From the NCBI RefSeq assembly GCF_963678185.1, contig NZ_OY782757.1, forward strand, positions 2,477,001 through 2,541,000: 64,000 nucleotides of DNA, given 5' to 3'. The position numbers were made by a program, and so were the translations under genes. This DNA is from an uncultured Tolumonas sp. (GTDB lineage Bacteria > Pseudomonadota > Gammaproteobacteria > Enterobacterales > Aeromonadaceae). Positions 1-64,000 of the stretch are shown here, one piece after another (the stretch's first letter is position 1; each line of letters opens with the position of its first letter). The notes beneath the pieces were generated by a model. That model did not search any database, was not told the DNA's origin, and saw only the letters and a list, made by a program, of their open reading frames with translations.

Positions 1-1851
1 GTTATAAGTAGCGTCGTCATACCCAGCGTCAGCCTCTAGGCATTCGGTCACCATATCCAGCGGTATCACTAATGGCGTATCACCGACGCTTACCAGAAAA
101 CCATCAATGATCGCCAGCGTCAGCGGCAGCCGGATGCGTACACAACAACCTTTACCAAGGCAAGAGTCCAGCTCTATCGAACCACGTAAAGCATCGATGC
201 TGCGTTTGACGACATCCATGCCGACGCCGCGACCAGACAAGTTACTGATGCTGTCGGCAGTAGAAAATCCGGGGGCAAAAATTAATTGGTATAGCGCTTG
301 GTTATCGAGTTGTTCGTTGGTATTTAACAGCCCTTTTTCGAGCGCTTTCTGTCGAATGCGTTCCGGGTTCAGACCCCGGCCATCATCTTGTACCTCGATC
401 ACCACATTCCCTGATTCATGGTAGGCATTCAGACGTAGCACCCCTTTGGCAGGTTTGCCGGCGGCCAACCGTTCTTCCGCCGTTTCGATACCATGATCCA
501 GTGCGTTGCGAACCAGATGGGTGAGTGGGTCGGCAATTTTATCCACCACAGTTTTATCCAGTTCGGTCTCAGCACCGTTGATCTGTAACTGAATTTCTTT
601 CCCTAAATCTTTACTGGTATCGCGGATCAAACGATGAAAACGCGTCAAGGTATCGCCGATCTCGACCATGCGCAGACGTAAGGCGATTTCACGGATCTGT
701 TCGACATACTGATTAATGGTCGACATGGATTCCTGTAACAGCGGATTCCCTTGCTGGCGAGCCAGTGTTTCACCACCCGCTGCAGCAATGACCAGTTCGC
801 CGACCAGATTGATCAAGTCGTCCATTTTTTTTGCTGATATTTTCAACAGCGCGCTATCATGCTGTTTTTGTTCGCGGATCTGTTGTTGTTTTTGTAAGGC
901 AGCATCGACGGCAATCGCCGGAACGGCACCGTCTTGCACTAACATGTCGCCGATTTTTGTAGTCTGGGTTTGTTCGGTCTGTTTTTGCAGACTGCGCGTC
1001 AGCTCATTGGCGGTGAGCAGACCACTGGCGACCAGAATTTCACCGAGCCGATCTTCATCTTGCGGCAATGCGGCAATCAGAGACAGATAATCTTCTACCT
1101 GACTATCGGGTGGCAGAATGCGGATCTGGGCTAATTCCTGAATGAATTCAAAGACGGACTCAATTTCTGCTTTACTGGCCTCCGTTTGCAGATCGAGCTC
1201 CATCCCGAGATAGCAATTTTCTGCCTGAAAATTGGGCCAGTCTGGCAGTTCACTCTGGATGAGGTAAACATGTTGCAGGGTGCCTAATTTATTCAGATAA
1301 CGGACAAATGACGCCGGGTCAAAACCGTATTGCAGTAATTGACGATCAAAACGCAGCGAAATGTGCCAGCTGGCCAGCAGATTGGCAGCTGCGACCGGTT
1401 CGCGTTCCACAGGAGCGGGTGATGTGGTGGCCGCTGGTGGTGTAGACAAGCCGCTGTGACCCAGTGTTTGTAATAGACTCAGTAATTCCGGGTTGGCTTC
1501 ATCGAGGGCGGAAGGAGTGCCGGTTTGTTCCAGTTGTGTAATTTCGCCACGCAATATATCCAGTGCACTCAATAATGCGGTGATCATCTCTCCGTTGAGA
1601 ATCAATTCGCCATCTCGCACCCGCATGATCAGATTTTCCATCTGATGGGCAAAGCGTACAAAACCATCGAGAGAAAAAAGACCCGCAGACCCTTTCAGGG
1701 TATGCATGGCACGAAACAAGCCATTGATCGTATCTTCATCAGCAGCCTGTTCATCGAGTGCCAGTAAAGCGGTCTCTGCACTCTGGATCAGCTCTTTGGC
1801 CTCTTCCAGAAAACTGACCAGTAATTGTTCCCACTGTTCCTGATCAAACAT
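1..1851 (-). CDS. cheA: Chemotaxis histidine kinase CheA (3' end cut off by the window)
   Basis: This cytoplasmic histidine kinase passes receptor signals to CheY. I read 617 codons from the ATG at 1851 to the window edge without a stop. An N-terminal Hpt domain carries the phosphorylatable His50 in AMHTLKGSAG. A dimerisation segment (LVGELV) follows, and then an HATPase domain with N box HLVRNALDHGIE, a DDGRGL box and the glycine box SGRGVGMDVV. The read stops inside the C-terminal CheW-like domain. It is the last visible gene of an operon with a receptor, CheY and a STAS protein. The middle of the protein is long and linker-like, unlike compact enterobacterial CheA, which suggests an accessory chemosensory cluster rather than the main flagellar one. 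Confidence 0.93.
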   Translation of the reverse strand, partial: MFDQEQWEQLLVSFLEEAKELIQSAETALLALDEQAADEDTINGLFRAMHTLKGSAGLFSLDGFVRFAHQMENLIMRVRDGELILNGEMITALLSALDILRGEITQLEQTGTPSALDEANPELLSLLQTLGHSGLSTPPAATTSPAPVEREPVAAANLLASWHISLRFDRQLLQYGFDPASFVRYLNKLGTLQHVYLIQSELPDWPNFQAENCYLGMELDLQTEASKAEIESVFEFIQELAQIRILPPDSQVEDYLSLIAALPQDEDRLGEILVASGLLTANELTRSLQKQTEQTQTTKIGDMLVQDGAVPAIAVDAALQKQQQIREQKQHDSALLKISAKKMDDLINLVGELVIAAAGGETLARQQGNPLLQESMSTINQYVEQIREIALRLRMVEIGDTLTRFHRLIRDTSKDLGKEIQLQINGAETELDKTVVDKIADPLTHLVRNALDHGIETAEERLAAGKPAKGVLRLNAYHESGNVVIEVQDDGRGLNPERIRQKALEKGLLNTNEQLDNQALYQLIFAPGFSTADSISNLSGRGVGMDVVKRSIDALRGSIELDSCLGKGCCVRIRLPLTLAIIDGFLVSVGDTPLVIPLDMVTECLEADAGYDDATYN

Positions 1852-1860
1852 GGTCACTCC

Positions 1861-2169
1861 TTAATGCTGTGGCAACACAATGTCGTCACCAAAAAAGGCT
1901 GCGAGCTGAAAAAGGTCAATTAATTCAATCACAGCCTGAGAGTGGCGGATCAGATGCAGGTGTTCACCCAGCCATTTATGTAGCGCGAGTAGCAGTTGCA
2001 AGCCTGCTGTGTCGATTTCATCCACTTCTTGTAAATCGACCGTGAGTGATTCCGGCGCGGTCAGCGGCTTTAACATCTCTTGTATCCCGGCAACTTCGTA
2101 AATCGTTAACGGACCGCTTAACGATAAATTCCATTGTCCGGCAGCGGACTCTTCCAAAGTAACCGGCAT
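1861..2169 (-). CDS. STAS-domain protein (anti-sigma-factor antagonist-like)
   Basis: The 102-residue protein is a single STAS domain, the fold of SpoIIAA-type antagonists. The conserved loop appears as EIDTAGLQLLLALHKWL, with Thr where SpoIIAA has its phosphorylatable Ser, so a phospho-switch is possible but not shown. It starts at an ATG at 2169, 12 bases after the cheY stop, and cheA follows 9 bases downstream, so translation is probably coupled. STAS proteins occur in several chemosensory operons, where their exact role is unclear. I assign the domain with confidence but not the partner. Confidence 0.85.
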   Translation of the reverse strand: MPVTLEESAAGQWNLSLSGPLTIYEVAGIQEMLKPLTAPESLTVDLQEVDEIDTAGLQLLLALHKWLGEHLHLIRHSQAVIELIDLFQLAAFFGDDIVLPQH

Positions 2170-2181
2170 GATAACCTCGCG

Positions 2182-2547
2182 TTACATAAGTAGTTTTTCT
2201 ACAGCTGCTAACATTAGTTCTGGCTGGAAAGGTTTTACGATCCAGGCTTTGGCACCGGCGGCCTGGCCCTCACGCTTTTTTCCTTCCTGTGATTCGGTGG
2301 TGAGCATAATGACAGGGGTAAATCGATGTTCTGGTTTGGCCTTGATGGCTTTCAGCAAGGTAATGCCATCCATATTGGGCATATTGACGTCACTGATCAC
2401 CAGATTAACTCGCTGTGAACCCAGTTTTTGCAAAGCATCCACACCGTCACAGGCATCAACAACGGTGTAACCTTTAGTCAGTAAGGTGGCTTTGACCAGT
2501 TGGCGAATAGACATTGAGTCATCAACAATTAATACCGTTTTACCCAT
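2182..2547 (-). CDS. cheY: CheY-type single-domain response regulator
   Basis: This is a 121-residue receiver domain with no output domain. The acidic pair is Asp9-Asp10, the phospho-acceptor is Asp53 (in ISDVNMPNMDG), and the switch residues are Thr83 and Lys105 (in IVKPF). In the family, phosphotransfer from CheA to this Asp lets the protein bind a flagellar motor or another effector. It lies between the receptor and STAS genes with spacings of about a dozen bases, so CheA of the same operon is the likely phosphate donor. More than one CheY may exist in the genome. Confidence 0.92.
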   Translation of the reverse strand: MGKTVLIVDDSMSIRQLVKATLLTKGYTVVDACDGVDALQKLGSQRVNLVISDVNMPNMDGITLLKAIKAKPEHRFTPVIMLTTESQEGKKREGQAAGAKAWIVKPFQPELMLAAVEKLLM

Positions 2548-2558
2548 AATGGCTTACC

Positions 2559-3656
2559 TCAAAAAAACGTGATATCGCTGCTTGTGGTATGGCTAATACG
2601 TCCTTTGTACTCTTCTTCGGTGCTAAATCGCTTTTGGAACTCTTGTTTCCAGCTGTTTTCATTCAGCTGTTCTAAGTTGTCATCTACCGTTCCGGCTATG
2701 TTCACAATGTCGGTTTGCAGGTGGTGCAAAATCTGATTTACCCGATCCTGAAACTGCAATTTGATAATAATTTGCTCGATGTTGTTTTCAGTTTCACAGG
2801 ACAGGTTGTGCAGGCGGTGTCCGGCATCATGTAATAAATTGATCTCTTCCCCGAGGCGTTCGGTCACTTCACTGACTGAGCGATCGAGTAATTGCAGATT
2901 CGACTCATCATGTTGTACCAACCGTTCCGCGGCATTAATCGTGGCTTGAATAGCCGCGGTAATGGCTTCGATTTTTTTACCAATATCACGGCCTGTTTCA
3001 CCTGATTTACCGGATAAGGTGCGGACTTCATCGGCGACCACAGCAAAACCACGCCCGGCTTCACCGGCACGGGCGGCTTCAATGGCAGCATTCAAGGCGA
3101 GTAAATTGGTTTGGCTGGCTAACACCTGTACGGCGCCGGCCATCTTTTTCATCTCATCCATGTATTGCGCCAGATCGGCAATGGTGTGTTGCAGTTCCGC
3201 TTTGTGGGTAAGACCCGAATGGAAGGCTTCGATGACCGAAGCAAGTTTGATCTGGGTGTCATCCAGAGTCCGCGTCATTACCGAATTACTGTTATCGGTA
3301 CCGAATAAGGACAAACTGGACTGATTTTCCTCACGCATACGTGAGGTCATATCATTAAATGGCTGGATCAACCCTTCAATGTTGTGTTGTATCAGCTCGG
3401 ATGCGACCTGAATTTGTTGTTCCCATGCCGCCATCACGCGACTTAATACACCAAGCTGCGGTTTTTTTAGTGAAACCTCATCCAGGGGCAACGGGTCAAT
3501 TTTATCTTCGGTAGGTAAGATTTTTTTGCGCTGCTGATTGAGCACCAGAAGTTGAATGACAAGACTAACCGCCAAAAAAGCATAGCCGATTTCAGGAAAA
3601 CCAAAAGCGAGTAAAATAGTCCCAATTAGGGTAAAACCCCAAGCAATCCAAGGCAT
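2559..3656 (-). CDS. Methyl-accepting chemotaxis-like receptor without a periplasmic sensor domain
   Basis: This is a 365-residue receptor and the first gene of the cheY-STAS-cheA operon. Two closely spaced hydrophobic segments occupy about residues 4-40, leaving no room for a periplasmic ligand-binding domain. The rest is cytoplasmic and includes the conserved signalling hairpin ([20 protein letters not shown], then VVADEV). The ATG at 3656 is preferred over an upstream GTG at 3671 because GGGAG sits six bases before it. The receptor probably senses a membrane or cytoplasmic cue, or works through a partner. The C-terminal stretch after the hairpin is short and has no obvious CheR/CheB-tethering pentapeptide. 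Confidence 0.88.
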
Positions 3657-3786
3657 TCGATACTCCCGCACTTTAGAATTATAGGTATTTCAAATCTAAA
3701 GAATAGTTGATCGTTTTACTGCTGCCAGTCAAAGAAGAAAAAAGATTTACATGAGTACAAATTAATATAAGGCGGGGAAGAGCAGA

Positions 3787-3816
3787 ATAACCGCAAACCA
3801 GACAGTTTGCGGTTAT
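3787..3816 (-). terminator. Hairpin downstream of the ammonium transporter gene
   Basis: A 12-bp perfect stem (ATAACCGCAAAC with GTTTGCGGTTAT) lies just beyond the stop of the ammonium transporter gene. No strong U tract follows on the minus strand, so it may be a weak or factor-assisted terminator, or an mRNA 3'-end stabiliser. Confidence 0.5.
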
Positions 3817-3832
3817 CAAAATAGAGAGGAAA

Positions 3833-5053
3833 TTAAGATTGTAAGTCGTCCATGACCGCGCTGATTTTGTGGATCGCGAGGTCAGCACCTTCGTGTTCGT
3901 CTTCTTGTGACAGACGCAGGCCAACTACTTTTTTCATCGTGCCGTAGACCAGCAATGCACCGGCTACCGCAATCACAATACCGAGTACAGTGCCCAGCAG
4001 TTGTGACAGGAAGGAAACGCCACCAATACCGCCTAAAGCGGTGCTACCAAAAATGCCGGCCGCAATACCACCCCAGGCACCACACAGACCGTGCAGTGGC
4101 CAGACCCCTAACACGTCATCGATTTTTGGACGACGTTGCAGCAGCGTGAATACGGTGATGAAGATAGCACCGGCGATCCCACCGACCACCAGCGCGCCGA
4201 CCGGATGCATCAAATCAGAACCGGCACAAACGGCCACTAAGCCTGCTAATGGGCCGTTATGAATAAAGCCAGGGTCGTTTTTACCTAACAGCATCGCCAC
4301 TAATGTGCCGCCAACCATGGCCATCAAGGAGTTAACTGCCACTAAGCCACTGATACCGCTCAGTTTTTGTGCTGACATCACGTTAAAACCAAACCAGCCG
4401 ACAATCAGGATCCAGGAGCCGAGCGCCAGCATCGGAATGTTGGATGGCGCAAAACTGAAAATTTGATGACCACGAACACGGCCACGGCGGGTGCCTAATA
4501 AAATCAGCGCCACCAAACCAATCCAGCCACCCACCGCATGCACTACGACGGAACCGGCAAAGTCATGAAAAGGTGCGCCAAAATGCGAGGTGAACCATTC
4601 TTGCACACCAAAGCGGCCATTCCAGGCAATACCTTCAAAAAGTGGATAAACAAAACCAACAATCAGGAACGAGCTGCACAACATTGGGTAGAAACGGGCT
4701 CGTTCAGCGATACCACCACTGACAATCGCTGGAATAGCTGCTGCGAAGGTCAACAGGAAGAAAAAGCGTGTCAGTTCTAAGCCGTTTTGAGTCATCAGCG
4801 TGCTGGCACTACTGAGAAAGCTCTTATCGTAAGCCAGATAATAACCAATGAAAAAATAGGCGATAGTGGAGATGCCAAAATCAGTAATGATCTTAACTAG
4901 CGCATTAACCTGGTTTTTACTACGAACCGTACCCAGCTCCAGAAAAGCAAAGCCCGCGTGCATGGCTAATACCATGACTGCACCCAGTAGTAAAAACAGT
5001 GTATCGGCACCTGTAGTCAGGGTTGCGATTGCATTTGTGGTTTCCACCAACAT
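3833..5053 (-). CDS. amt: Ammonium transporter (Amt family)
   Basis: This polytopic inner-membrane ammonium channel has about 406 residues and roughly 11 hydrophobic segments. Visible family hallmarks are AFLELGTVRSKN in the first helices, a DFAGSVVVHAVGG segment with one conserved pore His, and WPLHGLCGAWGGIAAGIFG with the second His region. The start is ambiguous: AGAGGAG abuts an ATG at 5053, while a TTG and a GTG lie at 5050 and 5047 with better spacing. The more distal TTG start at 5113 is unlikely. No glnK lies beside it, unlike many amt operons. An NtrC-like palindrome about 220 bases upstream suggests nitrogen control. Confidence 0.92.
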   Translation of the reverse strand: MLVETTNAIATLTTGADTLFLLLGAVMVLAMHAGFAFLELGTVRSKNQVNALVKIITDFGISTIAYFFIGYYLAYDKSFLSSASTLMTQNGLELTRFFFLLTFAAAIPAIVSGGIAERARFYPMLCSSFLIVGFVYPLFEGIAWNGRFGVQEWFTSHFGAPFHDFAGSVVVHAVGGWIGLVALILLGTRRGRVRGHQIFSFAPSNIPMLALGSWILIVGWFGFNVMSAQKLSGISGLVAVNSLMAMVGGTLVAMLLGKNDPGFIHNGPLAGLVAVCAGSDLMHPVGALVVGGIAGAIFITVFTLLQRRPKIDDVLGVWPLHGLCGAWGGIAAGIFGSTALGGIGGVSFLSQLLGTVLGIVIAVAGALLVYGTMKKVVGLRLSQEDEHEGADLAIHKISAVMDDLQS

Positions 5054-5272
5054 CTCCTCTGTAAATTCAAATTTTACGCCCCATTTTTGTGCTGTTATAA
5101 CAACAGAAAGCAATTATGGGTTTCTTTTGACTCAAAATAGAGCTATTCACCATCTTGGGGCGCTAAGAAGATACACAAAACATGCCAGAGTCATTAGAAA
5201 ATTAAATTGGGCTTATAAAGCAATAGGTTATGTATGGTTATTGTTTTACAAAGACGATAGAGACTGAAAAAC

Positions 5273-5289
5273 AGAACCATTTTGGTGCT
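5273..5289 (-). promoter_or_regulatory. NtrC-like binding site upstream of amt
   Basis: The sequence AGAACC-ATTTT-GGTGCT resembles the NtrC consensus TGCACC-N5-GGTGCA. About 100 bases closer to amt, at 5171-5186 on the minus strand, is TGGCATG-N4-GTGTA. This looks like a sigma-54 promoter with a good -24 element and a poor -12 element. The spacing is what an enhancer-type activator needs. The 308 bases between amt and hemY hold this region and the hem terminator and no credible gene. Confidence 0.4.
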
Positions 5290-5323
5290 GTAATGCACAA
5301 AAATAAAGCAATAAACAGGAAGA

Positions 5324-5353
5324 AGAAAAATATCCTGCTGCAACGCAGCAGGA
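5324..5353 (-). terminator. Rho-independent terminator of the hem operon
   Basis: On the minus strand an 8-bp stem (TCCTGCTG/CAGCAGGA) is followed by ATATTTTTC, nine bases beyond the hemY stop codon. This marks the end of the hemCDXY transcript. Confidence 0.75.
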
Positions 5354-5361
5354 CGGTGGGA

Positions 5362-6531
5362 TTAAGACAAGCTTAAGCGGTAATATTCGGCGGCTTTTTC
5401 AAATAAACGTTGGTGTTCCATGATGCCAGCCAATGCGCGCTGATCAGCTGCGGTGGGTTGTAAAGCAACACTGCGTTCCAGATAACCCTGCGCCAGAACG
5501 TATTGCTGTTGCTGGTAATACAGGTGCCCCAACGCCGATAATAGTGCGGCTGACTGCGGGTGTTGTTTTAGATGGCGCAGTAGTTGTTTTAACAAGGCCG
5601 AGTAATCATTCAATTGCAGGCGGGCACAACGTTGCCACAATGTCTCATCGGCTTGTTTGCGCAGCAACGGCGCCAGCAATTCAAAGGCGGCCTGATGTTG
5701 TTGTTGCTGGAGCAACGTATCAATCAACAGCAACTGCAAACTTGGTGTATGACGAACGGCGCGCGGTTGCTGTTGCCAGAACGCCAACAGCGCGGTTTCA
5801 TCCCGCTCTTGTAAAATCTGGCTAAATTGCGCCTGATAACATTGCGCCTGTGCCGCGCTGTAATCAGTGTCGTTGAGCAGTTGTTGTTTGCGCAATAACG
5901 GCAGTAATTCCAGTTCTGCCTGCCAATCGTGTTGTGCCTGATAAACTGCGCGCAACCGTTGCAGGATCTGCGGATGTTGCGGCCAGCGCTGGCGTAACTG
6001 CTCCAGTAAATCACGACTTTGTTGCCATTCGCCCTGATCTTGCAGCAGGCGGGTTTGCGTCAGTTGGATGGCCAGTTGCGCTTGCGGTTCAGACTCTTCC
6101 GCTTTTTGCAGATATTCATCGCGTTTCTGGAATTCCCCTTGGGCATGGGCCGCTTCGGCCGCAGAAAGGTAATTCAGTAACGGCAGCTCACTTTGGCTGG
6201 CACCGCGCAGCATCAGGTGCTCTGCGCGCTGATATTCACCTTCTACTAAAGCGGCCATGCCTTTGTGGGTCTGGCGTTGCGCTTTGGCATAACGGCGATT
6301 GCTCCACCAGCCACGCAGCCCGCGACGCACGCTAAACAAGCGGCTTAAGATATGTTCTGTCAGCAGCAGTAAGAAGTAGAACACCACTGCGATCACGGTG
6401 GCGGTAACCACACTCATTTCAATCGTGTAATCGGCGACGGAAATCAGTATATATCCTTGATGATCAGCCAGCTGCGGGCCAAATAGCAGTGCCGCAGCCA
6501 GAATCACCAATAAGACTATCAAACGGATCAT
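5362..6531 (-). CDS. hemY: HemY, TPR-containing heme-biosynthesis-associated membrane protein
   Basis: The 389-residue protein starts with two N-terminal transmembrane segments (about residues 1-25 and 40-62). A long alanine-, leucine- and glutamine-rich TPR-type helical region follows and faces the periplasm or cytoplasm depending on topology. It is the last gene of hemCDXY, 11 bases after hemX, and a terminator follows. In enterobacteria HemY is genetically tied to late heme synthesis, but its biochemical role is not settled; it is not the Gram-positive coproporphyrinogen oxidase of the same name. Assignment rests on architecture plus operon position. Confidence 0.9.
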   Translation of the reverse strand: MIRLIVLLVILAAALLFGPQLADHQGYILISVADYTIEMSVVTATVIAVVFYFLLLLTEHILSRLFSVRRGLRGWWSNRRYAKAQRQTHKGMAALVEGEYQRAEHLMLRGASQSELPLLNYLSAAEAAHAQGEFQKRDEYLQKAEESEPQAQLAIQLTQTRLLQDQGEWQQSRDLLEQLRQRWPQHPQILQRLRAVYQAQHDWQAELELLPLLRKQQLLNDTDYSAAQAQCYQAQFSQILQERDETALLAFWQQQPRAVRHTPSLQLLLIDTLLQQQQHQAAFELLAPLLRKQADETLWQRCARLQLNDYSALLKQLLRHLKQHPQSAALLSALGHLYYQQQQYVLAQGYLERSVALQPTAADQRALAGIMEHQRLFEKAAEYYRLSLS

Positions 6532-6542
6532 CCTGTCTCTCC

Positions 6543-7604
6543 TTAGCGTGCGGCTGGGGCGGTTTGCCAGCGTTCACTGAGCATTTTTTCCAGCAGCGGC
6601 TGTACCGCAAACGTTTGCGGATAGTGTGCGGTGATATCAACTTCCTGCAATGCGGCCAGCTCTTTTTGCATGAATTGCGTGGCACTGTCATCTGCTTCGT
6701 AATAATCATCTAGCCAGCTTTGTGCTTTTTGCAGATGATTACGGAAATTGGCTTGTTCCTGACGCAGCAAACTGAGTTGGGCCAGTTGCAGTTGCAGACG
6801 CAGATTTTCCTGCAGATAGGCCGATTGTTCTGGTGATAACAAGGCTTCCACATCGCTGTTGCGACGACGAATGGTCACAAAATGTTCGGCAAACTGTTTG
6901 GCACTTTTTTCCAGATTGCTTTTCCAATCACTCAGTTGGTCACTGACTTCATCATCCACCGGATCATTGTCCAGCTTTGGATCTAATCCTTTGATTTTTA
7001 ACTGGTCAATATTATCCAGTAACGTACCTACGCGCAGCGATAAGCCTTCCCGATCGACTTCAGGCGCTGATTTCAGCTTGGCGATATCGTCGGCCAGCGC
7101 TTTACGTAATGGGATCAAAGAGGGGTCGGCAATGGCTTGAATACGGCTGTCGGCATCAATCAATAAGGCGCTGGCGGTAGTGAGATCTTGTTCCAGCCAT
7201 AATTTACGACCCGCCATGCGTACCAGATAACTGGCTTCGGCCAGCATCCAATCATTCGGGCGTTGATGCTCTTTTTCCAGCCATTTTTGTTCTAATTCGC
7301 GCTGGCGGCTGTCCAGTTTTAACTGTTGTTCGCCGACGTTGGCGAATGCGTCTTTGACTGTTTGTTGTCCGGCCAGAATTGGGTTTTGCTCGCTGCGGAA
7401 TTGCTGTAATTCACCACGTAAGGCGGCTAATTCCTGCGCCGATTGCTGTTGTTGCTGATAAACATAGAAACTGAAACCACCGATGCCGGCCATCAGCACC
7501 AGCAACAGGCCGATGGCGGTTTTAGATGAACTGCGGCGTCTCACGGTACGATGTTTTGGCTCCTGCCCGGTTGGTGGCAGTGACGATTCCTGCGCTTCAC
7601 TCAT
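6543..7604 (-). CDS. hemX: HemX, membrane-anchored heme-operon protein
   Basis: This 353-residue protein has a charged, polar N-terminus and one transmembrane helix at about residues 28-48 (TAIGLLLVLMAGIGGFSFYV). A glutamine-rich coiled coil (QQQQQSAQELAALRGELQQF) and a helical periplasmic domain follow. This is the HemX architecture, annotated historically as a uroporphyrinogen-III methyltransferase although no SAM-binding motifs are visible. Its start overlaps the end of hemD by eight bases, so expression is coupled. A regulatory or scaffolding role in heme synthesis is inferred from context. Confidence 0.9.
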   Translation of the reverse strand: MSEAQESSLPPTGQEPKHRTVRRRSSSKTAIGLLLVLMAGIGGFSFYVYQQQQQSAQELAALRGELQQFRSEQNPILAGQQTVKDAFANVGEQQLKLDSRQRELEQKWLEKEHQRPNDWMLAEASYLVRMAGRKLWLEQDLTTASALLIDADSRIQAIADPSLIPLRKALADDIAKLKSAPEVDREGLSLRVGTLLDNIDQLKIKGLDPKLDNDPVDDEVSDQLSDWKSNLEKSAKQFAEHFVTIRRRNSDVEALLSPEQSAYLQENLRLQLQLAQLSLLRQEQANFRNHLQKAQSWLDDYYEADDSATQFMQKELAALQEVDITAHYPQTFAVQPLLEKMLSERWQTAPAAR

Positions 7605-8346
7605 GCGTTATATCCTCTGGATTATTCTGTAATGCAGCCACCACAGCGTCATGCTGTACGCCCGACATAATAGTCACTCTGTTGAAGCCAGCCTGGTGAA
7701 TTTCATCCGCGGTGCGCTGGCTTGGTACAAACCAATGTTGTGAGGATAACCAGTCACTTGCTGTTTCAGGTAACAGTCGTATTAATTGCCGGAATAATTT
7801 GCTACTGCTGATGATAACACTGTCGACACCGGCTGCCTGCCATTCCTGTAACAAAGGAGCGCCATCTGTATGCAGATAGTGACGACGGTAACATTCAAGG
7901 TAAGAAACTTGCGCACCCAATTCACTTAAAACATCGGCCAATAATTCACGGCCGCCGTTACCGCGTAAAATTAAGACATTTTTCCCCGCGGCCGCCTGCA
8001 ATTCGGGTAACGCTAATAATCCTTCACTGCGGGCATCGGTTGGGCTGATGACTTTAACGCCCTGTTGCTGCCATTGCGCGGCGGTGGTAGCACCGACGGC
8101 GAGATAAATGCAATGTTGTGGCCAGCGAACCTGCTGTTTTTCCAGTTGCTCGCTGGCATATTGCACCGCCGCTACGCTGATGGCGATGACGATATCGGCT
8201 TGTGGCAAATTCTCGGTCAGGGCAGCCAGTTCGCTACCGGGCAGATAACTCAGCAGGGGGCAGACGACGGGGTAGTGACCCTGCTGGCGCAACAGCTCCG
8301 CCAGTTCATCGGCAGCCGGCTGCGGGCGCAGGATCAGCGGGGTCAT
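7597..8346 (-). CDS. hemD: Uroporphyrinogen-III synthase
   Basis: This cytosolic enzyme closes and inverts ring D of hydroxymethylbilane to give uroporphyrinogen III, the precursor of heme, siroheme and cobalamin. The 249-residue protein shows the typical N-terminus ([18 protein letters not shown]) and the two-domain layout of this poorly conserved family. Its ATG overlaps the hemC stop codon as ATGA, so translation is coupled to hemC, and it overlaps hemX at the other end. Length and operon position make the call secure despite low family conservation. Confidence 0.92.
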
Positions 8347-9266
8347 GCGTTATACACCGCATGTAAAATGGCATCCGCCCCTTGTGCTAACAGCTGCTCT
8401 GCCAATAATTCGCCTAATGCTTCGGCCTGATCTTTCGGGCCGGAGATATCGCCACGGATAATTTGCTGGCCATCCAGTGCACCCACCAAGCCACGCAACC
8501 AGATATGCTCATCTTCCATCACGGCATACGCCCCTATAGGCACCTGACAACCGCCCTGCAGCTTGCGGTTCATGGCGCGTTCCGCCAGCACGCAATAACG
8601 TGTCATGGCATGTTCCAGCGGGGCTAATAACGCTTGGGTTTTTGTATCGTCGAGGCGACATTCAATGCCGACCGCACCTTGCCCGTTGGCGGGCAAACTG
8701 AGTTCTGGTGGCAATAACGAACGGATGCGATCGGCTTTCTCTAACCGACGTAAACCAGCGGCGGCCAGAATGATGGCATCGTAGTCACCGGCATCGAGTT
8801 TGGCTAAACGAGAGTTTACATTGCCACGCAGATCGTGAATTTGCAGATCTGGGCGTTGGGCGCGTAACTGACACTGTCGGCGCAGGCTGGATGTGCCGAC
8901 GATGGCACCCTGTGGTAATTCATAGATATTGGCATAATTGGTGCTGACGAAGGCATCGTGCGGATCGTCGCGTTCACAGATCACCGCCAGGCCCAACCCC
9001 GCCGGAAAATCGACCGGTACATCTTTCATAGAATGGACGGCGATATCGGCGCGATTTTCCAGCATCGCTTGTTCTAATTCTTTAACAAACAAGCCTTTAC
9101 CACCAATTTTAGCTAGTGGTGTATCGAGAATTTTGTCACCTTGAGTACTCATCGGCACGAGGGTCACTTGTAAGCCGGGGTGATGTAATTCCAGCTGTTG
9201 TTTAACGAAGTTAGCCTGCCACAAGGCCAGCGGACTTTTTCGGGTGGCGATACGCAATTCGGTCAT
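8343..9266 (-). CDS. hemC: Porphobilinogen deaminase (hydroxymethylbilane synthase)
   Basis: The enzyme polymerises four porphobilinogens to hydroxymethylbilane. The 307-residue protein begins [18 protein letters not shown] and contains the substrate-binding SMKDVP segment and the dipyrromethane cofactor cysteine in [11 protein letters not shown]. The ATG at 9266 is chosen over a TTG at 9281 because it matches the usual family N-terminus, although no strong ribosome-binding site precedes it. It is the first gene of hemCDXY and is divergent from cyaA with about 180 bases between them, the same arrangement as in enterobacteria. Confidence 0.97.
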
Positions 9267-9446
9267 AACAATTTGTGCCAATGGGTTTTACTTGATAGTA
9301 GCATGGCTAATAACTCTGGTTGAACCGTGAGCATGACATCGCACCATTGCGGGGAGGTTTACCGCGCTGCCAGCTGTGCTAACATGGGGAGATTACACCC
9401 GCCTTGCTGGCGAAGTGTCCAATATTGATCAACTAAGGCCAAACGG

Positions 9447-11939
9447 TTGTTTAAACAGTTTGAGTTGCTGATTGCCCGCGCGGACGCCATCAATCAAATC
9501 AAGATGGAACGGGCGCTGGAGGCAATGAACGAAGCAGGCCGGCGCATGCTCTCGATGCTGCCGGTTTTGTTGCATTACCATCATCCACACCTTCCGGGCT
9601 ATATCTCGGGTGAGGTGCCGTATGGTATTGCCAATTTTCAGCCCGACGCGGCGCAACGCAAATTCCTGTTTACCCAATGTGGCCACACCGCTGAGCCTGA
9701 AGTTACCGAATCTTGTTTGTCTGCCGTGTATACCATGGGCAGCACCTCTTCGATTGGTCAAAGCATCACCTCCGATCTCGATATCTGGGTTTGTCATAAC
9801 CCTGAGCTGTCGCTAGAGCGGCTGGCGCTGTTAGAGCAAAAATGTCAACTGATTTCCTGTCTGGCGGAACAGCACGGCGTGGAGATGAACTTCTTTCTGA
9901 TCCCGGAAAATAAATTCCGGGTCGGCAATCGCGCGCAAGTGGGTTTGGATAACTGCGGCAGTGCGCAACATTTGCTGTTGCTGGAAGAGTTTTACCGCAG
10001 TGCCACCCGTGTGGCGGGTAAACGGCTGTTATGGCCGCTGATCCCGGCGGAACGGGAAGATGAATACGATGCACTGGCATCGGCGTTGTTCAGCACTGGC
10101 ATGATTTCCGAAGACGATTGGCTGGATCTGGGTGGTGTCAGCCATATTCCGGCGGAAGAGTATTTCGGCTCGGCGTTGTGGTTGCTCTATAAAGGGCTGG
10201 ATTCGCCGTACAAAGCAGTTTTAAAAATTCTGGTCATGGAAGCCTATTCTTCCGAGTTTCCACATACTGAACTGTTGGCCGTACAGGCCAAACGCTGGTT
10301 CCAGCAAAATGATGATTTTGGTTTATCGCTCGATGCCTATTATCTGATGCTGGATAAGGTCACCGACTATCTGACCAAGTTGGGTGACACCAAGCGGCTC
10401 GATCTGGCACGACGCTGTTTTTATCTGAAGATCTGCGATGCGCTGAGTCGCAATGAACCGCCACAACATGGCCGTTGGCGGCGGGAATTGCTGGTAAAAC
10501 TGGTGCGGCAGTGGGGCTGGAATCAAACCGTTTTACAGCAGCTCGACAGCCACGCACAGTGGAAGGTAGAGCAGGTTAAAGTTGCTTACGAAGAGCTGTT
10601 AAGTGCACTGATGCAAAGCTACAGCAAGCTGATCCAGTTTGCGCGGCGCAATAACATCAGTGAATCTATTAACCCGGAAGACATCGGTATTTTATCGCGC
10701 AAACTCTATACCGCGTTTGAAGCACTGCCGGGCAAAGTACAACGTATTAACCTGAAAATTGCGCCTGATTTACGGGAGTCGAATTTAAGCCTGATCCAAG
10801 TGCCACCGGGGCATCTGAATCGGCAGGGCTGGTATCTGTATAAACATTCGCTGCAACCGTTCGATATTATTGGGCGTGCACCGCTGGAATATAACGGTTA
10901 TCTCTCTAAGCTGGTGGCCTGGGCCTATTTTAATGGTCTGCTGGTGGCGGACACACAAGTTGCGTTGCGCCAGATGGGTTCAGATATTACCCATTCCTCA
11001 TTGCTGCAATTCTGTCAGGATCTGGCGGATACCTTCCCGGTGGAATTACCGCCAGCGGGGAATTTGGCGCTGAGCCGCCCGTGCGAGATCCGGCATCTGG
11101 GCATTTTCATCAATCTGGAGCGTGATCCGACTGCGGATTGGCCGGAAGATATGCCGCCAGTGCTAGCGCATGGTGAAGATATGCTCTGCTTTGGCCTGCG
11201 GCAGGAGTGTCTGATTGGCACCATTGATTTGGTGTATCGGAATTCGTGGAATGAAGTCAGAACGCTGCATTTCAACGGTCTCGATGCGGTCGTCGAAGCA
11301 CTGAGTACGATTTTAAGTAAGATGCATCAGGATGCCGCAGCACCGGATGCCATCGATGTGTTCTGCTACAGCCAATATTACCGCGAGGATATCCGCCAGC
11401 AATTTACCGAATTGGTCAATTCCTGCATTTCGCTGCGTCTGGCGCTGGATAAACAACGCATGGTGAAATTGCTGTCGGTGGGTGAACATCGTTATGCTTT
11501 GTTCCTCGAGCGCCGCGGTGTGTCGGTGCGGGAGCTGAGCAGTGCGATCGATTTCTACCGGCAGGTGTCGGATAACAAGCTGGAACGCCAGACCGCCGAG
11601 CCGGATAACGGCCTGCATGTGCCGCCGATTGTTGATGCCTATGCCAGTGAGGGCTTGATCCAGTATTTCTTTGAGGATAATGACAACGGTTTTAACGTCT
11701 ATATTCTGGATGAAAATAACAAGGTTGAGATCTACCACGAATACGCTGGCAGCAAAGAAGATCTGGTGCAAAACGTTAATCGTTATTACACCATGACGCA
11801 TCAGCGTTTTGATTTCACCGAGCAGGTGATCAACTTCAATTTACCGCAATTTTATGAGCTGGTGGCCGAGGCGGATACGCTGCAGGTGATGCCATATCGC
11901 TCCATTATGCGGGAAATGCCGCAGCAAGCCTCTGGTTAA
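9447..11939 (+). CDS. cyaA: Class I adenylate cyclase
   Basis: This large enzyme (830 residues) makes cAMP, the coactivator of CRP. The N-terminal catalytic half shows [16 protein letters not shown] and the nucleotidyltransferase motif [19 protein letters not shown]; the C-terminal half is the regulatory domain that responds to PTS EIIA-Glc. The start is a TTG at 9447 with TAAGG eight bases upstream. A rare UUG start is known to limit expression of E. coli cyaA, so the feature appears conserved. The product matters for the CRP-like sites seen in the sugar island of this window. Confidence 0.96.
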
Positions 11940-12061
11940 AATTCCTACTATCTGTTGTCATTTTCGCTGTGTAAATAATCGCAAATCCGGATGAGAACAA
12001 ATTCCGAAGGACTATTATCGCCCTCGCATTTCGTCAAATGACATATGAGGTTGTAGATAGT

Positions 12062-12463
12062 ATGGGTATCAAAAAAGTTCTGTTGAGTTTAGGTCTGTGT
12101 ACGTTTGTCTCCGTCAGCGGTATGGCAATCGCTAACGCGAAAGCGGCACCGGAAAATGATGATCGAGCACAACAGGAATGCCCGGAAGGCGAAAAATGTG
12201 ATCGTCCGGCGCCGGATCCGCAAAAACTGAAAAAAGGTGCAGAACGTCGTGATGAAGCGGCGCCAGAAGGCAAAGCACCGCGTAAAGCAAAAGGTGATGA
12301 TAATCGAGCAGCGCCAGCAGGCGACGAAAAAGCGCCACCGAAAGCGATGAAGGAACGTGCTGGCAACGATGGGCGTGATGCGGCGCGTAATGAGCCAAAA
12401 CCACCGAAAGATGCGAAGAAAAAACCACCAAAACCAGCTGACGACGAAGCTCAGGATCAATAA
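12062..12463 (+). CDS. Secreted Lys/Pro/Ala-rich low-complexity protein
   Basis: I do not recognise this 133-residue protein. A signal peptide covers about residues 1-28 (MGIKKVLLSLGLCTFVSVSG, with a likely cut near ANA-KA). The remainder is almost entirely Lys, Pro, Ala, Asp, Glu and Arg with PPK-type repeats near the end. It is very polar and probably disordered. One cysteine pair (CPEGEKC) lies just after the signal. The ATG at 12062 has GAGG upstream; an in-frame ATG at 12038 would bury the signal peptide. Only two bases separate it from the next small secreted protein, so the two are probably co-transcribed. Possible roles include cell-envelope or metal and polyanion binding, all speculative. 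Confidence 0.7.
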   Translation: MGIKKVLLSLGLCTFVSVSGMAIANAKAAPENDDRAQQECPEGEKCDRPAPDPQKLKKGAERRDEAAPEGKAPRKAKGDDNRAAPAGDEKAPPKAMKERAGNDGRDAARNEPKPPKDAKKKPPKPADDEAQDQ

Positions 12464-12465
12464 TC

Positions 12466-12768
12466 ATGGCAACGACATTTAAGTTAAGCGCATTGGTTTC
12501 GTTGGTGCTGTTTGCCGGTGCCAGTTGGGCGACGGATAGTAACCAACCGCCACAAGGTGGCCAGCCTCCTGCACCACCGCAAGAAGCCGTGGCGGCTTGT
12601 GCTAGCAAAGCGGCCAACGATAGTTGCAGCTTTAGCGCGCCGGATGGTAAATCATTCAGTGGCACTTGTTCGGCGATGCCGGGCGACAGTACCCTAGTGT
12701 GCGGCCCGAAAGGCGGCATGGGGCATCCATCTAAAGGTGGCAAACCACCGGAAGATAACGCTGAATAA
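12466..12768 (+). CDS. Small secreted cysteine-containing protein
   Basis: This 100-residue protein has a signal peptide (about residues 1-22, ending ASWA) and a proline/glutamine linker. A compact core with four cysteines follows, in the pattern C-x7-C-x14-C-x10-C (ACASKAANDSCSF, then FSGTCSAM and LVCGP). Similar short proteins with a GD/ND-x-C-x-F...G-T-C signature occur in other gammaproteobacteria as uncharacterised periplasmic proteins. Two disulfides are likely. The gene sits two bases after the preceding secreted protein, and a terminator follows. Function unknown. Confidence 0.75.
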   Translation: MATTFKLSALVSLVLFAGASWATDSNQPPQGGQPPAPPQEAVAACASKAANDSCSFSAPDGKSFSGTCSAMPGDSTLVCGPKGGMGHPSKGGKPPEDNAE

Positions 12769-12780
12769 TCAGCATGAATA

Positions 12781-12809
12781 AAAACGGCGCCGATTTGGGC
12801 GCCGTTTTT
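12781..12809. terminator. Bidirectional terminator between convergent genes
   Basis: A perfect stem (AAAACGGCGCC / GGCGCCGTTTT) with a 6-base loop has A and T runs on both sides. It lies between the small secreted-protein genes on the plus strand and the Rdx-family gene on the minus strand and can serve both. Confidence 0.85.
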
Positions 12810-12815
12810 GTTGGT

Positions 12816-13106
12816 TTATTCGTCCACTTTTCGATCGGTGTGGCCGAGGTCGCGCTCTGGCGCGATCTGATCGCGCACGCGCTGTTTCAGGGCTTTGACA
12901 TCCGGGAAGCCACCGTCGGCTTTGCGTTCCCAAATCGTGATGCCATTGACCAGAATTTCAAAATGACCACCCGTATCCGGGTGCAGGTTTACGCTACCCA
13001 GTTCTTCACTGAAGGTATGTAACAGCTCTTGGGCCATCCAGCTGGCGCGCAGCATCCAGTTACACTGGCGGCAGTAATAAATATCGATGATCGGTTTATC
13101 CATCAT
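12816..13106 (-). CDS. Rdx/SelW-family thioredoxin-like protein
   Basis: This 96-residue protein of the SelT/SelW/SelH (Rdx) family has a CxxC redox motif near the N-terminus (IYYCRQCNWMLRA) followed by a short alpha/beta thioredoxin-like body (GHFEILVNGITIWERK). Both positions are cysteine, with no in-frame TGA suggesting selenocysteine. Bacterial members are presumed thiol oxidoreductases of unknown substrate. The start is ATG 13106 or 13103, just after the cyaY stop at 13109. The pairing with the frataxin homologue hints at a link to iron or redox homeostasis, which is inference. Confidence 0.88.
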   Translation of the reverse strand: MMDKPIIDIYYCRQCNWMLRASWMAQELLHTFSEELGSVNLHPDTGGHFEILVNGITIWERKADGGFPDVKALKQRVRDQIAPERDLGHTDRKVDE

Positions 13107-13108
13107 GA

Positions 13109-13423
13109 TCAACCTAAGGTGACTGTTTCGCCGGATTGTTTACTGCAGGCATCACTGAGCAGCGCCATTAGTTCACGGCCACCACGGTTATCGATCCATT
13201 GCCCGTCTTTCCAGTCAAAGTGATAGCCGTTTTCCCGGGTGGCGACCCAGATCTGATGCAGGGGTTCTTGTTTGTTGATGATGATTTTGCTGCCGTTGAC
13301 AAAGCTCAGTGTGACCACGCCACTATTGAGTTCACAATCGATGTCGGCATCGCAATTATCCATAGCTTCTTCAATAACCTGATAGCGCTCTTCTACTAGC
13401 GCGTGAAATTCACTGTCTTTCAT
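13109..13423 (-). CDS. cyaY: CyaY, bacterial frataxin
   Basis: Frataxin binds iron and modulates iron-sulfur cluster assembly on IscU/IscS. The 104-residue protein has the acidic first helix (EFHALVEERYQVIEEAMDNC) and the conserved core strands (VVTLSFVNGSKIIINKQEP, HQIWVATRENGYHFD). The ATG at 13423 is preferred to a further upstream non-ATG start. In enterobacteria cyaY also lies beside cyaA and lptM-dapF; here two small secreted genes and the Rdx gene sit between cyaA and cyaY. Confidence 0.95.
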   Translation of the reverse strand: MKDSEFHALVEERYQVIEEAMDNCDADIDCELNSGVVTLSFVNGSKIIINKQEPLHQIWVATRENGYHFDWKDGQWIDNRGGRELMALLSDACSKQSGETVTLG

Positions 13424-13497
13424 TACGGCTTGTCCTATTTGCATTTACTGCGATGAGTGAGATTATAGTGGGCCAAATTACCGAATCGCACAAGATC

Positions 13498-13659
13498 ATG
13501 AAAATGCGCACATACAGTGTGGGTTTAGCGTTGTTATTAGCAGGTTTGCTCAGTGGTTGCGGCTTGAAAGGGCCGTTATACATGCCACAGCAAAAACCGG
13601 CGCAACAGCAGACTGCCCAGCCGCAAAATCAGAACGACAACCACCAGACCCAATCATAA
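13498..13659 (+). CDS. lptM: LptM (YifL)-like small lipoprotein
   Basis: This 53-residue lipoprotein has a short signal peptide ending in the lipobox LLSGC, followed by the family signature CGLKGPLYMP and a glutamine/asparagine-rich tail. LptM helps oxidative maturation of the LptD/LptE lipopolysaccharide translocon at the outer membrane. The start is ATG 13498 or 13504; both keep the lipobox at a normal distance. It directly precedes lysA and dapF, the usual neighbourhood for this gene. Confidence 0.88.
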   Translation: MKMRTYSVGLALLLAGLLSGCGLKGPLYMPQQKPAQQQTAQPQNQNDNHQTQS

Positions 13660-13674
13660 GGAAACGATGGCGCC

Positions 13675-14925
13675 ATGGATTATTTCAATTATCGCGAAGA
13701 CGGCGAACTGCTGGCGGAACAATGTGCTGTCAGCGAGTTAGTTGCCCAATACGGCACCCCTTTATATATCTACTCCCGTGCCACTATTGAACGTCACTGG
13801 AAGGCGTTTGATGCCGCTGCTGGCGACGTACCGCACCTGATCTGTTACGCGGTCAAGGCCAATGGCAACCTCGCGATTTTGAATCTGCTGGCGCGTCTGG
13901 GCTCAGGCTTTGACATCGTTTCTGGTGGTGAACTGGCGCGTGTGATCACCGCCGGTGGTGATGCGAAAAAAGTGGTGTTCTCGGGGGTTGGTAAAACCGA
14001 AGCCGAGATGCGTTATGCGCTGGAACAAGACATTCTCTGTTTCAACGTGGAATCAGAGCCGGAGCTGGAGCGCCTGAATCAGGTGGCGGGCAGTATGGGT
14101 AAAGTGGCGCGCATTTCGATCCGTATTAATCCGGATATCGATGCCGGTACCCATCCGTATATCTCGACCGGTCTGAAACAGAATAAATTCGGTATTCCGA
14201 TTGAACGTGCGCCAGAGGTATATAAATACGCGGCGAGCCTGCCAAATTTAGCCATTCATGGCGTTGATTGTCATATCGGCTCACAGCTGACTGAAATCGC
14301 ACCATTCCTCGAAGCGGCAGATAAACTGCTGGCGCTGATCGATCAGCTGGCAGCAGCGGGTATTAAGATCCAGCATCTGGATGTGGGCGGTGGTCTGGGC
14401 GTGAATTACAACGATGAAACCCCACCGCACCCAAGCGAATATGCCTCGGCGCTGAAACAAAAACTGCAAGATCGCGACCTGACGCTACTGTTTGAACCAG
14501 GGCGTGCCATCATGGCGAATGCCGGTATTCTGGCGACTAAAGTCGAATATCTGAAAGCGGGTGAAGATCGTCATTTTGCTATCGTTGATGCGGCGATGAA
14601 CGACCTGATCCGCCCATCGCTGTACAGTGCCTGGATGAACATTGTGCCGGTCAATCGTGCATTGCCACGTACTGCGCAACGCTATGATGTGGTGGGCCCA
14701 GTCTGCGAAACCGGTGATTTCCTGGGTAAAGATCGGGAATTAGCCATTGCACCGGGTGATTATCTGGTAGTCCGCTCGGCAGGCGCGTATGGTTTCTCGA
14801 TGGCGTCTAACTACAACGCCCGTTCCCGTGCTGCGGAAGTGCTGGTGGACGGTGAGCAGCCACATTTGGTGCGTGAGCGTGAACCGCTGGCATCGCTGTG
14901 GCAATTTGAACATCTGTTGCCGTAA
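13675..14925 (+). CDS. lysA: Diaminopimelate decarboxylase
   Basis: This PLP enzyme performs the last step of lysine synthesis, meso-diaminopimelate to L-lysine. The 416-residue protein has the PLP lysine in CYAVKANGN, the glycine-rich phosphate loop (LDVGGGLGVNY), and the C-terminal catalytic Cys in GPVCETGDFLG. It begins with an ATG 16 bases after lptM and is followed 16 bases later by dapF. This places the two enzymes that use meso-diaminopimelate or its precursor in one operon. Confidence 0.97.
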   Translation: MDYFNYREDGELLAEQCAVSELVAQYGTPLYIYSRATIERHWKAFDAAAGDVPHLICYAVKANGNLAILNLLARLGSGFDIVSGGELARVITAGGDAKKVVFSGVGKTEAEMRYALEQDILCFNVESEPELERLNQVAGSMGKVARISIRINPDIDAGTHPYISTGLKQNKFGIPIERAPEVYKYAASLPNLAIHGVDCHIGSQLTEIAPFLEAADKLLALIDQLAAAGIKIQHLDVGGGLGVNYNDETPPHPSEYASALKQKLQDRDLTLLFEPGRAIMANAGILATKVEYLKAGEDRHFAIVDAAMNDLIRPSLYSAWMNIVPVNRALPRTAQRYDVVGPVCETGDFLGKDRELAIAPGDYLVVRSAGAYGFSMASNYNARSRAAEVLVDGEQPHLVREREPLASLWQFEHLLP

Positions 14926-14940
14926 CAGGAGCTTGGCTGC

Positions 14941-15771
14941 ATGTTGATCCAGTTTTCCAAAATGCACGGTCTGGGAAATGACTTCGTGGTAGTGGATGGC
15001 GTAACGCAGAAGGTATTTTTTAATGCGGAAACGCTGAAACGCCTCGGTGATCGTCATTTTGGTGTCGGGTTTGACCAGCTATTGCTGGTCGAACCGCCGT
15101 ATGATCCTGATCTCGACTTCCACTATCGTATTTTTAATGCCGATGGTTCGGAAGTGCAGCAGTGTGGCAACGGCGCGCGTTGTTTTGCCCGTTTCGTCCG
15201 CCTGAAGGGCTTAACCAATAAAGATCGTATCGCGGTGAGCACCGTTAGTGGTCGCATCGTGTTACAGCTGGAAGACAACGATCAGGTCACGGTCAACATG
15301 GGCGTACCGGAATTTGAGCCAGCGAAGATCCCATTCCGGGCACTAAAAGCCGAAAAACTCTATTTGCTGCGCGTGGCGGAACAAACCGTCATGTGCGGTG
15401 CGGTATCGATGGGCAATCCGCACTGTGTGTTGGAAGTGCCGAGCGTGAAAACGGCTCCCGTGGAAACGCTGGGACCAAAACTCGAATCGTTCGATCGCTT
15501 CCCAGAACGCGTTAATGTCGGTTTTATGGAAGTGGTGTCAGCCAACGAAATTAACCTGCGTGTTTATGAACGTGGCGCGGGTGAAACCTTGGCCTGCGGC
15601 ACGGGTGCTTGTGCCGCCGTGGTGGTGGGTATCCAGCAGGAAAAACTCAAAGGTCGGGTCAAAGTGAATTTGCCCGGTGGTTCGCTGAGTATTTCCTGGA
15701 GTGGCCCCGGCACACCGGTGTATATGACCGGCCCGGCTGAACATGTGTTTGACGGACAAATCGAGTTATGA
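14941..15771 (+). CDS. dapF: Diaminopimelate epimerase
   Basis: This is a PLP-independent racemase converting LL- to meso-diaminopimelate for lysine and peptidoglycan. The 276-residue protein begins with the family N-terminus [13 protein letters not shown] (residues 8-20). It carries both catalytic cysteines, in QQCGNGARC and ACGTGACAA. It lies in an operon after lysA, and its TGA overlaps the next ATG, so translation of the DUF484 gene is coupled. Confidence 0.97.
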
Positions 15772-16466
15772 GTATCGACATGGGCGCACTGGAGGCGATG
15801 CTACAGGAAAATCAGGTGGTTGATTTCCTCAAGCAGCATCCGGATTTTTTCTTGCGGCATAAAGCACTGCTGGATGAGTTGACGGTGCCCCATGAACAAC
15901 GCGGCGCGGTGTCGTTGTTTGATCTAAAGCTAGAGCGACAGCGTGACCGTTTGCAGCACTTGGAGCAAGAGCGCCAAGAGTTGCTGACGAACGCTAGCCG
16001 TAACGAGTTCATCTTCCGTGTCTATACCGATATTTATCCGGCGTTATTTGCCTGCACCTCATTGCGGCAATTGTGGAAGTGTATGCATAGCACCTTTCGC
16101 GAACGGTTACGTATTCCGGCCTGTGCCTTGTGGGTCAATCAGGCTCGGGTGAAAGCCAAGCGCTTTGATAAACCGTATGAGATGGAATATCCGCTGTTCC
16201 AGCGTTTATGTCTGTATCCGATGGCCGATCAGCTGGTCTATTTTGGTCGCGTCAATGATTGCGATCGCGAGCTGATTTTCGGGCAAGGCTCACTGGTGCA
16301 TTCGATGGCGCTGTTACGCCTTGGCGAATACGGTGAATGGGGTTTTCTGGCCTTTGGCCATGCTAATCCGCAACATTATCAACCGGGCATGGACAGCTTG
16401 CTGCTCGAGCAGTTAGGCCGCTTTGTCACCCTGTTATTACCGACTTTGGCGCGCTCTTGTGAGTGA
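15768..16466 (+). CDS. DUF484 family protein (YigA-like)
   Basis: The 232-residue cytosolic protein has a GAF-like fold predicted for the DUF484 family. A helical N-terminus ([20 protein letters not shown]) and a coiled coil ([17 protein letters not shown]) precede the sensor-like domain. The family usually sits between dapF and xerC, exactly as here, and its function is unknown. It overlaps dapF by four bases (ATGA), and xerC starts inside its last codons. Confidence 0.92.
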
Positions 16467-17388
16467 CCCCCTCGCTGCGGTAGTACACACCTATCTGGAA
16501 TACCTGCGTGTTGAGCGTCAACTCAGCGCGCATACTCTCAGTAATTATCAACGGCATTTGCAAGCCATGATGGAATGGCTGCAGGAAAAGCAGGTCCGTG
16601 ACTGGAGTGAGCTGAATAACCCGTTGGTGCGGCAATGGGCGCACACGCTGCGTAAACACAAAGAGACTTCACCGCGCACCATCAGCACCAAGATGTCGGC
16701 ATTGCGTAGTTTTGCTGACTGGCTGGTGATCCGTGGCATTCTGGCGGCTAACCCCGCACGCGGTGTGGCGTTACCGAAACTCGGCCGTCCGTTGCCGAAA
16801 AATCTCGATGTTGATCAGATGCATCAACTGCTCAATATCAGCGATGAGCAAGATCCGCTGGCGGTGCGTGATCGGGCGATCATGGAGCTGTTTTACACCT
16901 GCGGCATGCGTTTGTCGGAATTAGTAGGCCTCGATCTGCAGGATATCCAGCTTGATGCTCGGCAAGTTCGGGTGATCGGGAAGGGAAATAAAGAGCGCGT
17001 GTTACCGATTGGCCGCTTGGCGCTGGAGTGGCTGGAAAAATGGCTGCACATCCGACCCACCTTTACCGTCGAGGGGGAGCAGGCGTTGTTTCTCAGCAAC
17101 CGTAAGCGTCGTATCACTGCGCGCATGGTTGAGATCCGTCTTGCACAGTGGGGGCAGAAACAGACGCTCAATAGCCACGTGTATCCGCATAAATTACGCC
17201 ACAGTTTTGCCACGCATATGCTGGAATCCTCCGGCGATCTGCGCGCGGTGCAAGAGCTGTTAGGCCACGCCAATCTGGCGACCACGCAAGTCTATACCCA
17301 CCTCGATTTTCAACATTTAGCCGCGGTGTATGACCAGGCGCATCCGCGTTCCAAACGCAAAAAACTCAAGCCGGAAGAGGCGGAGTAG
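16459..17388 (+). CDS. xerC: Tyrosine recombinase XerC
   Basis: XerC acts with XerD at dif to resolve chromosome dimers at division. The 309-residue protein has the N-terminal SAM-like core-binding domain and a C-terminal catalytic domain. The catalytic residues are Arg in [10 protein letters not shown], Lys in GKGNKE, His-x-x-Arg in [12 protein letters not shown], His in LLGHANL and the nucleophile Tyr in TTQVYTHLD. The start is a GTG at 16459 overlapping the DUF484 stop by eight bases. Its place after dapF-DUF484 distinguishes it from xerD or a mobile integrase. Confidence 0.95.
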
Positions 17389-17506
17389 CGCCGATAGCCT
17401 TACCGATTGAGCGTGTTAATTGTCACGAAATCGGCTTAAGATGAAATATATTCTCTGCAATAAAACCTGTTTGGGTCTTTTCACGTTGTTAACGCATTTT
17501 TCTCTC

Positions 17507-18976
17507 ATGGTGCAGGGCACCACCTCCGATGCCGGTAAAAGTACGCTGGTAGCCGGTTTATGTCGTCTGCTGAAGCGACAAGGCTGGTCGGTCGCGCCGT
17601 TTAAATCGCAGAATATGGCGCTCAATAGTGCGGTGACTGCCGATGGCGGCGAAATTGGTCGCGCGCAGGCGGTGCAAGCACAAGCCTGTGGCATTGAACC
17701 CACTGTGCACATGAACCCTGTGCTATTAAAACCTAACACTGATATTGGCGCGCAGGTGATCGTACACGGCAAAGCACTGACGGACATGGATGCTTGTGCC
17801 TATCACGAATACAAACCGAAGGTGATGGGGGCGGTGATGTACTCGTTCCATCACCTGCAAACCCATTATCAGGCGGTGATCATCGAAGGGGCGGGTAGCC
17901 CTGCTGAGATCAATCTGCGTGACCGTGATATCGCCAATATGGGGTTTGCCGAAGAAGCAGATTGTCCGGTCATCATTATTGCGGACATCGACCGGGGCGG
18001 CGTGTTTGCTCATCTGTATGGCACGCTGGCACTGCTTTCCGAGAGCGAACAAAATCGTGTCATTGGCTTTGTCATTAACCGCTTTCGTGGTGATATTGCC
18101 TTGCTGCAAGGCGGCCTTGACTGGCTGGAGCAGACTACTGGCAAGCCGGTGTTAGGCGTGTTGCCTTATTTGCATGGCCTGTATCTGGAACAAGAAGACG
18201 CGATTGCGGTGCAGCAAAGCGATCGCGGGAAATTCCGTATTGTGGTGCCTTGTTTCCCACGCATCAGTAATCACACCGATTTTGATGTGCTGCGGCTGCA
18301 CCCCGATGTCGATCTGATCATGGTGCCGCCCAATCAACCGTTGCCTGCCGCTGATCTTATCATTCTGCCCGGTTCTAAATCGGTGCAGGGTGATCTGCGC
18401 TTCCTGCGCGAACAGGGCTGGGATAGCGCCATTAACCGTCACCTGCGCTTTGGCGGCAAGCTGATCGGCATCTGTGGTGGTTATCAGATGCTCGGCGAGA
18501 TGTTGCACGATCCACTGGGGTTGGAAGGTGAAGCAGGAAGTTTGGCCGGTTTGGGGTTATTGCCGATCAATACCACGCTGGCAGCGGAAAAGCAGTTGCG
18601 GCAAGTGACCGGTACACTGGTGTTAGCGGATGAAACGGTTGTCGTGACGGGTTATGAAATTCATGCTGGTGTCACGGAAACGCCGGTCGATGCATCACAG
18701 CCGATGACGTTGCATTGTGATGAGGCGGTTATCCGCGATGGTCTGTTCTCTGAGGATGGACTGATTTTTGGTACCTATCTGCATGGGTTGTTCGATGAAC
18801 CCGCCGCCTGTAATGCGCTGCTGCGTTGGGCGGGGTTACAGACTGATCACGCACCCGATATGCAGCAACTGCGCGAGCATGGCATCGACCGACTGGCCGA
18901 TTGTCTGGCCGATCATCTGAATATGCAACAGATTTTCACACGACTGGAACAGTGGGAACAACAGCATGCAAACTAG
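17507..18976 (+). CDS. cobQ: Cobyric acid synthase (adenosylcobyrinate a,c-diamide amidotransferase)
   Basis: This glutamine amidotransferase amidates four side chains of adenosylcobyrinic acid a,c-diamide in cobalamin synthesis. About 489 residues comprise an N-terminal DTBS-like ATPase domain ([31 protein letters not shown]) and a C-terminal class I glutaminase domain with nucleophile Cys in [11 protein letters not shown] and a terminal catalytic His in GTYLHGLFD. The start is uncertain: no clear ribosome site precedes the ATG at 17507, and in-frame alternatives are TTG 17486 and ATG 17441. The downstream cobB overlaps by 11 bases. It occupies the slot after xerC where enterobacteria have yigB. 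Confidence 0.93.
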
Positions 18977-20258
18977 AACTTGCCCGGCATTACTTATCAG
19001 CGCGCCATCCAGCCATAGCGGTAAAACCACCGTCACCGCCGCACTGGCGCGTTACTGGACGCAGCAAGGTAAGAAGGTGCGGGTGTTTAAAACCGGGCCG
19101 GATTTTCTCGACCCGATGCTGTTGGAACAAGCCTCCGGTGCACCGGTACATCAGCTCGATCTGTGGATGATGGGTGAAGCAAATTGCCGTCGGCGGCTGG
19201 CAGAAGCCGCACAAGAAGCCGATCTGATTTTGATTGAAGGGGTGATGGGCCTCTATGATGGTCACACCAGTTCTGCCGATATTGCGCGCCTGTTTCATAT
19301 TCCCCTGCTGCTGGTGGTTGATGGCTCGGCGATGGCGCAGACGTTTGGTGCGCTGGTGTATGGGTTGGCGAACTATAAGCCCGATTTAAAAGTGTTCGGC
19401 GTGGTGGCGAACCGCGTGAACAGTGCCGGTCATGCGCGTTATTTGCAGCAAAGCCTGCCGGAAGGCATTCATTTTTGTGGCTATATGCCCTCGAATGAGG
19501 CGATCACTTTACCAGAGCGGCATTTAGGTTTAGTGCAGGCGAGTGAATTGTCCGATCTCGAGCAGCGCTTAGATTTAGCCGCCGCACAACTGGCCAGCCA
19601 CTGTGCATTACAGCTGCCGCCTGCCAGCGAATTCAGTTACCCGATCAGCAATAAGGTGTATGGAGAAGGGTTAACCGGCGTAACAATTGCGGTCGCGCGT
19701 GATGCGGCATTTAGCTTTATTTACCGTGATAATTTGCAAATTTTGCAGCAAATGGGTGCCCAATTGCGCTTTTTCTCGCCGATTAACGATCATGTCATGC
19801 CGGAAGCCGATGCGTTATATCTGCCCGGTGGTTACCCTGAGTTATACCTTGATGAGCTGGCTGATAACCAAACTATGCTGCAATCGATCCGCGCGCATGT
19901 GCAGGCCGACAAACCGACAGTCGCCGAGTGTGGCGGTATGCTCTATCTGCTTAATGGCCTGACTAATAAAGAGGGCCATCGCCGTGATCTGTTGGGGGTG
20001 TTGCCCGGCGAAGCACTGATGGAGCCACGACTCTCAGGCCTTGGTGTGCTTTCAGCCGCCTTTCCGTTTGGCGAAGTGCGTGGGCATACTTTCCATTTTT
20101 CCAGCAGCCAGATCCGCGCTGCATGCGCGTTAGAAGCGCAACATCCGGTTCATGGTAAACCGGAGCCTGTCTATCAGCAGGGGCGTTTGCTGGCGTCATA
20201 TGTGCACTGGTATTTAGGTGATGAGCCGGAAGCCTGTTTGGCGTGGTTTAAGCCGTAA
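18966..20258 (+). CDS. cobB: Cobyrinate a,c-diamide synthase
   Basis: This glutamine amidotransferase amidates carboxylates a and c of cobyrinic acid (CbiA/CobB family, not the deacetylase of the same symbol). The 430 residues include the P-loop [17 protein letters not shown], a [11 protein letters not shown] motif, [10 protein letters not shown], and a C-terminal glutaminase domain with Cys in [11 protein letters not shown]. It overlaps the 3' end of cobQ, so the two are translationally coupled. No other corrin-ring gene is visible here. The pair could serve de novo synthesis with genes elsewhere, or salvage of incomplete corrinoids. Confidence 0.93.
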
Positions 20259-20282
20259 AAACTACCGAAATCGTAGTGCTAT

Positions 20283-20987
20283 TTACCCCGAGAAGTGTGC
20301 CCACAGAGCCGAGAAGGGCATGACCAGAATAAGTGCTGGCAACATGTTAACGATCGGGAAGATTTTGATACCGCAGATGCGTAGGCCGGTTGCCAGCATC
20401 ACAATACCACCACAGGCTGAAAAGTCGGCCTGCATGGCTGGCGTGATCAGTGGCAACAATAAAATGGCGCCGAAAAATAAAGAACTCTGAATGGCAATCT
20501 GTGGGATAGCAATCAACATCACCGACAGGCCGAGTTCGGTGGCGAAAATAATCGCGGTAAATAGATCGAGAATTGATTTAGTAATAAGGATCGTGGCATC
20601 GCCACTGATCCCTTCCTGCATAGAGCCAAAAATCCCCATACCACTGACACAGAACAACACCAAAATGGTGACAAATTTCAGCACAAAACTGGGCGGTAAA
20701 TGGGTAGATGAGCCTTTGGTAATGCGGTTTTGTAGCCAGTTAATCGCTTGTTCCAGTCGTTTTTCCAGAAATAGGATTTCACCGATAAAGGCACCTGTGA
20801 GCATCGCCATCGCAACCGGTGGGATCGTATGCACTTTATTCATCATCACCGAGCCAATACTTGCAGAAATAATACCGCAGCTGAGTGGTAAGGATTCTTT
20901 GACTCGTTTGGGGATAACCTTTCCGAGCAAAGAACCCAGCGCTCCACCCACTAATAATGCGCCACTGTTGATCCATGGACCCAGCAT
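20283..20987 (-). CDS. DUF554 family membrane protein
   Basis: This 234-residue protein has about seven hydrophobic segments and begins with the family motif GPWINSGALLVGGALGSLLG. DUF554 proteins (YdfK/YqgA-like) are inner-membrane proteins of unknown function, suggested to be transporters. GGAGGAGTT lies just before the ATG at 20987. It converges on cobB with 24 bases between the stops and has its own promoter region shared with no other gene. Confidence 0.88.
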   Translation of the reverse strand: MLGPWINSGALLVGGALGSLLGKVIPKRVKESLPLSCGIISASIGSVMMNKVHTIPPVAMAMLTGAFIGEILFLEKRLEQAINWLQNRITKGSSTHLPPSFVLKFVTILVLFCVSGMGIFGSMQEGISGDATILITKSILDLFTAIIFATELGLSVMLIAIPQIAIQSSLFFGAILLLPLITPAMQADFSACGGIVMLATGLRICGIKIFPIVNMLPALILVMPFSALWAHFSG

Positions 20988-21136
20988 AACTCCTCCAGAG
21001 CACCGGTTATTAATTCGTCAGTTAAAATTGAATAGCAGAGATGTCGGAATGTGCAGACATACTGTGACGTGATTCACAGATATAATATGCCTGTAATTGG
21101 GTCTATTCTAGGTTCAATAGAATCCATTTTGGTTTT

Positions 21137-23404
21137 TTAAGCTATTTTTTCAGCGGTGGCAACGGAGAGCATATCTGCAGGGGCTGGGCGGCCAAAGAGA
21201 TAACCTTGGTAAGCATAACAGCCCAACTCTTCTAGACGTTGCCGTTGGGCTTCGGTTTCCACCCCTTCGGCAATGACATTCAACCCCATACTTTGTGCCA
21301 GAGTAACGATGGTGCTGGCAATTGCGGCATCATTTGGATCAGTGAGCAGGTCGCGAACAAACGATTGGTCGATTTTTAGTTGATCCAACGGCAAGCGTTT
21401 CAGATACGCCAGTGATGAATACCCAGTACCAAAGTCATCCAGTGAAAAACCAACACCACAAGCTTTCAGAGCCGTCATTTTGTGGATGATATCTTCGGTG
21501 TCTTCCAGTAATAAACTCTCGGTGAGTTCCAGTTTCAGACTGCTGGGTGTTATGTCCGCGTTATGAATGGCCGCTAAAATTTGATCGACAAAGTCAGGCT
21601 GGTGGATCTGTCGGGCGCTGATATTCACGGCCAAAGAAAGATGCGCCAGCGTCGGTTGTTCCGTCCAGCGACGTAACTGTTGACAGGCTTCATATAAAAC
21701 CCAATCGCCCAAGGCTAAAATTAAACCGCTTTCTTCCGCTAATGGAATAAATTCGGCGGGAGAGACCATGCCTCGCAGTGGATGTTGCCAGCGTACTAAC
21801 GCTTCAGCCCCCGTGATCTGTCCATTTGCATCAACCTGCGGCTGATAATGCAGAAGCAATTGTTGCTGGCGAATGCCTTCCCGCAGATCATTTTCCAGTT
21901 CAGCACGCGAGGTCACGATCGCCTGCATTTTATTGTCAAAGAAGCGTAGTGTGTTACGTCCGGCCGATTTGGCTTGATACATGGCGATATCGGCGCGTTT
22001 CATCAACTCATCACTGCTTTCCTGATGTGCCTGGAATAAGGTAATGCCGATACTGGCACTGCTGTTATGTTCATAACCGGCAATCAGGTAAGGGTGCCGT
22101 AATTTCACCAGAATTTTTTCCCCAAGCATTTTAGCCTGCGCAGCGGCGACCTCTTCGATGTGGCTTAATTCTTCCAGCATGACGACAAATTCATCCCCGC
22201 CCAGCCGCGCGACGGTATCGCACTCCCGCACACATTCACCAATGCGGGTGGCCACCTGTTGCAGCAGCAGATCGCCTTTGTCATGGCCTAAGGTGTCATT
22301 CAGGGTTTTGAAGTTATCCAGATCAATAAACAACAACGCACCGCGCTGTCCGCTGCGTTTACTGTTGGCCATGGCCTGATGCAGACGATCTTGCAATAAG
22401 CGCCGGTTCGGCAAGCCAGTCAGAGGGTCGTAAAAGGCCAGATAGGCGATTTCATCTTCTTTAATTTTGCGATCGGTAATGTCCCGCGCCAGGAACACAA
22501 CAACTTGTTTATTGTGAACGGTATACCCCAGTGGTTGTGCCCGTCCTTCCACCAGCCGGCGACCGATAATGCCGTCGCGCTCATACTCAATGGTTTGTGT
22601 CTGTTGCAGACGGATGCTATCGCGGACAGTGGCTAATAATTTATCTGCGTTTTCTGGCGGGAGTTCGCTGTGTAATGTTTTGCCGATCAGAGCCAAGGCG
22701 GGTTCGTATAATTGATGATTGGTCGAGGGCAACACGTCAATGTAATGGCCATCTTCATCAATGATCACCATTAAATCGGGGATCGCTTGCACAATCGCCC
22801 GCATACGCGATTCACTGGTGTGTAATGCCAATTCAGTGTTGGTCCGGTTCACAATATCCTGCATCATCAGACCAAGGATCATGGTGCCAAGGGAAAAGGT
22901 AAACACATAAGGAAGCGCGATATCGTGCATCACGGTAGTGAGCACGGAGGCCGGTAGCTGCGTGAATATCAGCACCATGATCACATGGGCAACAAACCCA
23001 AATAATAGCAATTCAATGGGGCCATTTTTGATCCAACCGGCCCGACAAATTCGACGATAAGCCAGCCCGAGTAAAACACAGGCTATAATGGTGGCCAGAC
23101 CCACCGGATAACCACCGCCACCCAACCAGAAGCGATAGACTCCTGCAATCAGACCAGCGCTAATCGCGACGGCAGGGCCGCCAAATAGGCCGGCCATGAT
23201 CAGAATGACCGAACGGGCATCAAAGATAACCCCTTCCGCGATATGCACCGGCACCATCATGCCGATCACAGTAATGCCACCAAACAGCAATCCGGCGATG
23301 ATTTGTTGTAATACTTTATGCCCCTGACAAAGGCGCACATTAAATCCCTGCAATAAACACAGCGATAACAACAGTGCCACACCTTTAATCAATTCCAGTA
23401 GCAT
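21137..23404 (-). CDS. Membrane-bound PAS-GGDEF-EAL protein (cyclic-di-GMP turnover)
   Basis: The 755 residues run as follows: a 5TMR-LYT-type sensor with about six hydrophobic segments (residues 1-180), a PAS domain (about 200-315), a GGDEF domain with an intact RLGGDEF active site, and a C-terminal EAL domain. The EAL domain keeps EALVRW, DDFGTGYSSLAYL and KIDQSFV, so it should be a working phosphodiesterase. The GGDEF domain may synthesise c-di-GMP or act as a GTP sensor. The 5TMR-LYT module is otherwise known from LytS-type histidine kinases. Monocistronic; ligand unknown. Confidence 0.92.
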   Translation of the reverse strand: MLLELIKGVALLLSLCLLQGFNVRLCQGHKVLQQIIAGLLFGGITVIGMMVPVHIAEGVIFDARSVILIMAGLFGGPAVAISAGLIAGVYRFWLGGGGYPVGLATIIACVLLGLAYRRICRAGWIKNGPIELLLFGFVAHVIMVLIFTQLPASVLTTVMHDIALPYVFTFSLGTMILGLMMQDIVNRTNTELALHTSESRMRAIVQAIPDLMVIIDEDGHYIDVLPSTNHQLYEPALALIGKTLHSELPPENADKLLATVRDSIRLQQTQTIEYERDGIIGRRLVEGRAQPLGYTVHNKQVVVFLARDITDRKIKEDEIAYLAFYDPLTGLPNRRLLQDRLHQAMANSKRSGQRGALLFIDLDNFKTLNDTLGHDKGDLLLQQVATRIGECVRECDTVARLGGDEFVVMLEELSHIEEVAAAQAKMLGEKILVKLRHPYLIAGYEHNSSASIGITLFQAHQESSDELMKRADIAMYQAKSAGRNTLRFFDNKMQAIVTSRAELENDLREGIRQQQLLLHYQPQVDANGQITGAEALVRWQHPLRGMVSPAEFIPLAEESGLILALGDWVLYEACQQLRRWTEQPTLAHLSLAVNISARQIHQPDFVDQILAAIHNADITPSSLKLELTESLLLEDTEDIIHKMTALKACGVGFSLDDFGTGYSSLAYLKRLPLDQLKIDQSFVRDLLTDPNDAAIASTIVTLAQSMGLNVIAEGVETEAQRQRLEELGCYAYQGYLFGRPAPADMLSVATAEKIA

Positions 23405-23604
23405 AGGCTCTATCCGTGATCCGATACGTTGTAAGCATGGCTTAAGATATTGCTAAGGTAAAATTACAAAGCGCCAGATATTGCCGATTGTGGAAATATT
23501 GTTAGCTATTTACCATTTTATTATTGGCAATAATAGAAAACGTATTGATACGGGTGGGGCCCCAGATGTGGGGTTCGGGTCGGGAAAAGCGAGTTACGGC
23601 GTTT

Positions 23605-23805
23605 TTAGGCAACCCGCTTTGTGGTGGAGGGTTCGGCGATTTGTAACAAGGTGGTTTCCAGCACACGACGCACCTGGGGCAGGCAACGTCCGCAAGTACT
23701 ACCCACCTTTAATTCGCGGTGTAAGCCGCGTACAGTATCAATGCCGTTTTCAACAGCCTCTTTAATCTGCCGGTCATTTACTGCATGACAATGACAAATG
23801 ATCAT
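23605..23805 (-). CDS. bfd: Bacterioferritin-associated ferredoxin
   Basis: This 66-residue [2Fe-2S] protein transfers electrons to bacterioferritin to release stored iron. Cluster ligands are visible as Cys4 and Cys6 (ICHCHAV) and the pair in STCGRCLPQ. It is divergent from the two bacterioferritin genes, with a Fur-box-like sequence in the shared upstream region. This fits expression under iron starvation. Confidence 0.95.
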   Translation of the reverse strand: MIICHCHAVNDRQIKEAVENGIDTVRGLHRELKVGSTCGRCLPQVRRVLETTLLQIAEPSTTKRVA

Positions 23806-23830
23806 CGCAACCTCCTGCTTTACTCCATTT

Positions 23831-23849
23831 AATAATAATTCTCATTAAG
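23831..23849 (-). promoter_or_regulatory. Fur-box-like sequence upstream of bfd
   Basis: The 19-mer AATAATAATTCTCATTAAG matches the classical GATAATGATAATCATTATC at 13 of 19 positions by eye. It starts 26 bases upstream of the bfd start codon, the usual place for Fur repression. The intergenic region to bfr is about 190 bases and otherwise AT-rich. Confidence 0.55.
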
Positions 23850-23999
23850 ATGTAGTGCAATAGATTTGCTGTTTTTTTATACGGCAACGCTAATGTACTA
23901 AACTGTAAAAAGGATGTGTGATACATGTTAATTTAGTTGCTAAATCCACCGTAAGGATTAGGCTAAATCGTATAGCTTTTCACCACATGAGGATTGGCC

Positions 24000-24464
24000 A
24001 TGCAAGGAGATAAAGCAGTCATTGCGATGCTCAACAAGGTGCTGACCTGGGAGTTGAGTTCCATCAATCAATATTTCCTGCACGCGCGCTTGTTCCGCCA
24101 TTTTGGTTTTAATGCGTTGAATGAACATGCGTTCAAAAAATCGATCAAAGACATGAAACAAGCCGATGCCCTGATTGAGCGGATCTTGTTTTTAGACGGT
24201 CTACCTAATTTACAGAATCTGGAATATTTGCGCATCGGTGAGCATGCGGAAGAGATGCTGCAATGTGATTTGTCGCTGCAGCAAGATCAGTTGCTGTTAT
24301 TGCGCGAAGCGATCCAGCTTGCTGAGCAATCAGCCGATTTTGTCACCCGCGATCTGTTGGAAGATATTCTGGAATATGAAGAAGAGTATCTGGATTGGCT
24401 GGAAACACAGCAGAATCTGATCGCGACGACCGGTATTCAGAACTATCTGCAAAGCCAGATGTAA
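24000..24464 (+). CDS. bfr: Bacterioferritin, heme-binding subunit lacking ferroxidase residues
   Basis: The 154-residue four-helix protein is colinear with E. coli Bfr. It keeps the heme-ligand Met52 (in KDMKQAD) but has lost most di-iron ligands: Glu18 and Glu127 remain, while the Glu51, His54, Glu94 and His130 positions hold Asp, Gln, Gln and Tyr. It should therefore bind heme but not oxidise iron well by itself. The ATG at 24000 has AGGA upstream. Ten bases downstream begins a second subunit with the opposite pattern, as in Neisseria-type heteromeric bacterioferritins. Confidence 0.93.
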
Positions 24465-24474
24465 GGGGAGAATC

Positions 24475-24942
24475 ATGCAAGGAAAACCGATTGTCATTGC
24501 GGAATTGAATAAGCTACTGGCGGGCGAATTAACGGCCATCGATCAGTATTTTATTCATTCCCGTATGTATCAGGATTGGGGCTACAACAAATTATTTGAA
24601 CGTATCAGCCACGAGTCGGATGAAGAAAAACAACATGCGGCGTGGATCATTGAGCGCATTCTGTTTCTCGAAGGTACACCGGAGATGACGCTGCGTGAGC
24701 CGCTGAATGTGGGCAAAACCGTGCCGGATATGCTGAACAGCGATCTGCAACTGGAATACAGTGTGGTCAAAAACCTGAAGGCAGCCATTAAGCTTTGTGA
24801 AGCGGAACAGGACTATCAGACCCGTGAAATGCTGGAAAAACAGCTGGATGATACGGAAGTCGACCATGCCTACTGGCTGGAAAAACAACTGCGTTTGATC
24901 GATCAGATTGGCTTGCAGAATTATCTGCAATCGCAAATTTAG
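24475..24942 (+). CDS. bfr: Bacterioferritin, ferroxidase subunit lacking the heme ligand
   Basis: The 155-residue subunit keeps a complete ferroxidase centre: Glu18, Glu51, His54, Glu94 and the Glu-x-x-His motif at about 128-131 ([11 protein letters not shown], one residue longer than E. coli). Position 52, the heme-ligand Met of E. coli Bfr, is Lys (DEEKQHA). It therefore complements the preceding subunit, and a mixed 24-mer is likely. GGGGAG precedes the ATG. The two genes form an operon closed by a terminator. Confidence 0.93.
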
Positions 24943-24953
24943 CCTTCCCTTCT

Positions 24954-25000
24954 GCTGTCTGAATTGAGAATATGACGCATTCAGGCAGCGGCCCTTTTTT
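24954..25000 (+). terminator. Terminator of the bfr pair
   Basis: An 11-bp stem (GCTGTCTGAAT with ATTCAGGCAGC, one G-U pair) is followed after five bases (GGCCC) by a run of six T. Confidence 0.7.
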
Positions 25001-25079
25001 GCTCTGTTATCTGTTGAATGCTGAGCCGCTGTGGTCTGTTTTATTCATCCAGTTTTAAGTCATTATGCGGAACAAGACC

Positions 25080-25766
25080 ATGCGCGTTTTCGTTTTACAA
25101 CACGTTCCTTTCGAAGAATTAGGCAATATTCAACCTTGGTTAACACAGCACAACGCAGAAGTGCATTATTGCCGTTTATATGCCAATGAGCCGTTACCTG
25201 AGGTGGTGGATGTCGATCTGCTGATTGTGCTCGGCGGGCCGATGAGTGTGAATGATGAATCGCATTACCCTTGGCTGGTGGCGGAAAAAACCTTTCTGGC
25301 ACAGGCGATTGCGGTGGAAAAACCGATTGTTGGCATCTGCTTGGGAGCCCAGTTGATCGCCAGCTGTCAGGGTGCCCGCATTTATTCTAACTATGCCAAA
25401 GAGATCGGCTGGTTTGATATTACCGCCGTCGCGGCATCGGGCGATGTATTGTCGTTACCAGCGAGTATGCATGTCTTTCATTGGCATGGCGAAACCTTTG
25501 AATTACCAGCCAATGCGGTGTTATTAGCCAGCAGTGTGGCCTGCAATAATCAGATCTTCCAACTGGGTCAGCGTGTGATTGGTTTGCAATGTCATCTGGA
25601 AACGACAGCAGACAACGCCCGCAGCATGGTGTTGCATTGTGCCGACGAGCTAACCGGCGGCAGTTTTATTCAAGATGCCGATACGATTTTAGCTGCCAGT
25701 GAGGTGCAATATCAGCAACTGAGCCTGCTGATGGCACAGGTGCTGGATTATGTGACGCGACCATAG
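25080..25766 (+). CDS. Class I glutamine amidotransferase-like protein (GATase1 family)
   Basis: The 228-residue stand-alone glutaminase domain resembles the amidotransferase half of GMP synthase. The nucleophile is Cys87 in GICLGAQLIA, the oxyanion region is LGGPMSVND, and the His/Glu pair is in GLQCHLETT. Such free-standing domains are often annotated as GMP synthase, but no ATP-pyrophosphatase domain follows, so the acceptor is unknown. The start is ATG 25080 (family-like MRVFVLQH) or an in-frame ATG at 25065; neither has a strong ribosome site. Confidence 0.85.
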   Translation: MRVFVLQHVPFEELGNIQPWLTQHNAEVHYCRLYANEPLPEVVDVDLLIVLGGPMSVNDESHYPWLVAEKTFLAQAIAVEKPIVGICLGAQLIASCQGARIYSNYAKEIGWFDITAVAASGDVLSLPASMHVFHWHGETFELPANAVLLASSVACNNQIFQLGQRVIGLQCHLETTADNARSMVLHCADELTGGSFIQDADTILAASEVQYQQLSLLMAQVLDYVTRP

Positions 25767-25775
25767 TGGCTGCAG

Positions 25776-27389
25776 CTATTTCTGGGCTAGCGACTCAATA
25801 AGATCGAGTCGTTGCCGCCATGGGTCGGGTTGTGTACGAGTCTCTGGTGCTCCGTGAGCTGAAAAAATCAGCAGCTCATCACGTTGTCTCGTGTATGGCG
25901 CCCAGTAGGGTAACCCGGGCGCATTCGGATTGCCGGTTTTGGCAAAATTGACCCAATAGGTTTGTATTTGCTCTGCCATCGCCTGATCTTCTTTACTGAC
26001 CTTATGGTCAAGCACAGACGGTAGGGTGTTAAAAACATAGGCTACTTCGCTGGCATGCATGGCGCCTGGAACGGTTGCCCACAGCGAGCTAGCTACATAC
26101 GAAAAGCGATATTCGTATACGGGTTGCCCTTGTGACGCTGCGGTTCTGGCAATGAATCTGGCGGGTTCAATCATGATCTGATCACCGGCGATTAAGTCAG
26201 CAACAGCCGGGAAAATATACATATCGTTTGGGTTGTAGAGTTGTTTGACCTGCTCGCTGTGATCGTGCCCGAGCAAGTCTAGAGCTTGTTGCATGGAGCT
26301 GATCTCCGGTGGGAACCCCACATCATTGCTGGTTGCGCCGACAATCAACGGAATATCTATACCGGCGCCAGCTTCGTAGATATACGTAGGATTGGTGGTC
26401 ACCAATTTTCCGTCGATCATGGCGCCGGAGAAGGTTTTTCCATCATCACTATCCATTTCCGTTTCCATATTCTGCTTATCTATCACATCAATGGCTGATA
26501 ACGCTCTTAATGCACTCAACGCTTTGATATCACGTCCAAAAATATGATGCATTTCTGCAAATCGTAAGCCTATTTCTTCTGCAGAGGGGTAGCCATTGTC
26601 GCTCGGTTTTTGCATCCGGATATTGCTATCTTCTTCTATCCGTCCGCCACCGGATTCAATAATAGCTTTATGAAAGAGGCCTTTTGCTAACGGTGAGGTC
26701 ATGAGGGCATGGATGGCGTAACCGCCAGCAGATTCACCAAACAAGGTGACATTATTGGGGTCGCCACTGAATGCAGAGATATTGCGCTGTATCCATTTTA
26801 AGGCGGCGATTTGATCCATGTACGCATAATTCCCTAATACACCATCGGCGTTTTCTTTACTTAATACAGGGTGAGCGAAAAATCCAAAACGGCCTACGCG
26901 ATAGTTAAAACTAACCAAAATGACACCGCGCTTAGCGAATTCAGTTCCATCATAAATATCGGCGGAAGTGTCACCATCGACAAAACCACCACCATAAATC
27001 CAAACCATGACGGGAAGTTTAGTGTGGGACGCAGTGGCGGGCCGCCAAATATTTAGTACCAAGCAATCTTCGGATAAAACTGTCTTTGGTAAGGCTTGAT
27101 CCTCCGGCGTTGGATATTGCATACAGTCGTGCCTAAACTGACTGGATTGGCGAACACCAGACCAATTTTTTACCGGCTGCGGAGCTCGCCAGCGGAAAGC
27201 GCCTATAGGTGGAGCGGCATAAGGAATACCTTTAAAGGAAATAACTCCATTGGCTTCTCTACCTTGTAACAGGCCATTTTCTATGGCAATCAACGATGTT
27301 GCTTGTACCGGTAACCCGAGTAAAAACAAAAGACACATCACCAGAGTAAAGATTTGGATATGAATTTTTTTATCCCGAATGTGTTTCAT
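25776..27389 (-). CDS. Secreted type-B carboxylesterase
   Basis: This 537-residue alpha/beta hydrolase has a signal peptide (residues 1 to about 30, ending PVQA). The nucleophile elbow GESAGGYA carries the catalytic Ser, the EDCLVLNIW signature is typical of type-B esterases, and WIYGGGFVDGD provides the oxyanion hole. A His near PGAMHASEVAYVF completes the triad. It should hydrolyse ester bonds in the periplasm or outside. It is divergent from the bgl-type PTS gene. Two LacI-type operators and a CRP-like site lie in the 241 bases between, so it may belong to the glycoside regulon, for example removing acyl groups. The substrate is unknown. Confidence 0.88.
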   Translation of the reverse strand: MKHIRDKKIHIQIFTLVMCLLFLLGLPVQATSLIAIENGLLQGREANGVISFKGIPYAAPPIGAFRWRAPQPVKNWSGVRQSSQFRHDCMQYPTPEDQALPKTVLSEDCLVLNIWRPATASHTKLPVMVWIYGGGFVDGDTSADIYDGTEFAKRGVILVSFNYRVGRFGFFAHPVLSKENADGVLGNYAYMDQIAALKWIQRNISAFSGDPNNVTLFGESAGGYAIHALMTSPLAKGLFHKAIIESGGGRIEEDSNIRMQKPSDNGYPSAEEIGLRFAEMHHIFGRDIKALSALRALSAIDVIDKQNMETEMDSDDGKTFSGAMIDGKLVTTNPTYIYEAGAGIDIPLIVGATSNDVGFPPEISSMQQALDLLGHDHSEQVKQLYNPNDMYIFPAVADLIAGDQIMIEPARFIARTAASQGQPVYEYRFSYVASSLWATVPGAMHASEVAYVFNTLPSVLDHKVSKEDQAMAEQIQTYWVNFAKTGNPNAPGLPYWAPYTRQRDELLIFSAHGAPETRTQPDPWRQRLDLIESLAQK

Positions 27390-27439
27390 TTGACGAATTC
27401 CGGCTGTTTATTCTTTTTATTTCAGTTTAGTCAGTCAAC

Positions 27440-27453
27440 AGAAACCGGTTACA
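27440..27453. promoter_or_regulatory. LacI-type operator (CCGG type), esterase-proximal
   Basis: AGAAACCGGTTACA matches TGnAACCGGTTnCA at 13 of 14 positions. It lies 51 bases upstream of the carboxylesterase start and within the region shared with the EIIBC gene. Confidence 0.65.
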
Positions 27454-27489
27454 TTTGAGATGAATTAGTACCGTTTACCTGGCTATCTT

Positions 27490-27505
27490 TGCGATTGTCA
27501 TCACA
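27490..27505. promoter_or_regulatory. CRP-like site
   Basis: TGCGA-TTGTCA-TCACA matches the CRP half-sites TGTGA-N6-TCACA with one mismatch and is AT-flanked. It lies between the two operators, upstream of the EIIBC gene. Confidence 0.55.
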
Positions 27506-27528
27506 AAAATGATCTCTTTGTGTAGTTG

Positions 27529-27542
27529 TGCAACCGGTTGCA
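27529..27542. promoter_or_regulatory. LacI-type operator (CCGG type), EIIBC-proximal
   Basis: TGCAACCGGTTGCA is a perfect 14-base palindrome. The same 14-mer recurs at 30665-30678, in front of the cellobiose-type PTS operon. Confidence 0.8.
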
Positions 27543-27630
27543 TTTTATTGTATCCATAAGACAGTGGCTGTGAGCCATCTGTCATAACCAATAAAAAACA
27601 CACTGGTTCTTAAGCCGTAGAGGTTTTCAC

Positions 27631-29025
27631 ATGAGTTATTCAGGTTTGGCAAAAACAATTCTGCAGCTGGTTGGCGGCGCAGAAAATGTGGATGCATTGG
27701 TGCATTGCGCGACTCGTTTACGTTTTACGCTGCACGACAATGGCAAAGCAAAAAAAGAAGAATTAAAAAACTTAGATGGAATTCTAAGTGCGGTAGAAAG
27801 TGGTGGCCAGTTTCAGGTGATCGTCGGCAGCCACGTGTCGCATGTTTACAAAGAGTTAATGAGTCTACTCAGTGGCGGCATGGTATCCAGTGCTGAACGC
27901 ACCGAGAGCAAACCGAAAGGCAATATTGGCAGTCGCATTTTTGAAGTGGTGTCGGGCAGCTTCTCGCCGTTGATTGGTGCCATGGCTGGTTCTGGCATGA
28001 TCAAAGCCCTGCTGGCGGTGTTAACCATGATGGGTTGGATGGATGCCACCAGCAGCACCTATCTGGTGTTGGCAGCAGCAGCGAACTCGGTGTTCTACTT
28101 CCTGCCAGTGCTGCTCGGTATCTCGGCAGCCATCAAAATGGGTGCCAATGGGTATATCGGTGGTGCAATTGGTGCGGCACTGCTAGAACCGAATTTTACC
28201 GGCCTGATTGGTTCACACACCGCGACCTTTTTCGGTATTCCGGTAGTAGCGATCAACTACGCCTCTACCGTATTCCCAGTGTTTATTGCGGTGGCTATTC
28301 TGGCGGTGTTGGAAAAATTCCTGAAGCGTGTCTGCCCGCATAACATCCAGATGTTTATGGTGCCGATGCTGTGTCTGCTGGTGATTGTACCAATGACCGT
28401 CCTGGCATTTGGCCCGTTCGGGGTTTATCTGGGTAATCTGATTGCCGACGGTATCAACTGGCTGAGTGCGCACAGCGGCATCCTGACCGGTGCAGTGATT
28501 GGCGGCTCGATGATGTTTCTGGTGGTGCTGGGTCTGCATTGGGGCATCGTGCCGATCATCATTGCTAACTTAGGTGCCGGTGGCGATCCGATATCTGGAA
28601 TGTGGGCGCCCGCGACCTTCGCTCAGATGGGGGTGGCATTGGCCATCTTCCTGCGCAGTAAAGACGTTAATGTGAAAGCACTGGCGGGCCCGGCAACAGT
28701 AACTGGCTTACTGGCTGGCGTCACCGAACCAATCATCTACGGCCTGATCATGCGTTTCCGCCGCACCATTCCGATTGTGGTGCTCGCGGGCGCAGTCGGT
28801 GGTGCATTAAACGGTGCTTTCCAAGCGAAACAGACCGCATTTGCCTTCCATAGCTTGCTGTCCATCCCAGTTTTCACACCAGTCCTGCAATATGCTATTG
28901 GAATTGGAACCGGTTTCGGTCTGGCGTTATTACTGACCCTGATGTTCGGTTTTGAGAATAAAACCGTCAACGCAGCGAGCCAAAGAAAACCAATGGCCAC
29001 GACGACTGCTGTTACAACTAGCTGA
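27631..29025 (+). CDS. PTS beta-glucoside-type EIIBC component (AscF/BglF-like, no EIIA domain)
   Basis: The protein imports a beta-glucoside and phosphorylates it at C6. Of 464 residues, the N-terminal EIIB domain carries the phospho-Cys26 in HCATRLRF. A linker leads to a Glc-superfamily EIIC with about ten membrane segments (SGSFSPLIGAMAGSGMIKA, GLHWGIVPII, GVTEPIIYGL). No EIIA domain follows; BglF has one, AscF does not, so EIIA-Glc or another EIIA is needed. The GH1 gene follows 60 bases downstream. Operators and a CRP-like site upstream indicate LacI-family repression and catabolite control. Confidence 0.92.
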   Translation: MSYSGLAKTILQLVGGAENVDALVHCATRLRFTLHDNGKAKKEELKNLDGILSAVESGGQFQVIVGSHVSHVYKELMSLLSGGMVSSAERTESKPKGNIGSRIFEVVSGSFSPLIGAMAGSGMIKALLAVLTMMGWMDATSSTYLVLAAAANSVFYFLPVLLGISAAIKMGANGYIGGAIGAALLEPNFTGLIGSHTATFFGIPVVAINYASTVFPVFIAVAILAVLEKFLKRVCPHNIQMFMVPMLCLLVIVPMTVLAFGPFGVYLGNLIADGINWLSAHSGILTGAVIGGSMMFLVVLGLHWGIVPIIIANLGAGGDPISGMWAPATFAQMGVALAIFLRSKDVNVKALAGPATVTGLLAGVTEPIIYGLIMRFRRTIPIVVLAGAVGGALNGAFQAKQTAFAFHSLLSIPVFTPVLQYAIGIGTGFGLALLLTLMFGFENKTVNAASQRKPMATTTAVTTS

Positions 29026-29085
29026 TTTTATAAGGCTTCACCAGTCAGGGTGAAGCTTGATCTCTTTCAGGTACGGAGAAATTAA

Positions 29086-30495
<1,410 letters not shown>

Positions 30496-30517
30496 CCGAT
30501 TGTTGGTTTTAGAACGT

Positions 30518-30546
30518 AAGGCTCCTATTCAAGGGGCCTTTTTTAT
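30518..30546 (+). terminator. Terminator after EIIBC-GH1
   Basis: An 8-bp stem (AAGGCTCC / GGGGCCTT, one G-U pair) with a 7-base loop is followed by a run of T. Confidence 0.85.
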
Positions 30547-30637
30547 ACCAAACGAGTACCGTTTCCTTCATTTGTGTACGTAGATCACAAAAAATCCTGC
30601 CCGTTTCATTCCTCTTACGTTTTGCGAAATAACTCAC

Positions 30638-30651
30638 AGAAACCGGTTTCA
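30638..30651. promoter_or_regulatory. LacI-type operator (CCGG type)
   Basis: AGAAACCGGTTTCA differs from the perfect palindrome TGAAACCGGTTTCA, the AscG-type operator of E. coli, only in its first base. Its centre is 27 bases from the centre of the next operator. Confidence 0.75.
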
Positions 30652-30664
30652 GTCTATGGGAATA

Positions 30665-30678
30665 TGCAACCGGTTGCA
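30665..30678. promoter_or_regulatory. LacI-type operator (CCGG type)
   Basis: TGCAACCGGTTGCA is identical to the site at 27529-27542. It lies 71 bases before the EIIB start, so it probably overlaps the promoter of the cellobiose-type operon. Confidence 0.8.
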
Positions 30679-30749
30679 GCGCTGCTTGGGGGCACCTGCA
30701 CAACAACACACACATTAGAATATCTGGGGAAACCCTGGGGTTAGACACT

Positions 30750-31055
30750 ATGAAAAAGATTTTCTTATGCTGCGCCGCTGGTATGTCAACCAGTATGGTC
30801 GTCAACAAAATGAAGCAGTCTGCTGCTCAGAAAGGCATCGAAGCCGAAATCATTGCGGTCGCCATGGAAGAGTTCGATAGCACGTTACCAAAGTTCGACT
30901 GTTGTCTGCTCGGGCCGCAAATTAAATACAAATTTGAAGAGTTCAAAAAGAAAGCCGATGCGGCAGGCAAACCAATTGCTGTCATCAACAGCATGGATTA
31001 TGGCATGATGCGTGGCGATAAGATCCTCGCTGATGCATTGGCCATGATGCAATAA
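30750..31055 (+). CDS. PTS EIIB component, lactose/cellobiose family
   Basis: This 101-residue free-standing EIIB carries the phosphocysteine at Cys8 in FLCCAAGMSTSMV, followed by LLGPQIKYKFEE. It passes phosphate from the EIIA at 32419 to the sugar bound by the EIIC at 31078. It is the first gene of a three-gene PTS operon with two operators upstream. ChbB/CelA is the closest well-known relative; the exact sugar (cellobiose, chitobiose or another beta-diglycoside) cannot be read from sequence. Confidence 0.92.
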   Translation: MKKIFLCCAAGMSTSMVVNKMKQSAAQKGIEAEIIAVAMEEFDSTLPKFDCCLLGPQIKYKFEEFKKKADAAGKPIAVINSMDYGMMRGDKILADALAMMQ

Positions 31056-31077
31056 CAGACACGTCAGGGAGACTCTT

Positions 31078-32388
31078 ATGTCTAATGCATTTTTTGATTT
31101 TATCGAAAACAAAGTGAGCCCGATTGCGGCTCGTGCGGGTACGCAACGTCATATCATGGCGGTACGTGATGGTTTTATCGGCGCGATGCCATTCATGATT
31201 GTGGGTTCATTCCTGCTGGTGTTTGCTTTCCCGCCATTTTCACCAGACACCACCTTCTTCCTCGGTCAATGGTGGAATGCCATGTCCAAGGCCTACTTCA
31301 ACGAGATCATGACCCCGTTCAATATGTCGATGGGTATCATGGCTTGTTACATCAGTGCGGGGATCGCCTATAACCTGGCGCAAAGCTACAAATTGGACGC
31401 CTTCCCTTGCGCCATGTTGTCACTGATGACCTTCCTGCTGATTGCAGCACCGATGAAAGATGGCACTTTGTCAGCCAGTTTCTTGGGCGGCACTGGTATT
31501 TTCACCACCATCATCGTGGGTATCTACGTTACTGAGCTGATGCGTTTCCTGAAAGTGCGCAACATCGGTATCAAATTGCCAGAACAAGTACCGGAAAAAA
31601 TCCGTCAGTCATTCAATCTGCTGATCCCGGCATTGATTGTTATTCTGACCATTTACCCGCTGAATCTGTTCCTGCAACATCAATTTGGCATGTTGCTGCC
31701 TGAACTGATCATGGCGGTATTCAAACCATTGATTTCTGCAGCTGACTCACTGCCAGCGATCCTGTTCGCGGTGTTCCTGTGCCACACTCTGTGGTTTGCC
31801 GGTATCCATGGCGCGGCGATTGTCGGCGGTATTCTGGCGCCGTTCTATCTGGTGAACTTGGGCCTGAACCAAGACGCACTGGCGGCTGGCCAAGCACTGC
31901 CACACATCTTCGTTGAAGCGTTCTGGTCATTCTTCATCGTGTTGGGCGGTTCAGGTGCGACGTTGTCATTGGTGATTATGTACACCCGCAGTAAATCGGC
32001 GCACCTGCGTGCCATCGGTAAATTAGGCATCGTGCCGGCCATTTTCAACATCAACGAACCGGTTATTTTTGGTAGCCCAATCGTGATGAACCCAATCCTG
32101 TTCTTCCCATTCGTGGTGGCACCAATGGTGAACGCCACTATCGCATGGTTTGCAGCAAGCACTGGTCTGATTGGCAAAGTGATTTCACTGGTGCCTTGGA
32201 CTGCACCTGCGCCAATCGGCGCAGCATGGGGTGCCGGCTGGCAGATGGGTAACGGCCTGATGGTAATTGCTCTGCTGGTAGTTGATTTCATGATTTACCT
32301 GCCGTTCTTCAAGATTTATGAAAAACAACTGCTGGAGCAGGAAGCAGCGAACGAAGCAGAAATGAATGCTCAGCCTGATGCTGCGTAA
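31078..32388 (+). CDS. PTS EIIC component, lactose/cellobiose family
   Basis: This 436-residue inner-membrane sugar channel has about ten hydrophobic segments. The N-terminal VSPIAARAGTQRHIMAVRDG and the conserved FNINEPVIFGSPIV motif identify the Lac/cellobiose EIIC family (ChbC/CelB). It starts 22 bases after the EIIB gene and is followed 30 bases later by EIIA. This gives the order B-C-A seen in cel/chb operons, but without the chbR-chbF-chbG genes. Confidence 0.93.
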   Translation: MSNAFFDFIENKVSPIAARAGTQRHIMAVRDGFIGAMPFMIVGSFLLVFAFPPFSPDTTFFLGQWWNAMSKAYFNEIMTPFNMSMGIMACYISAGIAYNLAQSYKLDAFPCAMLSLMTFLLIAAPMKDGTLSASFLGGTGIFTTIIVGIYVTELMRFLKVRNIGIKLPEQVPEKIRQSFNLLIPALIVILTIYPLNLFLQHQFGMLLPELIMAVFKPLISAADSLPAILFAVFLCHTLWFAGIHGAAIVGGILAPFYLVNLGLNQDALAAGQALPHIFVEAFWSFFIVLGGSGATLSLVIMYTRSKSAHLRAIGKLGIVPAIFNINEPVIFGSPIVMNPILFFPFVVAPMVNATIAWFAASTGLIGKVISLVPWTAPAPIGAAWGAGWQMGNGLMVIALLVVDFMIYLPFFKIYEKQLLEQEAANEAEMNAQPDAA

Positions 32389-32418
32389 CTCAGAATTAAT
32401 AAAGTTGGAGATGTAGAA

Positions 32419-32748
32419 ATGGATATGGAATCAACTGTGATGGAACTCATCATCAATGCTGGCGAAGCGCGTAGTTGTGCCATGCAGGCACTGCGTGCCG
32501 CCAAGCAAGGTGATTGGACGTTGGTGAATGAACAGTTAGCAGAAGCCAGTGCCGCGTCAAAGCGTGCTCATGATGTTCAGACCACCTTGATTGGTATGGA
32601 TGAAGGTTGCGGCAAAATTCCAGTAAACCTGATCATGGTGCATGCACAAGACCACATCATGACCTCGATGCTGGCGCGCGAAATGATTGAAGAGCTGATT
32701 GAATTACACCGTCAGCGTCAAAATATTCCAGCCGCTCAAGCCGCGTAA
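32419..32748 (+). CDS. PTS EIIA component, lactose/cellobiose family
   Basis: This 109-residue helical EIIA protein accepts phosphate from HPr on His75 (in IMVHAQDHIMTSML), matching His89 of E. coli ChbA. The surrounding AREMIEELIELH is also typical. It is the last gene of the EIIB-EIIC-EIIA set. A hairpin and a large intergenic repeat follow before the second GH1 gene. Confidence 0.92.
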   Translation: MDMESTVMELIINAGEARSCAMQALRAAKQGDWTLVNEQLAEASAASKRAHDVQTTLIGMDEGCGKIPVNLIMVHAQDHIMTSMLAREMIEELIELHRQRQNIPAAQAA

Positions 32749-32763
32749 TTATTAAGCACTCAG

Positions 32764-32804
32764 AGAGTATGCCCACTTCAGGGGTGAACACAGCGGCATA
32801 CTCT
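32764..32804 (+). terminator. Hairpin between EIIA and GH1 genes
   Basis: A perfect 10-bp stem (AGAGTATGCC / GGCATACTCT) has a 21-base loop and is followed by TTGAGTCTT rather than a clean T run. It could be a partial terminator or a 3'-end stabiliser that lowers expression of the GH1 gene downstream. Confidence 0.45.
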
Positions 32805-32820
32805 TTGAGTCTTAATACTC

Positions 32821-34385
<1,565 letters not shown>

Positions 34386-34451
34386 TCGAGTCAGGTAGTG
34401 GAAATGGTAAGCGCCTGAATATCTTACCTTGTGCGTCCTAACACCTGTTTT

Positions 34452-34488
34452 GCCGGATTGAGCCGCCCCGTGTTCAATCCGGCTTTTT
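34452..34488 (+). terminator. Terminator after the second GH1 gene
   Basis: A perfect 10-bp stem (GCCGGATTGA / TCAATCCGGC) is followed by TTTTT, just before the convergent MalM-like gene. Confidence 0.88.
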
Positions 34489-34496
34489 ATTGACGT

Positions 34497-35432
34497 CTAT
34501 TTTTGCTGTTTTACGGCGTCGATGAATGTCTGCTCAACATCAGTGATACCCAGTCTTTTCCCTTCAGATACAAGCTGCATGGCTTGCTCTAAATGACCAT
34601 CAACAACGGCTTGTTGAATCGCCAATCGATAATATCGGTGCGTTTGCTCGCTGGTTTTTATCTGTTCTTCATGAGGCGTCGACATTTGTACTTCTGTTTT
34701 TGGATTTGCGGACGGTTCATTTATTGCAGATTGATTGCTAACTGCGCCGATAAGTGGCGTCTGCGTATTTAATAGGTTTTTTAATTGATTTGGTTGTGTA
34801 TCAATTTGCATATCAATTAAACCCCAAGGTGAAAATGGAATTTCCAATTCAGAATAAGATAACCCCTTCACATCCATTGCTTTTTCTTTAAGTTGTTCTG
34901 GGTGGGGAATAGCAATCGTTTTATCTAATTGGCGCATATCCGCATAAATGATGAGATAGTTTTCCTCTGGAAGTAGAGTAATTTGGGTCTTTAAACTGGG
35001 GTCGGACAGTAATTTTGCATCAGTAACTGCAAAGTCTGAAAAAGGGATTGTTCTAGTGGGTTGGAAATGAGCATCTAATAATTGTAACTGTGCTGGAAAT
35101 ACGGTTTTGCCGATTAACGATTGCACCGTTAACGCGCTGCTCCGCTGATGATCCAGAATTTTGGCTGCGTAGAAATAACTTTTTTCCCCTGCAAACATCA
35201 TCGCAGGGGAGTGGCTGTTGATAATAACCTTTCCCCGATTCAACGGAATATAGGTGATATCTTTGAAAGCCTGGCAGCATAGTGTTGCTTGCGTTAATGA
35301 GCGTGTCGCCTGTGGTCTCGAATCATTCATTAGCAAATCATCCTCTGCTGGTGATCCTGACATAGCACAGCCATGTAAGACAGTGGAGAGAGATAGTACC
35401 GCTAGGCTCTGGATCCATACTGAATTCATCAT
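34497..35432 (-). CDS. MalM-like outer-envelope lipoprotein
   Basis: The 311-residue protein has a lipoprotein signal (lipobox VLHGC at about residues 18-22). The following domain resembles the maltose-operon periplasmic protein MalM (CCQAFKDITYIPL, FAGEKSYFYAAKIL, QLQLLDAHFQPTRTIPFSDF). The C-terminal third is polar and linker-like, ending in a helical segment. MalM function is unknown, but it is co-expressed with LamB. Here the gene is divergent from a LamB-type porin, each side having its own operator, so pairing is kept without any maltose transporter. Composition is more AT-rich than the PTS genes before it. Confidence 0.75.
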   Translation of the reverse strand: MMNSVWIQSLAVLSLSTVLHGCAMSGSPAEDDLLMNDSRPQATRSLTQATLCCQAFKDITYIPLNRGKVIINSHSPAMMFAGEKSYFYAAKILDHQRSSALTVQSLIGKTVFPAQLQLLDAHFQPTRTIPFSDFAVTDAKLLSDPSLKTQITLLPEENYLIIYADMRQLDKTIAIPHPEQLKEKAMDVKGLSYSELEIPFSPWGLIDMQIDTQPNQLKNLLNTQTPLIGAVSNQSAINEPSANPKTEVQMSTPHEEQIKTSEQTHRYYRLAIQQAVVDGHLEQAMQLVSEGKRLGITDVEQTFIDAVKQQK

Positions 35433-35526
35433 TACTCCTGAATTGAATGTTTATTGCCGTACATGTCGTGCATCAATGCAATATAGGAAACCTACTTTTA
35501 TTCGTTGGTTCTGTATTTATCACATT

Positions 35527-35540
35527 TGAAACCGATTGCG
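35527..35540. promoter_or_regulatory. LacI-type operator (CGAT type), MalM side
   Basis: TGAAACCGATTGCG lies 95 bases upstream of the MalM-like gene. It recurs exactly at 38677-38690. The gap 35433-35789 holds this site, the next operator and no credible gene; a 78-codon ORF there lacks any support. Confidence 0.7.
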
Positions 35541-35724
35541 TTTTTTGGTGTGTTTTCGTCATGCTTACCTAATTTAGGTGGCATTTATGGTAAAGCAATC
35601 ACTAATGAACAACAAATTATCTATTTTGTTGCAGTTGGTAGTGTGATTTTAGTCGTGTTTTTGGTGTTAAATTTTAATGTTAAAAATATTATTGGTGATC
35701 AATATCATTCTTTTTGCATGATAA

Positions 35725-35738
35725 TGCAATCGGTTTCA
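35725..35738. promoter_or_regulatory. LacI-type operator (ATCG type), porin side
   Basis: TGCAATCGGTTTCA is the inverted form of TGAAACCGATTGCA. It lies 52 bases before the porin start, followed by a TGTGA half-site at 35744-35748. Its centre is 198 bases from the MalM-side operator, so looping between the two is possible. Confidence 0.72.
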
Positions 35739-35789
35739 TGATTTGTGATATTAATATACATGAATTAACACCTCAGCAAGGATGAAGTC

Positions 35790-37100
35790 ATGAAAGTACT
35801 TAATAAAACATTTTTAGCAGCAGCAATCATTAGTTCAATGGGAGGAATATCTAATTCATATGCATTAGATTTTCATGGTTATGGTCGTGGCGGTTTTTCC
35901 GGTTCAACTAATGGCGACCAACAAGTATGGGCTACAGGAAAATTAGGTCGACTAGGGAATGAGGCTGATGGCGATTTAATTCTTCTGCTGTCACAAGATA
36001 TATATAAAGACGATCAAGGTAAGTCATTCAGTGCTGTTACTAAGTTTGAAAATGTTTCAGCGATGAAGAAAGAAAGTGAAATGGTTGATATCGGTAGTAA
36101 TAACTTTGGCATGACAGATTTTTATATTACTGCTAAAGGAATGTTGCCATTTGATCCAGGTGCTACAATCTGGGCAGGCAAACGGGGTTTCAATTTAAGA
36201 GAAATCCAAATGTTAGATTATAAAATATTAAGAACAACAGGTAATGGGGCTGGTATAGAAAATGTTACTGCAGGTAAAGGGATGTTTTCTGCAGGAATCA
36301 TAAGACAAGATGCTGATATTACTGATGCTGATTCAACAGATACAACTACAATTAGCTCTACAAATGATTTTAATGTCAATATGTTTGATATCAGATATGC
36401 TCAACTGCCTATTACAAATAATTCAAAACTAGAATTAGTTGCTAACTATTTCCTTGCCAACAAGACCGATAGTCAAAGTGCATTAGAGGACAGTAATGAT
36501 ATCTATACTGCTGATAATTCAGCTCGTTTGACTGCCATTATCGATACGAAGTTAGATAAAGGTACTAACCAGTTTTCTATTCAGGCTGCGAATAAAAACT
36601 TAGCAGGTAACTATGCTAATGTAAGAGGTCGTCCATCTTTATATCTTACCAATACAGATAACCATGATGCATTTGGATGGCGCGTGACAAATGCGGGCGA
36701 ATTCGATTTGTCTAATAATGTGATTTTTGAACATGCAATTGTTTATGCACATGCAAAAGATACGGCTGCAGCTGGAGATAAATATTATGATTCATCCAAT
36801 TCATTTAATGTCGTAGCAAGACCGGCTTATGTATGGAACACGAATAACAAAACAGCATTTGAAATGGGTTGGTTTAAACAAACCAATAAATTAGATGATG
36901 TTTCATATGATGAGTCAGGGAAGAAATTGACTTTGGCCCATATTATTTCACCGGGCAGAAGTATGATGAATGTTCGTCCTGAAATTAGATTCTATAGCAG
37001 TTATATCAAAGTAGATAAAAATGAAATCGACAGTTTTTCATTTAGTGACTCTAAAGATCATCAGCTAAGTTTTGGTATTCAAGCAGAGGCTTGGTGGTAA
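35790..37100 (+). CDS. LamB-type carbohydrate porin
   Basis: The 436-residue outer-membrane protein has a signal peptide (residues 1-25, ending SYA) and the LamB-family mature start LDFHGYGRGGFSG. Alternating aromatic and polar beta strands run throughout, with GKRGFNLREIQMLDY near residues 130-145, and the final strand ends in an aromatic residue (AEAWW). LamB, ScrY and BglH porins form sugar-specific trimers. AAGGATG precedes the ATG. Strongly AT-rich compared with the flanking PTS genes, it is followed by a terminator. Sulfated or beta-linked oligosaccharide is the likely cargo from context. Confidence 0.88.
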   Translation: MKVLNKTFLAAAIISSMGGISNSYALDFHGYGRGGFSGSTNGDQQVWATGKLGRLGNEADGDLILLLSQDIYKDDQGKSFSAVTKFENVSAMKKESEMVDIGSNNFGMTDFYITAKGMLPFDPGATIWAGKRGFNLREIQMLDYKILRTTGNGAGIENVTAGKGMFSAGIIRQDADITDADSTDTTTISSTNDFNVNMFDIRYAQLPITNNSKLELVANYFLANKTDSQSALEDSNDIYTADNSARLTAIIDTKLDKGTNQFSIQAANKNLAGNYANVRGRPSLYLTNTDNHDAFGWRVTNAGEFDLSNNVIFEHAIVYAHAKDTAAAGDKYYDSSNSFNVVARPAYVWNTNNKTAFEMGWFKQTNKLDDVSYDESGKKLTLAHIISPGRSMMNVRPEIRFYSSYIKVDKNEIDSFSFSDSKDHQLSFGIQAEAWW

Positions 37101-37119
37101 AATGTAATAGATAATGAGA

Positions 37120-37146
37120 GAGGCCACACTTGTGGCCTCTTTTTTA
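37120..37146 (+). terminator. Terminator of the porin gene
   Basis: A perfect 10-bp stem (AGAGGCCACA / TGTGGCCTCT) with a 2-base spacer is followed by a T run. Confidence 0.9.
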
Positions 37147-37481
37147 TTTTAAGTTGTATGTGGTTAAAATTAACGTGTAATTTATATAATTAAATTATAT
37201 GGCTGGTGTATTTTCTGTCACTCCCCATTTCTCTCTCAATGTACCAGTCTCTGTCATTATCAAAAACAGTTTTCCTTGCGTATAAATAGTTTTTAATCTG
37301 CGTGATTAGGGTGTTATTGATAGTGCATTTTGGTAATTATAAATATTTTTATTTTTAGGTTGACTTTGAATGGTTTCTTAAAAATCATATAAATGATTAT
37401 ATCTCGAATTTGGGATGACTTTATGTCGATATTGAGCAGGTGAATGTGTTATAAGAAGGGGCTGCCGTTAACGGGTGTTAA
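37147..37481. other. AT-rich intergenic stretch without a gene
   Basis: These bases between the porin terminator and the EIIC terminator contain no ORF of note, no operator-like palindrome and no RNA-like structure that I can see. They are markedly AT-rich. Confidence 0.5.
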
Positions 37482-37520
37482 AAAAATAGTCACCAGTTGT
37501 AATAACCAGTGACTATTTTT
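37482..37520. terminator. Bidirectional-looking terminator of the orphan EIIC gene
   Basis: A 12-bp arm AAAAATAGTCAC pairs with GTGACTATTTTT. The arms themselves give the A and T runs, so it can work on the minus strand just after the EIIC stop. Confidence 0.8.
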
Positions 37521-37523
37521 GAA

Positions 37524-38627
37524 TTATTGAAAAACTTTCTTTTTTAAGATGATGCACATTAAGAATGCAGCAAAAAAACTAATGGATATGCCGATTAAAT
37601 ACATGCTTATTGGTGTGAATAGTTGCAAAGAAAGAACACTATGAAACCCAACATCCATCAAACGTATGTTGTGAAATCCATTAAATGCACCACCAATAGA
37701 GCCAGATAGCATGGCAATTGGGATTGTTTTCTTGAATTTAACCAATATCCCATAAGTTATTGGTTCTGTAATCCCTGCAAAAAGCCCTGAAAATAAAGAT
37801 AAAAATGAGATAGTACGATAGTTTTTATTTATAACAAGACAGGCTAATGCAACCCCCATTAGAGCAAAAGTAGAACAGGCCCATAAAGGTGCGATATTGT
37901 CACCATCATTACTGATGTTGGCTAAGATAAGTGGCAGCAATCCCCAATGTAGACCGAAAAAGACTATAAAGATCATGAATGCACCAATAATAGCACCTGA
38001 TATTGTCGGGTATATGTTTGATGCAATTTGAATGATATGCGCTATTTTGGATCCAAATGTAATGCCCAAGTCACCAAATGATATAATGATTACTGGAGCA
38101 ATTATTGCTAATGAGACGACACTAACTAAAGCGTCATCTGTGTTTTTATTTATCTTAGTGAGAAAGTTGTTTATTAAAAATAACAAGGCTAAAGCTGTAA
38201 ATATAGGAAATACTGATCCACCAAAATCAGCGGGGATAACGGGGATCGAAAAAAAAGTTTGCTCTGGTTGGTTTAATAATGCTGTGAAATTAGGCTCAAG
38301 AAGAATTGCGCCTAAGGTCGCACCTAAATAAGAATTTAATTTTAAGTGTTTTGCAATGCTGAACCCTAGCATTACTGGCATAAAATAAAAAATACTATTT
38401 GATATTGCAGCCAATATTTGATAGCTGCTTACATTTTCTTCTGGGATAAGAATTTTACTAGCAATTAAAATGGCTAATATCCCTTTCATAAGCCCTGATG
38501 CTGCTAAGATGCTTATTATTGGTTTAAACGAACTATTAATAGTATGGAAAATAAAATCTATAGCTCCAGCTGATTTTTTAGGATCTATGATTTCGATGTT
38601 TTTTTGAAGTTCAACGCTGTTATTCAT
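37524..38627 (-). CDS. Orphan PTS EIIC protein, glucose/beta-glucoside superfamily, without EIIB
   Basis: The 367-residue membrane protein has about ten hydrophobic segments and matches the EIIC half of the protein at 27631 (FKPIISILAASGLMKGILA, FFGLHWGLLPLILANI, AGITEPITYGILVKF). Only about 25 residues precede the EIIC domain, so the EIIB domain with its phosphocysteine is absent. GGATG precedes the ATG and the reading frame is intact, so this is not simple decay. It would need a partner EIIB, perhaps from the EIIBC protein, or could act as a facilitator or sensor. Very AT-rich and divergent from a LacI gene. Confidence 0.85.
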   Translation of the reverse strand: MNNSVELQKNIEIIDPKKSAGAIDFIFHTINSSFKPIISILAASGLMKGILAILIASKILIPEENVSSYQILAAISNSIFYFMPVMLGFSIAKHLKLNSYLGATLGAILLEPNFTALLNQPEQTFFSIPVIPADFGGSVFPIFTALALLFLINNFLTKINKNTDDALVSVVSLAIIAPVIIISFGDLGITFGSKIAHIIQIASNIYPTISGAIIGAFMIFIVFFGLHWGLLPLILANISNDGDNIAPLWACSTFALMGVALACLVINKNYRTISFLSLFSGLFAGITEPITYGILVKFKKTIPIAMLSGSIGGAFNGFHNIRLMDVGFHSVLSLQLFTPISMYLIGISISFFAAFLMCIILKKKVFQ

Positions 38628-38676
38628 TAGTTAAAGCATCCTTTTTCACACATGTAAGCGATAGATAATATTAGCA

Positions 38677-38690
38677 TGAAACCGATTGCG
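38677..38690. promoter_or_regulatory. LacI-type operator (CGAT type), EIIC side
   Basis: TGAAACCGATTGCG is identical to 35527-35540. It lies 50 bases upstream of the orphan EIIC start. Confidence 0.72.
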
Positions 38691-38794
38691 CAAATCTGTC
38701 TATTTTTACTACTGAGAATTGGATCACATTACGACGATATACTTCATTTGTAGGCATATGTTGTTGAATTATAAGGTTTTATTTATTTAATTAA

Positions 38795-38808
38795 TGCAAC
38801 CGATTGCA
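38795..38808. promoter_or_regulatory. LacI-type operator (CGAT type), regulator side
   Basis: TGCAACCGATTGCA, upstream of the LacI-1 gene, is centred 118 bases from the EIIC-side operator. It suggests autoregulation. A TATATT -10-like element follows at 38817-38822. Confidence 0.72.
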
Positions 38809-38870
38809 TAATCGTGTATATTATTGCCTGCATGAGAACTGTGTTCGTTCTATGTTATCGTCATTTCTTT

Positions 38871-38898
38871 CCCCCTCTGTCTACCAGAGGGGCTTTTT
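38871..38898 (+). terminator. Intrinsic terminator inside the LacI-1 leader
   Basis: An 8-bp GC-rich stem (CCCCTCTG / CAGAGGGG) with loop TCTAC is followed by CTTTTT. It points along the plus strand, 78 bases before the LacI-1 start codon and downstream of the operator. A transcript starting near the operator would end here as a short RNA of about 70 bases unless there is readthrough or a second promoter. Confidence 0.7.
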
Positions 38899-38975
38899 CC
38901 CTTCCCGCTTAGATTTTTATCGTGATTTTGCATAGAATGAGTATTCTTGTTGTCTGATTTTTAAAAGGATTACTC

Positions 38976-39989
38976 ATGGCCACAATGTCTGATGTAGCCC
39001 GTTTGGCTGGGGTAGCTTCCTCTACGGTTTCCCGTGTTTTAACAGGCAAGGCAACAATTTCAGATGAAACACAAAAAAGAGTGTTTGCTGCAATTGAACA
39101 GTTACAATACAGACCAGATGTTGTTGCTCGTTCATTGGTTACCCAAAAAAGCAATACTGTTGGTCTTGTGATCCCGCGTAATGTGGGGAGTGTGCCTAGC
39201 TTCAATTTAATGATTGAATCTTGCCAAGCTGCATTAGAATCTTACAACATTGAGTTATTGATTAGCCAAGTGCAAGACAAAGAAAACTCACACCTTGATA
39301 CGATCAATCATTTAGTTGATCGAGGGTGCGATGGCATTCTGTTTTTTCATAATTTCTTCTTCGAAAAAGATAATGTCAGTCTTCAAAATTTGAGTGATCT
39401 GGTCGCGTTACTGCCCGTCCCTTTAGTTGTGATGAATGCCGTTTTGCCTGATCATCCATACCACTGCGTTTGGATTGACCATAAAGCAGCGGCTGGTCTT
39501 GCGGTTAATTATGCGATATCTCAAGGTCACATGAATATTGCGTATATTTCTGGTCCATTATGGCAGGAAACGGCTCGCTGGCGAATTCAAGGTTATCAAG
39601 CTGCGCTGGAAAAACACCAAATCTCTTTTGATCCTTTATTGGTCATTGAAAGCGATCGGAGTTTCAATGGTGGTTATCAGGCATTTTCAAAATTAATGGA
39701 AAGAAATAACGCGTTTACTGCGGTTTGTTGTTTCAATGATGTAACAGCGATTGGCGCTGTTAAAGCATTCAAAGATCGTTATTCATCTAATTATGCAATG
39801 CCATTATTTGTTGGTATCGATAATGATCCATTATTGAATTATTTTTCACCGAAAATTAGTTCTGTTGAAATCAGAATGGATTTATTAGCTTCATATGCTG
39901 TTCAGTTATTGATGACGCACATTAAGCAAGAGGCTGTTGATTTTATTCCCAGTCGTAGTGTTATGGGCGAATTATTTGTGCGGAAATAA
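38976..39989 (+). CDS. LacI-family transcriptional regulator (LacI-1) of the sulfatase module
   Basis: The 337-residue repressor has an N-terminal helix-turn-helix (MATMSDVARLAGVASSTVSR, then VL) and hinge helix (YRPDVVARSL). A periplasmic-binding-protein-like effector domain follows, with CFNDVTAIGAVKAF near the C-terminus. Its recognition helix begins ASST, against SKST in its paralogue at 43371. It is AT-rich, divergent from the orphan EIIC and convergent with the sulfatase. The CGAT/ATCG operators around it are its likely targets. The effector is probably a phosphorylated or desulfated sugar. Confidence 0.92.
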   Translation: MATMSDVARLAGVASSTVSRVLTGKATISDETQKRVFAAIEQLQYRPDVVARSLVTQKSNTVGLVIPRNVGSVPSFNLMIESCQAALESYNIELLISQVQDKENSHLDTINHLVDRGCDGILFFHNFFFEKDNVSLQNLSDLVALLPVPLVVMNAVLPDHPYHCVWIDHKAAAGLAVNYAISQGHMNIAYISGPLWQETARWRIQGYQAALEKHQISFDPLLVIESDRSFNGGYQAFSKLMERNNAFTAVCCFNDVTAIGAVKAFKDRYSSNYAMPLFVGIDNDPLLNYFSPKISSVEIRMDLLASYAVQLLMTHIKQEAVDFIPSRSVMGELFVRK

Positions 39990-40013
39990 AAAGGGATGCT
40001 CACGCATCCCTTT
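39990..40013. terminator. Bidirectional terminator between LacI-1 and sulfatase
   Basis: A perfect 10-bp stem (AAAGGGATGC / GCATCCCTTT) with loop TCAC lies directly between two convergent stop codons. Confidence 0.85.
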
Positions 40014-40017
40014 GATA

Positions 40018-41703
40018 TTACTTAGCTTCTGGATGTGCTTTGATAAACTCAGTAACCGCGTTATCACGAGATTGCATTGCTTTAGTGACTTTCTCTACAA
40101 ATTCTTTTTTGTTGACAGAGTCAGGGAACAAATCATGATATTTATCTGCTGGGCTATAGCCACGTTTCCATTCTGATGGGATATCAGCCATTGGTGGAGC
40201 ATCTGCGCGACGGAAAACCTGGCCACGATGGTTTCTTTCGTTATATGGAATAACGTTATCACCATCTTTGTTTTTCAACTCTTTATACAATTGCTTGCGT
40301 AATTCAATTTTCTTCGCAACAACAGTTGGATCGCTGGAATCAATCAAGTTATGCATTTCTTTAGGGTCGTCTTTCAGATTATATAGCTCTTCTTTATCCC
40401 ACAAACCGTAAGGTTGGATGTATTTCCAATCACTGGTGCGTAATGCAAAGATAGTTGGTGTATAAGGGAAGTCATATTCCCAGAAATATTCATAAGCAAA
40501 GAAATCTTTACGATTTTCTTTACCTTTTCCTTGGTCTAGGCCATAGAAGCTTTGTCCATCATACCAGTCTGGGCGTTTGATTCCTGCAATGTCCAGAATA
40601 GTTGGTGCAATATCGATATTGGCAACAACATCCGTCACTTCTTTGCCTTTAGAGAAACCTGGGCCTTCAGCAATTAACGGCACACGCATTGATTCTTCAT
40701 AAGCATTACGTTTGTCAATTAAACCGTGTTCACCAAACATAAAGCCATTGTCACCCATTAACATCACAACGGTGTTCTTATCTAAGTTATGATCTTTCAG
40801 GTATTGTCTGATTTCACCTACACTGTCATCGACGCTACGCAATGTTTCATAATAATCACGTTGGAATGTTTGAATATCGAGGTTTTTGTTGTAAGGGAAA
40901 TCGATGCCATGCCATGAATTACGCTGGTTTTTAACCCACAGCGGTTTTCCTTGATAATTTTTATCTGTATTAGCTTCTGATTTCGGCACTGGGAAATGCA
41001 CATTTTTCATTGAGCCTTTATATTTAGGTGATGCTTCAAAATCAGCATGAACCCCTTTATGGCCTAAATACATGAAGAACGGTTTTGTTTTATCGATGCC
41101 ATCTAACCATTCAACAGCATAATTGGTCAATTCAGTGGTGATATAGCCTTTTTGAGGAACTAGTTTTCCATCCACATTTAGATTTGATGGGTTACCCATC
41201 ATATCGATTGGCCAATAATCGCCTTGACCTAATAAACCAACCCAGTGATCAAAACCAGCAAAGCCCGCTTTAGCTGTTTTGTCTGCGCCACCAAAATGCC
41301 ATTTACCAAAGAAGCCTGTTTGATATCCAGCTTTTTTCAGCTCTTCAGGAAAGAATTTCAGATTATTAACTACAGAGTTTGGATTGTTATCTGATATGTG
41401 GTGATTGTGGGCATATAGCCCAGTCAGAATACTGGCTCGACTTGGAGATGATAACGATGTAGTAACGAACGCATTTTTGTAATGGACACCATTTTTAGCG
41501 ATAGCATCCATATTCGGTGTTTTGATTAATGGATTCATAAAACCCATTGCATCGTAACGTTGGTCATCGACCAAAATATAAATAATGTTTTTGTGACCAT
41601 CCGTTGTCGTTTGGTTTGATTCACTAGCAATTGCTGCTGTTGTGTTCAGAATTTGAGCACAACTTAAGGCGATTAGACTTAGTTTTAGACGTTTTCCTAC
41701 CAT
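40018..41703 (-). CDS. Periplasmic sulfatase, Ser-type
   Basis: The enzyme hydrolyses sulfate esters. The 561-residue protein has a signal peptide (about residues 1-27), a metal-binding ILVDDQRYDAMG segment and the sulfatase signature SSPSRASILTG, in which Ser85 takes the place of the usual Cys. Such Ser-type enzymes need an anaerobic radical-SAM maturase to form formylglycine, and that gene is adjacent. Further family motifs are GKWHFGG and DNGFMFGEHGLIDKR. The start at 41703 has AAAGGAGA upstream. By context it desulfates a sugar entering through the LamB-type porin. The exact sulfated glycan is not deducible. Confidence 0.93.
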   Translation of the reverse strand: MVGKRLKLSLIALSCAQILNTTAAIASESNQTTTDGHKNIIYILVDDQRYDAMGFMNPLIKTPNMDAIAKNGVHYKNAFVTTSLSSPSRASILTGLYAHNHHISDNNPNSVVNNLKFFPEELKKAGYQTGFFGKWHFGGADKTAKAGFAGFDHWVGLLGQGDYWPIDMMGNPSNLNVDGKLVPQKGYITTELTNYAVEWLDGIDKTKPFFMYLGHKGVHADFEASPKYKGSMKNVHFPVPKSEANTDKNYQGKPLWVKNQRNSWHGIDFPYNKNLDIQTFQRDYYETLRSVDDSVGEIRQYLKDHNLDKNTVVMLMGDNGFMFGEHGLIDKRNAYEESMRVPLIAEGPGFSKGKEVTDVVANIDIAPTILDIAGIKRPDWYDGQSFYGLDQGKGKENRKDFFAYEYFWEYDFPYTPTIFALRTSDWKYIQPYGLWDKEELYNLKDDPKEMHNLIDSSDPTVVAKKIELRKQLYKELKNKDGDNVIPYNERNHRGQVFRRADAPPMADIPSEWKRGYSPADKYHDLFPDSVNKKEFVEKVTKAMQSRDNAVTEFIKAHPEAK

Positions 41704-41795
41704 CTGTTTTCTCCTTTGAGTAAAGATATAGCTATCTTCGGCGTTCAAAATCTATCGCCTTTACAGACATTGACTCAAATTCCCTGATCATTTGG

Positions 41796-41811
41796 TGTGA
41801 TATTTATCACA
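41796..41811. promoter_or_regulatory. Perfect CRP-type site between sulfatase and maturase
   Basis: TGTGATATTTATCACA is a perfect palindrome with exact TGTGA-N6-TCACA half-sites and AT-rich flanks. It lies 93 bases upstream of the sulfatase and about 180 from the maturase, so catabolite control of both is likely. Confidence 0.8.
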
Positions 41812-41901
41812 ATAAAAATGGATATATTGCATTTGTTGCATGATTTATTCATTTTTTAGTGTGTGATTGCATGTGATCTGGATCTATTTTTTGCCAATCA
41901 G

Positions 41902-41915
41902 TGCAATCGGTTTCT
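41902..41915. promoter_or_regulatory. LacI-type operator (ATCG type) before the maturase
   Basis: TGCAATCGGTTTCT matches the porin-side operator TGCAATCGGTTTCA at 13 of 14 positions. It lies 74 bases before the maturase start in the shared divergent region. Confidence 0.7.
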
Positions 41916-41988
41916 GTTTCTTTTTTTATTCCTAGATAAAATGGTAGGCGTATCTTGAGGGCTTTTAAGAGAGAGGCATTTGGTAACG

Positions 41989-43230
41989 ATGAATAGCATT
42001 ACAAATTTTCAACTTATGGCAAAGCCATCCGGAGCTAAATGCAATATCGATTGTTCTTATTGTTTTTATCTGGAAAAAGAAAAACTTTATCCCAATAGAA
42101 AAGAAAATTGGAAGATGAGCCAAGATACATTAGAGGCTTATATTAAGAAAAACATCGAGGCTCAATCTGCTGATGTTGTTGATTTTTTGTGGCAGGGCGG
42201 TGAGCCAACTTTACTTGGCTTGGCTTTCTTCGAGGAAGCAATTCTGTTACAACAAAAATATAAAAAAAATAAAAAGATTAATAACTTCTTTCAAACTAAT
42301 GGAATAAATATCGATCAAAAATGGGTTGATTTTTTCAAGAAAAATAATTTTTTAGTTGGCATTTCCATTGATGGAAATAAAGAACACAATGATACGTATA
42401 GATTAAGTCGCAGTGGAAAAACTACATTTGACAAAGTGGTGGCAGCCATAGAGTTGCTAAAAACAAATCAAGTTGAATTTAATACGCTTACTGTAGTTAA
42501 TAATGCAAACGTTGAAGAGCCTCTGGGTGTCTATCAATTTCTTAAAGAATTAGGTAGCCAATATATTCAATTTACACCATTGGTCGAACGCATTGCACAA
42601 AAACCAGATGCTTCAGGGCTTACATTGATTTCTCCTGATTTTAATGGTGTTAGTCAGGTTGCTGAATGGTCTGTTTCTGCAGAGAAATATGGGTTATTTC
42701 TGAATAAAATATTTGATTATTGGGCTCAGCATGATATTGGGTCTGTTTATGTTGTAAATTTTGAACAAACCATGATGAAAATGGTTGGCGAAAACAGTTC
42801 TTGTATTATCAGTGAAGAATGCGGTGGGAATTTAATTATAGAGTCGAATGGTGATATCTACTCATGTGATCATTTTGTTTATCCCGAAAATAGAATAGGC
42901 AATATCCATGATGAACAATCAATTTTCAATATAGTGAATTCAGAAAAAAATAAAGCATTCGGTAAAAACAAATCTCAAAATATGAGTGTTGATTGTAATG
43001 GCTGTTCAGTAAAACCGCTTTGTAATGGTGGCTGCCCCAAACATCGCTTTCTTATTTCAACCGATGGTAAACCTAACAAAAACTATTTTTGTTCTGCCTA
43101 TAAAACACATTTGCATCATTCTGTGCCAGCCATGGCATTTATTATTGATGCACTCAATAAAGGCGTGTCGTTAACGGTATTACGCAAAAAATTGCAAGAG
43201 GGTTTACAAAAACTCAATGCAGAAAATTAA
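41989..43230 (+). CDS. Anaerobic sulfatase-maturating enzyme (radical SAM, SPASM)
   Basis: The enzyme converts the active-site Ser or Cys of sulfatases to formylglycine. The 413 residues include the radical-SAM cluster motif Cys18-x3-Cys22-x2-Cys25 (KCNIDCSYCFYL) and WQGGEPTLLGL for SAM binding. A C-terminal SPASM domain is rich in cysteines (EECGG, IYSCDHF, DCNGCSVKPLCNGGCPKH, FCSAY) and binds two further clusters. ATG 41989 is preferred over TTG 41980 because it gives the usual N-terminus (FQLMAKPSGAKCN), though GAGAGG is 12 bases upstream. It is divergent from the Ser-type sulfatase it should mature. Confidence 0.93.
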   Translation: MNSITNFQLMAKPSGAKCNIDCSYCFYLEKEKLYPNRKENWKMSQDTLEAYIKKNIEAQSADVVDFLWQGGEPTLLGLAFFEEAILLQQKYKKNKKINNFFQTNGINIDQKWVDFFKKNNFLVGISIDGNKEHNDTYRLSRSGKTTFDKVVAAIELLKTNQVEFNTLTVVNNANVEEPLGVYQFLKELGSQYIQFTPLVERIAQKPDASGLTLISPDFNGVSQVAEWSVSAEKYGLFLNKIFDYWAQHDIGSVYVVNFEQTMMKMVGENSSCIISEECGGNLIIESNGDIYSCDHFVYPENRIGNIHDEQSIFNIVNSEKNKAFGKNKSQNMSVDCNGCSVKPLCNGGCPKHRFLISTDGKPNKNYFCSAYKTHLHHSVPAMAFIIDALNKGVSLTVLRKKLQEGLQKLNAEN

Positions 43231-43291
43231 CACATATGCAACATTTGCGATTGGCATTTATAAAGAAGGATTGATCCTAATGTTTTTACTA

Positions 43292-43305
43292 TGAAATCGC
43301 TTGCT
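43292..43305. promoter_or_regulatory. Possible LacI-type operator before LacI-2
   Basis: TGAAATCGCTTGCT fits the general LacI-family pattern TGnAAnCGnTTnCA at all but the last fixed position. It lies 65 bases before the LacI-2 start and could give autoregulation. It is the weakest site of the set. Confidence 0.4.
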
Positions 43306-43370
43306 AAATAGTCTCTACCCTCTTTACATTACAGTTTTCTGTTTTTAGAGCCTTTGGAGCAACAGAGTTT

Positions 43371-44399
43371 ATGGCCACAATGCTGGATGTTTCGCGCAAA
43401 GCGGGCGTTTCAAAATCAACGGTTTCGCGAGTGTTAAACGGAACGGCGAAGATCTCTGAAGCAACGAAGCAAGCGGTATTTCAGGCAATAGAAGAACTGA
43501 ATTACCGGCCAAACGTGCTGGCGCAATCGCTGTCTAAACAGGAAACTAATACCATTGGCTTGGTCATTCCTCGAGGTTCAAATACCTCTCAATATCTCGC
43601 ATCGTTGATTGAAATTTGCCAAGAATTGGCTGATAAAGCGGGTAAGTTTTTAATGATCACGCAGGTTAATGATCAACCTGATGGTGGCATCAAGGCTATT
43701 CGTTCATTAGTTGATCGTCGTTGTGATGCTGTGTTGTATTACAACAACTCATTTTTTGATCATTACAATATTCGAGGTGATGAGCTCAGTAACCTGATTG
43801 ACGAATTGCCAGTACCACTGGTTGTCTTGAACTGTCATTTACCTCGTCATCCGCAAAATTGTGTGTGGTTTGATCATTCTCAAGGCGCTCGTTTACCGGT
43901 GGAACATTTACTAGCGCAAGGGCATAAACGTATTGCTTATATTGCAGGACCACTAAATCAGCGTACTGCTCAGTTACGTTTACAAGGCTATCAAGATGCA
44001 TTAAAGGCTGCAGGTATTGCCTTTGACCCATTATTGCTGACAGAGGGTGACCGCTATTATCATGGCGGTTATAGCGCTTGTAACCAGTTGCTACAGCGTA
44101 AAACAGAGTTCACTGCTCTCTGTTGTTTTAATGATCTCACGGCAATTGGCGCACTGAAAGCGTTGGAAGAGCAAGGTATAGCGGTGCCAGAACAGGTATC
44201 ACTATTTGGGTTTGATAATGAGGCAGTGCTGGACTATCTTTCACCATCGCTCTCTTCGGTACAGCTACCAGCTCATGCATTTGTGACACATGCGGTGACG
44301 TTATTGCTAGATAAATTGACTAATACGGAAACGCCAGTGCCAGATGACAGTATTTTTATCGGTGATTTGGTTTTACGTCAGTCAGTTAGAAAACTTTAA
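43371..44399 (+). CDS. LacI-family transcriptional regulator (LacI-2), AscG-like
   Basis: The 342-residue repressor has the helix-turn-helix MATMLDVSRKAGVSKSTVSR and hinge helix YRPNVLAQSL, close to E. coli AscG. It is clearly paralogous to LacI-1 along its whole length (for example CCFNDLTAIGALKAL and GYQDALKAAGIAFDPLLL). AscG binds a TGAAACCGGTTTCA-type operator, so LacI-2 is the likely repressor of the CCGG-type sites at 27.4 and 30.6 kb. Its composition is less AT-rich than that of the preceding module. A long hairpin follows the gene. Confidence 0.92.
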   Translation: MATMLDVSRKAGVSKSTVSRVLNGTAKISEATKQAVFQAIEELNYRPNVLAQSLSKQETNTIGLVIPRGSNTSQYLASLIEICQELADKAGKFLMITQVNDQPDGGIKAIRSLVDRRCDAVLYYNNSFFDHYNIRGDELSNLIDELPVPLVVLNCHLPRHPQNCVWFDHSQGARLPVEHLLAQGHKRIAYIAGPLNQRTAQLRLQGYQDALKAAGIAFDPLLLTEGDRYYHGGYSACNQLLQRKTEFTALCCFNDLTAIGALKALEEQGIAVPEQVSLFGFDNEAVLDYLSPSLSSVQLPAHAFVTHAVTLLLDKLTNTETPVPDDSIFIGDLVLRQSVRKL

Positions 44400-44412
44400 A
44401 ACTTTAAAACTT
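44390..44412. repeat. Short tandem repeat over the LacI-2 stop codon
   Basis: About three head-to-tail copies of AAAACTTT span the stop codon and the following bases. This looks like slippage; no function is evident. Confidence 0.55.
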
Positions 44413-44433
44413 ATAGCTTGTTATTTAATTCGC

Positions 44434-44463
44434 CAACAAGGAACTCATTTGAGTTCTTTGTTG
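44434..44463. terminator. Long hairpin downstream of LacI-2
   Basis: A 14-bp stem with one G-U pair (CAACAAGGAACTCA / TGAGTTCTTTGTTG) has only a 2-base loop. No U tract follows, so it may act as an mRNA 3' end or be a protein-binding palindrome. Confidence 0.5.
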
Positions 44464-44588
44464 CCTGCGCTACTTGGCACTTAGTCAGGTAGTAAACATG
44501 AATACAAGCAAGTGCGGTTGCTTATTTGTGATTGGGTTATTTAGTATTTTACAGCCATTAGTTTTTGAATCCGTATAGTGTTTTACTA

Positions 44589-45503
44589 TCAATGATTACT
44601 GGACGGAGATATATTTTTTACGATAACCGCATGCTGTAAGTGATTTTTCATCAAAGCGGAAGCTGCGTCCAGTTCCCCTTGTTCAATGAGATCGAGCAAG
44701 GCTAAATGGTCTCGAACCTCATGGTAAAAATGCGCCCGATCGCACATGACGCGATAATCTAACAGCCGTCGTTGCCGGTTCACCGTGCGTAATGCGTGCT
44801 CGAAAAACGGATTATTAGCAAAACCGATCACCGTTTCATGAAACAGATAACCATTGCGTTGCAACTGATGTGGGGAAAGTTGCTCAATTCCGCCGTCCAG
44901 CATGTTTTGCATCAGCGCCCGTAGTGCTTGTAATGATGCGGTTGGTGCAAAAAAGGTGGGCTCAAGTAGTGCTTGAGACTCAATGGTCATGCGAAAGCGA
45001 AATAACTGTGTCAGCGCATCTTCTGTTTTTGCGACCGGCAAGAGGCGCCAGCCATAACCGGGTTTTCGCTCAATCCAGCCATCACTAACGCCATGCACTA
45101 ATACTTGTTGCAGCTGAGATTTGCTTAACTCATATCGACGTAATAAGGCTTGCTCTGATACTTCCGCCTCAATTTTATCTTGTAGCCAGTCTTCGGCGAG
45201 CTGGTAATACGCGGCCGGCAGCTCGGCTATCTCTGTCGTCGGTTGAGTCAAATTTTCTCTATTGGCAACAGCGTGACCTTCAGCGACAAAAAATCCCCGA
45301 TTCGCCTGTTGTTGTAAAACCCGCTGCGATTGCAGTAATAACATGGCTTGACGCACAGGCGAGCGCGATACGCTAAATTGCTCGGCCAGTTTCGGTACAC
45401 TCAAATGCGCACCTGGTTTTAACTCACCAAGCTGGATCATGGTCATCAGCTGTTGGGCGATCCGTTTTGGTAGTGATGTGGCCGTCATTGTGGTGTTTTC
45501 CAT
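44589..45503 (-). CDS. GntR-family transcriptional regulator (FCD-type)
   Basis: The 304-residue regulator has an N-terminal winged helix (LPKRIAQQLMTMI, AEQFSVSRSPVRQAMLLL) and a helical C-terminal effector domain of FCD type (FRMTIESQALLEP, HETVIGFANNPFFEHAL, DLIEQGELDAASALMKNHL). FCD members often bind small organic acids through a metal. An unusual extra of about 100 residues between the two parts resembles a second winged-helix segment (QALLRRYELSKSQLQQVLVH). It is divergent from the MepM-like gene; the target is unknown. The start is ATG 45503 or 45488. Confidence 0.87.
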   Translation of the reverse strand: MENTTMTATSLPKRIAQQLMTMIQLGELKPGAHLSVPKLAEQFSVSRSPVRQAMLLLQSQRVLQQQANRGFFVAEGHAVANRENLTQPTTEIAELPAAYYQLAEDWLQDKIEAEVSEQALLRRYELSKSQLQQVLVHGVSDGWIERKPGYGWRLLPVAKTEDALTQLFRFRMTIESQALLEPTFFAPTASLQALRALMQNMLDGGIEQLSPHQLQRNGYLFHETVIGFANNPFFEHALRTVNRQRRLLDYRVMCDRAHFYHEVRDHLALLDLIEQGELDAASALMKNHLQHAVIVKNISPSSNH

Positions 45504-45662
45504 TCCATTTTCGTCAGGGTGTTATCGTGACTACCCTGCGTCGCTGTCGTCTGCTGGCCATTATAGCTTGAATAGCATCTGCTTTTTTGTATCATAAAGT
45601 GCAATTATTGCTTTTCCGCCTTCATTTTTACCCCACAAGCGGGGTATGTCAGAGGAAGTTTC

Positions 45663-47087
45663 ATGAAAAAAGCGCTGACGGCCGTTGCCGCGCGTTCCGC
45701 TGGGTTGTTTCCACTGCCGCGCCCACATCTGTATGCCATTATGATGTTGGCATTGTTTTCTCTGGTTTCTTTGCTGTTATTACCGCCACCGGACGCATTG
45801 CTGTCGAATAAACCCTTGTCGATTGCGACGGCCGATCGCACCGATGATGCTGAACTCAGTAAATTGGCGGTGGATACGGAGTTTATCGGTGAGCCAGTTG
45901 ATCTGCTTTCAAGTGACGATGTGGCGATGGCCTCCGACGACGACCGTGCTGCGCTCGATTACACAGTAAAAGACGATGATAATTTGTCATCTATTTTTAA
46001 TACGTTGAATATTTCTGCCGCAACGCTCCAACAATTGATCTCGGTTGATGCAGAACACTCGTTAGAAGCGCTAAAACCCGGGCAACGCTTGTCATTTTAT
46101 CTGGATGATCAACACGAATTAACCAAGCTGTCGATGCCGTTACAAGCGGATAAAGCGATCATCTTTCAACGTAAAGCTGGGAGTTACCGCCGTTATATCG
46201 ACACGCATGACGCTGCCTTATCGACACCCAATAACCGCTCTGTCAATGAGCGGGTGTCCGCGACAGAGCAGGAACAAAAGGCATTCGTGCGGCCTTCTCG
46301 GTTACTGAAAGCCACGATTAATGGTTCGTTTGCGCTGAGTGCGCGCAATGCCGGATTCAGCACGGCGCATGTTCGACAGATCACGCGTCTTTTTCAGGGA
46401 CGTGTCGATTTTCGTCATGATCTCAGCAAAGGCGATAGTGTCAGAGTGTTGTTTGATCGCCCGTTGAGCGACGGTCATGCCACCGACAAGGCCAAGGTGC
46501 TGGCGGTATTACTGCGGACGAAAGATAAAACGTATTCGGCCTATCGCAGTGTTGACGATAACCAATTTTATGATGAGACGGGTAACAGTCTGAGTTTGAG
46601 CCAGAGTGGGAAATTTATGCGCTATCCCATTTCGGGGCTGACCAAAACCAGCTCGGGTTTTAATCCGACACGCCGTAATCCGGTGACAGGTATCGTGATG
46701 CCGCATAATGGTACGGACTTTCCGGTGCATGTCGGCACACCGGTTGCGGTCACGGGTGATGGTGTTGTGGTTAAAACGGCCATTCATCCGGCGTGCGGTA
46801 TCTATGTGGTGGTGCGCCACAGTGCCCGTTATAGCAGCGTGTATATGCACCTGAGTAAGGCGCTCGTCAAGTCAGGGCAGAAACTCAAAATGGGGCAGGT
46901 GATTGCGTTATCGGGGAATACCGGTCGCACCACAGGCCCGCATCTGCATTATGAATTTCATGTGGATAATCATCCTGTTGATGCGATGCGGGTTGATTTA
47001 CCGATCAATGATGCCGTGCCCACGAAAGCAAAACGCAGTCTGCTGGCAAAAATTAAAGCCTATCAACATCAATTAATGCAGAGCTAA
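45663..47087 (+). CDS. mepM: M23 peptidoglycan endopeptidase, MepM-like
   Basis: This 474-residue periplasmic DD-endopeptidase is anchored by one N-terminal transmembrane segment (about residues 24-42). An OapA/LysM-like region (LDYTVKDDDNLSSIFNTLNI) and a second linker domain lead to a C-terminal LytM domain. Zn ligands are visible in MPHNGTDF (His and Asp) and HLHYEFH (the HxH motif). MepM cuts D-Ala-mDAP crosslinks to make room for new peptidoglycan. CAGAGGAAG precedes the ATG, and a terminator follows. The znuA gene often found beside mepM is not here. Confidence 0.9.
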   Translation: MKKALTAVAARSAGLFPLPRPHLYAIMMLALFSLVSLLLLPPPDALLSNKPLSIATADRTDDAELSKLAVDTEFIGEPVDLLSSDDVAMASDDDRAALDYTVKDDDNLSSIFNTLNISAATLQQLISVDAEHSLEALKPGQRLSFYLDDQHELTKLSMPLQADKAIIFQRKAGSYRRYIDTHDAALSTPNNRSVNERVSATEQEQKAFVRPSRLLKATINGSFALSARNAGFSTAHVRQITRLFQGRVDFRHDLSKGDSVRVLFDRPLSDGHATDKAKVLAVLLRTKDKTYSAYRSVDDNQFYDETGNSLSLSQSGKFMRYPISGLTKTSSGFNPTRRNPVTGIVMPHNGTDFPVHVGTPVAVTGDGVVVKTAIHPACGIYVVVRHSARYSSVYMHLSKALVKSGQKLKMGQVIALSGNTGRTTGPHLHYEFHVDNHPVDAMRVDLPINDAVPTKAKRSLLAKIKAYQHQLMQS

Positions 47088-47106
47088 CACCCCGTTAGGG
47101 GTTTTA
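47088..47106 (+). terminator. Terminator after mepM
   Basis: A short GC stem (ACCCC / GGGGT) with a 4-base loop is followed by TTTATT. Confidence 0.7.
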
Positions 47107-47109
47107 TTA

Positions 47110-47676
47110 TCAACAATCGAGCTGTTTTAAGAGCGCATCGGTAGTTAAAACCTGCGCGAATGTGCCATGCAGCGCGGCGGCCACCGCAGTTTTAACCTGT
47201 TCTGCGGGCACTGTGTGACCAGCAAATGTCAGCGCTTTGGTGGCGGTGGCATCGATTGCCACTTGCACCTCAAAGCCCAAGTCAAATGCGGCACGGGTGG
47301 TGGTATCCACACACATGTGCGTCATCATACCGCAGATAGTCAGCTGTTTAATTTGCTGTTGTTGCAGCACTTCGAATAATCCGGTACCGGCAAAGGAACT
47401 AGGGAAGTGCTTGATCAGTAACGTTTCATTTTCTGCTGGTAACACGGCGGGATGTAATTGTTGCCCTTCGGTGTGTGGAATGAAAAACGCGGCCGGGCGG
47501 TTAGGCCGATCGTGCATTTCATGCTGAATATGGATCACTGGCCATTGCTGCTGGCGATAAAATTGCAGTAATTCAGTGATTTTTGCTAAGGCCTGTTCCG
47601 GTTCATGTAAGGCCATTTTGCCACCGGCAAAGTAGTCGTTTTGCACATCAATAATCAACAGCGCGCGCTTGTTCAT
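47110..47676 (-). CDS. Isochorismatase-family cysteine hydrolase
   Basis: The 188-residue hydrolase has the catalytic Asp in LLIIDVQNDYF, a conserved Lys in LIKHFPSSFAGT and the nucleophile Cys in GMMTHMCVDTTTRAAF. This set is typical of cysteine members (nicotinamidase-like, peroxyureidoacrylate amidase-like) rather than true isochorismatases. The substrate is not predictable. It is divergent from a GlxA-type AraC regulator with 95 bases between, so the two are probably a regulator-target pair. Confidence 0.87.
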   Translation of the reverse strand: MNKRALLIIDVQNDYFAGGKMALHEPEQALAKITELLQFYRQQQWPVIHIQHEMHDRPNRPAAFFIPHTEGQQLHPAVLPAENETLLIKHFPSSFAGTGLFEVLQQQQIKQLTICGMMTHMCVDTTTRAAFDLGFEVQVAIDATATKALTFAGHTVPAEQVKTAVAAALHGTFAQVLTTDALLKQLDC

Positions 47677-47771
47677 GTTTATCTCCCTTTGTTTGCAGTG
47701 ACACTAGATTAAGCCGTGGCCCTGTTTTACGCTGTTGGCGTTAATGACATATTTAGGGTGTAAAGCGACAA

Positions 47772-48707
47772 ATGACCGCGAGTTTACGCATTGCCATCGT
47801 GGCGTATGAACAGGTACTGCCTTCCGCCTTGTATGGACTGGGTGAAGTGTTCTCGGCGGTGGAGCGTTTTCGTGACCATCATCCGGTGCAATCGCTAGAA
47901 TGGCGTTACTTGATTGCAGGAAAAGAGCAACTATCACCCTGCTGGCACACCGATGATGATGTTGATGTGGTTATTTTACCGCCGTGCAATGCAGGTCAGA
48001 CGCCAATCTGCCCTGCTTGGTTAGCCGCATGGTTACAGCAGCAACATCAGCGGGGGGCGGTGTTGGCCTCGGCATGTGTGGGAGCGTGCATGTTAGCGCA
48101 AACTGGGCTGTTAAATGGCCGGATTGTGACAACCCATTGGCTGTTGGCAGAGACCTTCCGCCTGCAATTTCCAGAAGTTCGTCTGAATTTAGATGCCGTT
48201 ATCATCGAAGAGACTGATCTGATCACGGCAGGCGGCATCATGGCCTGGCTCGATTTGGCAATGCGGATCGTGCGCCGTTATTACGGTGCCACGTTGGTGG
48301 CGCAGCTGAGTAAATACCTGTTGTGGGACAGTGGTGAACGCGAGCAGCGTTATTACCGCCGTTTTCAGCCGCCGAAACAGCACGGCGATGAGGCGATCCT
48401 CAAACTACAACTGTGGTTGGAAGTGCATTTTCAGAGCGCTTGCCCGTTGTCACAATTGGCCGAGCAGGCGGCGATGAGTCCGCGCACCTTGCAGCGGCGT
48501 TTTCTGGCGGCAACCCAATTGACCATCAGCAGTTATGTGCAGCATTTGCGGTTGGAGAAAGCACGGGAATTACTGGAAACCACGTTTTTACCGGTAGAAC
48601 AAATAATCTGGCAGATTGGTTACGATGACAGGGCGTCGTTTAATAAGTTGTTTAAAACGCAGATTGGTTTATCGCCCAAGGCTTACCGTCAACGGTTTGG
48701 TGGGTAA
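47772..48707 (+). CDS. AraC-family regulator with DJ-1/PfpI domain (GlxA type)
   Basis: The 311-residue protein has a DJ-1/PfpI-like N-terminal sensor (residues 1-180; the elbow Cys is in VLASACVGACMLAQTG). A C-terminal AraC double helix-turn-helix follows (MSPRTLQRRFLAATQLTIS and IIWQIGYDDRASFNKLFK). GlxA-type regulators often control choline, carnitine or amide metabolism. Here the divergent cysteine hydrolase is the likely target. The ATG at 47772 is the family-like start (MTASLRIAIVAYEQVLPSAL). Confidence 0.9.
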   Translation: MTASLRIAIVAYEQVLPSALYGLGEVFSAVERFRDHHPVQSLEWRYLIAGKEQLSPCWHTDDDVDVVILPPCNAGQTPICPAWLAAWLQQQHQRGAVLASACVGACMLAQTGLLNGRIVTTHWLLAETFRLQFPEVRLNLDAVIIEETDLITAGGIMAWLDLAMRIVRRYYGATLVAQLSKYLLWDSGEREQRYYRRFQPPKQHGDEAILKLQLWLEVHFQSACPLSQLAEQAAMSPRTLQRRFLAATQLTISSYVQHLRLEKARELLETTFLPVEQIIWQIGYDDRASFNKLFKTQIGLSPKAYRQRFGG

Positions 48708-48733
48708 AAAAATCCCTCGCTTGCGAGGGATTT
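48704..48733 (-). terminator. Terminator of the ilv operon
   Basis: A perfect 11-bp stem (AAATCCCTCGC / GCGAGGGATTT) has U7 on the minus-strand side. It stops the ilvDA transcript and may also serve the convergent AraC gene weakly. Confidence 0.85.
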
Positions 48734-48750
48734 AGGGGCAGTAATGGCAT

Positions 48751-50286
48751 TTAACGGGGGGCGAGGAACAGTTTGTAGGTTTCATCGTCGCTGACATCGC
48801 GCGATGGATAACCCAGCTCCTGCAAGTGGCGGTTAAACGCTGGCATATCATCTTCACCCAGCTCAAAACCACACAACACGTAGCCGTAATCGGCGCCGTG
48901 GTGACGATAGTGGAACAGGGTAATGTTCCACAACGTGCCCAGTGTTTCCAGAAAACGCAGCAGCGCGCCGGGTTGTTCCGGGAACTCGAAGCTGAACAGG
49001 CGTTCCTGCACGGCTTTGCACGGGCGACCACCGACCATGTAACGCACATGATTTTTTGCCAGGCTGTTATCGGTAATATTCAGTACCGAATAACCCGATT
49101 TCTGTAGCTCGGCGACCACCTGATGCAGCTCTTCGGTGCCATTGCTCAGGCGTACAGAAACGAAGATAGTCGCTTCTTTGTCTTCCGAATAACGGTAGTT
49201 GAACTCGGTGACCATGCGTTTGCCGAGGATATGGCAAAACTCCAGAAACGCGCCTTTGCGCTCAGGAATGGTCACCGCCAGCACGCCTTCACGTTTTTCA
49301 CCCAGTTCGCAACGCTCAGACACGTAACGCAGACTGTGGAAGTTGACGTTAGCACCAGACAAAATCGCCGCCATGCGCGCGCCTTTGGTCTGCGTCTGTT
49401 CAACGTATTTCTTGAGGCCAGCCAGTGACAGTGCACCGGAAGGCTCCGCCACCGCGCGGGTGTCATCAAAAATATCTTTCAGTGCGGCACAGATCTCATC
49501 GTTGGTCACGGTGATCACATCATCCAGATATTCACGACAGACACGGAAGGTTTCATCACCGGCACGTTTTACCGCCACCCCATCCGCAAACAGCGACACG
49601 CGCGGCAGATTCACCGGTTCACCGGCTTCCAGTGCCGCTTTCATTGACGCGGAGCCTTCCGCTTCGACACCGATCACTTTGATGTTCGGCAGCAGTTGCT
49701 TGATATACACCGCGACACCGGCCGCCAGACCACCGCCACCGACCTGCACAAACACATGCGTCAGGCGGGTGTCTTGTTCCAGCAGCTCACGACCGATGGT
49801 GCCTTGGCCGGCAATGACATCAACATCATCATACGGTGGGATCAGCGTGTAGCCGTGCACTTCAGCCAGACGACGGCTTTCGGCATAGGCTTCATCAAAG
49901 CTGTTACCGAACAACACGACGTTACCGCCCATACGACGCACGGCATCAATTTTGATGTCCGGCGTGGTGGTTGGCATCACAATGATGGCGGGAATTTTCA
50001 GCTTTGCGCCGGATAACGCCACGCCTTGGGCATGGTTACCGGCTGACGCGGCAATGATGCCTTTCGCGCGCTGTTCTTCACTCAACCCGGCGATCTTGTT
50101 ATAAGCCCCGCGCAGTTTGAACGAGTGCACCGGCTGCAGATCTTCGCGCTTGAGCGCCACGTGGTTGCCCAAACGATCGGAGATCTTTTTCAGCGTCTGT
50201 AACGGGGTGACTTTCGCCACCTCGTAGACCGGCGACAGCAGGATCTTGCGAAGATAATCGCTGGCCTGCGGTTGTGTGTCGCTCAT
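48751..50286 (-). CDS. ilvA: Threonine dehydratase, biosynthetic
   Basis: This PLP enzyme converts threonine to 2-oxobutanoate, the first committed step to isoleucine. The 511-residue protein has the PLP lysine in HSFKLRGAYNKI, the Ser/Gly cofactor loop SAGNHAQGVALSG, and two C-terminal ACT-like regulatory domains typical of the isoleucine-inhibited form. It is the last gene of the ilv operon, two bases after ilvD, and a terminator follows. Confidence 0.97.
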   Translation of the reverse strand: MSDTQPQASDYLRKILLSPVYEVAKVTPLQTLKKISDRLGNHVALKREDLQPVHSFKLRGAYNKIAGLSEEQRAKGIIAASAGNHAQGVALSGAKLKIPAIIVMPTTTPDIKIDAVRRMGGNVVLFGNSFDEAYAESRRLAEVHGYTLIPPYDDVDVIAGQGTIGRELLEQDTRLTHVFVQVGGGGLAAGVAVYIKQLLPNIKVIGVEAEGSASMKAALEAGEPVNLPRVSLFADGVAVKRAGDETFRVCREYLDDVITVTNDEICAALKDIFDDTRAVAEPSGALSLAGLKKYVEQTQTKGARMAAILSGANVNFHSLRYVSERCELGEKREGVLAVTIPERKGAFLEFCHILGKRMVTEFNYRYSEDKEATIFVSVRLSNGTEELHQVVAELQKSGYSVLNITDNSLAKNHVRYMVGGRPCKAVQERLFSFEFPEQPGALLRFLETLGTLWNITLFHYRHHGADYGYVLCGFELGEDDMPAFNRHLQELGYPSRDVSDDETYKLFLAPR

Positions 50287-50288
50287 GT

Positions 50289-52139
50289 TTATTCTCCCAG
50301 TTTGCTGCGATCGCGCACGGCACCTTTGTCAGCACTGGTCGCCAGATTCGCGTAAGCACGCAGTGCAAAGGAGACAAAACGGTCACGGTTAACCGGCTTC
50401 CATGCGGCTTTGCCTTTGGCTTCCATCGCGGCACGACGGGTCGCCAGTTCGCTATCACTGATTTTGATATCAATGGTGCGTGCTGGGATGTTGATGCTGA
50501 TCAGGTCACCATTTTCAATCAACCCGATGTTGCCGCCCGCAGCTGCTTCCGGTGATACGTGACCGATCGATAGCCCGGATGAACCGCCAGAGAAACGACC
50601 ATCGGTGATCAGTGCACACTCTTTACCTAAACCCATCGATTTCAGGTACGAGGTTGGATACAGCATTTCCTGCATACCCGGGCCGCCTTTCGGGCCTTCG
50701 TAACGCACGATCACCACATCACCGGCTTTGACGGTGCCACCCAAAATGCCAGCAACGGCGTCGTCCTGGCTTTCGAATACCACCGCTGGGCCTTCAAAGG
50801 TCAGAATGGATTCATCGACACCGGCAGTTTTGACGATACAGCCATCAATAGCCAGATTACCGGCCAACACGGCTAAACCACCATCCTGGCTGTAGGCGTT
50901 TTCTTTGGTGCGGATACAACCTTCTTTGCGATCCACATCCAGTGACGGCCAGCGGCAATCCTGACTAAATGCTTTGGTGGTTGGAATGCCACCGGGGCCG
51001 GCACTGTAGAATTTTTTCACTTCTTCAGATGGGTTCAGCGCCACGTCATATTGTTCAATCAACTCGGCCATCGACAGGCCCAACACGTTGCGCACCTCGG
51101 TGTGCAGCAAGCCAGCGCGGCTCAGTTCACCCAAAATGGCGACGATACCACCGGCGCGGTGTACGTCTTCCATGTGATATTTCTGCGTTGATGGCGCCAC
51201 TTTACACAGCTGTGGTACACGGCGTGACATGCGATCGATGTCGGCCATGGTGAAATCAACATCACCTTCTTGGGCGATGGCCAGCAGGTGCAATACAGTG
51301 TTGGTGGAACCGCCCATGGCGATATCCAGCGCGATGGCATTTTCAAACGCATCTTTGGTGGCGATGCCACGTGGCAGCGCAGTCACATCGTCTTGTTCGT
51401 AATAGCGTTTGGCCAGCTCAACGATGCGGTGACCGGCCGTTTTGAACAGCTGTTCACGATCAGCATGCGTCGCCAGCAGTGAACCGTTACCCGGTTGCGA
51501 CAGACCCAGCGCTTCGGTCAGGCAGTTCATCGAGTTGGCGGTAAACATCCCAGAGCACGAGCCGCAAGTCGGGCAAGCACTGCGCTCAACGGCGGCGGTG
51601 TCCTCATCGCTAACAGTTGGGTCAGCCGCCATGATCATGGCATCGACCAGATCCAGCTTGATGATTTTGTCTGATAGTTTGGTTTTACCGGCTTCCATCG
51701 GGCCGCCAGAAACGAAAATCACCGGAATGTTCAGGCGCATCGCTGCCATCAGCATGCCCGGGGTGATTTTGTCGCAGTTGGAGATACACACCATGGCATC
51801 GGCGCAGTGGGCGTTGACCATGTATTCCACCGAGTCGGCGATCAACTCGCGAGAAGGCAGGGAATAGAGCATGCCGCCATGACCCATGGCAATACCGTCA
51901 TCCACCGCAATGGTGTTGAACTCTTTGGCCACACCACCGGCCGCTTCGATTTCACGCGCTACCAATTGCCCCAGATCTTTCAGGTGCACATGGCCTGGTA
52001 CGAACTGGGTAAATGAGTTAACCACGGCGATAATTGGTTTATCGAAATCACCGTCTTTCATACCGGTGGCACGCCACAGTGCACGGGCACCGGCCATATT
52101 GCGACCTTGGGTGGTCGTTGCGGAACGTAACTTAGGCAT
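50289..52139 (-). CDS. ilvD: Dihydroxyacid dehydratase
   Basis: The iron-sulfur enzyme makes the 2-oxo acids of valine and isoleucine. The 616 residues contain the cluster cysteines in [11 protein letters not shown] and [20 protein letters not shown], and [20 protein letters not shown] near the C-terminus. GGAGATAAC lies upstream of the ATG. It is followed by ilvA. A 144-base gap with a hairpin separates it from ilvE, unlike the tight spacing in E. coli. Confidence 0.97.
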
Positions 52140-52248
52140 TGTTATCTCCTTAATGGAAGCTGCCGGGTCTCTTCATCGGCCTGATTGGCAGCTTCGCTAT
52201 TATTTATACGAGTATGTCTTAGAATCTATTCGACTATTCTGCAAAACA

Positions 52249-52273
52249 AGAAGGCGCCCGTTATGCGCCTTCT
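52249..52273 (-). terminator. Hairpin between ilvE and ilvD
   Basis: A perfect 9-bp stem (AGAAGGCGC / GCGCCTTCT) is followed on the minus strand by TTGTTTTGC. It may partly stop ilvLGME transcription and leave ilvDA to a separate promoter in the remaining 109 bases. Confidence 0.5.
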
Positions 52274-52283
52274 GTTACCTCAA

Positions 52284-53207
52284 TTATTTGCTGACCGGAG
52301 TCAACCAGCCCCATTTATCTTCGGTCTCGCCATTGAACAGGCCAAAGAAGATTTTTTGGATCGCTTCCGTTACCGGGCCACGGCAGCCAGCACCGATCTG
52401 CATGCGGTCAACGGAGCGCACTGGGGTGATCTCAGCGGCGGTGCCACACATGAAGATTTCATCCGCCAGATAGAGTGCTTCACGTTGCAGTGACTCTTCA
52501 CGGATGGTGTAACCCAGCTCACGCGCCAGCGTGATGATAGTGTCGCGGGTGATACCCGGCAGAATGCCTGACGTGGTTGGCGGGGTAAATAGCACACCAT
52601 TTTTCACGATGAACAGGTTTTCACCTGAGCCTTCCGAGATGTAACCATTGGTGTCTAACGCAATACCTTCCACATAACCGTTACGGCGCGCTTCACGGGC
52701 GATCAGCTGTGAAGACAGGTAGTTACCACCGGCTTTGGCACCGGTTGGAATAGTGTTGGCAGCCAAACGACTCCAAGAGGAAACCATCACGTCCACGCCT
52801 TGTGACAGCGCTTCTTCGCCTAAGTAGGCACCCCAAGGCAGTGCGCCGATCATCACTTCCGCATTGTCGCTCTTTGGCAACACGCCGAGGCCCACGTTAC
52901 CGATGAAGGCTAATGGGCGCAGATAAGCACTTTTCATGTCGTTTTTGGTGACGATATCACAGCACGCCTGTTCAATGGTGGCTTTGTCGAATGGCATGTC
53001 CATCCAGTAGATTTTGGCGGAATCAAACAGGCGCTGGATGTGCTCTTTCAGACGGAATACGGCAGTGCCCGTTGGGGTGTCATAGGCTCGAATGCCTTCA
53101 AACACCGAAGAACCATAATGCAGGGCATGCGTCATCACGTGAACCTGCGCGCGATCCCATTCCACCATTTCGCCATTGAACCAAATGTATTTTGTAGTCT
53201 GTGACAT
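52284..53207 (-). CDS. ilvE: Branched-chain amino acid aminotransferase
   Basis: This class IV PLP aminotransferase catalyses the last step to valine, leucine and isoleucine. The 307-residue protein begins TKYIWFNGEMVEW and contains HYGSSVFEGIRAY, the lysine-bearing AKAGGNYLSSQLI region, GSGENLFIVKNG and GTAAEITPVRSVD. It starts 12 bases after ilvM, within the ilvLGME transcript. Confidence 0.97.
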   Translation of the reverse strand: MSQTTKYIWFNGEMVEWDRAQVHVMTHALHYGSSVFEGIRAYDTPTGTAVFRLKEHIQRLFDSAKIYWMDMPFDKATIEQACCDIVTKNDMKSAYLRPLAFIGNVGLGVLPKSDNAEVMIGALPWGAYLGEEALSQGVDVMVSSWSRLAANTIPTGAKAGGNYLSSQLIAREARRNGYVEGIALDTNGYISEGSGENLFIVKNGVLFTPPTTSGILPGITRDTIITLARELGYTIREESLQREALYLADEIFMCGTAAEITPVRSVDRMQIGAGCRGPVTEAIQKIFFGLFNGETEDKWGWLTPVSK

Positions 53208-53219
53208 GCTTATATTTCC

Positions 53220-53486
53220 TTATGCGCTGATCTTTAAGGCAGATTGTTCAGATTGATCCAGTGCTTCCACGTGAAACACATCGATCAGTTTGTTCAGTTG
53301 GCTCTGCAACAGCTGGATCGGGCGTTCACTCTCCACGGTCACGGCAATACGCAGGGAACTGCTATCGGGTACGGTTTCCATATTTAACTGACACAGAGCA
53401 AAGCCACGGTGACGCACCACACGCAGCACGCGTTCCAGTACTTCTGGGCGGGAACCGGTGATCAAATTCAGCTGATGTTGTTTCAT
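53220..53486 (-). CDS. ilvM: Acetolactate synthase II small subunit
   Basis: The 88-residue ACT-domain regulatory subunit pairs with IlvG. It begins [20 protein letters not shown] and lacks the longer C-terminal half of IlvH/IlvN, as is normal for IlvM. The ATG at 53486 overlaps the ilvG stop by four bases (ATGA), giving coupled 1:1 translation. Confidence 0.93.
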
Positions 53487-55132
53487 GGTTTGCTCTCCAT
53501 CATATCCTGATTGGCGGCACCTGGCGGAACCAGAGGCCAAACATTTTCTTCTGCTGAAATCGATACGTGCAGCAGATAAGCGCCGTCGCTGGCCAGCATT
53601 CTGGCAATCGCAGCGGGGACTTCGTCTTTGCGGGTGATGGTTTCGCCTGCGATATCAAAGGCGGAAGCCAGACGCACAAAATCGGGGTTGTCTGACAGGA
53701 TGGTTTCACTGAAACGGGCGTCGAAAAACAGCTCCTGCCACTGACGCACCATACCCAGACGCTGGTTATCCAATAACACCATTTTGACCGGCAGTTTGGC
53801 GCGGCGCAGTGTGCCCAGTTCCTGAACATTCATCATAAAGGAACCGTCACCGCTGACCAAGACTACTTCGTCGTTCGGGCGCGCCATTTTAGCACCCACT
53901 GCAGCCGGTAAGCCAAAGCCCATGGTGCCTAAACCGGAGCTGGAAATGTGATTGCGCGGGCTATTGAATTGCATGTGCTGCGCCACCCACATTTGATGCT
54001 GGCCGACGTCGCAACACACCACGCTGTTTTCCGGCAAGGCATCGCTCAGTTGTTTCAGCAGTAGCGGGGCATAGATATGCTCACCCGGGTGGTCATAACG
54101 CCATGGGAAATCATGTTTCATCGCCACACAGTGTTCACGCCAGCTGGCGATATTCAGTGTCATCGCCAATTGTGGCAGTACGCTGCGCATGTCACCGTGC
54201 AAGGCAACGTGCGCGCTGCGCAATTTGCCCACTTCCGCGGCATCGACATCCAGATGAATAATTTTAGCATGCGGAGCAAAGGCAGCCAGTTTGCCGGTCA
54301 CCCGATCATCAAAACGCGCCCCGGCAACTACCAATAGATCGGCTTCCTGCACCACTAAGTTGGCGGCTTTGGTGCCGTGCATGCCCAGCATGCCTAAGAA
54401 TTGCGGGCAGTTTGGGTCAAGTGATCCAATGCCTTTCAGGGTGGTCACCGACGGCATGGTGGTGAGCGCGGCAAAATCACGCAGCTCAGCCACGGCATCG
54501 GCCGCAATCACGCCACCACCGACATACAGCACTGGTTTTTTTGCTTCGCTTAACAGCTTACGGGCGGCGACGATGGCTTCTTGCTCGTCATTTTCATATT
54601 GTTCGGCCACGAGCTCGATCAGGGTATCGAGTTCGGCTTTCGCCAGCTGAATGTCTTTCGGGATATCGACTAACACGGGGCCGGGGCGACCAGAACGGGC
54701 AATACGGAACGCTTCCGCGACGATCTGGCCCAGTTCATCGACCGATTGCACCATGAACGAGTGTTTGGTGCAGGCCAGTGACAAGCCCAGCACGTCCACT
54801 TCTTGAAACGCGTCAGTGCCGATCAGTGGCGAGGCGACCTGACCGGTTAGTGCCACTACCGGCACCGAATCGAGCAGCGCATCGGCCAGGCCGGTGATCA
54901 GGTTGGTGGCACCCGGACCGGAGGTGGCGATACAGACGCCGACTTTCCCGGTCGAGCGTGCGTAACCGATAGCGGCCATCGCCGCGCCTTGTTCATGACG
55001 ACATAACAGGTGAGGAATACCCCCATCGTACAGTGCGTCGTACACTGGCATGATCGCGCCACCCGGATAACCAAAAACCTGGGTAACACCCTGCTGGTGT
55101 AATGCTTTGACTAAGTACTGGGCCCCGTTCAT
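53483..55132 (-). CDS. ilvG: Acetolactate synthase II large subunit
   Basis: The ThDP enzyme makes acetolactate and acetohydroxybutyrate. The full-length 549-residue protein shows the catalytic Glu in [13 protein letters not shown], the FAD/substrate region and the ThDP motif [14 protein letters not shown]. The frame is intact, unlike the frameshifted E. coli K-12 copy. AAGGAA precedes the ATG. It is the first structural gene after the ilvL leader and attenuator. Confidence 0.96.
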
Positions 55133-55162
55133 TTCCTTGTCCCTTTTGACTGCAAAATAGCT

Positions 55163-55198
55163 TAAAAAAAAACCCCCGAGTGGTGTGCTCGGGGGTTT
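55163..55198 (-). terminator. ilv attenuator terminator
   Basis: A GC-rich stem (AACCCCCGAG with CTCGGGGGTT) and a U9 tract lie between the ilvL stop and ilvG, at the position of a ribosome-controlled attenuator. When branched-chain tRNAs are scarce the ribosome should stall in ilvL and allow an antiterminator to form. Confidence 0.9.
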
Positions 55199-55217
55199 GT
55201 GAGTCTTTCCGTCCTGA

Positions 55218-55310
55218 TTAGCGAGTAGCTAATCGCGCCCCGAGCGGTGGAATAATCACCACCACGACCAGGATCACAATAATGCTAATCAGAGACTGAA
55301 TCTTGCTCAT
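55218..55310 (-). CDS. ilvL: ilvGMEDA operon leader peptide
   Basis: The 30-residue peptide begins [12 protein letters not shown] and runs through [12 protein letters not shown] to end in ARLATR. Fifteen of its codons are Ile, Leu or Val, and the VVVVIIPP core matches the E. coli leader in layout. It is too short for routine gene calling. It works as a sensor of charged branched-chain tRNA for the attenuator 20 bases downstream. Confidence 0.92.
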
Positions 55311-55663
55311 AAAATTCAAAAAATCCGGTTTGTTCCGCAAAATCATGCGGGCGTGACACAGAATTAGCATATTCCTGTGCGTAAATACAATCAGTTTTTT
55401 ACTGCAGGCTGATTATTTCTTAAACAGCCTTAGTTTTTTTATGGTTCTATCGACTATGTTTTTCGTTATTAGTTAGCATAACTAACTATCTATCTGTGAC
55501 TTAATTAAAAAACATTTTGTGAAATCCATTTTTTTTGGCGAGATGAACCAATCTGGCCGCACTGCCTGATTTCAGCCTTAGGGCGTGCTATTTTCAAATT
55601 TCAGTATTAATTAAGTTTCGTTGGTTATGCTCAGTACACAGGAATAAAACTCCGGAGGCGGGC
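55311..55663. other. Divergent promoter region of ilvL and the retropepsin-like gene
   Basis: The 353 bases are AT-rich and contain no credible gene. A TATGCT -10-like element lies on the minus strand near 55366-55371, plausible for ilvL, but no convincing -35 partner is visible. No other conserved site was recognised. Confidence 0.4.
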
Positions 55664-56188
55664 ATGCAGATCAGAACAATATTGGTGGCAATGATGGTAG
55701 TGGTAACGAGTATGGTTAATGCGGCTGAACCGGTGCCAGGCAGTGCGGTATCTGCGCCACCTAAAGTATTCGGTTGGGTCGAAAAAGCCTTGTTGCTGCC
55801 AGGTGCTTTACCGCTGAATATAAAAATGGATACCGGTGCCTTAACCTCATCGTTGGATGCCCGTGATCTGGAACGTTTTCGCAAAGACGGCCGTGACTGG
55901 GTACGTTTTGTCGTCGAAGTACAAGACGAGCATGACCAGCAACACAGCATGAATTATGAACGTGAAGTGCAGCGTGATGTGTTACTGCGCGGTGCGGGTG
56001 GCGCCGATCATCGTCCAGCGGTATTAATGCAAATTTGTATCGGCGATCAGGTGTATGAAGAGCAATTTACCCTGCGTGATCGCGGTGATATGAAATATCC
56101 GGTCTTGATTGGCCGCCGCACTATAGAGCATCTGGGCTTAATAGATGTGAAACAGCAATTCACAATGGAACCGAAGTGCCCTGCGTAA
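55664..56188 (+). CDS. Retropepsin-like protein (RimB/DUF785, so-called ATP-dependent zinc protease)
   Basis: The 174-residue protein has a signal peptide (residues 1-20, ending VNA). A single aspartyl-protease-like domain follows: FGWVEKALLL, the active-site motif KMDTGALTSSLDA, and a C-terminal PVLIGRRTIEHLGLIDV. The Asp-Thr-Gly triad is intact. Most family members are cytosolic and linked to RimK-type ligases; this one appears exported and no ATP-grasp gene is nearby. GGAGGCGGGC precedes the ATG. Confidence 0.85.
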   Translation: MQIRTILVAMMVVVTSMVNAAEPVPGSAVSAPPKVFGWVEKALLLPGALPLNIKMDTGALTSSLDARDLERFRKDGRDWVRFVVEVQDEHDQQHSMNYEREVQRDVLLRGAGGADHRPAVLMQICIGDQVYEEQFTLRDRGDMKYPVLIGRRTIEHLGLIDVKQQFTMEPKCPA

Positions 56189-56290
56189 CGACAATCCAGC
56201 GTCGTGTCTCCGGCTCTGGGTATAAACCTGCTGGATCTCTGTTTTTCCTCACTGGTGGATCTTCGCCCGCGGTCACTCCCCTTTTACTGT

Positions 56291-56318
56291 AAAGCCTCAC
56301 GTACATTTTTGAGGCTTT
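56291..56318 (+). promoter_or_regulatory. Hairpin covering the ribosome-binding site of the GNAT gene
   Basis: A perfect 9-bp stem (AAAGCCTCA / TGAGGCTTT) contains the only Shine-Dalgarno-like sequence (GAGG) for the ATG at 56322. It could lower translation of the acetyltransferase or serve as a weak terminator for the gene upstream. Confidence 0.5.
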
Positions 56319-56321
56319 ATC

Positions 56322-56771
56322 ATGCCAGCATTACTGACCATTTTACCGATCACGGCTGAACACTACGCTCAATGGTTGCCGCTGTGGCAGGGCTACCAAC
56401 GTTTTTATCAAACCGTTATTCCGGACGAAACCACACAAACGACGTGGCAGCGTTTGCTCGACCCGCAAGAGCCCATGCAGGCCGCACTCGCGTGGTTAGA
56501 TGGTGTGGCAGTGGGGATGGTGCATCGTATTACCCATCGTTCGACATGGACGGTGGGCAATTATGTTTATCTGCAAGATCTGTTTGTGACGGATGCTGTG
56601 CGCGGACAGGGGGTCGGGCGCGCGCTGATTGAACATGTGTATGCACAAGCGAGTGCGCAAGGCGCATCACGGGTTTACTGGCTGACGCACGAGACCAACC
56701 AGCAAGCGATGGCATTATATGAACAAGTGGCACAACGATCGGGGTTTATTCAATTTCGGCATTTACTTTGA
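56322..56771 (+). CDS. GNAT-family N-acetyltransferase
   Basis: This 149-residue single-domain acetyltransferase has the acetyl-CoA-binding motif A in LQDLFVTDAVRGQGVGRALI and motif B in RVYWLTHETNQQAMALYEQV. The acceptor substrate is unknown. Its 3' end overlaps the convergent RimJ-like gene by 26 bases. A hairpin covers its ribosome-binding site. Confidence 0.88.
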   Translation: MPALLTILPITAEHYAQWLPLWQGYQRFYQTVIPDETTQTTWQRLLDPQEPMQAALAWLDGVAVGMVHRITHRSTWTVGNYVYLQDLFVTDAVRGQGVGRALIEHVYAQASAQGASRVYWLTHETNQQAMALYEQVAQRSGFIQFRHLL

Positions 56772-57456
56772 ATGTGTTTAACGATTGTTTTTGTCGGCCA
56801 TCGTCGGTGAAGTTGTCTGCCGATAACCAGTGTGCGATGGCCGTGCGAATGGCTGGCCAGTCTTGATCGATGATGGCATACCACGCGGTATCACGGCTTC
56901 GCTGTTTATACACCGAGGCTTGGCGAAAAATACCTTCAAACTGGAAGCCAATCCGTTCTGCGGCGCGGCGGGACGGGGCATTGAGATGGTCGCATTTCCA
57001 TTCACACCGGCGATAGTTCAGCTCATCAAACAGATAGTCGAGTAGCAAGAAAATCGCTTCCGTGGCCATCGTGGTGCGTTGTAATGACGGCGAAAACGTC
57101 ACATAACCAATTTCTGCAACGCCATTGGCGGCATCGATGCGCATCAGGGCCAGCGTGCCGATCGCTTGCTGGGTGAATAGGTCGATGACAGCAAAATGCA
57201 TAACCTCTTTGGTTTGGCTCAATGCATGAAGATGCTGAAGAAAAAGGGTTTCATCAGCAAATGGGCCAAAAGGAAGGTAAGTCCAGATGGATTCTGTGTT
57301 GGAGTGCAAAAAGGCATGGCACAAATCTTCAGCATGGAGCACTGGATTGAGCGGTTCTAAGCGGCAAGTGCTGCCATTCAAGATTTGTGCTTCAGGAAAC
57401 GAGCATGGTTGCCAATCAGGTAAGGCATGACCGATGGGCTGGGTGATTTGATTCAT
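56746..57456 (-). CDS. RimJ/RimL-type GNAT acetyltransferase
   Basis: The 236-residue protein is of the acetyltransf_3 type (RimJ/RimL, YdaF-like). Motifs are CRLEPLNPVLHAEDL, AIGTLALMRIDAANGVAEIG, and APSRRAAERIGFQFEGIFRQ, typical of this subgroup, with an R-D-T-A-W-Y ending. AGGAGGAAA lies just before ATG 57456. The start overlaps the stop of the PaiB-like gene (ATGA), so the two are co-translated. The substrate may be a small amine, amino acid or protein N-terminus. Confidence 0.88.
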   Translation of the reverse strand: MNQITQPIGHALPDWQPCSFPEAQILNGSTCRLEPLNPVLHAEDLCHAFLHSNTESIWTYLPFGPFADETLFLQHLHALSQTKEVMHFAVIDLFTQQAIGTLALMRIDAANGVAEIGYVTFSPSLQRTTMATEAIFLLLDYLFDELNYRRCEWKCDHLNAPSRRAAERIGFQFEGIFRQASVYKQRSRDTAWYAIIDQDWPAIRTAIAHWLSADNFTDDGRQKQSLNTFKVNAEIE

Positions 57457-58085
57457 GCGTTTCCTCCTGCTGTTGCAATCCAATTCGCCATGGCACAGGC
57501 ATGCGGTGTGTTTTCTGACTGTAAGCCGGTGATAACGCCTTGCTGATTGCTGGCGGATTGATTCTGACTGGCTTTCACTTTGAGGCTGCACTGGTCAATG
57601 GCGATTTCTAGCCCAACCACGGCCTTCAGCTGCCGGTTTACATAATCGGGTGGCGCATCAGCGACTGCCCACGGGTCTGGTTGTGTCGCTTCCATCTGAT
57701 GGGATAGGCGTGACATGACGTTTAAGCACCATGCGGCATCTTCGATAAAATGCAGTGAGCCTTGCAGGTGAACGGCGACATAATTCCATGTGGGTACGGC
57801 GCGTCCATCCACAGCTTTACTGGGGTAATAATTAGGTGTGATGTAATGCGAGGGCCCCTGAAAGAGCACCAACGCCTGTTGCGCGCGTTGCGTGAAGAGT
57901 GGGTTATGACGCGCGAGGTGTCCTTGCAAGACGAGATTGCCATCGGGTTTTTCCTGCCAGAGTAACGGGATATGGACCGCTTGCTGCGACCCCGCCGCAG
58001 AAACAACCAAGGTTGCCAGTGGATAGGTTGTCAAAATCGTTTTGACTTGTGCTTGTTCGGTGAGCGAGAGTTGTGAGAATGACAT
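57453..58085 (-). CDS. PaiB-like FMN-binding split-barrel protein
   Basis: The 210-residue protein resembles PaiB/FMN-binding negative transcriptional regulators: a YPLATLVV start, PSHYITPNYYPSK, AVPTWNYVAVHLQGSLHFI, and a C-terminal KASQNQSASNQQGVI. In Bacillus, paiAB pairs this protein with a GNAT acetyltransferase (PaiA) that acts on polyamines. Here too a GNAT gene follows with a four-base overlap. The reading frame above 58085 belongs to the divergent regulator region. An oxidoreductase role is equally possible. Confidence 0.87.
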   Translation of the reverse strand: MSFSQLSLTEQAQVKTILTTYPLATLVVSAAGSQQAVHIPLLWQEKPDGNLVLQGHLARHNPLFTQRAQQALVLFQGPSHYITPNYYPSKAVDGRAVPTWNYVAVHLQGSLHFIEDAAWCLNVMSRLSHQMEATQPDPWAVADAPPDYVNRQLKAVVGLEIAIDQCSLKVKASQNQSASNQQGVITGLQSENTPHACAMANWIATAGGNA

Positions 58086-58210
58086 CAAATGCCTTCGATG
58101 TTGGTCGGTTCGATAGCCGTACCTTATCGCAATCGAATTGCAGTGACAGAGCCAGCGAGGGTTCATTTCAGAGGGCCAGCGTGCATTCTCAGGAGTCACA
58201 AAGGATGGTT

Positions 58211-59674
58211 ATGACGCAAACAGAGAACATTCATTCGCTATTAGATGCACCCTTGTTGCGACATCCGCAGGCCGATTCGTTGCAACGGCAACTCTATTTA
58301 CGACTGCGTACGGCGATTTTGCAGCAACAATTTCCGGCGGGCTGTCGTTTACCCGGTTCACGCGGGCTGGCAGAGACGTTAGCGATCTCGCGCAATACCG
58401 TGTTATCGGTGTATGAACAGCTCACGGCGGAAGGGTTTCTGCTGGCGGATAAACGCGGTACGGTGGTGGCAAACGTTTCTCCGCCGTCATCGCCACCAAC
58501 AGCGACCACGGCTTTGCGCTACTCGCGCCGTCTTGCCGCGATGCGGGGCGATACACGCATGCCTTCCAAAGAACAACTATTTCGGGTGGGCATTCCGGCG
58601 CTCGCGCAATTTCCCATTAAGGCGTGGCAAAAGTCGTTGGAGCATGCGGTCTCGGCTCATGCGCCCACCGCGTTAAATTATGGTGATCCGTTGGGCGTGT
58701 GGTCGTTACGCCAAGAGATCGCGCAACATCTGGCTATCAGTCGGGGCATGCGTTGTAAACCGGAGCAGGTGGTGATCACCGAAGGGGCACAAGCGGCGCT
58801 GAATTTATGCGTGCAGCTGTTTTCCAATTCAGGTGAGATTGGTTGGATTGAAAACCCCGGTTATCAGGGTGCACGCACGGCGATGCGTTGTGGCGAGTTA
58901 CAGCTTCACCCGATGCCCGTTGATGCAGCCGGCATTGTTGTGAATGCCGCCGACTGGGAGACACACCCACCGGCACTGATTTACATCACACCGTCACATC
59001 AATATCCGACAGGGAGTGTGTTGTCGGTGCAGCGACGGCTGGCGCTGATCCATCAAGCTAAAGCGCATCAGGCATGGATCATCGAAGACGATTATGACAG
59101 TGAATATCGTCACAGTGGCGTACCGGTGGTGGCGATGCAGGGGCTGGTGGACGATGCGCCGGTGTTGTATGTCGGTTCGTTCAGTAAGACGTTGTTTCCG
59201 GCTTTGCGATTGGGCTTTTTAGTGTTGCCAGAGCGCGTGATGTCGCAGTGGCATGTGGATATTGCCAATATCGTGCGCGGCGGTCATTTGCATGCGCAAC
59301 TGGCGCTGTGCTGGTGGATGCAAAGCGGACAATACAGTCGCCATCTGGCGCGGATGCGAAAATTGTATCGCGATCGCCAAGCCGCCTTGAAAGCAGTACT
59401 CAGCGAACATTTGCAGATCCCGCATGAAATTCTGGGCGGCACGGCAGGTTTACATTTCACGGTGCGCTTGCCATTGGATTATGCCGATCATCAGATTGCA
59501 CAAGCCGCGCGCGCCTATGGCATGGCGATCAGCCCCTTGTCGGCATTTGCTTGTGAAGGGCAGTCGCCACAAAATGGCTTAGTGCTTGGGTATGGCAATA
59601 CATCGGCCGATCAATATGTGGGTTTGGTTACGCGCGTGAACCAGATTGCGCTAGCGTTAAAAAAAGCCACATGA
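58211..59674 (+). CDS. MocR-family (GntR-aminotransferase) transcriptional regulator
   Basis: The 487-residue regulator has an N-terminal GntR winged helix (LYLRLRTAILQQQFPAGCRL, LAISRNTVLSVYEQL). It is fused to a class I aminotransferase-like domain with the PLP Lys in YVGSFSKTLFPALRLGF. MocR proteins sense PLP and often a second amine ligand. ATG 58211 follows AAGG by six bases. It is divergent from the paiB-GNAT pair, with 125 bases between start codons, and is the likely regulator of that pair. The tkt terminator overlaps its last codons. Confidence 0.92.
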   Translation: MTQTENIHSLLDAPLLRHPQADSLQRQLYLRLRTAILQQQFPAGCRLPGSRGLAETLAISRNTVLSVYEQLTAEGFLLADKRGTVVANVSPPSSPPTATTALRYSRRLAAMRGDTRMPSKEQLFRVGIPALAQFPIKAWQKSLEHAVSAHAPTALNYGDPLGVWSLRQEIAQHLAISRGMRCKPEQVVITEGAQAALNLCVQLFSNSGEIGWIENPGYQGARTAMRCGELQLHPMPVDAAGIVVNAADWETHPPALIYITPSHQYPTGSVLSVQRRLALIHQAKAHQAWIIEDDYDSEYRHSGVPVVAMQGLVDDAPVLYVGSFSKTLFPALRLGFLVLPERVMSQWHVDIANIVRGGHLHAQLALCWWMQSGQYSRHLARMRKLYRDRQAALKAVLSEHLQIPHEILGGTAGLHFTVRLPLDYADHQIAQAARAYGMAISPLSAFACEGQSPQNGLVLGYGNTSADQYVGLVTRVNQIALALKKAT

Positions 59675-59693
59675 TTGAGGCGCATCATGTGGC
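59658..59693 (-). terminator. Terminator of the tkt transcript
   Basis: A perfect 10-bp stem (GCCACATGAT / ATCATGTGGC) with U7 on the minus strand lies beyond the tkt stop. It overlaps the end of the convergent MocR gene, whose stop codon is inside the stem. Confidence 0.82.
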
Positions 59694-59711
59694 AAACGAT
59701 AACAGATAGCG

Positions 59712-61715
59712 TTATTTCGCGAGGAGTTGGTTTGCTTTCGCTAACACGTTCTCATCTGTAAACCCAAACAGCTTAAACAGCTGGTCTGCTGGCGCCGATT
59801 CGCCAAAGCTGGTCATGCCAATCACCTCACCATCAAGACCGGTGTAGCGTTGCCAGTAATCGGCAATGCTGGCTTCAATGGCTAAACGAGCGCGCACTGC
59901 TTTTGGCAACACCTGCTCTTTGTACTCAGCGGATTGCTTGTCAAAGCGCTCGGTGCAGGGCAGGGATACCACACGGACCTTTTTGCCTTCAGCGGTTAAG
60001 GTGTTCGCCGCATTCACCGCCAAGCTCACTTCCGAGCCCGTCGCCATGATGATAAGTTCCGGCGTGCCAGTGCAATCTTGCAGGATGTAGCCACCCTTCT
60101 CGATGTCGCTGACTTGTTGGCTGTTGCGCGGCTGCTGCGTCAGGTTTTGGCGTGAAAATATCAACGCACTCGGGCCATTCTGACGTTCAATCGCCGCTTT
60201 CCAACTCACTGCCGATTCCACTTGGTCACACGGACGCCAGGTTTCCATGTTCGGTGTTAAACGTAATGAGGCGAGTTGTTCCACCGGCTGATGGGTTGGG
60301 CCATCTTCGCCCAGACCAATCGAGTCGTGGGTGTAAACGAAAATCGAGCGTTGCTTCATCAGTGCCGCCATGCGCACCGCATTACGCGCGTATTCCATAA
60401 ACATCAGGAAGGTGCCGCCGTAAGGAATGAAGCCGCCGTGCAGGGTCACGCCATTCATAATCGCTGACATGCCAAACTCACGCACACCGTAGTGCATGTA
60501 GTTGCCCTGTGGGGTTTCAGCAGAAACGTCGAGTGCACTGGTGTGTCTTGTCAGGTTGGATGGCGCTAAATCCGCCGAACCGCCTAACAGCTCAGGTAAA
60601 ATCTTCGCGTATTCGTTCAAGGCTTTTTGGCTGGCCTGACGGCTGGCGATATTCGCTGGGTTAGCTTGTAAATCCGCAATGTAAGCATTGGCTTTGTCGG
60701 CCCAATCGGCGGTTAGTGTACCTGTGCTTCGGCGTAACAATTCGGCAGCTTCTTGTGGGAATATTTCCTGATAAGCGGCGAACTGTTTGTTCCATTCATT
60801 TTGAACTTGCTGGCCCTTAGCTTTGGCATCCCACGCTTGATAGATGTCTTGTGGAATTTCAAATGGCGCATGAGGCCAGTTGAGGAACTCACGCACGCGA
60901 GTGACTTCATCTTTACCCAGTGGTGCACCATGGCAATCGTGACTGCCGGATTTGTTTGGTGAGCCGTAACCGATGATGGTTTTACAGCAAATCAGGGTGG
61001 GTTGGGTAGTGTTGGCTTTGGCTTCCCGAATGGCCGCATCCAGTGCCCGTGGGTCGTGACCATCGACCGAATCAATCACCTGCCAGCCGTAAGCACGGAA
61101 ACGCGCTGGCGTATCATCGCTGAACCAACCTTCCACATGACCATCAATCGAGATGCCGTTGTCATCCCAAAAGGCAATCAGTTTGCCCAACTCTAAGGTT
61201 CCCGCCAGTGAACAGACTTCGTGTGAAATACCTTCCATCAAACAACCATCGCCCATAAAGGCGTAGGTGTAATGGTCAACGATAGCGTGGTTTGGTTTAT
61301 TAAACTGTGCGGCTAAGGTTTTTTCAGCCAGCGCCATACCGACTGCATTGGCAATGCCCTGACCCAGTGGGCCCGTGGTGGTTTCCACACCCGGTGCATA
61401 ACCGTATTCCGGATGACCTGGGGTTTTTGAGTGCAGCTGGCGGAACTGCTTTAACTCAGATAACGGCAGGTCGTAGCCAGTGAGATGCAACAAGGAATAC
61501 AGCAGCATCGAGCCATGACCATTCGAGAGCACAAAGCGGTCGCGGTTTATCCAAGTCGGGTCGGTCGGGTTGTGTTTTAAATGGTGACGCCACAGTGTTT
61601 CTGCAATATCGGCCATGCCCATTGGGGCACCGGGGTGGCCGGAGTTGGCTTGTTGCACGGCATCGACGCTGAGCATACGCACGGCGTTAGCAAGGGTTTT
61701 GGGGTCTAAACTCAT
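59712..61715 (-). CDS. tkt: Transketolase
   Basis: This ThDP enzyme of the pentose phosphate pathway transfers two-carbon units between ketose and aldose phosphates. The 667 residues show [15 protein letters not shown], the [12 protein letters not shown] ThDP motif, the central [20 protein letters not shown] and a C-terminal domain with [13 protein letters not shown]. It is co-directional with tal, ulaD and araD upstream. This second copy or main copy probably supports flux from L-pentulose phosphates. Confidence 0.97.
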
Positions 61716-61803
61716 GAGCGGGGCTCCATCAATAATTTATTCACAATAGGTACGGGTCTGGCGGACTAACCGAAAGAGGGTAATGGGGACAAGGTCAACG
61801 ACC

Positions 61804-61830
61804 CTCCGCGCCAAGGATGGCGCGGCGGAG
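61804..61830. repeat. GC-rich inverted repeat between tal and tkt
   Basis: CTCCGCGCC pairs with GGCGCGG(C)GGAG around the 6-base loop AAGGAT, with one bulged C. No T tract follows on either strand. It may stabilise or separate the tal and tkt messages. Confidence 0.5.
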
Positions 61831-61902
61831 TCCCCATGGATGGGTTTACGACGTGTCGGTGGCGTTGTTCCCATTGGCCGACAGCCCAGACAAACACAAA
61901 GC

Positions 61903-62856
61903 TCAAGCCAGACGGGTGGCCAGCAACTGCTCTAGCTTCACCTGGTCAATCGCAAAGTTACGAATGCCTTCCGCCAGTTTCTCGGTCGCCATGGCATCCT
62001 CATTGTGCTGCCAGCGGAACTCGGCTTCGGTCATCGCAGTTGGGCGGGCCAAACGCACGCCGTCATCCGTCAAGTGACGCACTAACTCACCGGACGTTTC
62101 TTCCAACTCTTGCAACAGATTGGGGCTGATGGTCAGACGGTCACAACCGGACAGCGCCAACACTTCATCCAGATTACGGAAGCTCGCGCCCATCACCACG
62201 GTGGAATAAGCGTGCTGTTTGTAATACTGATAAATCGCGCGCACTGACAACACACCAGGGTCAGTTTCAGCCGTGTAAGTCTGACCGGTTTTGGCTTTGT
62301 ACCAATCGAGGATTCGACCAACAAACGGCGAAATCAGATAAGCACCGGCTTCAGCACAAGCACGCGCCTGCGCGAAACTAAACAACAAGGTCAGGTTGCA
62401 GTTAATGCCCTCTTTCTCGAGTTGCTCTGCCGCACGAATGCCTTCCCAAGTGGAAGCAATCTTAATCAGCACGCGTGAGCGAGGAATGCCTTGATACTCA
62501 TACAAGCCAATCAGCTTGCGGGCTTTTTCAATGGTGGCGGCGGTATCAAATGACAGACGGGCATCGACTTCGGTGGAAATACGTCCCGGTACGTGTTTCA
62601 GCACTTCACAGCCAATCGCCACAATCAGGCGGTCAGCGGCCTCTTCGACTTGTACGGCCAGATCGGAAGAGAGCGTGCGCGCTTGCGCCACAATGCCCTC
62701 CAGCAGAGCCGCATATTCTGGCAAGGTGACAGCTTTTAAAATCAGCGATGGGTTAGTGGTGGCATCGTCTGGTTTGAAGGCTTTGATTGCGGGCAGTTCG
62801 CCCGTGTCCGCGACCACAGTGGTGAAAGCGCGGAGTTGATCCATTAAATTCGTCAT
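61903..62856 (-). CDS. tal: Transaldolase
   Basis: This 317-residue class I aldolase of the pentose phosphate pathway transfers a dihydroxyacetone unit. It has the N-terminal [13 protein letters not shown] motif and the Schiff-base lysine in [28 protein letters not shown]-type residues ([18 protein letters not shown]) confirm the TalA/TalB group. ATG 62856 has AAAGGAAT upstream; the longer reading frame is not needed. A terminator lies between it and ulaD, so it is partly insulated. Confidence 0.96.
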
Positions 62857-62870
62857 CACAATTCCTTTCA

Positions 62871-62911
62871 GTAAAAAAACATCGGGCCACTCCCTGCAGT
62901 GGCCCGATGTT
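62871..62911 (-). terminator. Terminator between ulaD-like gene and tal
   Basis: A 14-bp perfect stem (AACATCGGGCCACT / AGTGGCCCGATGTT) is followed on the minus strand by U7. It lies immediately after the decarboxylase stop, so readthrough or an internal promoter is needed to express tal. Confidence 0.88.
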
Positions 62912-62916
62912 TCCAA

Positions 62917-63561
62917 TCACCAGTATTTGTTGATTTCAGCTTTCAGTGCTTCGGCCGTGGCTTTGCCGCTGGCAGAGGCCAATGCACGGCCCGCGATAAA
63001 GGTTTTGGCTTTGATACCTTGGAACAGGTGAATATCTTCTGTCACGATGCCGCCTGTGATTGACAGCTCAAAGCCCAACTCTGACAGCGCACGCATGCGG
63101 CTTAAATCGTCTTGTGTCCAGCTGACACCAGCCAATTCTGCATCGCGGGAACGGTGGTAAATCGCCTGTTTGATGCCCAAATCAACCCATTTTTGCGCGT
63201 CAGCCAGCGTCCAATTGCCATACAGCTCGATCTGGATTTCTCCACCAAATTGATCGGCCACTTTTTTGCACGCTTCAATGGTCGCGATGTGGGCGGCAGC
63301 GGACACAGTGATCCAGTTTGCACCGGCTTCGAATGCCATTTTTGCCAAAATCGCACCACCGTCGGTGGTTTTCATGTCACACACCAGAATGTGGTTCGGG
63401 TGACGTTTACGCAGTGTGCTCACCGCTGACATACCTTCGGCAAACGCCAGAATGGTGCCCACTTCAATCACTTCCACAAAACTCTCGACGCTGTTAGCGA
63501 TAGTGACGGCGCTGGCCAGATCAGTTGAATCTAATGCGATTTGTAATAATGGTTTAGTCAT
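62917..63561 (-). CDS. ulaD: 3-keto-L-gulonate-6-phosphate decarboxylase
   Basis: The 214-residue orotidine-decarboxylase-fold enzyme resembles UlaD/SgbH: KPLLQIALDSTDL, VEVIEVGTILAFAEGM, CDMKTTDGGAILA with the catalytic Asp-x-Lys, IQIELYGNWTL, and ELSITGGIV...FIAGRALA. It makes L-xylulose 5-phosphate from 3-keto-L-gulonate 6-phosphate, part of ascorbate or gulonate use. Hexulose-6-phosphate synthase is the close alternative, but no isomerase (PHI) gene is adjacent while a pentulose epimerase gene is. It lies 133 bases after that gene. Confidence 0.88.
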   Translation of the reverse strand: MTKPLLQIALDSTDLASAVTIANSVESFVEVIEVGTILAFAEGMSAVSTLRKRHPNHILVCDMKTTDGGAILAKMAFEAGANWITVSAAAHIATIEACKKVADQFGGEIQIELYGNWTLADAQKWVDLGIKQAIYHRSRDAELAGVSWTQDDLSRMRALSELGFELSITGGIVTEDIHLFQGIKAKTFIAGRALASASGKATAEALKAEINKYW

Positions 63562-63694
63562 GATGTTTAATTCCTGTCGTTAATGGATGGCGTGAAATTT
63601 GGCTTTTTCGGGTGTAAGCAACCAAACCACGGCTATCCGTAGTGATTTCAATAATAAAATGGGTTAATCAGTGATCGGTGTTACCGCAAGCGGC

Positions 63695-64000
63695 TTAGGT
63701 TCGCTGTCCGTAATAGGCATTGGCCCCGTGTTTACGGAAGTAATGTTTATCCGACAGCGCCTGTTGAATGTGGATCTGGCTGTTGAGTGAACGGGTAGAC
63801 AGTGCCATGGCGGCGACCTCTTCCAGCACGATGGCGTTATGCACCGCATCGACGCCGTTTTTACCCCAGCAGAACGGCGCATGACCGGTGATCAAAGCCC
63901 CTGGCACTGCCGCCGGATCGAGATCGCGTTGTTGGAACAGCTCGACAATCACCTTGCCGGTGTTGACCTCATATTCAGTGCTGATCTCGGTTTCTGTCAG
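63695..64000 (-). CDS. L-ribulose-5-phosphate 4-epimerase (5' part beyond the window)
   Basis: The C-terminal 101 codons of an AraD/UlaF/SgbE-type class II aldolase-fold epimerase are visible. STEYEVNTGKVIVELF, the metal-site region ITGHAPFCWGKN, AVHNAIVLEEVA and the terminal DKHYFRKHGANAYYGQ match the family. It interconverts L-ribulose 5-phosphate and D-xylulose 5-phosphate, feeding transketolase encoded downstream. The frame is open to the window edge. Whether it is araD or ulaF cannot be settled from this fragment; the neighbouring ulaD favours the ula/sgb branch. Confidence 0.9.
   Translation of the reverse strand: MTETEISTEYEVNTGKVIVELFQQRDLDPAAVPGALITGHAPFCWGKNGVDAVHNAIVLEEVAAMALSTRSLNSQIHIQQALSDKHYFRKHGANAYYGQRT

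Follow-up and report, generated by a model that had tools for sequence, protein, structure and literature searches.

Sulfated sugars are best known as the food of Bacteroides-type SusC/D systems, such as the Bacteroides sulfated-glycan loci with the S1_11 6-O-sulfatases BT4656 and BT3177. The bgl operon of E. coli (bglG-bglF-bglB-bglH-yieL) contains a BglF-type EII, a BglB-type 6-phospho-beta-glucosidase and a LamB-family porin. An island of Streptococcus pneumoniae carries a ROK regulator, a cellobiose-type PTS, a sulfatase and a sulfatase-modifying factor; loss of the regulator raised the PTS and sulfatase transcripts, and sulfatase activity was not detected (PMC3283741). A plasmid locus of Sphingobium sp. 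RAC03 contains genes for a LacI regulator, a TonB receptor, two GH3 proteins, an FGE-family protein, a sulfatase and an MFS transporter. No description of a sulfatase paired with a beta-glucoside PTS in Gram-negative bacteria was found in the open-licence literature, which is weak evidence of absence as subscription papers mostly lie outside it.

The window, a stretch of 64,000 nucleotides from an uncultured Tolumonas sp., apparently presents such a pairing of a PTS with a periplasmic sulfatase. Our reading, to which we give a probability of about 70%, is that a six-gene module in the window is part of a sulfated-beta-glucoside regulon with porin, periplasmic sulfatase, PTS and cytosolic 6-phospho-beta-glucosidase, and that its regulator LacI1 controls both the module and a remote operon.

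The module and its insertion

Gene families, insert edges, operator positions and co-occurrence were computed, the genome sets compared containing one genome per species. The six genes named in a preliminary description of this DNA were all confirmed at their coordinates by Pfam or TIGR profile scores (Table 1), and their frames were intact with conserved catalytic residues. The MalM-like protein is not MalM proper, as it scored 82.9 bits against PRK10564 (curated cut-off 295). The porin reached 277 bits against PRK09360, below the maltoporin cut-off of 394. With both proteins under their curated cut-offs, membership in a maltose regulon was rejected. No SusC or SusD was present among the ten window proteins scanned, module genes included.

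Table 1. Positions of the module genes, operators and neighbouring features within the window
Feature	Position	Strand	Remarks
Insert relative to congeners	34492..43365		blastn; edges uncertain by ~5 bases
MalM-like predicted lipoprotein	34497..35432	-	PF07148 55 bits (cut-off 26); lipobox-like LHGC close to N-terminus
LamB-type outer-membrane porin	35790..37100	+	PF02264 279 bits
PTS EIIC, beta-glucoside type	37524..38627	-	EIIC domain only; PF02378 62.6 bits
LacI1, LacI-family regulator	38976..39989	+	PF00356 65 bits, PF13377
Ser-type S1 sulfatase	40018..41703	-	Predicted signal peptide; PF00884 194 bits, PF16347 118 bits
anSME, anaerobic sulfatase maturase	41980..43230	+	Radical SAM/SPASM; TIGR03942 479 bits (cut-off 349)
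CCGA-type operator, malM side of malM/lamB region	35527..35540	+	0 mismatches
CCGA-type operator, lamB side	35725..35738	-	0 mismatches
CCGA-type operator, EIIC side	38677..38690	+	0 mismatches
CCGA-type operator, lacI1 side	38795..38808	+	0 mismatches
CCGA-type operator, sulfatase/anSME region	41902..41915	-	12-mer exact; 14-mer 1 mismatch
CCGG-type palindrome between carboxylesterase and EIIBC genes	27529..27542		Outside module; conserved in five congener EIIBC loci
CCGG-type palindrome before PTS EIIB gene at 30750	30665..30678		Outside module; conserved in two congener loci
LacI2, second LacI-family regulator	43371..44399	+	Outside module; orthologues 79-93% in nine congener loci

The GC content per kilobase was 0.33-0.41 across 35-44 kb and mostly 0.45-0.58 in the rest of the window. 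The GC3 of the six module genes ranged from 0.24 to 0.38, compared to 0.45-0.63 in ten other window genes, among which lacI2 was the exception (0.36). The AT-rich composition, distinct from the flanks, that had been noted earlier was thus borne out by both measures. Seven of nine congener loci lacked an insert of approximately 8.9 kb, with blastn edges at 34486-34491 and 43366-43370; the module was absent from 10 congeners, in which the best match to LacI1 did not exceed 49% identity. The clean edges and the absence in congeners support the earlier suggestion of acquisition, and the AT-rich module appears to have been acquired by this bacterium.

The EIIC keeps H227 and the E288 of GITEP, both invariant in 11 aligned EIIs. 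The module holds neither EIIB nor EIIA, and so no complete BglF-type EII with a fused or adjacent EIIB; lacking an EIIB, the module EIIC is predicted to be unable to phosphorylate alone. No EIIB-less relative of it was found in 394 genomes of the order at 1e-55, and its best plasmid matches were IIABC proteins (~40%). The full set of six genes, including MalM and the EIIB-less EIIC, was seen in no other genome among those compared. These features could be those of a decayed or transitional island, whose EIIC is left without its former EIIB and whose genes, drawn from different sources, form no single working pathway in this strain. A held-out Vibrionaceae locus (L194) also has a similar EIIB-less paralogue, with GITGP in place of the conserved Glu motif, and one of the six EII-linked loci closest to the window has a truncated EII (L007). 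The six intact frames, the conserved catalytic residues and the regular operators argue against decay, which we regard as very improbable.

CCGA-type operators and the remote operon

The sequence GMAACCGATTGC was present in exactly five copies in the module (Table 1), where approximately 0.002 would be expected in 8.87 kb. The operators of the preliminary description are real, although they form five sites in three divergent regions (malM/lamB, EIIC/lacI1 and sulfatase/anSME) and not in four. The site before lacI2 (43292) had three mismatches. At this level the 14-mer occurred 45 times in the window for a shuffle mean of 29, hardly over chance, and for this reason only exact or one-mismatch sites were used. 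A promoter scan was set aside because it gave fewer promoter-like sites (19) than shuffled sequences (34.6).

Operators with one mismatch were common in the genome (74 sites, the reversed control giving 44). Exact operators numbered eight in 3.95 Mb for about 0.9 expected: five in the module, one inside an ORF and two just before an EIIBC-GH1 operon located ~1.18 Mb from the module (G000:C1:1328931-1331759). These two, facing each other 26 bp apart, were the only other exact pair in the genome. We propose that LacI1 binds the CCGA-type operators. The link between LacI1 and the remote operon is drawn from one genome.

The remote operon, like the module, was without counterpart in the 10 congeners, whose closest match to its EIIBC was 40% identical. 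Its EIIBC contains an EIIB domain. Its GH1 was 64-69% identical to sulfatase-adjoining GH1 proteins of Enterobacter, two Pectobacterium and Atlantibacter, and 58% to the next-door GH1.

The preliminary description had called upon the 6-phospho-beta-glucosidases next door, which lie outside the predicted regulon of the module; by its operators, the partner is the remote operon. The adjacent beta-glucoside operons carry the ancestral CCGG-type TGCAACCGGTTGCA, and inclusion of these operons in the module regulon was rejected on account of this different operator. LacI2 is ancestral in the genus and is proposed to read the CCGG-type operator; it could also bind the CCGA sites, which are one base off its own.

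It may be asked whether the pathway is the same with the next-door EIIBC (27631-29025) and GH1 proteins serving the module EIIC, the remote operon being separate. The genes are close by, and the module EIIC was closer to the EIIC part of the next-door EIIBC (41% identity) than to the remote EIIBC (28%), with a gap pattern common to it and the next-door protein. A carboxylesterase gene stands beside the next-door EIIBC, and relatives have one beside BglB or an unlinked GH1. Against this arrangement, the CCGG-type operator of the next-door operons is conserved in module-free congeners, no CCGA site being found in the congener loci examined, and two CCGA sites sit at the remote operon. Moreover, the closest relatives found of the remote pair, an EIIBC (78% identity) and a GH1 (84%), lie in a row with sulfatase and anSME on one strand in L194, with a LamB porin ~1 kb beyond anSME. 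We consider service by the next-door operons unlikely.

Sulfatase neighbourhoods in relatives

The window sulfatase fell in a clade of 10 (support 100/100). In the window and in six of the nine other clade members, a PTS EII lay no more than 10 kb from the sulfatase, compared to none of 71 loci outside the clade. The linkage was found again in four of six held-out Vibrionaceae loci, so the co-occurrence expected by the preliminary description holds for sulfatase and EII; GH1 was linked in only one of the six, and L198 and L199 had no EII, GH1 or porin nearby. In the Hafnia locus (L014) there was no EII near the sulfatase, and the loci of two Methylobacillus clade members contained no EII, GH1 or porin. 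BglF, BglB or BglH genes were often adjacent to the sulfatase or maturase genes in relatives from Enterobacterales and Vibrio.

Eleven relative stretches contained 18 BglG-type antiterminator sites with at most one mismatch (random mean 0.0), including sites upstream of anSME in two loci, of the BglH-sulfatase run in Hafnia and, in V. ruber, of an unlinked GH1. Allowing three mismatches raised the number to 25 (random 0.65), before anSME in five loci and before the sulfatase in two. The focal V. ruber sulfatase had none on its own strand; what the V. ruber loci have in common is an antiterminator sequence and no LacI-type operator. Both sites of the E. coli bgl control were recovered. The window and L117 contained no such site with up to three mismatches, thus no sign of bgl antitermination, and Rfam at the gathering threshold returned two tRNAs only and no antiterminator family in seven stretches. 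One pairing would thus have two controls, LacI operators here and BglG-type antitermination in relatives.

Such a distribution bears on a different role, the scavenging of sulfur or sulfate esters, in which the sulfatase would provide sulfate or act on aryl sulfates and the link with beta-glucoside genes would be incidental. Broad arylsulfatase activity is common among S1 sulfatases, the beta-glucoside substrate here is a prediction from sequence and context, and the two Methylobacillus sulfatases have no PTS genes nearby. The repeated linkage to beta-glucoside PTS, GH1 and porin genes, the antiterminator sites before maturase or sulfatase genes, the GH3 genes adjoining 16 of the 71 outside relatives and the carbohydrate sulfatases among the closest structures all speak against scavenging, which we hold to be improbable. 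The Pfam context of marine relatives (GH3, GH10, GH5 and GH88 neighbours) indicated no single substrate.

The sulfatase, the proposed pathway and known systems

The Ser type of the sulfatase, recognized earlier, was corroborated by its PF00884 score and by the motif S85-S-P-S-R (S-x-P-S-R), counted from the ATG at 41703, which we prefer to the listed TTG at 41748 as the start. In an alignment of relatives, 73 of 75 sequences were of the Cys type, the window sequence and that of V. ruber being of the Ser type. The top Foldseek matches of the AlphaFold model (pLDDT 77.9) were 6-O-sulfatases, and the closest solved structures were mostly C6-O-sulfatases. The SulfAtlas S1_11 subfamily (6-O-sulfatases) was considered through an Asp/Arg pair at O4 and a His contacting O3. 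A D-K-R motif aligned with that of BT4656, which may be the O4-binding Asp/Arg pair of S1_11, was invariant in 75/75 rows. At the positions aligned with two candidate His common to 5g2v, 7p24 and 7snj, a His was found in 13/75 and 0/75 rows. The recognition His being unconfirmed, bona fide membership in S1_11 is not claimed.

We propose that the insert holds half of a regulon for the catabolism of a sulfated beta-glucoside, namely its regulator and the parts acting at the outer membrane and in the periplasm. In this model, the substrate would enter through the LamB-type porin and lose its sulfate in the periplasm to the Ser-type sulfatase activated by anSME. A beta-glucoside-type EII would then import and phosphorylate the freed glucoside, which a GH1 6-phospho-beta-glucosidase would cleave in the cytosol. 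LacI1 would repress the module and, in trans, the remote operon, which would supply the EIIB and the hydrolase missing from the insert. We infer LacI1 binding, cell locations, transport and substrate from gene families and context. The sequence of steps put forward in the preliminary description recurs in relatives and is largely supported, save that the co-regulated hydrolase here would be the remote one and that the module EIIC has no EIIB.

The C6-O-sulfatases among the closest solved structures suggest that sulfate removal would free the very hydroxyl that the PTS then phosphorylates. That 6-O-sulfated beta-glucosides are the dedicated substrate, sulfate leaving O6 and phosphate taking its place, is a tentative idea, possible but doubtful. 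A 2025 marine study putatively identified glucose 6-sulfate compounds in the dissolved organic matter of the ocean, and states that their synthesis and catabolism are not known and that no pathway is annotated (PMC12911362). If the proposed regulon is true, Enterobacterales, Vibrio and kin would have an added route to sulfated beta-glucosides, and its substrate would be directly testable with glucose 6-sulfate compounds as one candidate class; an exchange at C6 would provide genes through which to study how compounds of the glucose-6-sulfate type are broken down.

The components of the E. coli bgl operon are those that adjoin the sulfatase in relatives of the module. Its annotated stretch is without sulfatase or maturase, and in the present bacterium BglG control gives way to LacI-type operators, with the components divided between two sites in the genome. 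With the Bacteroides loci the module would share a periplasmic exo-sulfatase and its maturation by anSME. The S1_11 sulfatases have the closest fold to the window sulfatase (30% identity), from which the His of their recognition triad may be absent; the module genes include no SusC/D, and PTS phosphorylation would replace periplasmic hydrolysis. The S. pneumoniae island likewise brings together PTS, sulfatase, maturase and one regulator, in a Gram-positive bacterium, with no porin and with another PTS and regulator. The Sphingobium locus has a sulfatase of the same kind (52% identity), an outer-membrane importer, a maturase-type gene, an inner-membrane transporter, beta-glycosidase-type genes and a LacI regulator, each step using other parts and no PTS.

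The insert and its operators

The preliminary description had recognized an AT-rich module of six genes: a malM-like gene, a lamB-type porin gene, an EIIC gene, lacI1, a sulfatase gene and that of its anaerobic maturase (anSME). Domain and profile searches confirmed all six positions and families, and the announced shift in base composition was found again, with a GC content of 0.33–0.41 per kb over 35–44 kb and a GC3 of 0.24–0.38 for the six genes. In seven of the nine congener loci fetched, similarity to the window ended at 34486–34491, just beyond the GH1 terminator, and restarted at 43366–43370, at the start of lacI2, the second LacI-family gene. The insert was missing as well from the other two (L124, L128), which lacked the GH1 gene. 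Among 75 genomes of the family, only the window's own carried the sulfatase (E up to 1e-100), and LacI1 had no match above 49% identity in 10 congeners, some being drafts 63–87% complete. In three congeners, malM-like (33–35%) and lamB-like (50–60%) genes lay across lacI2, on the opposite side, so that the porin and MalM may be of local history.

The sulfatase displays the Ser-type motif; its most likely start codon is the ATG at 41703, which comes with an RBS and a signal-peptide-like N-terminus. The module EIIC corresponds to the EIIC domain alone, with no EIIB or EIIA, and retains His227 and Glu288 of the GITEP motif, both invariant across 11 aligned EIIs; it is possibly a mixed-dimer partner, a facilitator or a product of decay. 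A second EIIB-less EIIC-like frame, with the conserved Glu altered (GITGP), was seen beside a full EIIBC in the Vibrionaceae locus L194. Elsewhere in the window, two adjoining open frames resemble, by eye, a bacterioferritin-type pair.

The exact 12-mer GMAACCGATTGC (CCGA-type operator) was present in eight copies in the 3.95 Mb genome, for about 0.9 expected. Five were in the insert and two, mutually facing and 26 bp apart, immediately preceded an operon that encodes a 461-aa EIIBC and then a GH1, about 1.18 Mb from the module. The last copy, within an ORF and close to a 1-mismatch site, was taken as a chance occurrence; at one mismatch the motif discriminates poorly (74 sites versus 44 for the reversed control). 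The beta-glucoside operons next door possess instead the perfect palindrome TGCAACCGGTTGCA (CCGG-type), found twice in the genome; five congener loci keep it ahead of EIIBC and two ahead of the EIIB gene. No exact CCGA site existed in the 15 congener loci examined, and the remote operon had no counterpart in 10 congeners (best EIIBC match 40%). We infer that LacI1 reads the CCGA site and LacI2 the CCGG site. The preliminary description, which coupled the module to the glucosidases next door, was largely right, except that the operator designates the remote EIIBC–GH1 pair. A regulon probably split between module and remote operon is more interesting than the arrangement first described, and is matched elsewhere by contiguous or differently wired versions.

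Coordinates of features in the window, the genome and fetched relative loci (L-numbers)
Sequence	Feature	Position
Window	Adjoining open frames	23994-24942
Window	Type-B carboxylesterase	25776-27389
Window	Next-door EIIBC	27631-29025
Window	Module EIIC	37524-38627
Window	Sulfatase	40018-41703
Window	lacI2 (+)	43371-44399
Genome	CCGA copy within ORF	331554
Genome	CCGA copies before remote EIIBC	1328778, 1328804
L008	Unrelated antiterminator site	14636
L011	Unrelated antiterminator site	236
L009	Chemoreceptor	7347-9248
L009	Further S1 sulfatases	13800-21189
L195	Further S1 sulfatases	13059-20002
L194	EIIC-like frame	14430-15662
L195	Small exported-looking protein	11196-11726
L198	Small exported-looking protein	10826-11380
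L199	Small exported-looking protein	11215-11757
L013	Small exported-looking protein	11716-12189
L014	Small exported-looking protein	11776-12252

Neighborhoods of the related sulfatases

With one genome per species, 80 loci were kept out of 315 relatives. In a tree of 42 rows, the window's sulfatase formed a clade (support 100/100) with those of L006–L014, from Enterobacter, Intestinirhabdus, Pectobacterium (two), Vibrio ruber, Atlantibacter, Hafnia and Methylobacillus (two). In these nine loci the sulfatase was linked to anSME (8/9), a PTS EII (6/9, the one in L007 truncated), a LamB/BglH porin (4/9) and a GH1 (4/9). The linked EII, GH1 and porin were of the BglF, BglB and BglH type, and BglG was often present too. 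EII, anSME, LamB and GH1 were all absent from the 71 loci outside the clade, many of them on short contigs. The remote GH1 shared 64–69% identity with the four linked GH1, 66% with E. coli BglB and 58% with the next-door GH1; its grouping with the BglB type in the GH1 tree had a support of 89/90, short of the customary threshold. The remote EIIBC shared 57–62% with four linked EIIs, 55% with BglF, 46% with the P. carotovorum EII and 40% with the next-door EIIBC.

The sulfatase is rare: at E up to 1e-170 it was found in 1 of 394 genomes of the order and 4 of 343 of the Enterobacter family, and the stricter limit of 1e-190 gave 7 of 329 V. ruber-family genomes and 2 of 295 in the P. fontis-family sample, which overlaps the 343-genome set. 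For six further V. ruber-family genomes encoding it (L194–L199; L195–L197 are close to V. ruber and not independent), the expectation was set down before the surroundings were fetched. All six had anSME, four an EII, one a GH1 and one a LamB porin; in L198, EII, GH1 and porin were all missing from the locus, as was any antiterminator site. The most telling locus was L194, where the genes for an EIIBC (78% identical to its remote counterpart), a GH1 (84% identical to the remote enzyme), the sulfatase and anSME succeed each other on one strand; past them lie genes for a LamB porin and for a member of the GH106 rhamnosidase family. The remote genes indicated by the operator therefore adjoin the sulfatase in another genus. 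Small exported-looking proteins (about 157–184 aa) were encoded between sulfatase and maturase genes in five loci; those of L195, L198 and L013 had no Pfam match.

Antiterminator sites in the relatives

A 19-base sequence, which we take to be part of a BglG-type ribonucleic antiterminator, was common to the V. ruber loci, before EIIBC and before an unlinked GH1, which is 79% identical to the remote one. The search recovered both E. coli bgl sites as a control. In 11 stretches (L006–L014, L178 and L179; 228 kb), 18 sites had at most one mismatch and 25 up to three, versus means of 0.0 and 0.65 in 20 random sets; the 71 outside loci held two in 1.15 Mb. The sites sit before bglG and EII genes, before anSME in five loci (two at one mismatch, three at three), before the sulfatase in two related loci (three mismatches) and before a BglH–sulfatase run in Hafnia. 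In V. ruber they also precede the unlinked GH1, three further sulfatases and a chemoreceptor gene; the focal sulfatase lacks a same-strand site. One site precedes a gene of no assigned function, and two of the 25 are unrelated. Among the six further genomes, three had sites with at most one mismatch and a fourth, L199, had one with two mismatches before the sulfatase. The window and the remote locus had none, which, given the sites before maturase or sulfatase in the relatives, suggests two kinds of wiring. The relatives' maturase, and often the sulfatase too, appear to be controlled by the beta-glucoside PTS itself; the LacI operator seems to do the equivalent job in the window's genome.

Between EIIBC and sulfatase, V. 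ruber (L009) has the chemoreceptor gene (dCache, MCP), situated 149 bp downstream of a perfect site, which suggests taxis towards the substrate. Several of the further Vibrio S1 sulfatase genes also have upstream sites, suggesting a wider BglG-type sulfatase regulon.

Candidate substrates

The sulfatase model was moderate (pLDDT 77.9, pTM 0.79) and poor at 322–333, the active-site loop. Its seven top structural matches, at about 28–30% identity, were 6-O-sulfatases specific for glucosamine-6-sulfate, 6S-GlcNAc or L-galactose-6-sulfate in porphyran; ranks 8–9 corresponded to an Akkermansia sulfatase of unstated specificity. In an alignment of 75 rows (the window and 74 of the 80 loci, six without a clean frame being dropped), the D-K-R motif was invariant but two candidate recognition His were not kept. 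Only the window and L009 enzymes were Ser-type, the remaining 73 being Cys-type.

A GH3 gene was nearby in 16 of the 71 outside loci, and a Sphingobium plasmid locus assembled LacI, a TonB receptor, two GH3, an FGE-family gene, the sulfatase and an MFS gene. The window's type-B carboxylesterase gene is divergent from the next-door EIIBC across the CCGG operator, and related genes are found close to bgl in P. fontis (35%) and close to the V. ruber GH1 (49%). These neighbors favor a decorated beta-glucoside as the predicted substrate. EIIs of this class phosphorylate the O6 hydroxyl, which an O6 sulfate would block, making an O6-sulfated beta-glucoside an attractive putative substrate. Glucosinolates are a further candidate: some E. 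coli break them down via 6-phospho-beta-glucosidases, the role of sulfatases there being unclear (PMC6767122). Overall, known parts, a bgl-type PTS and a sulfatase, are found here in a new combination, which is not a new class of system.
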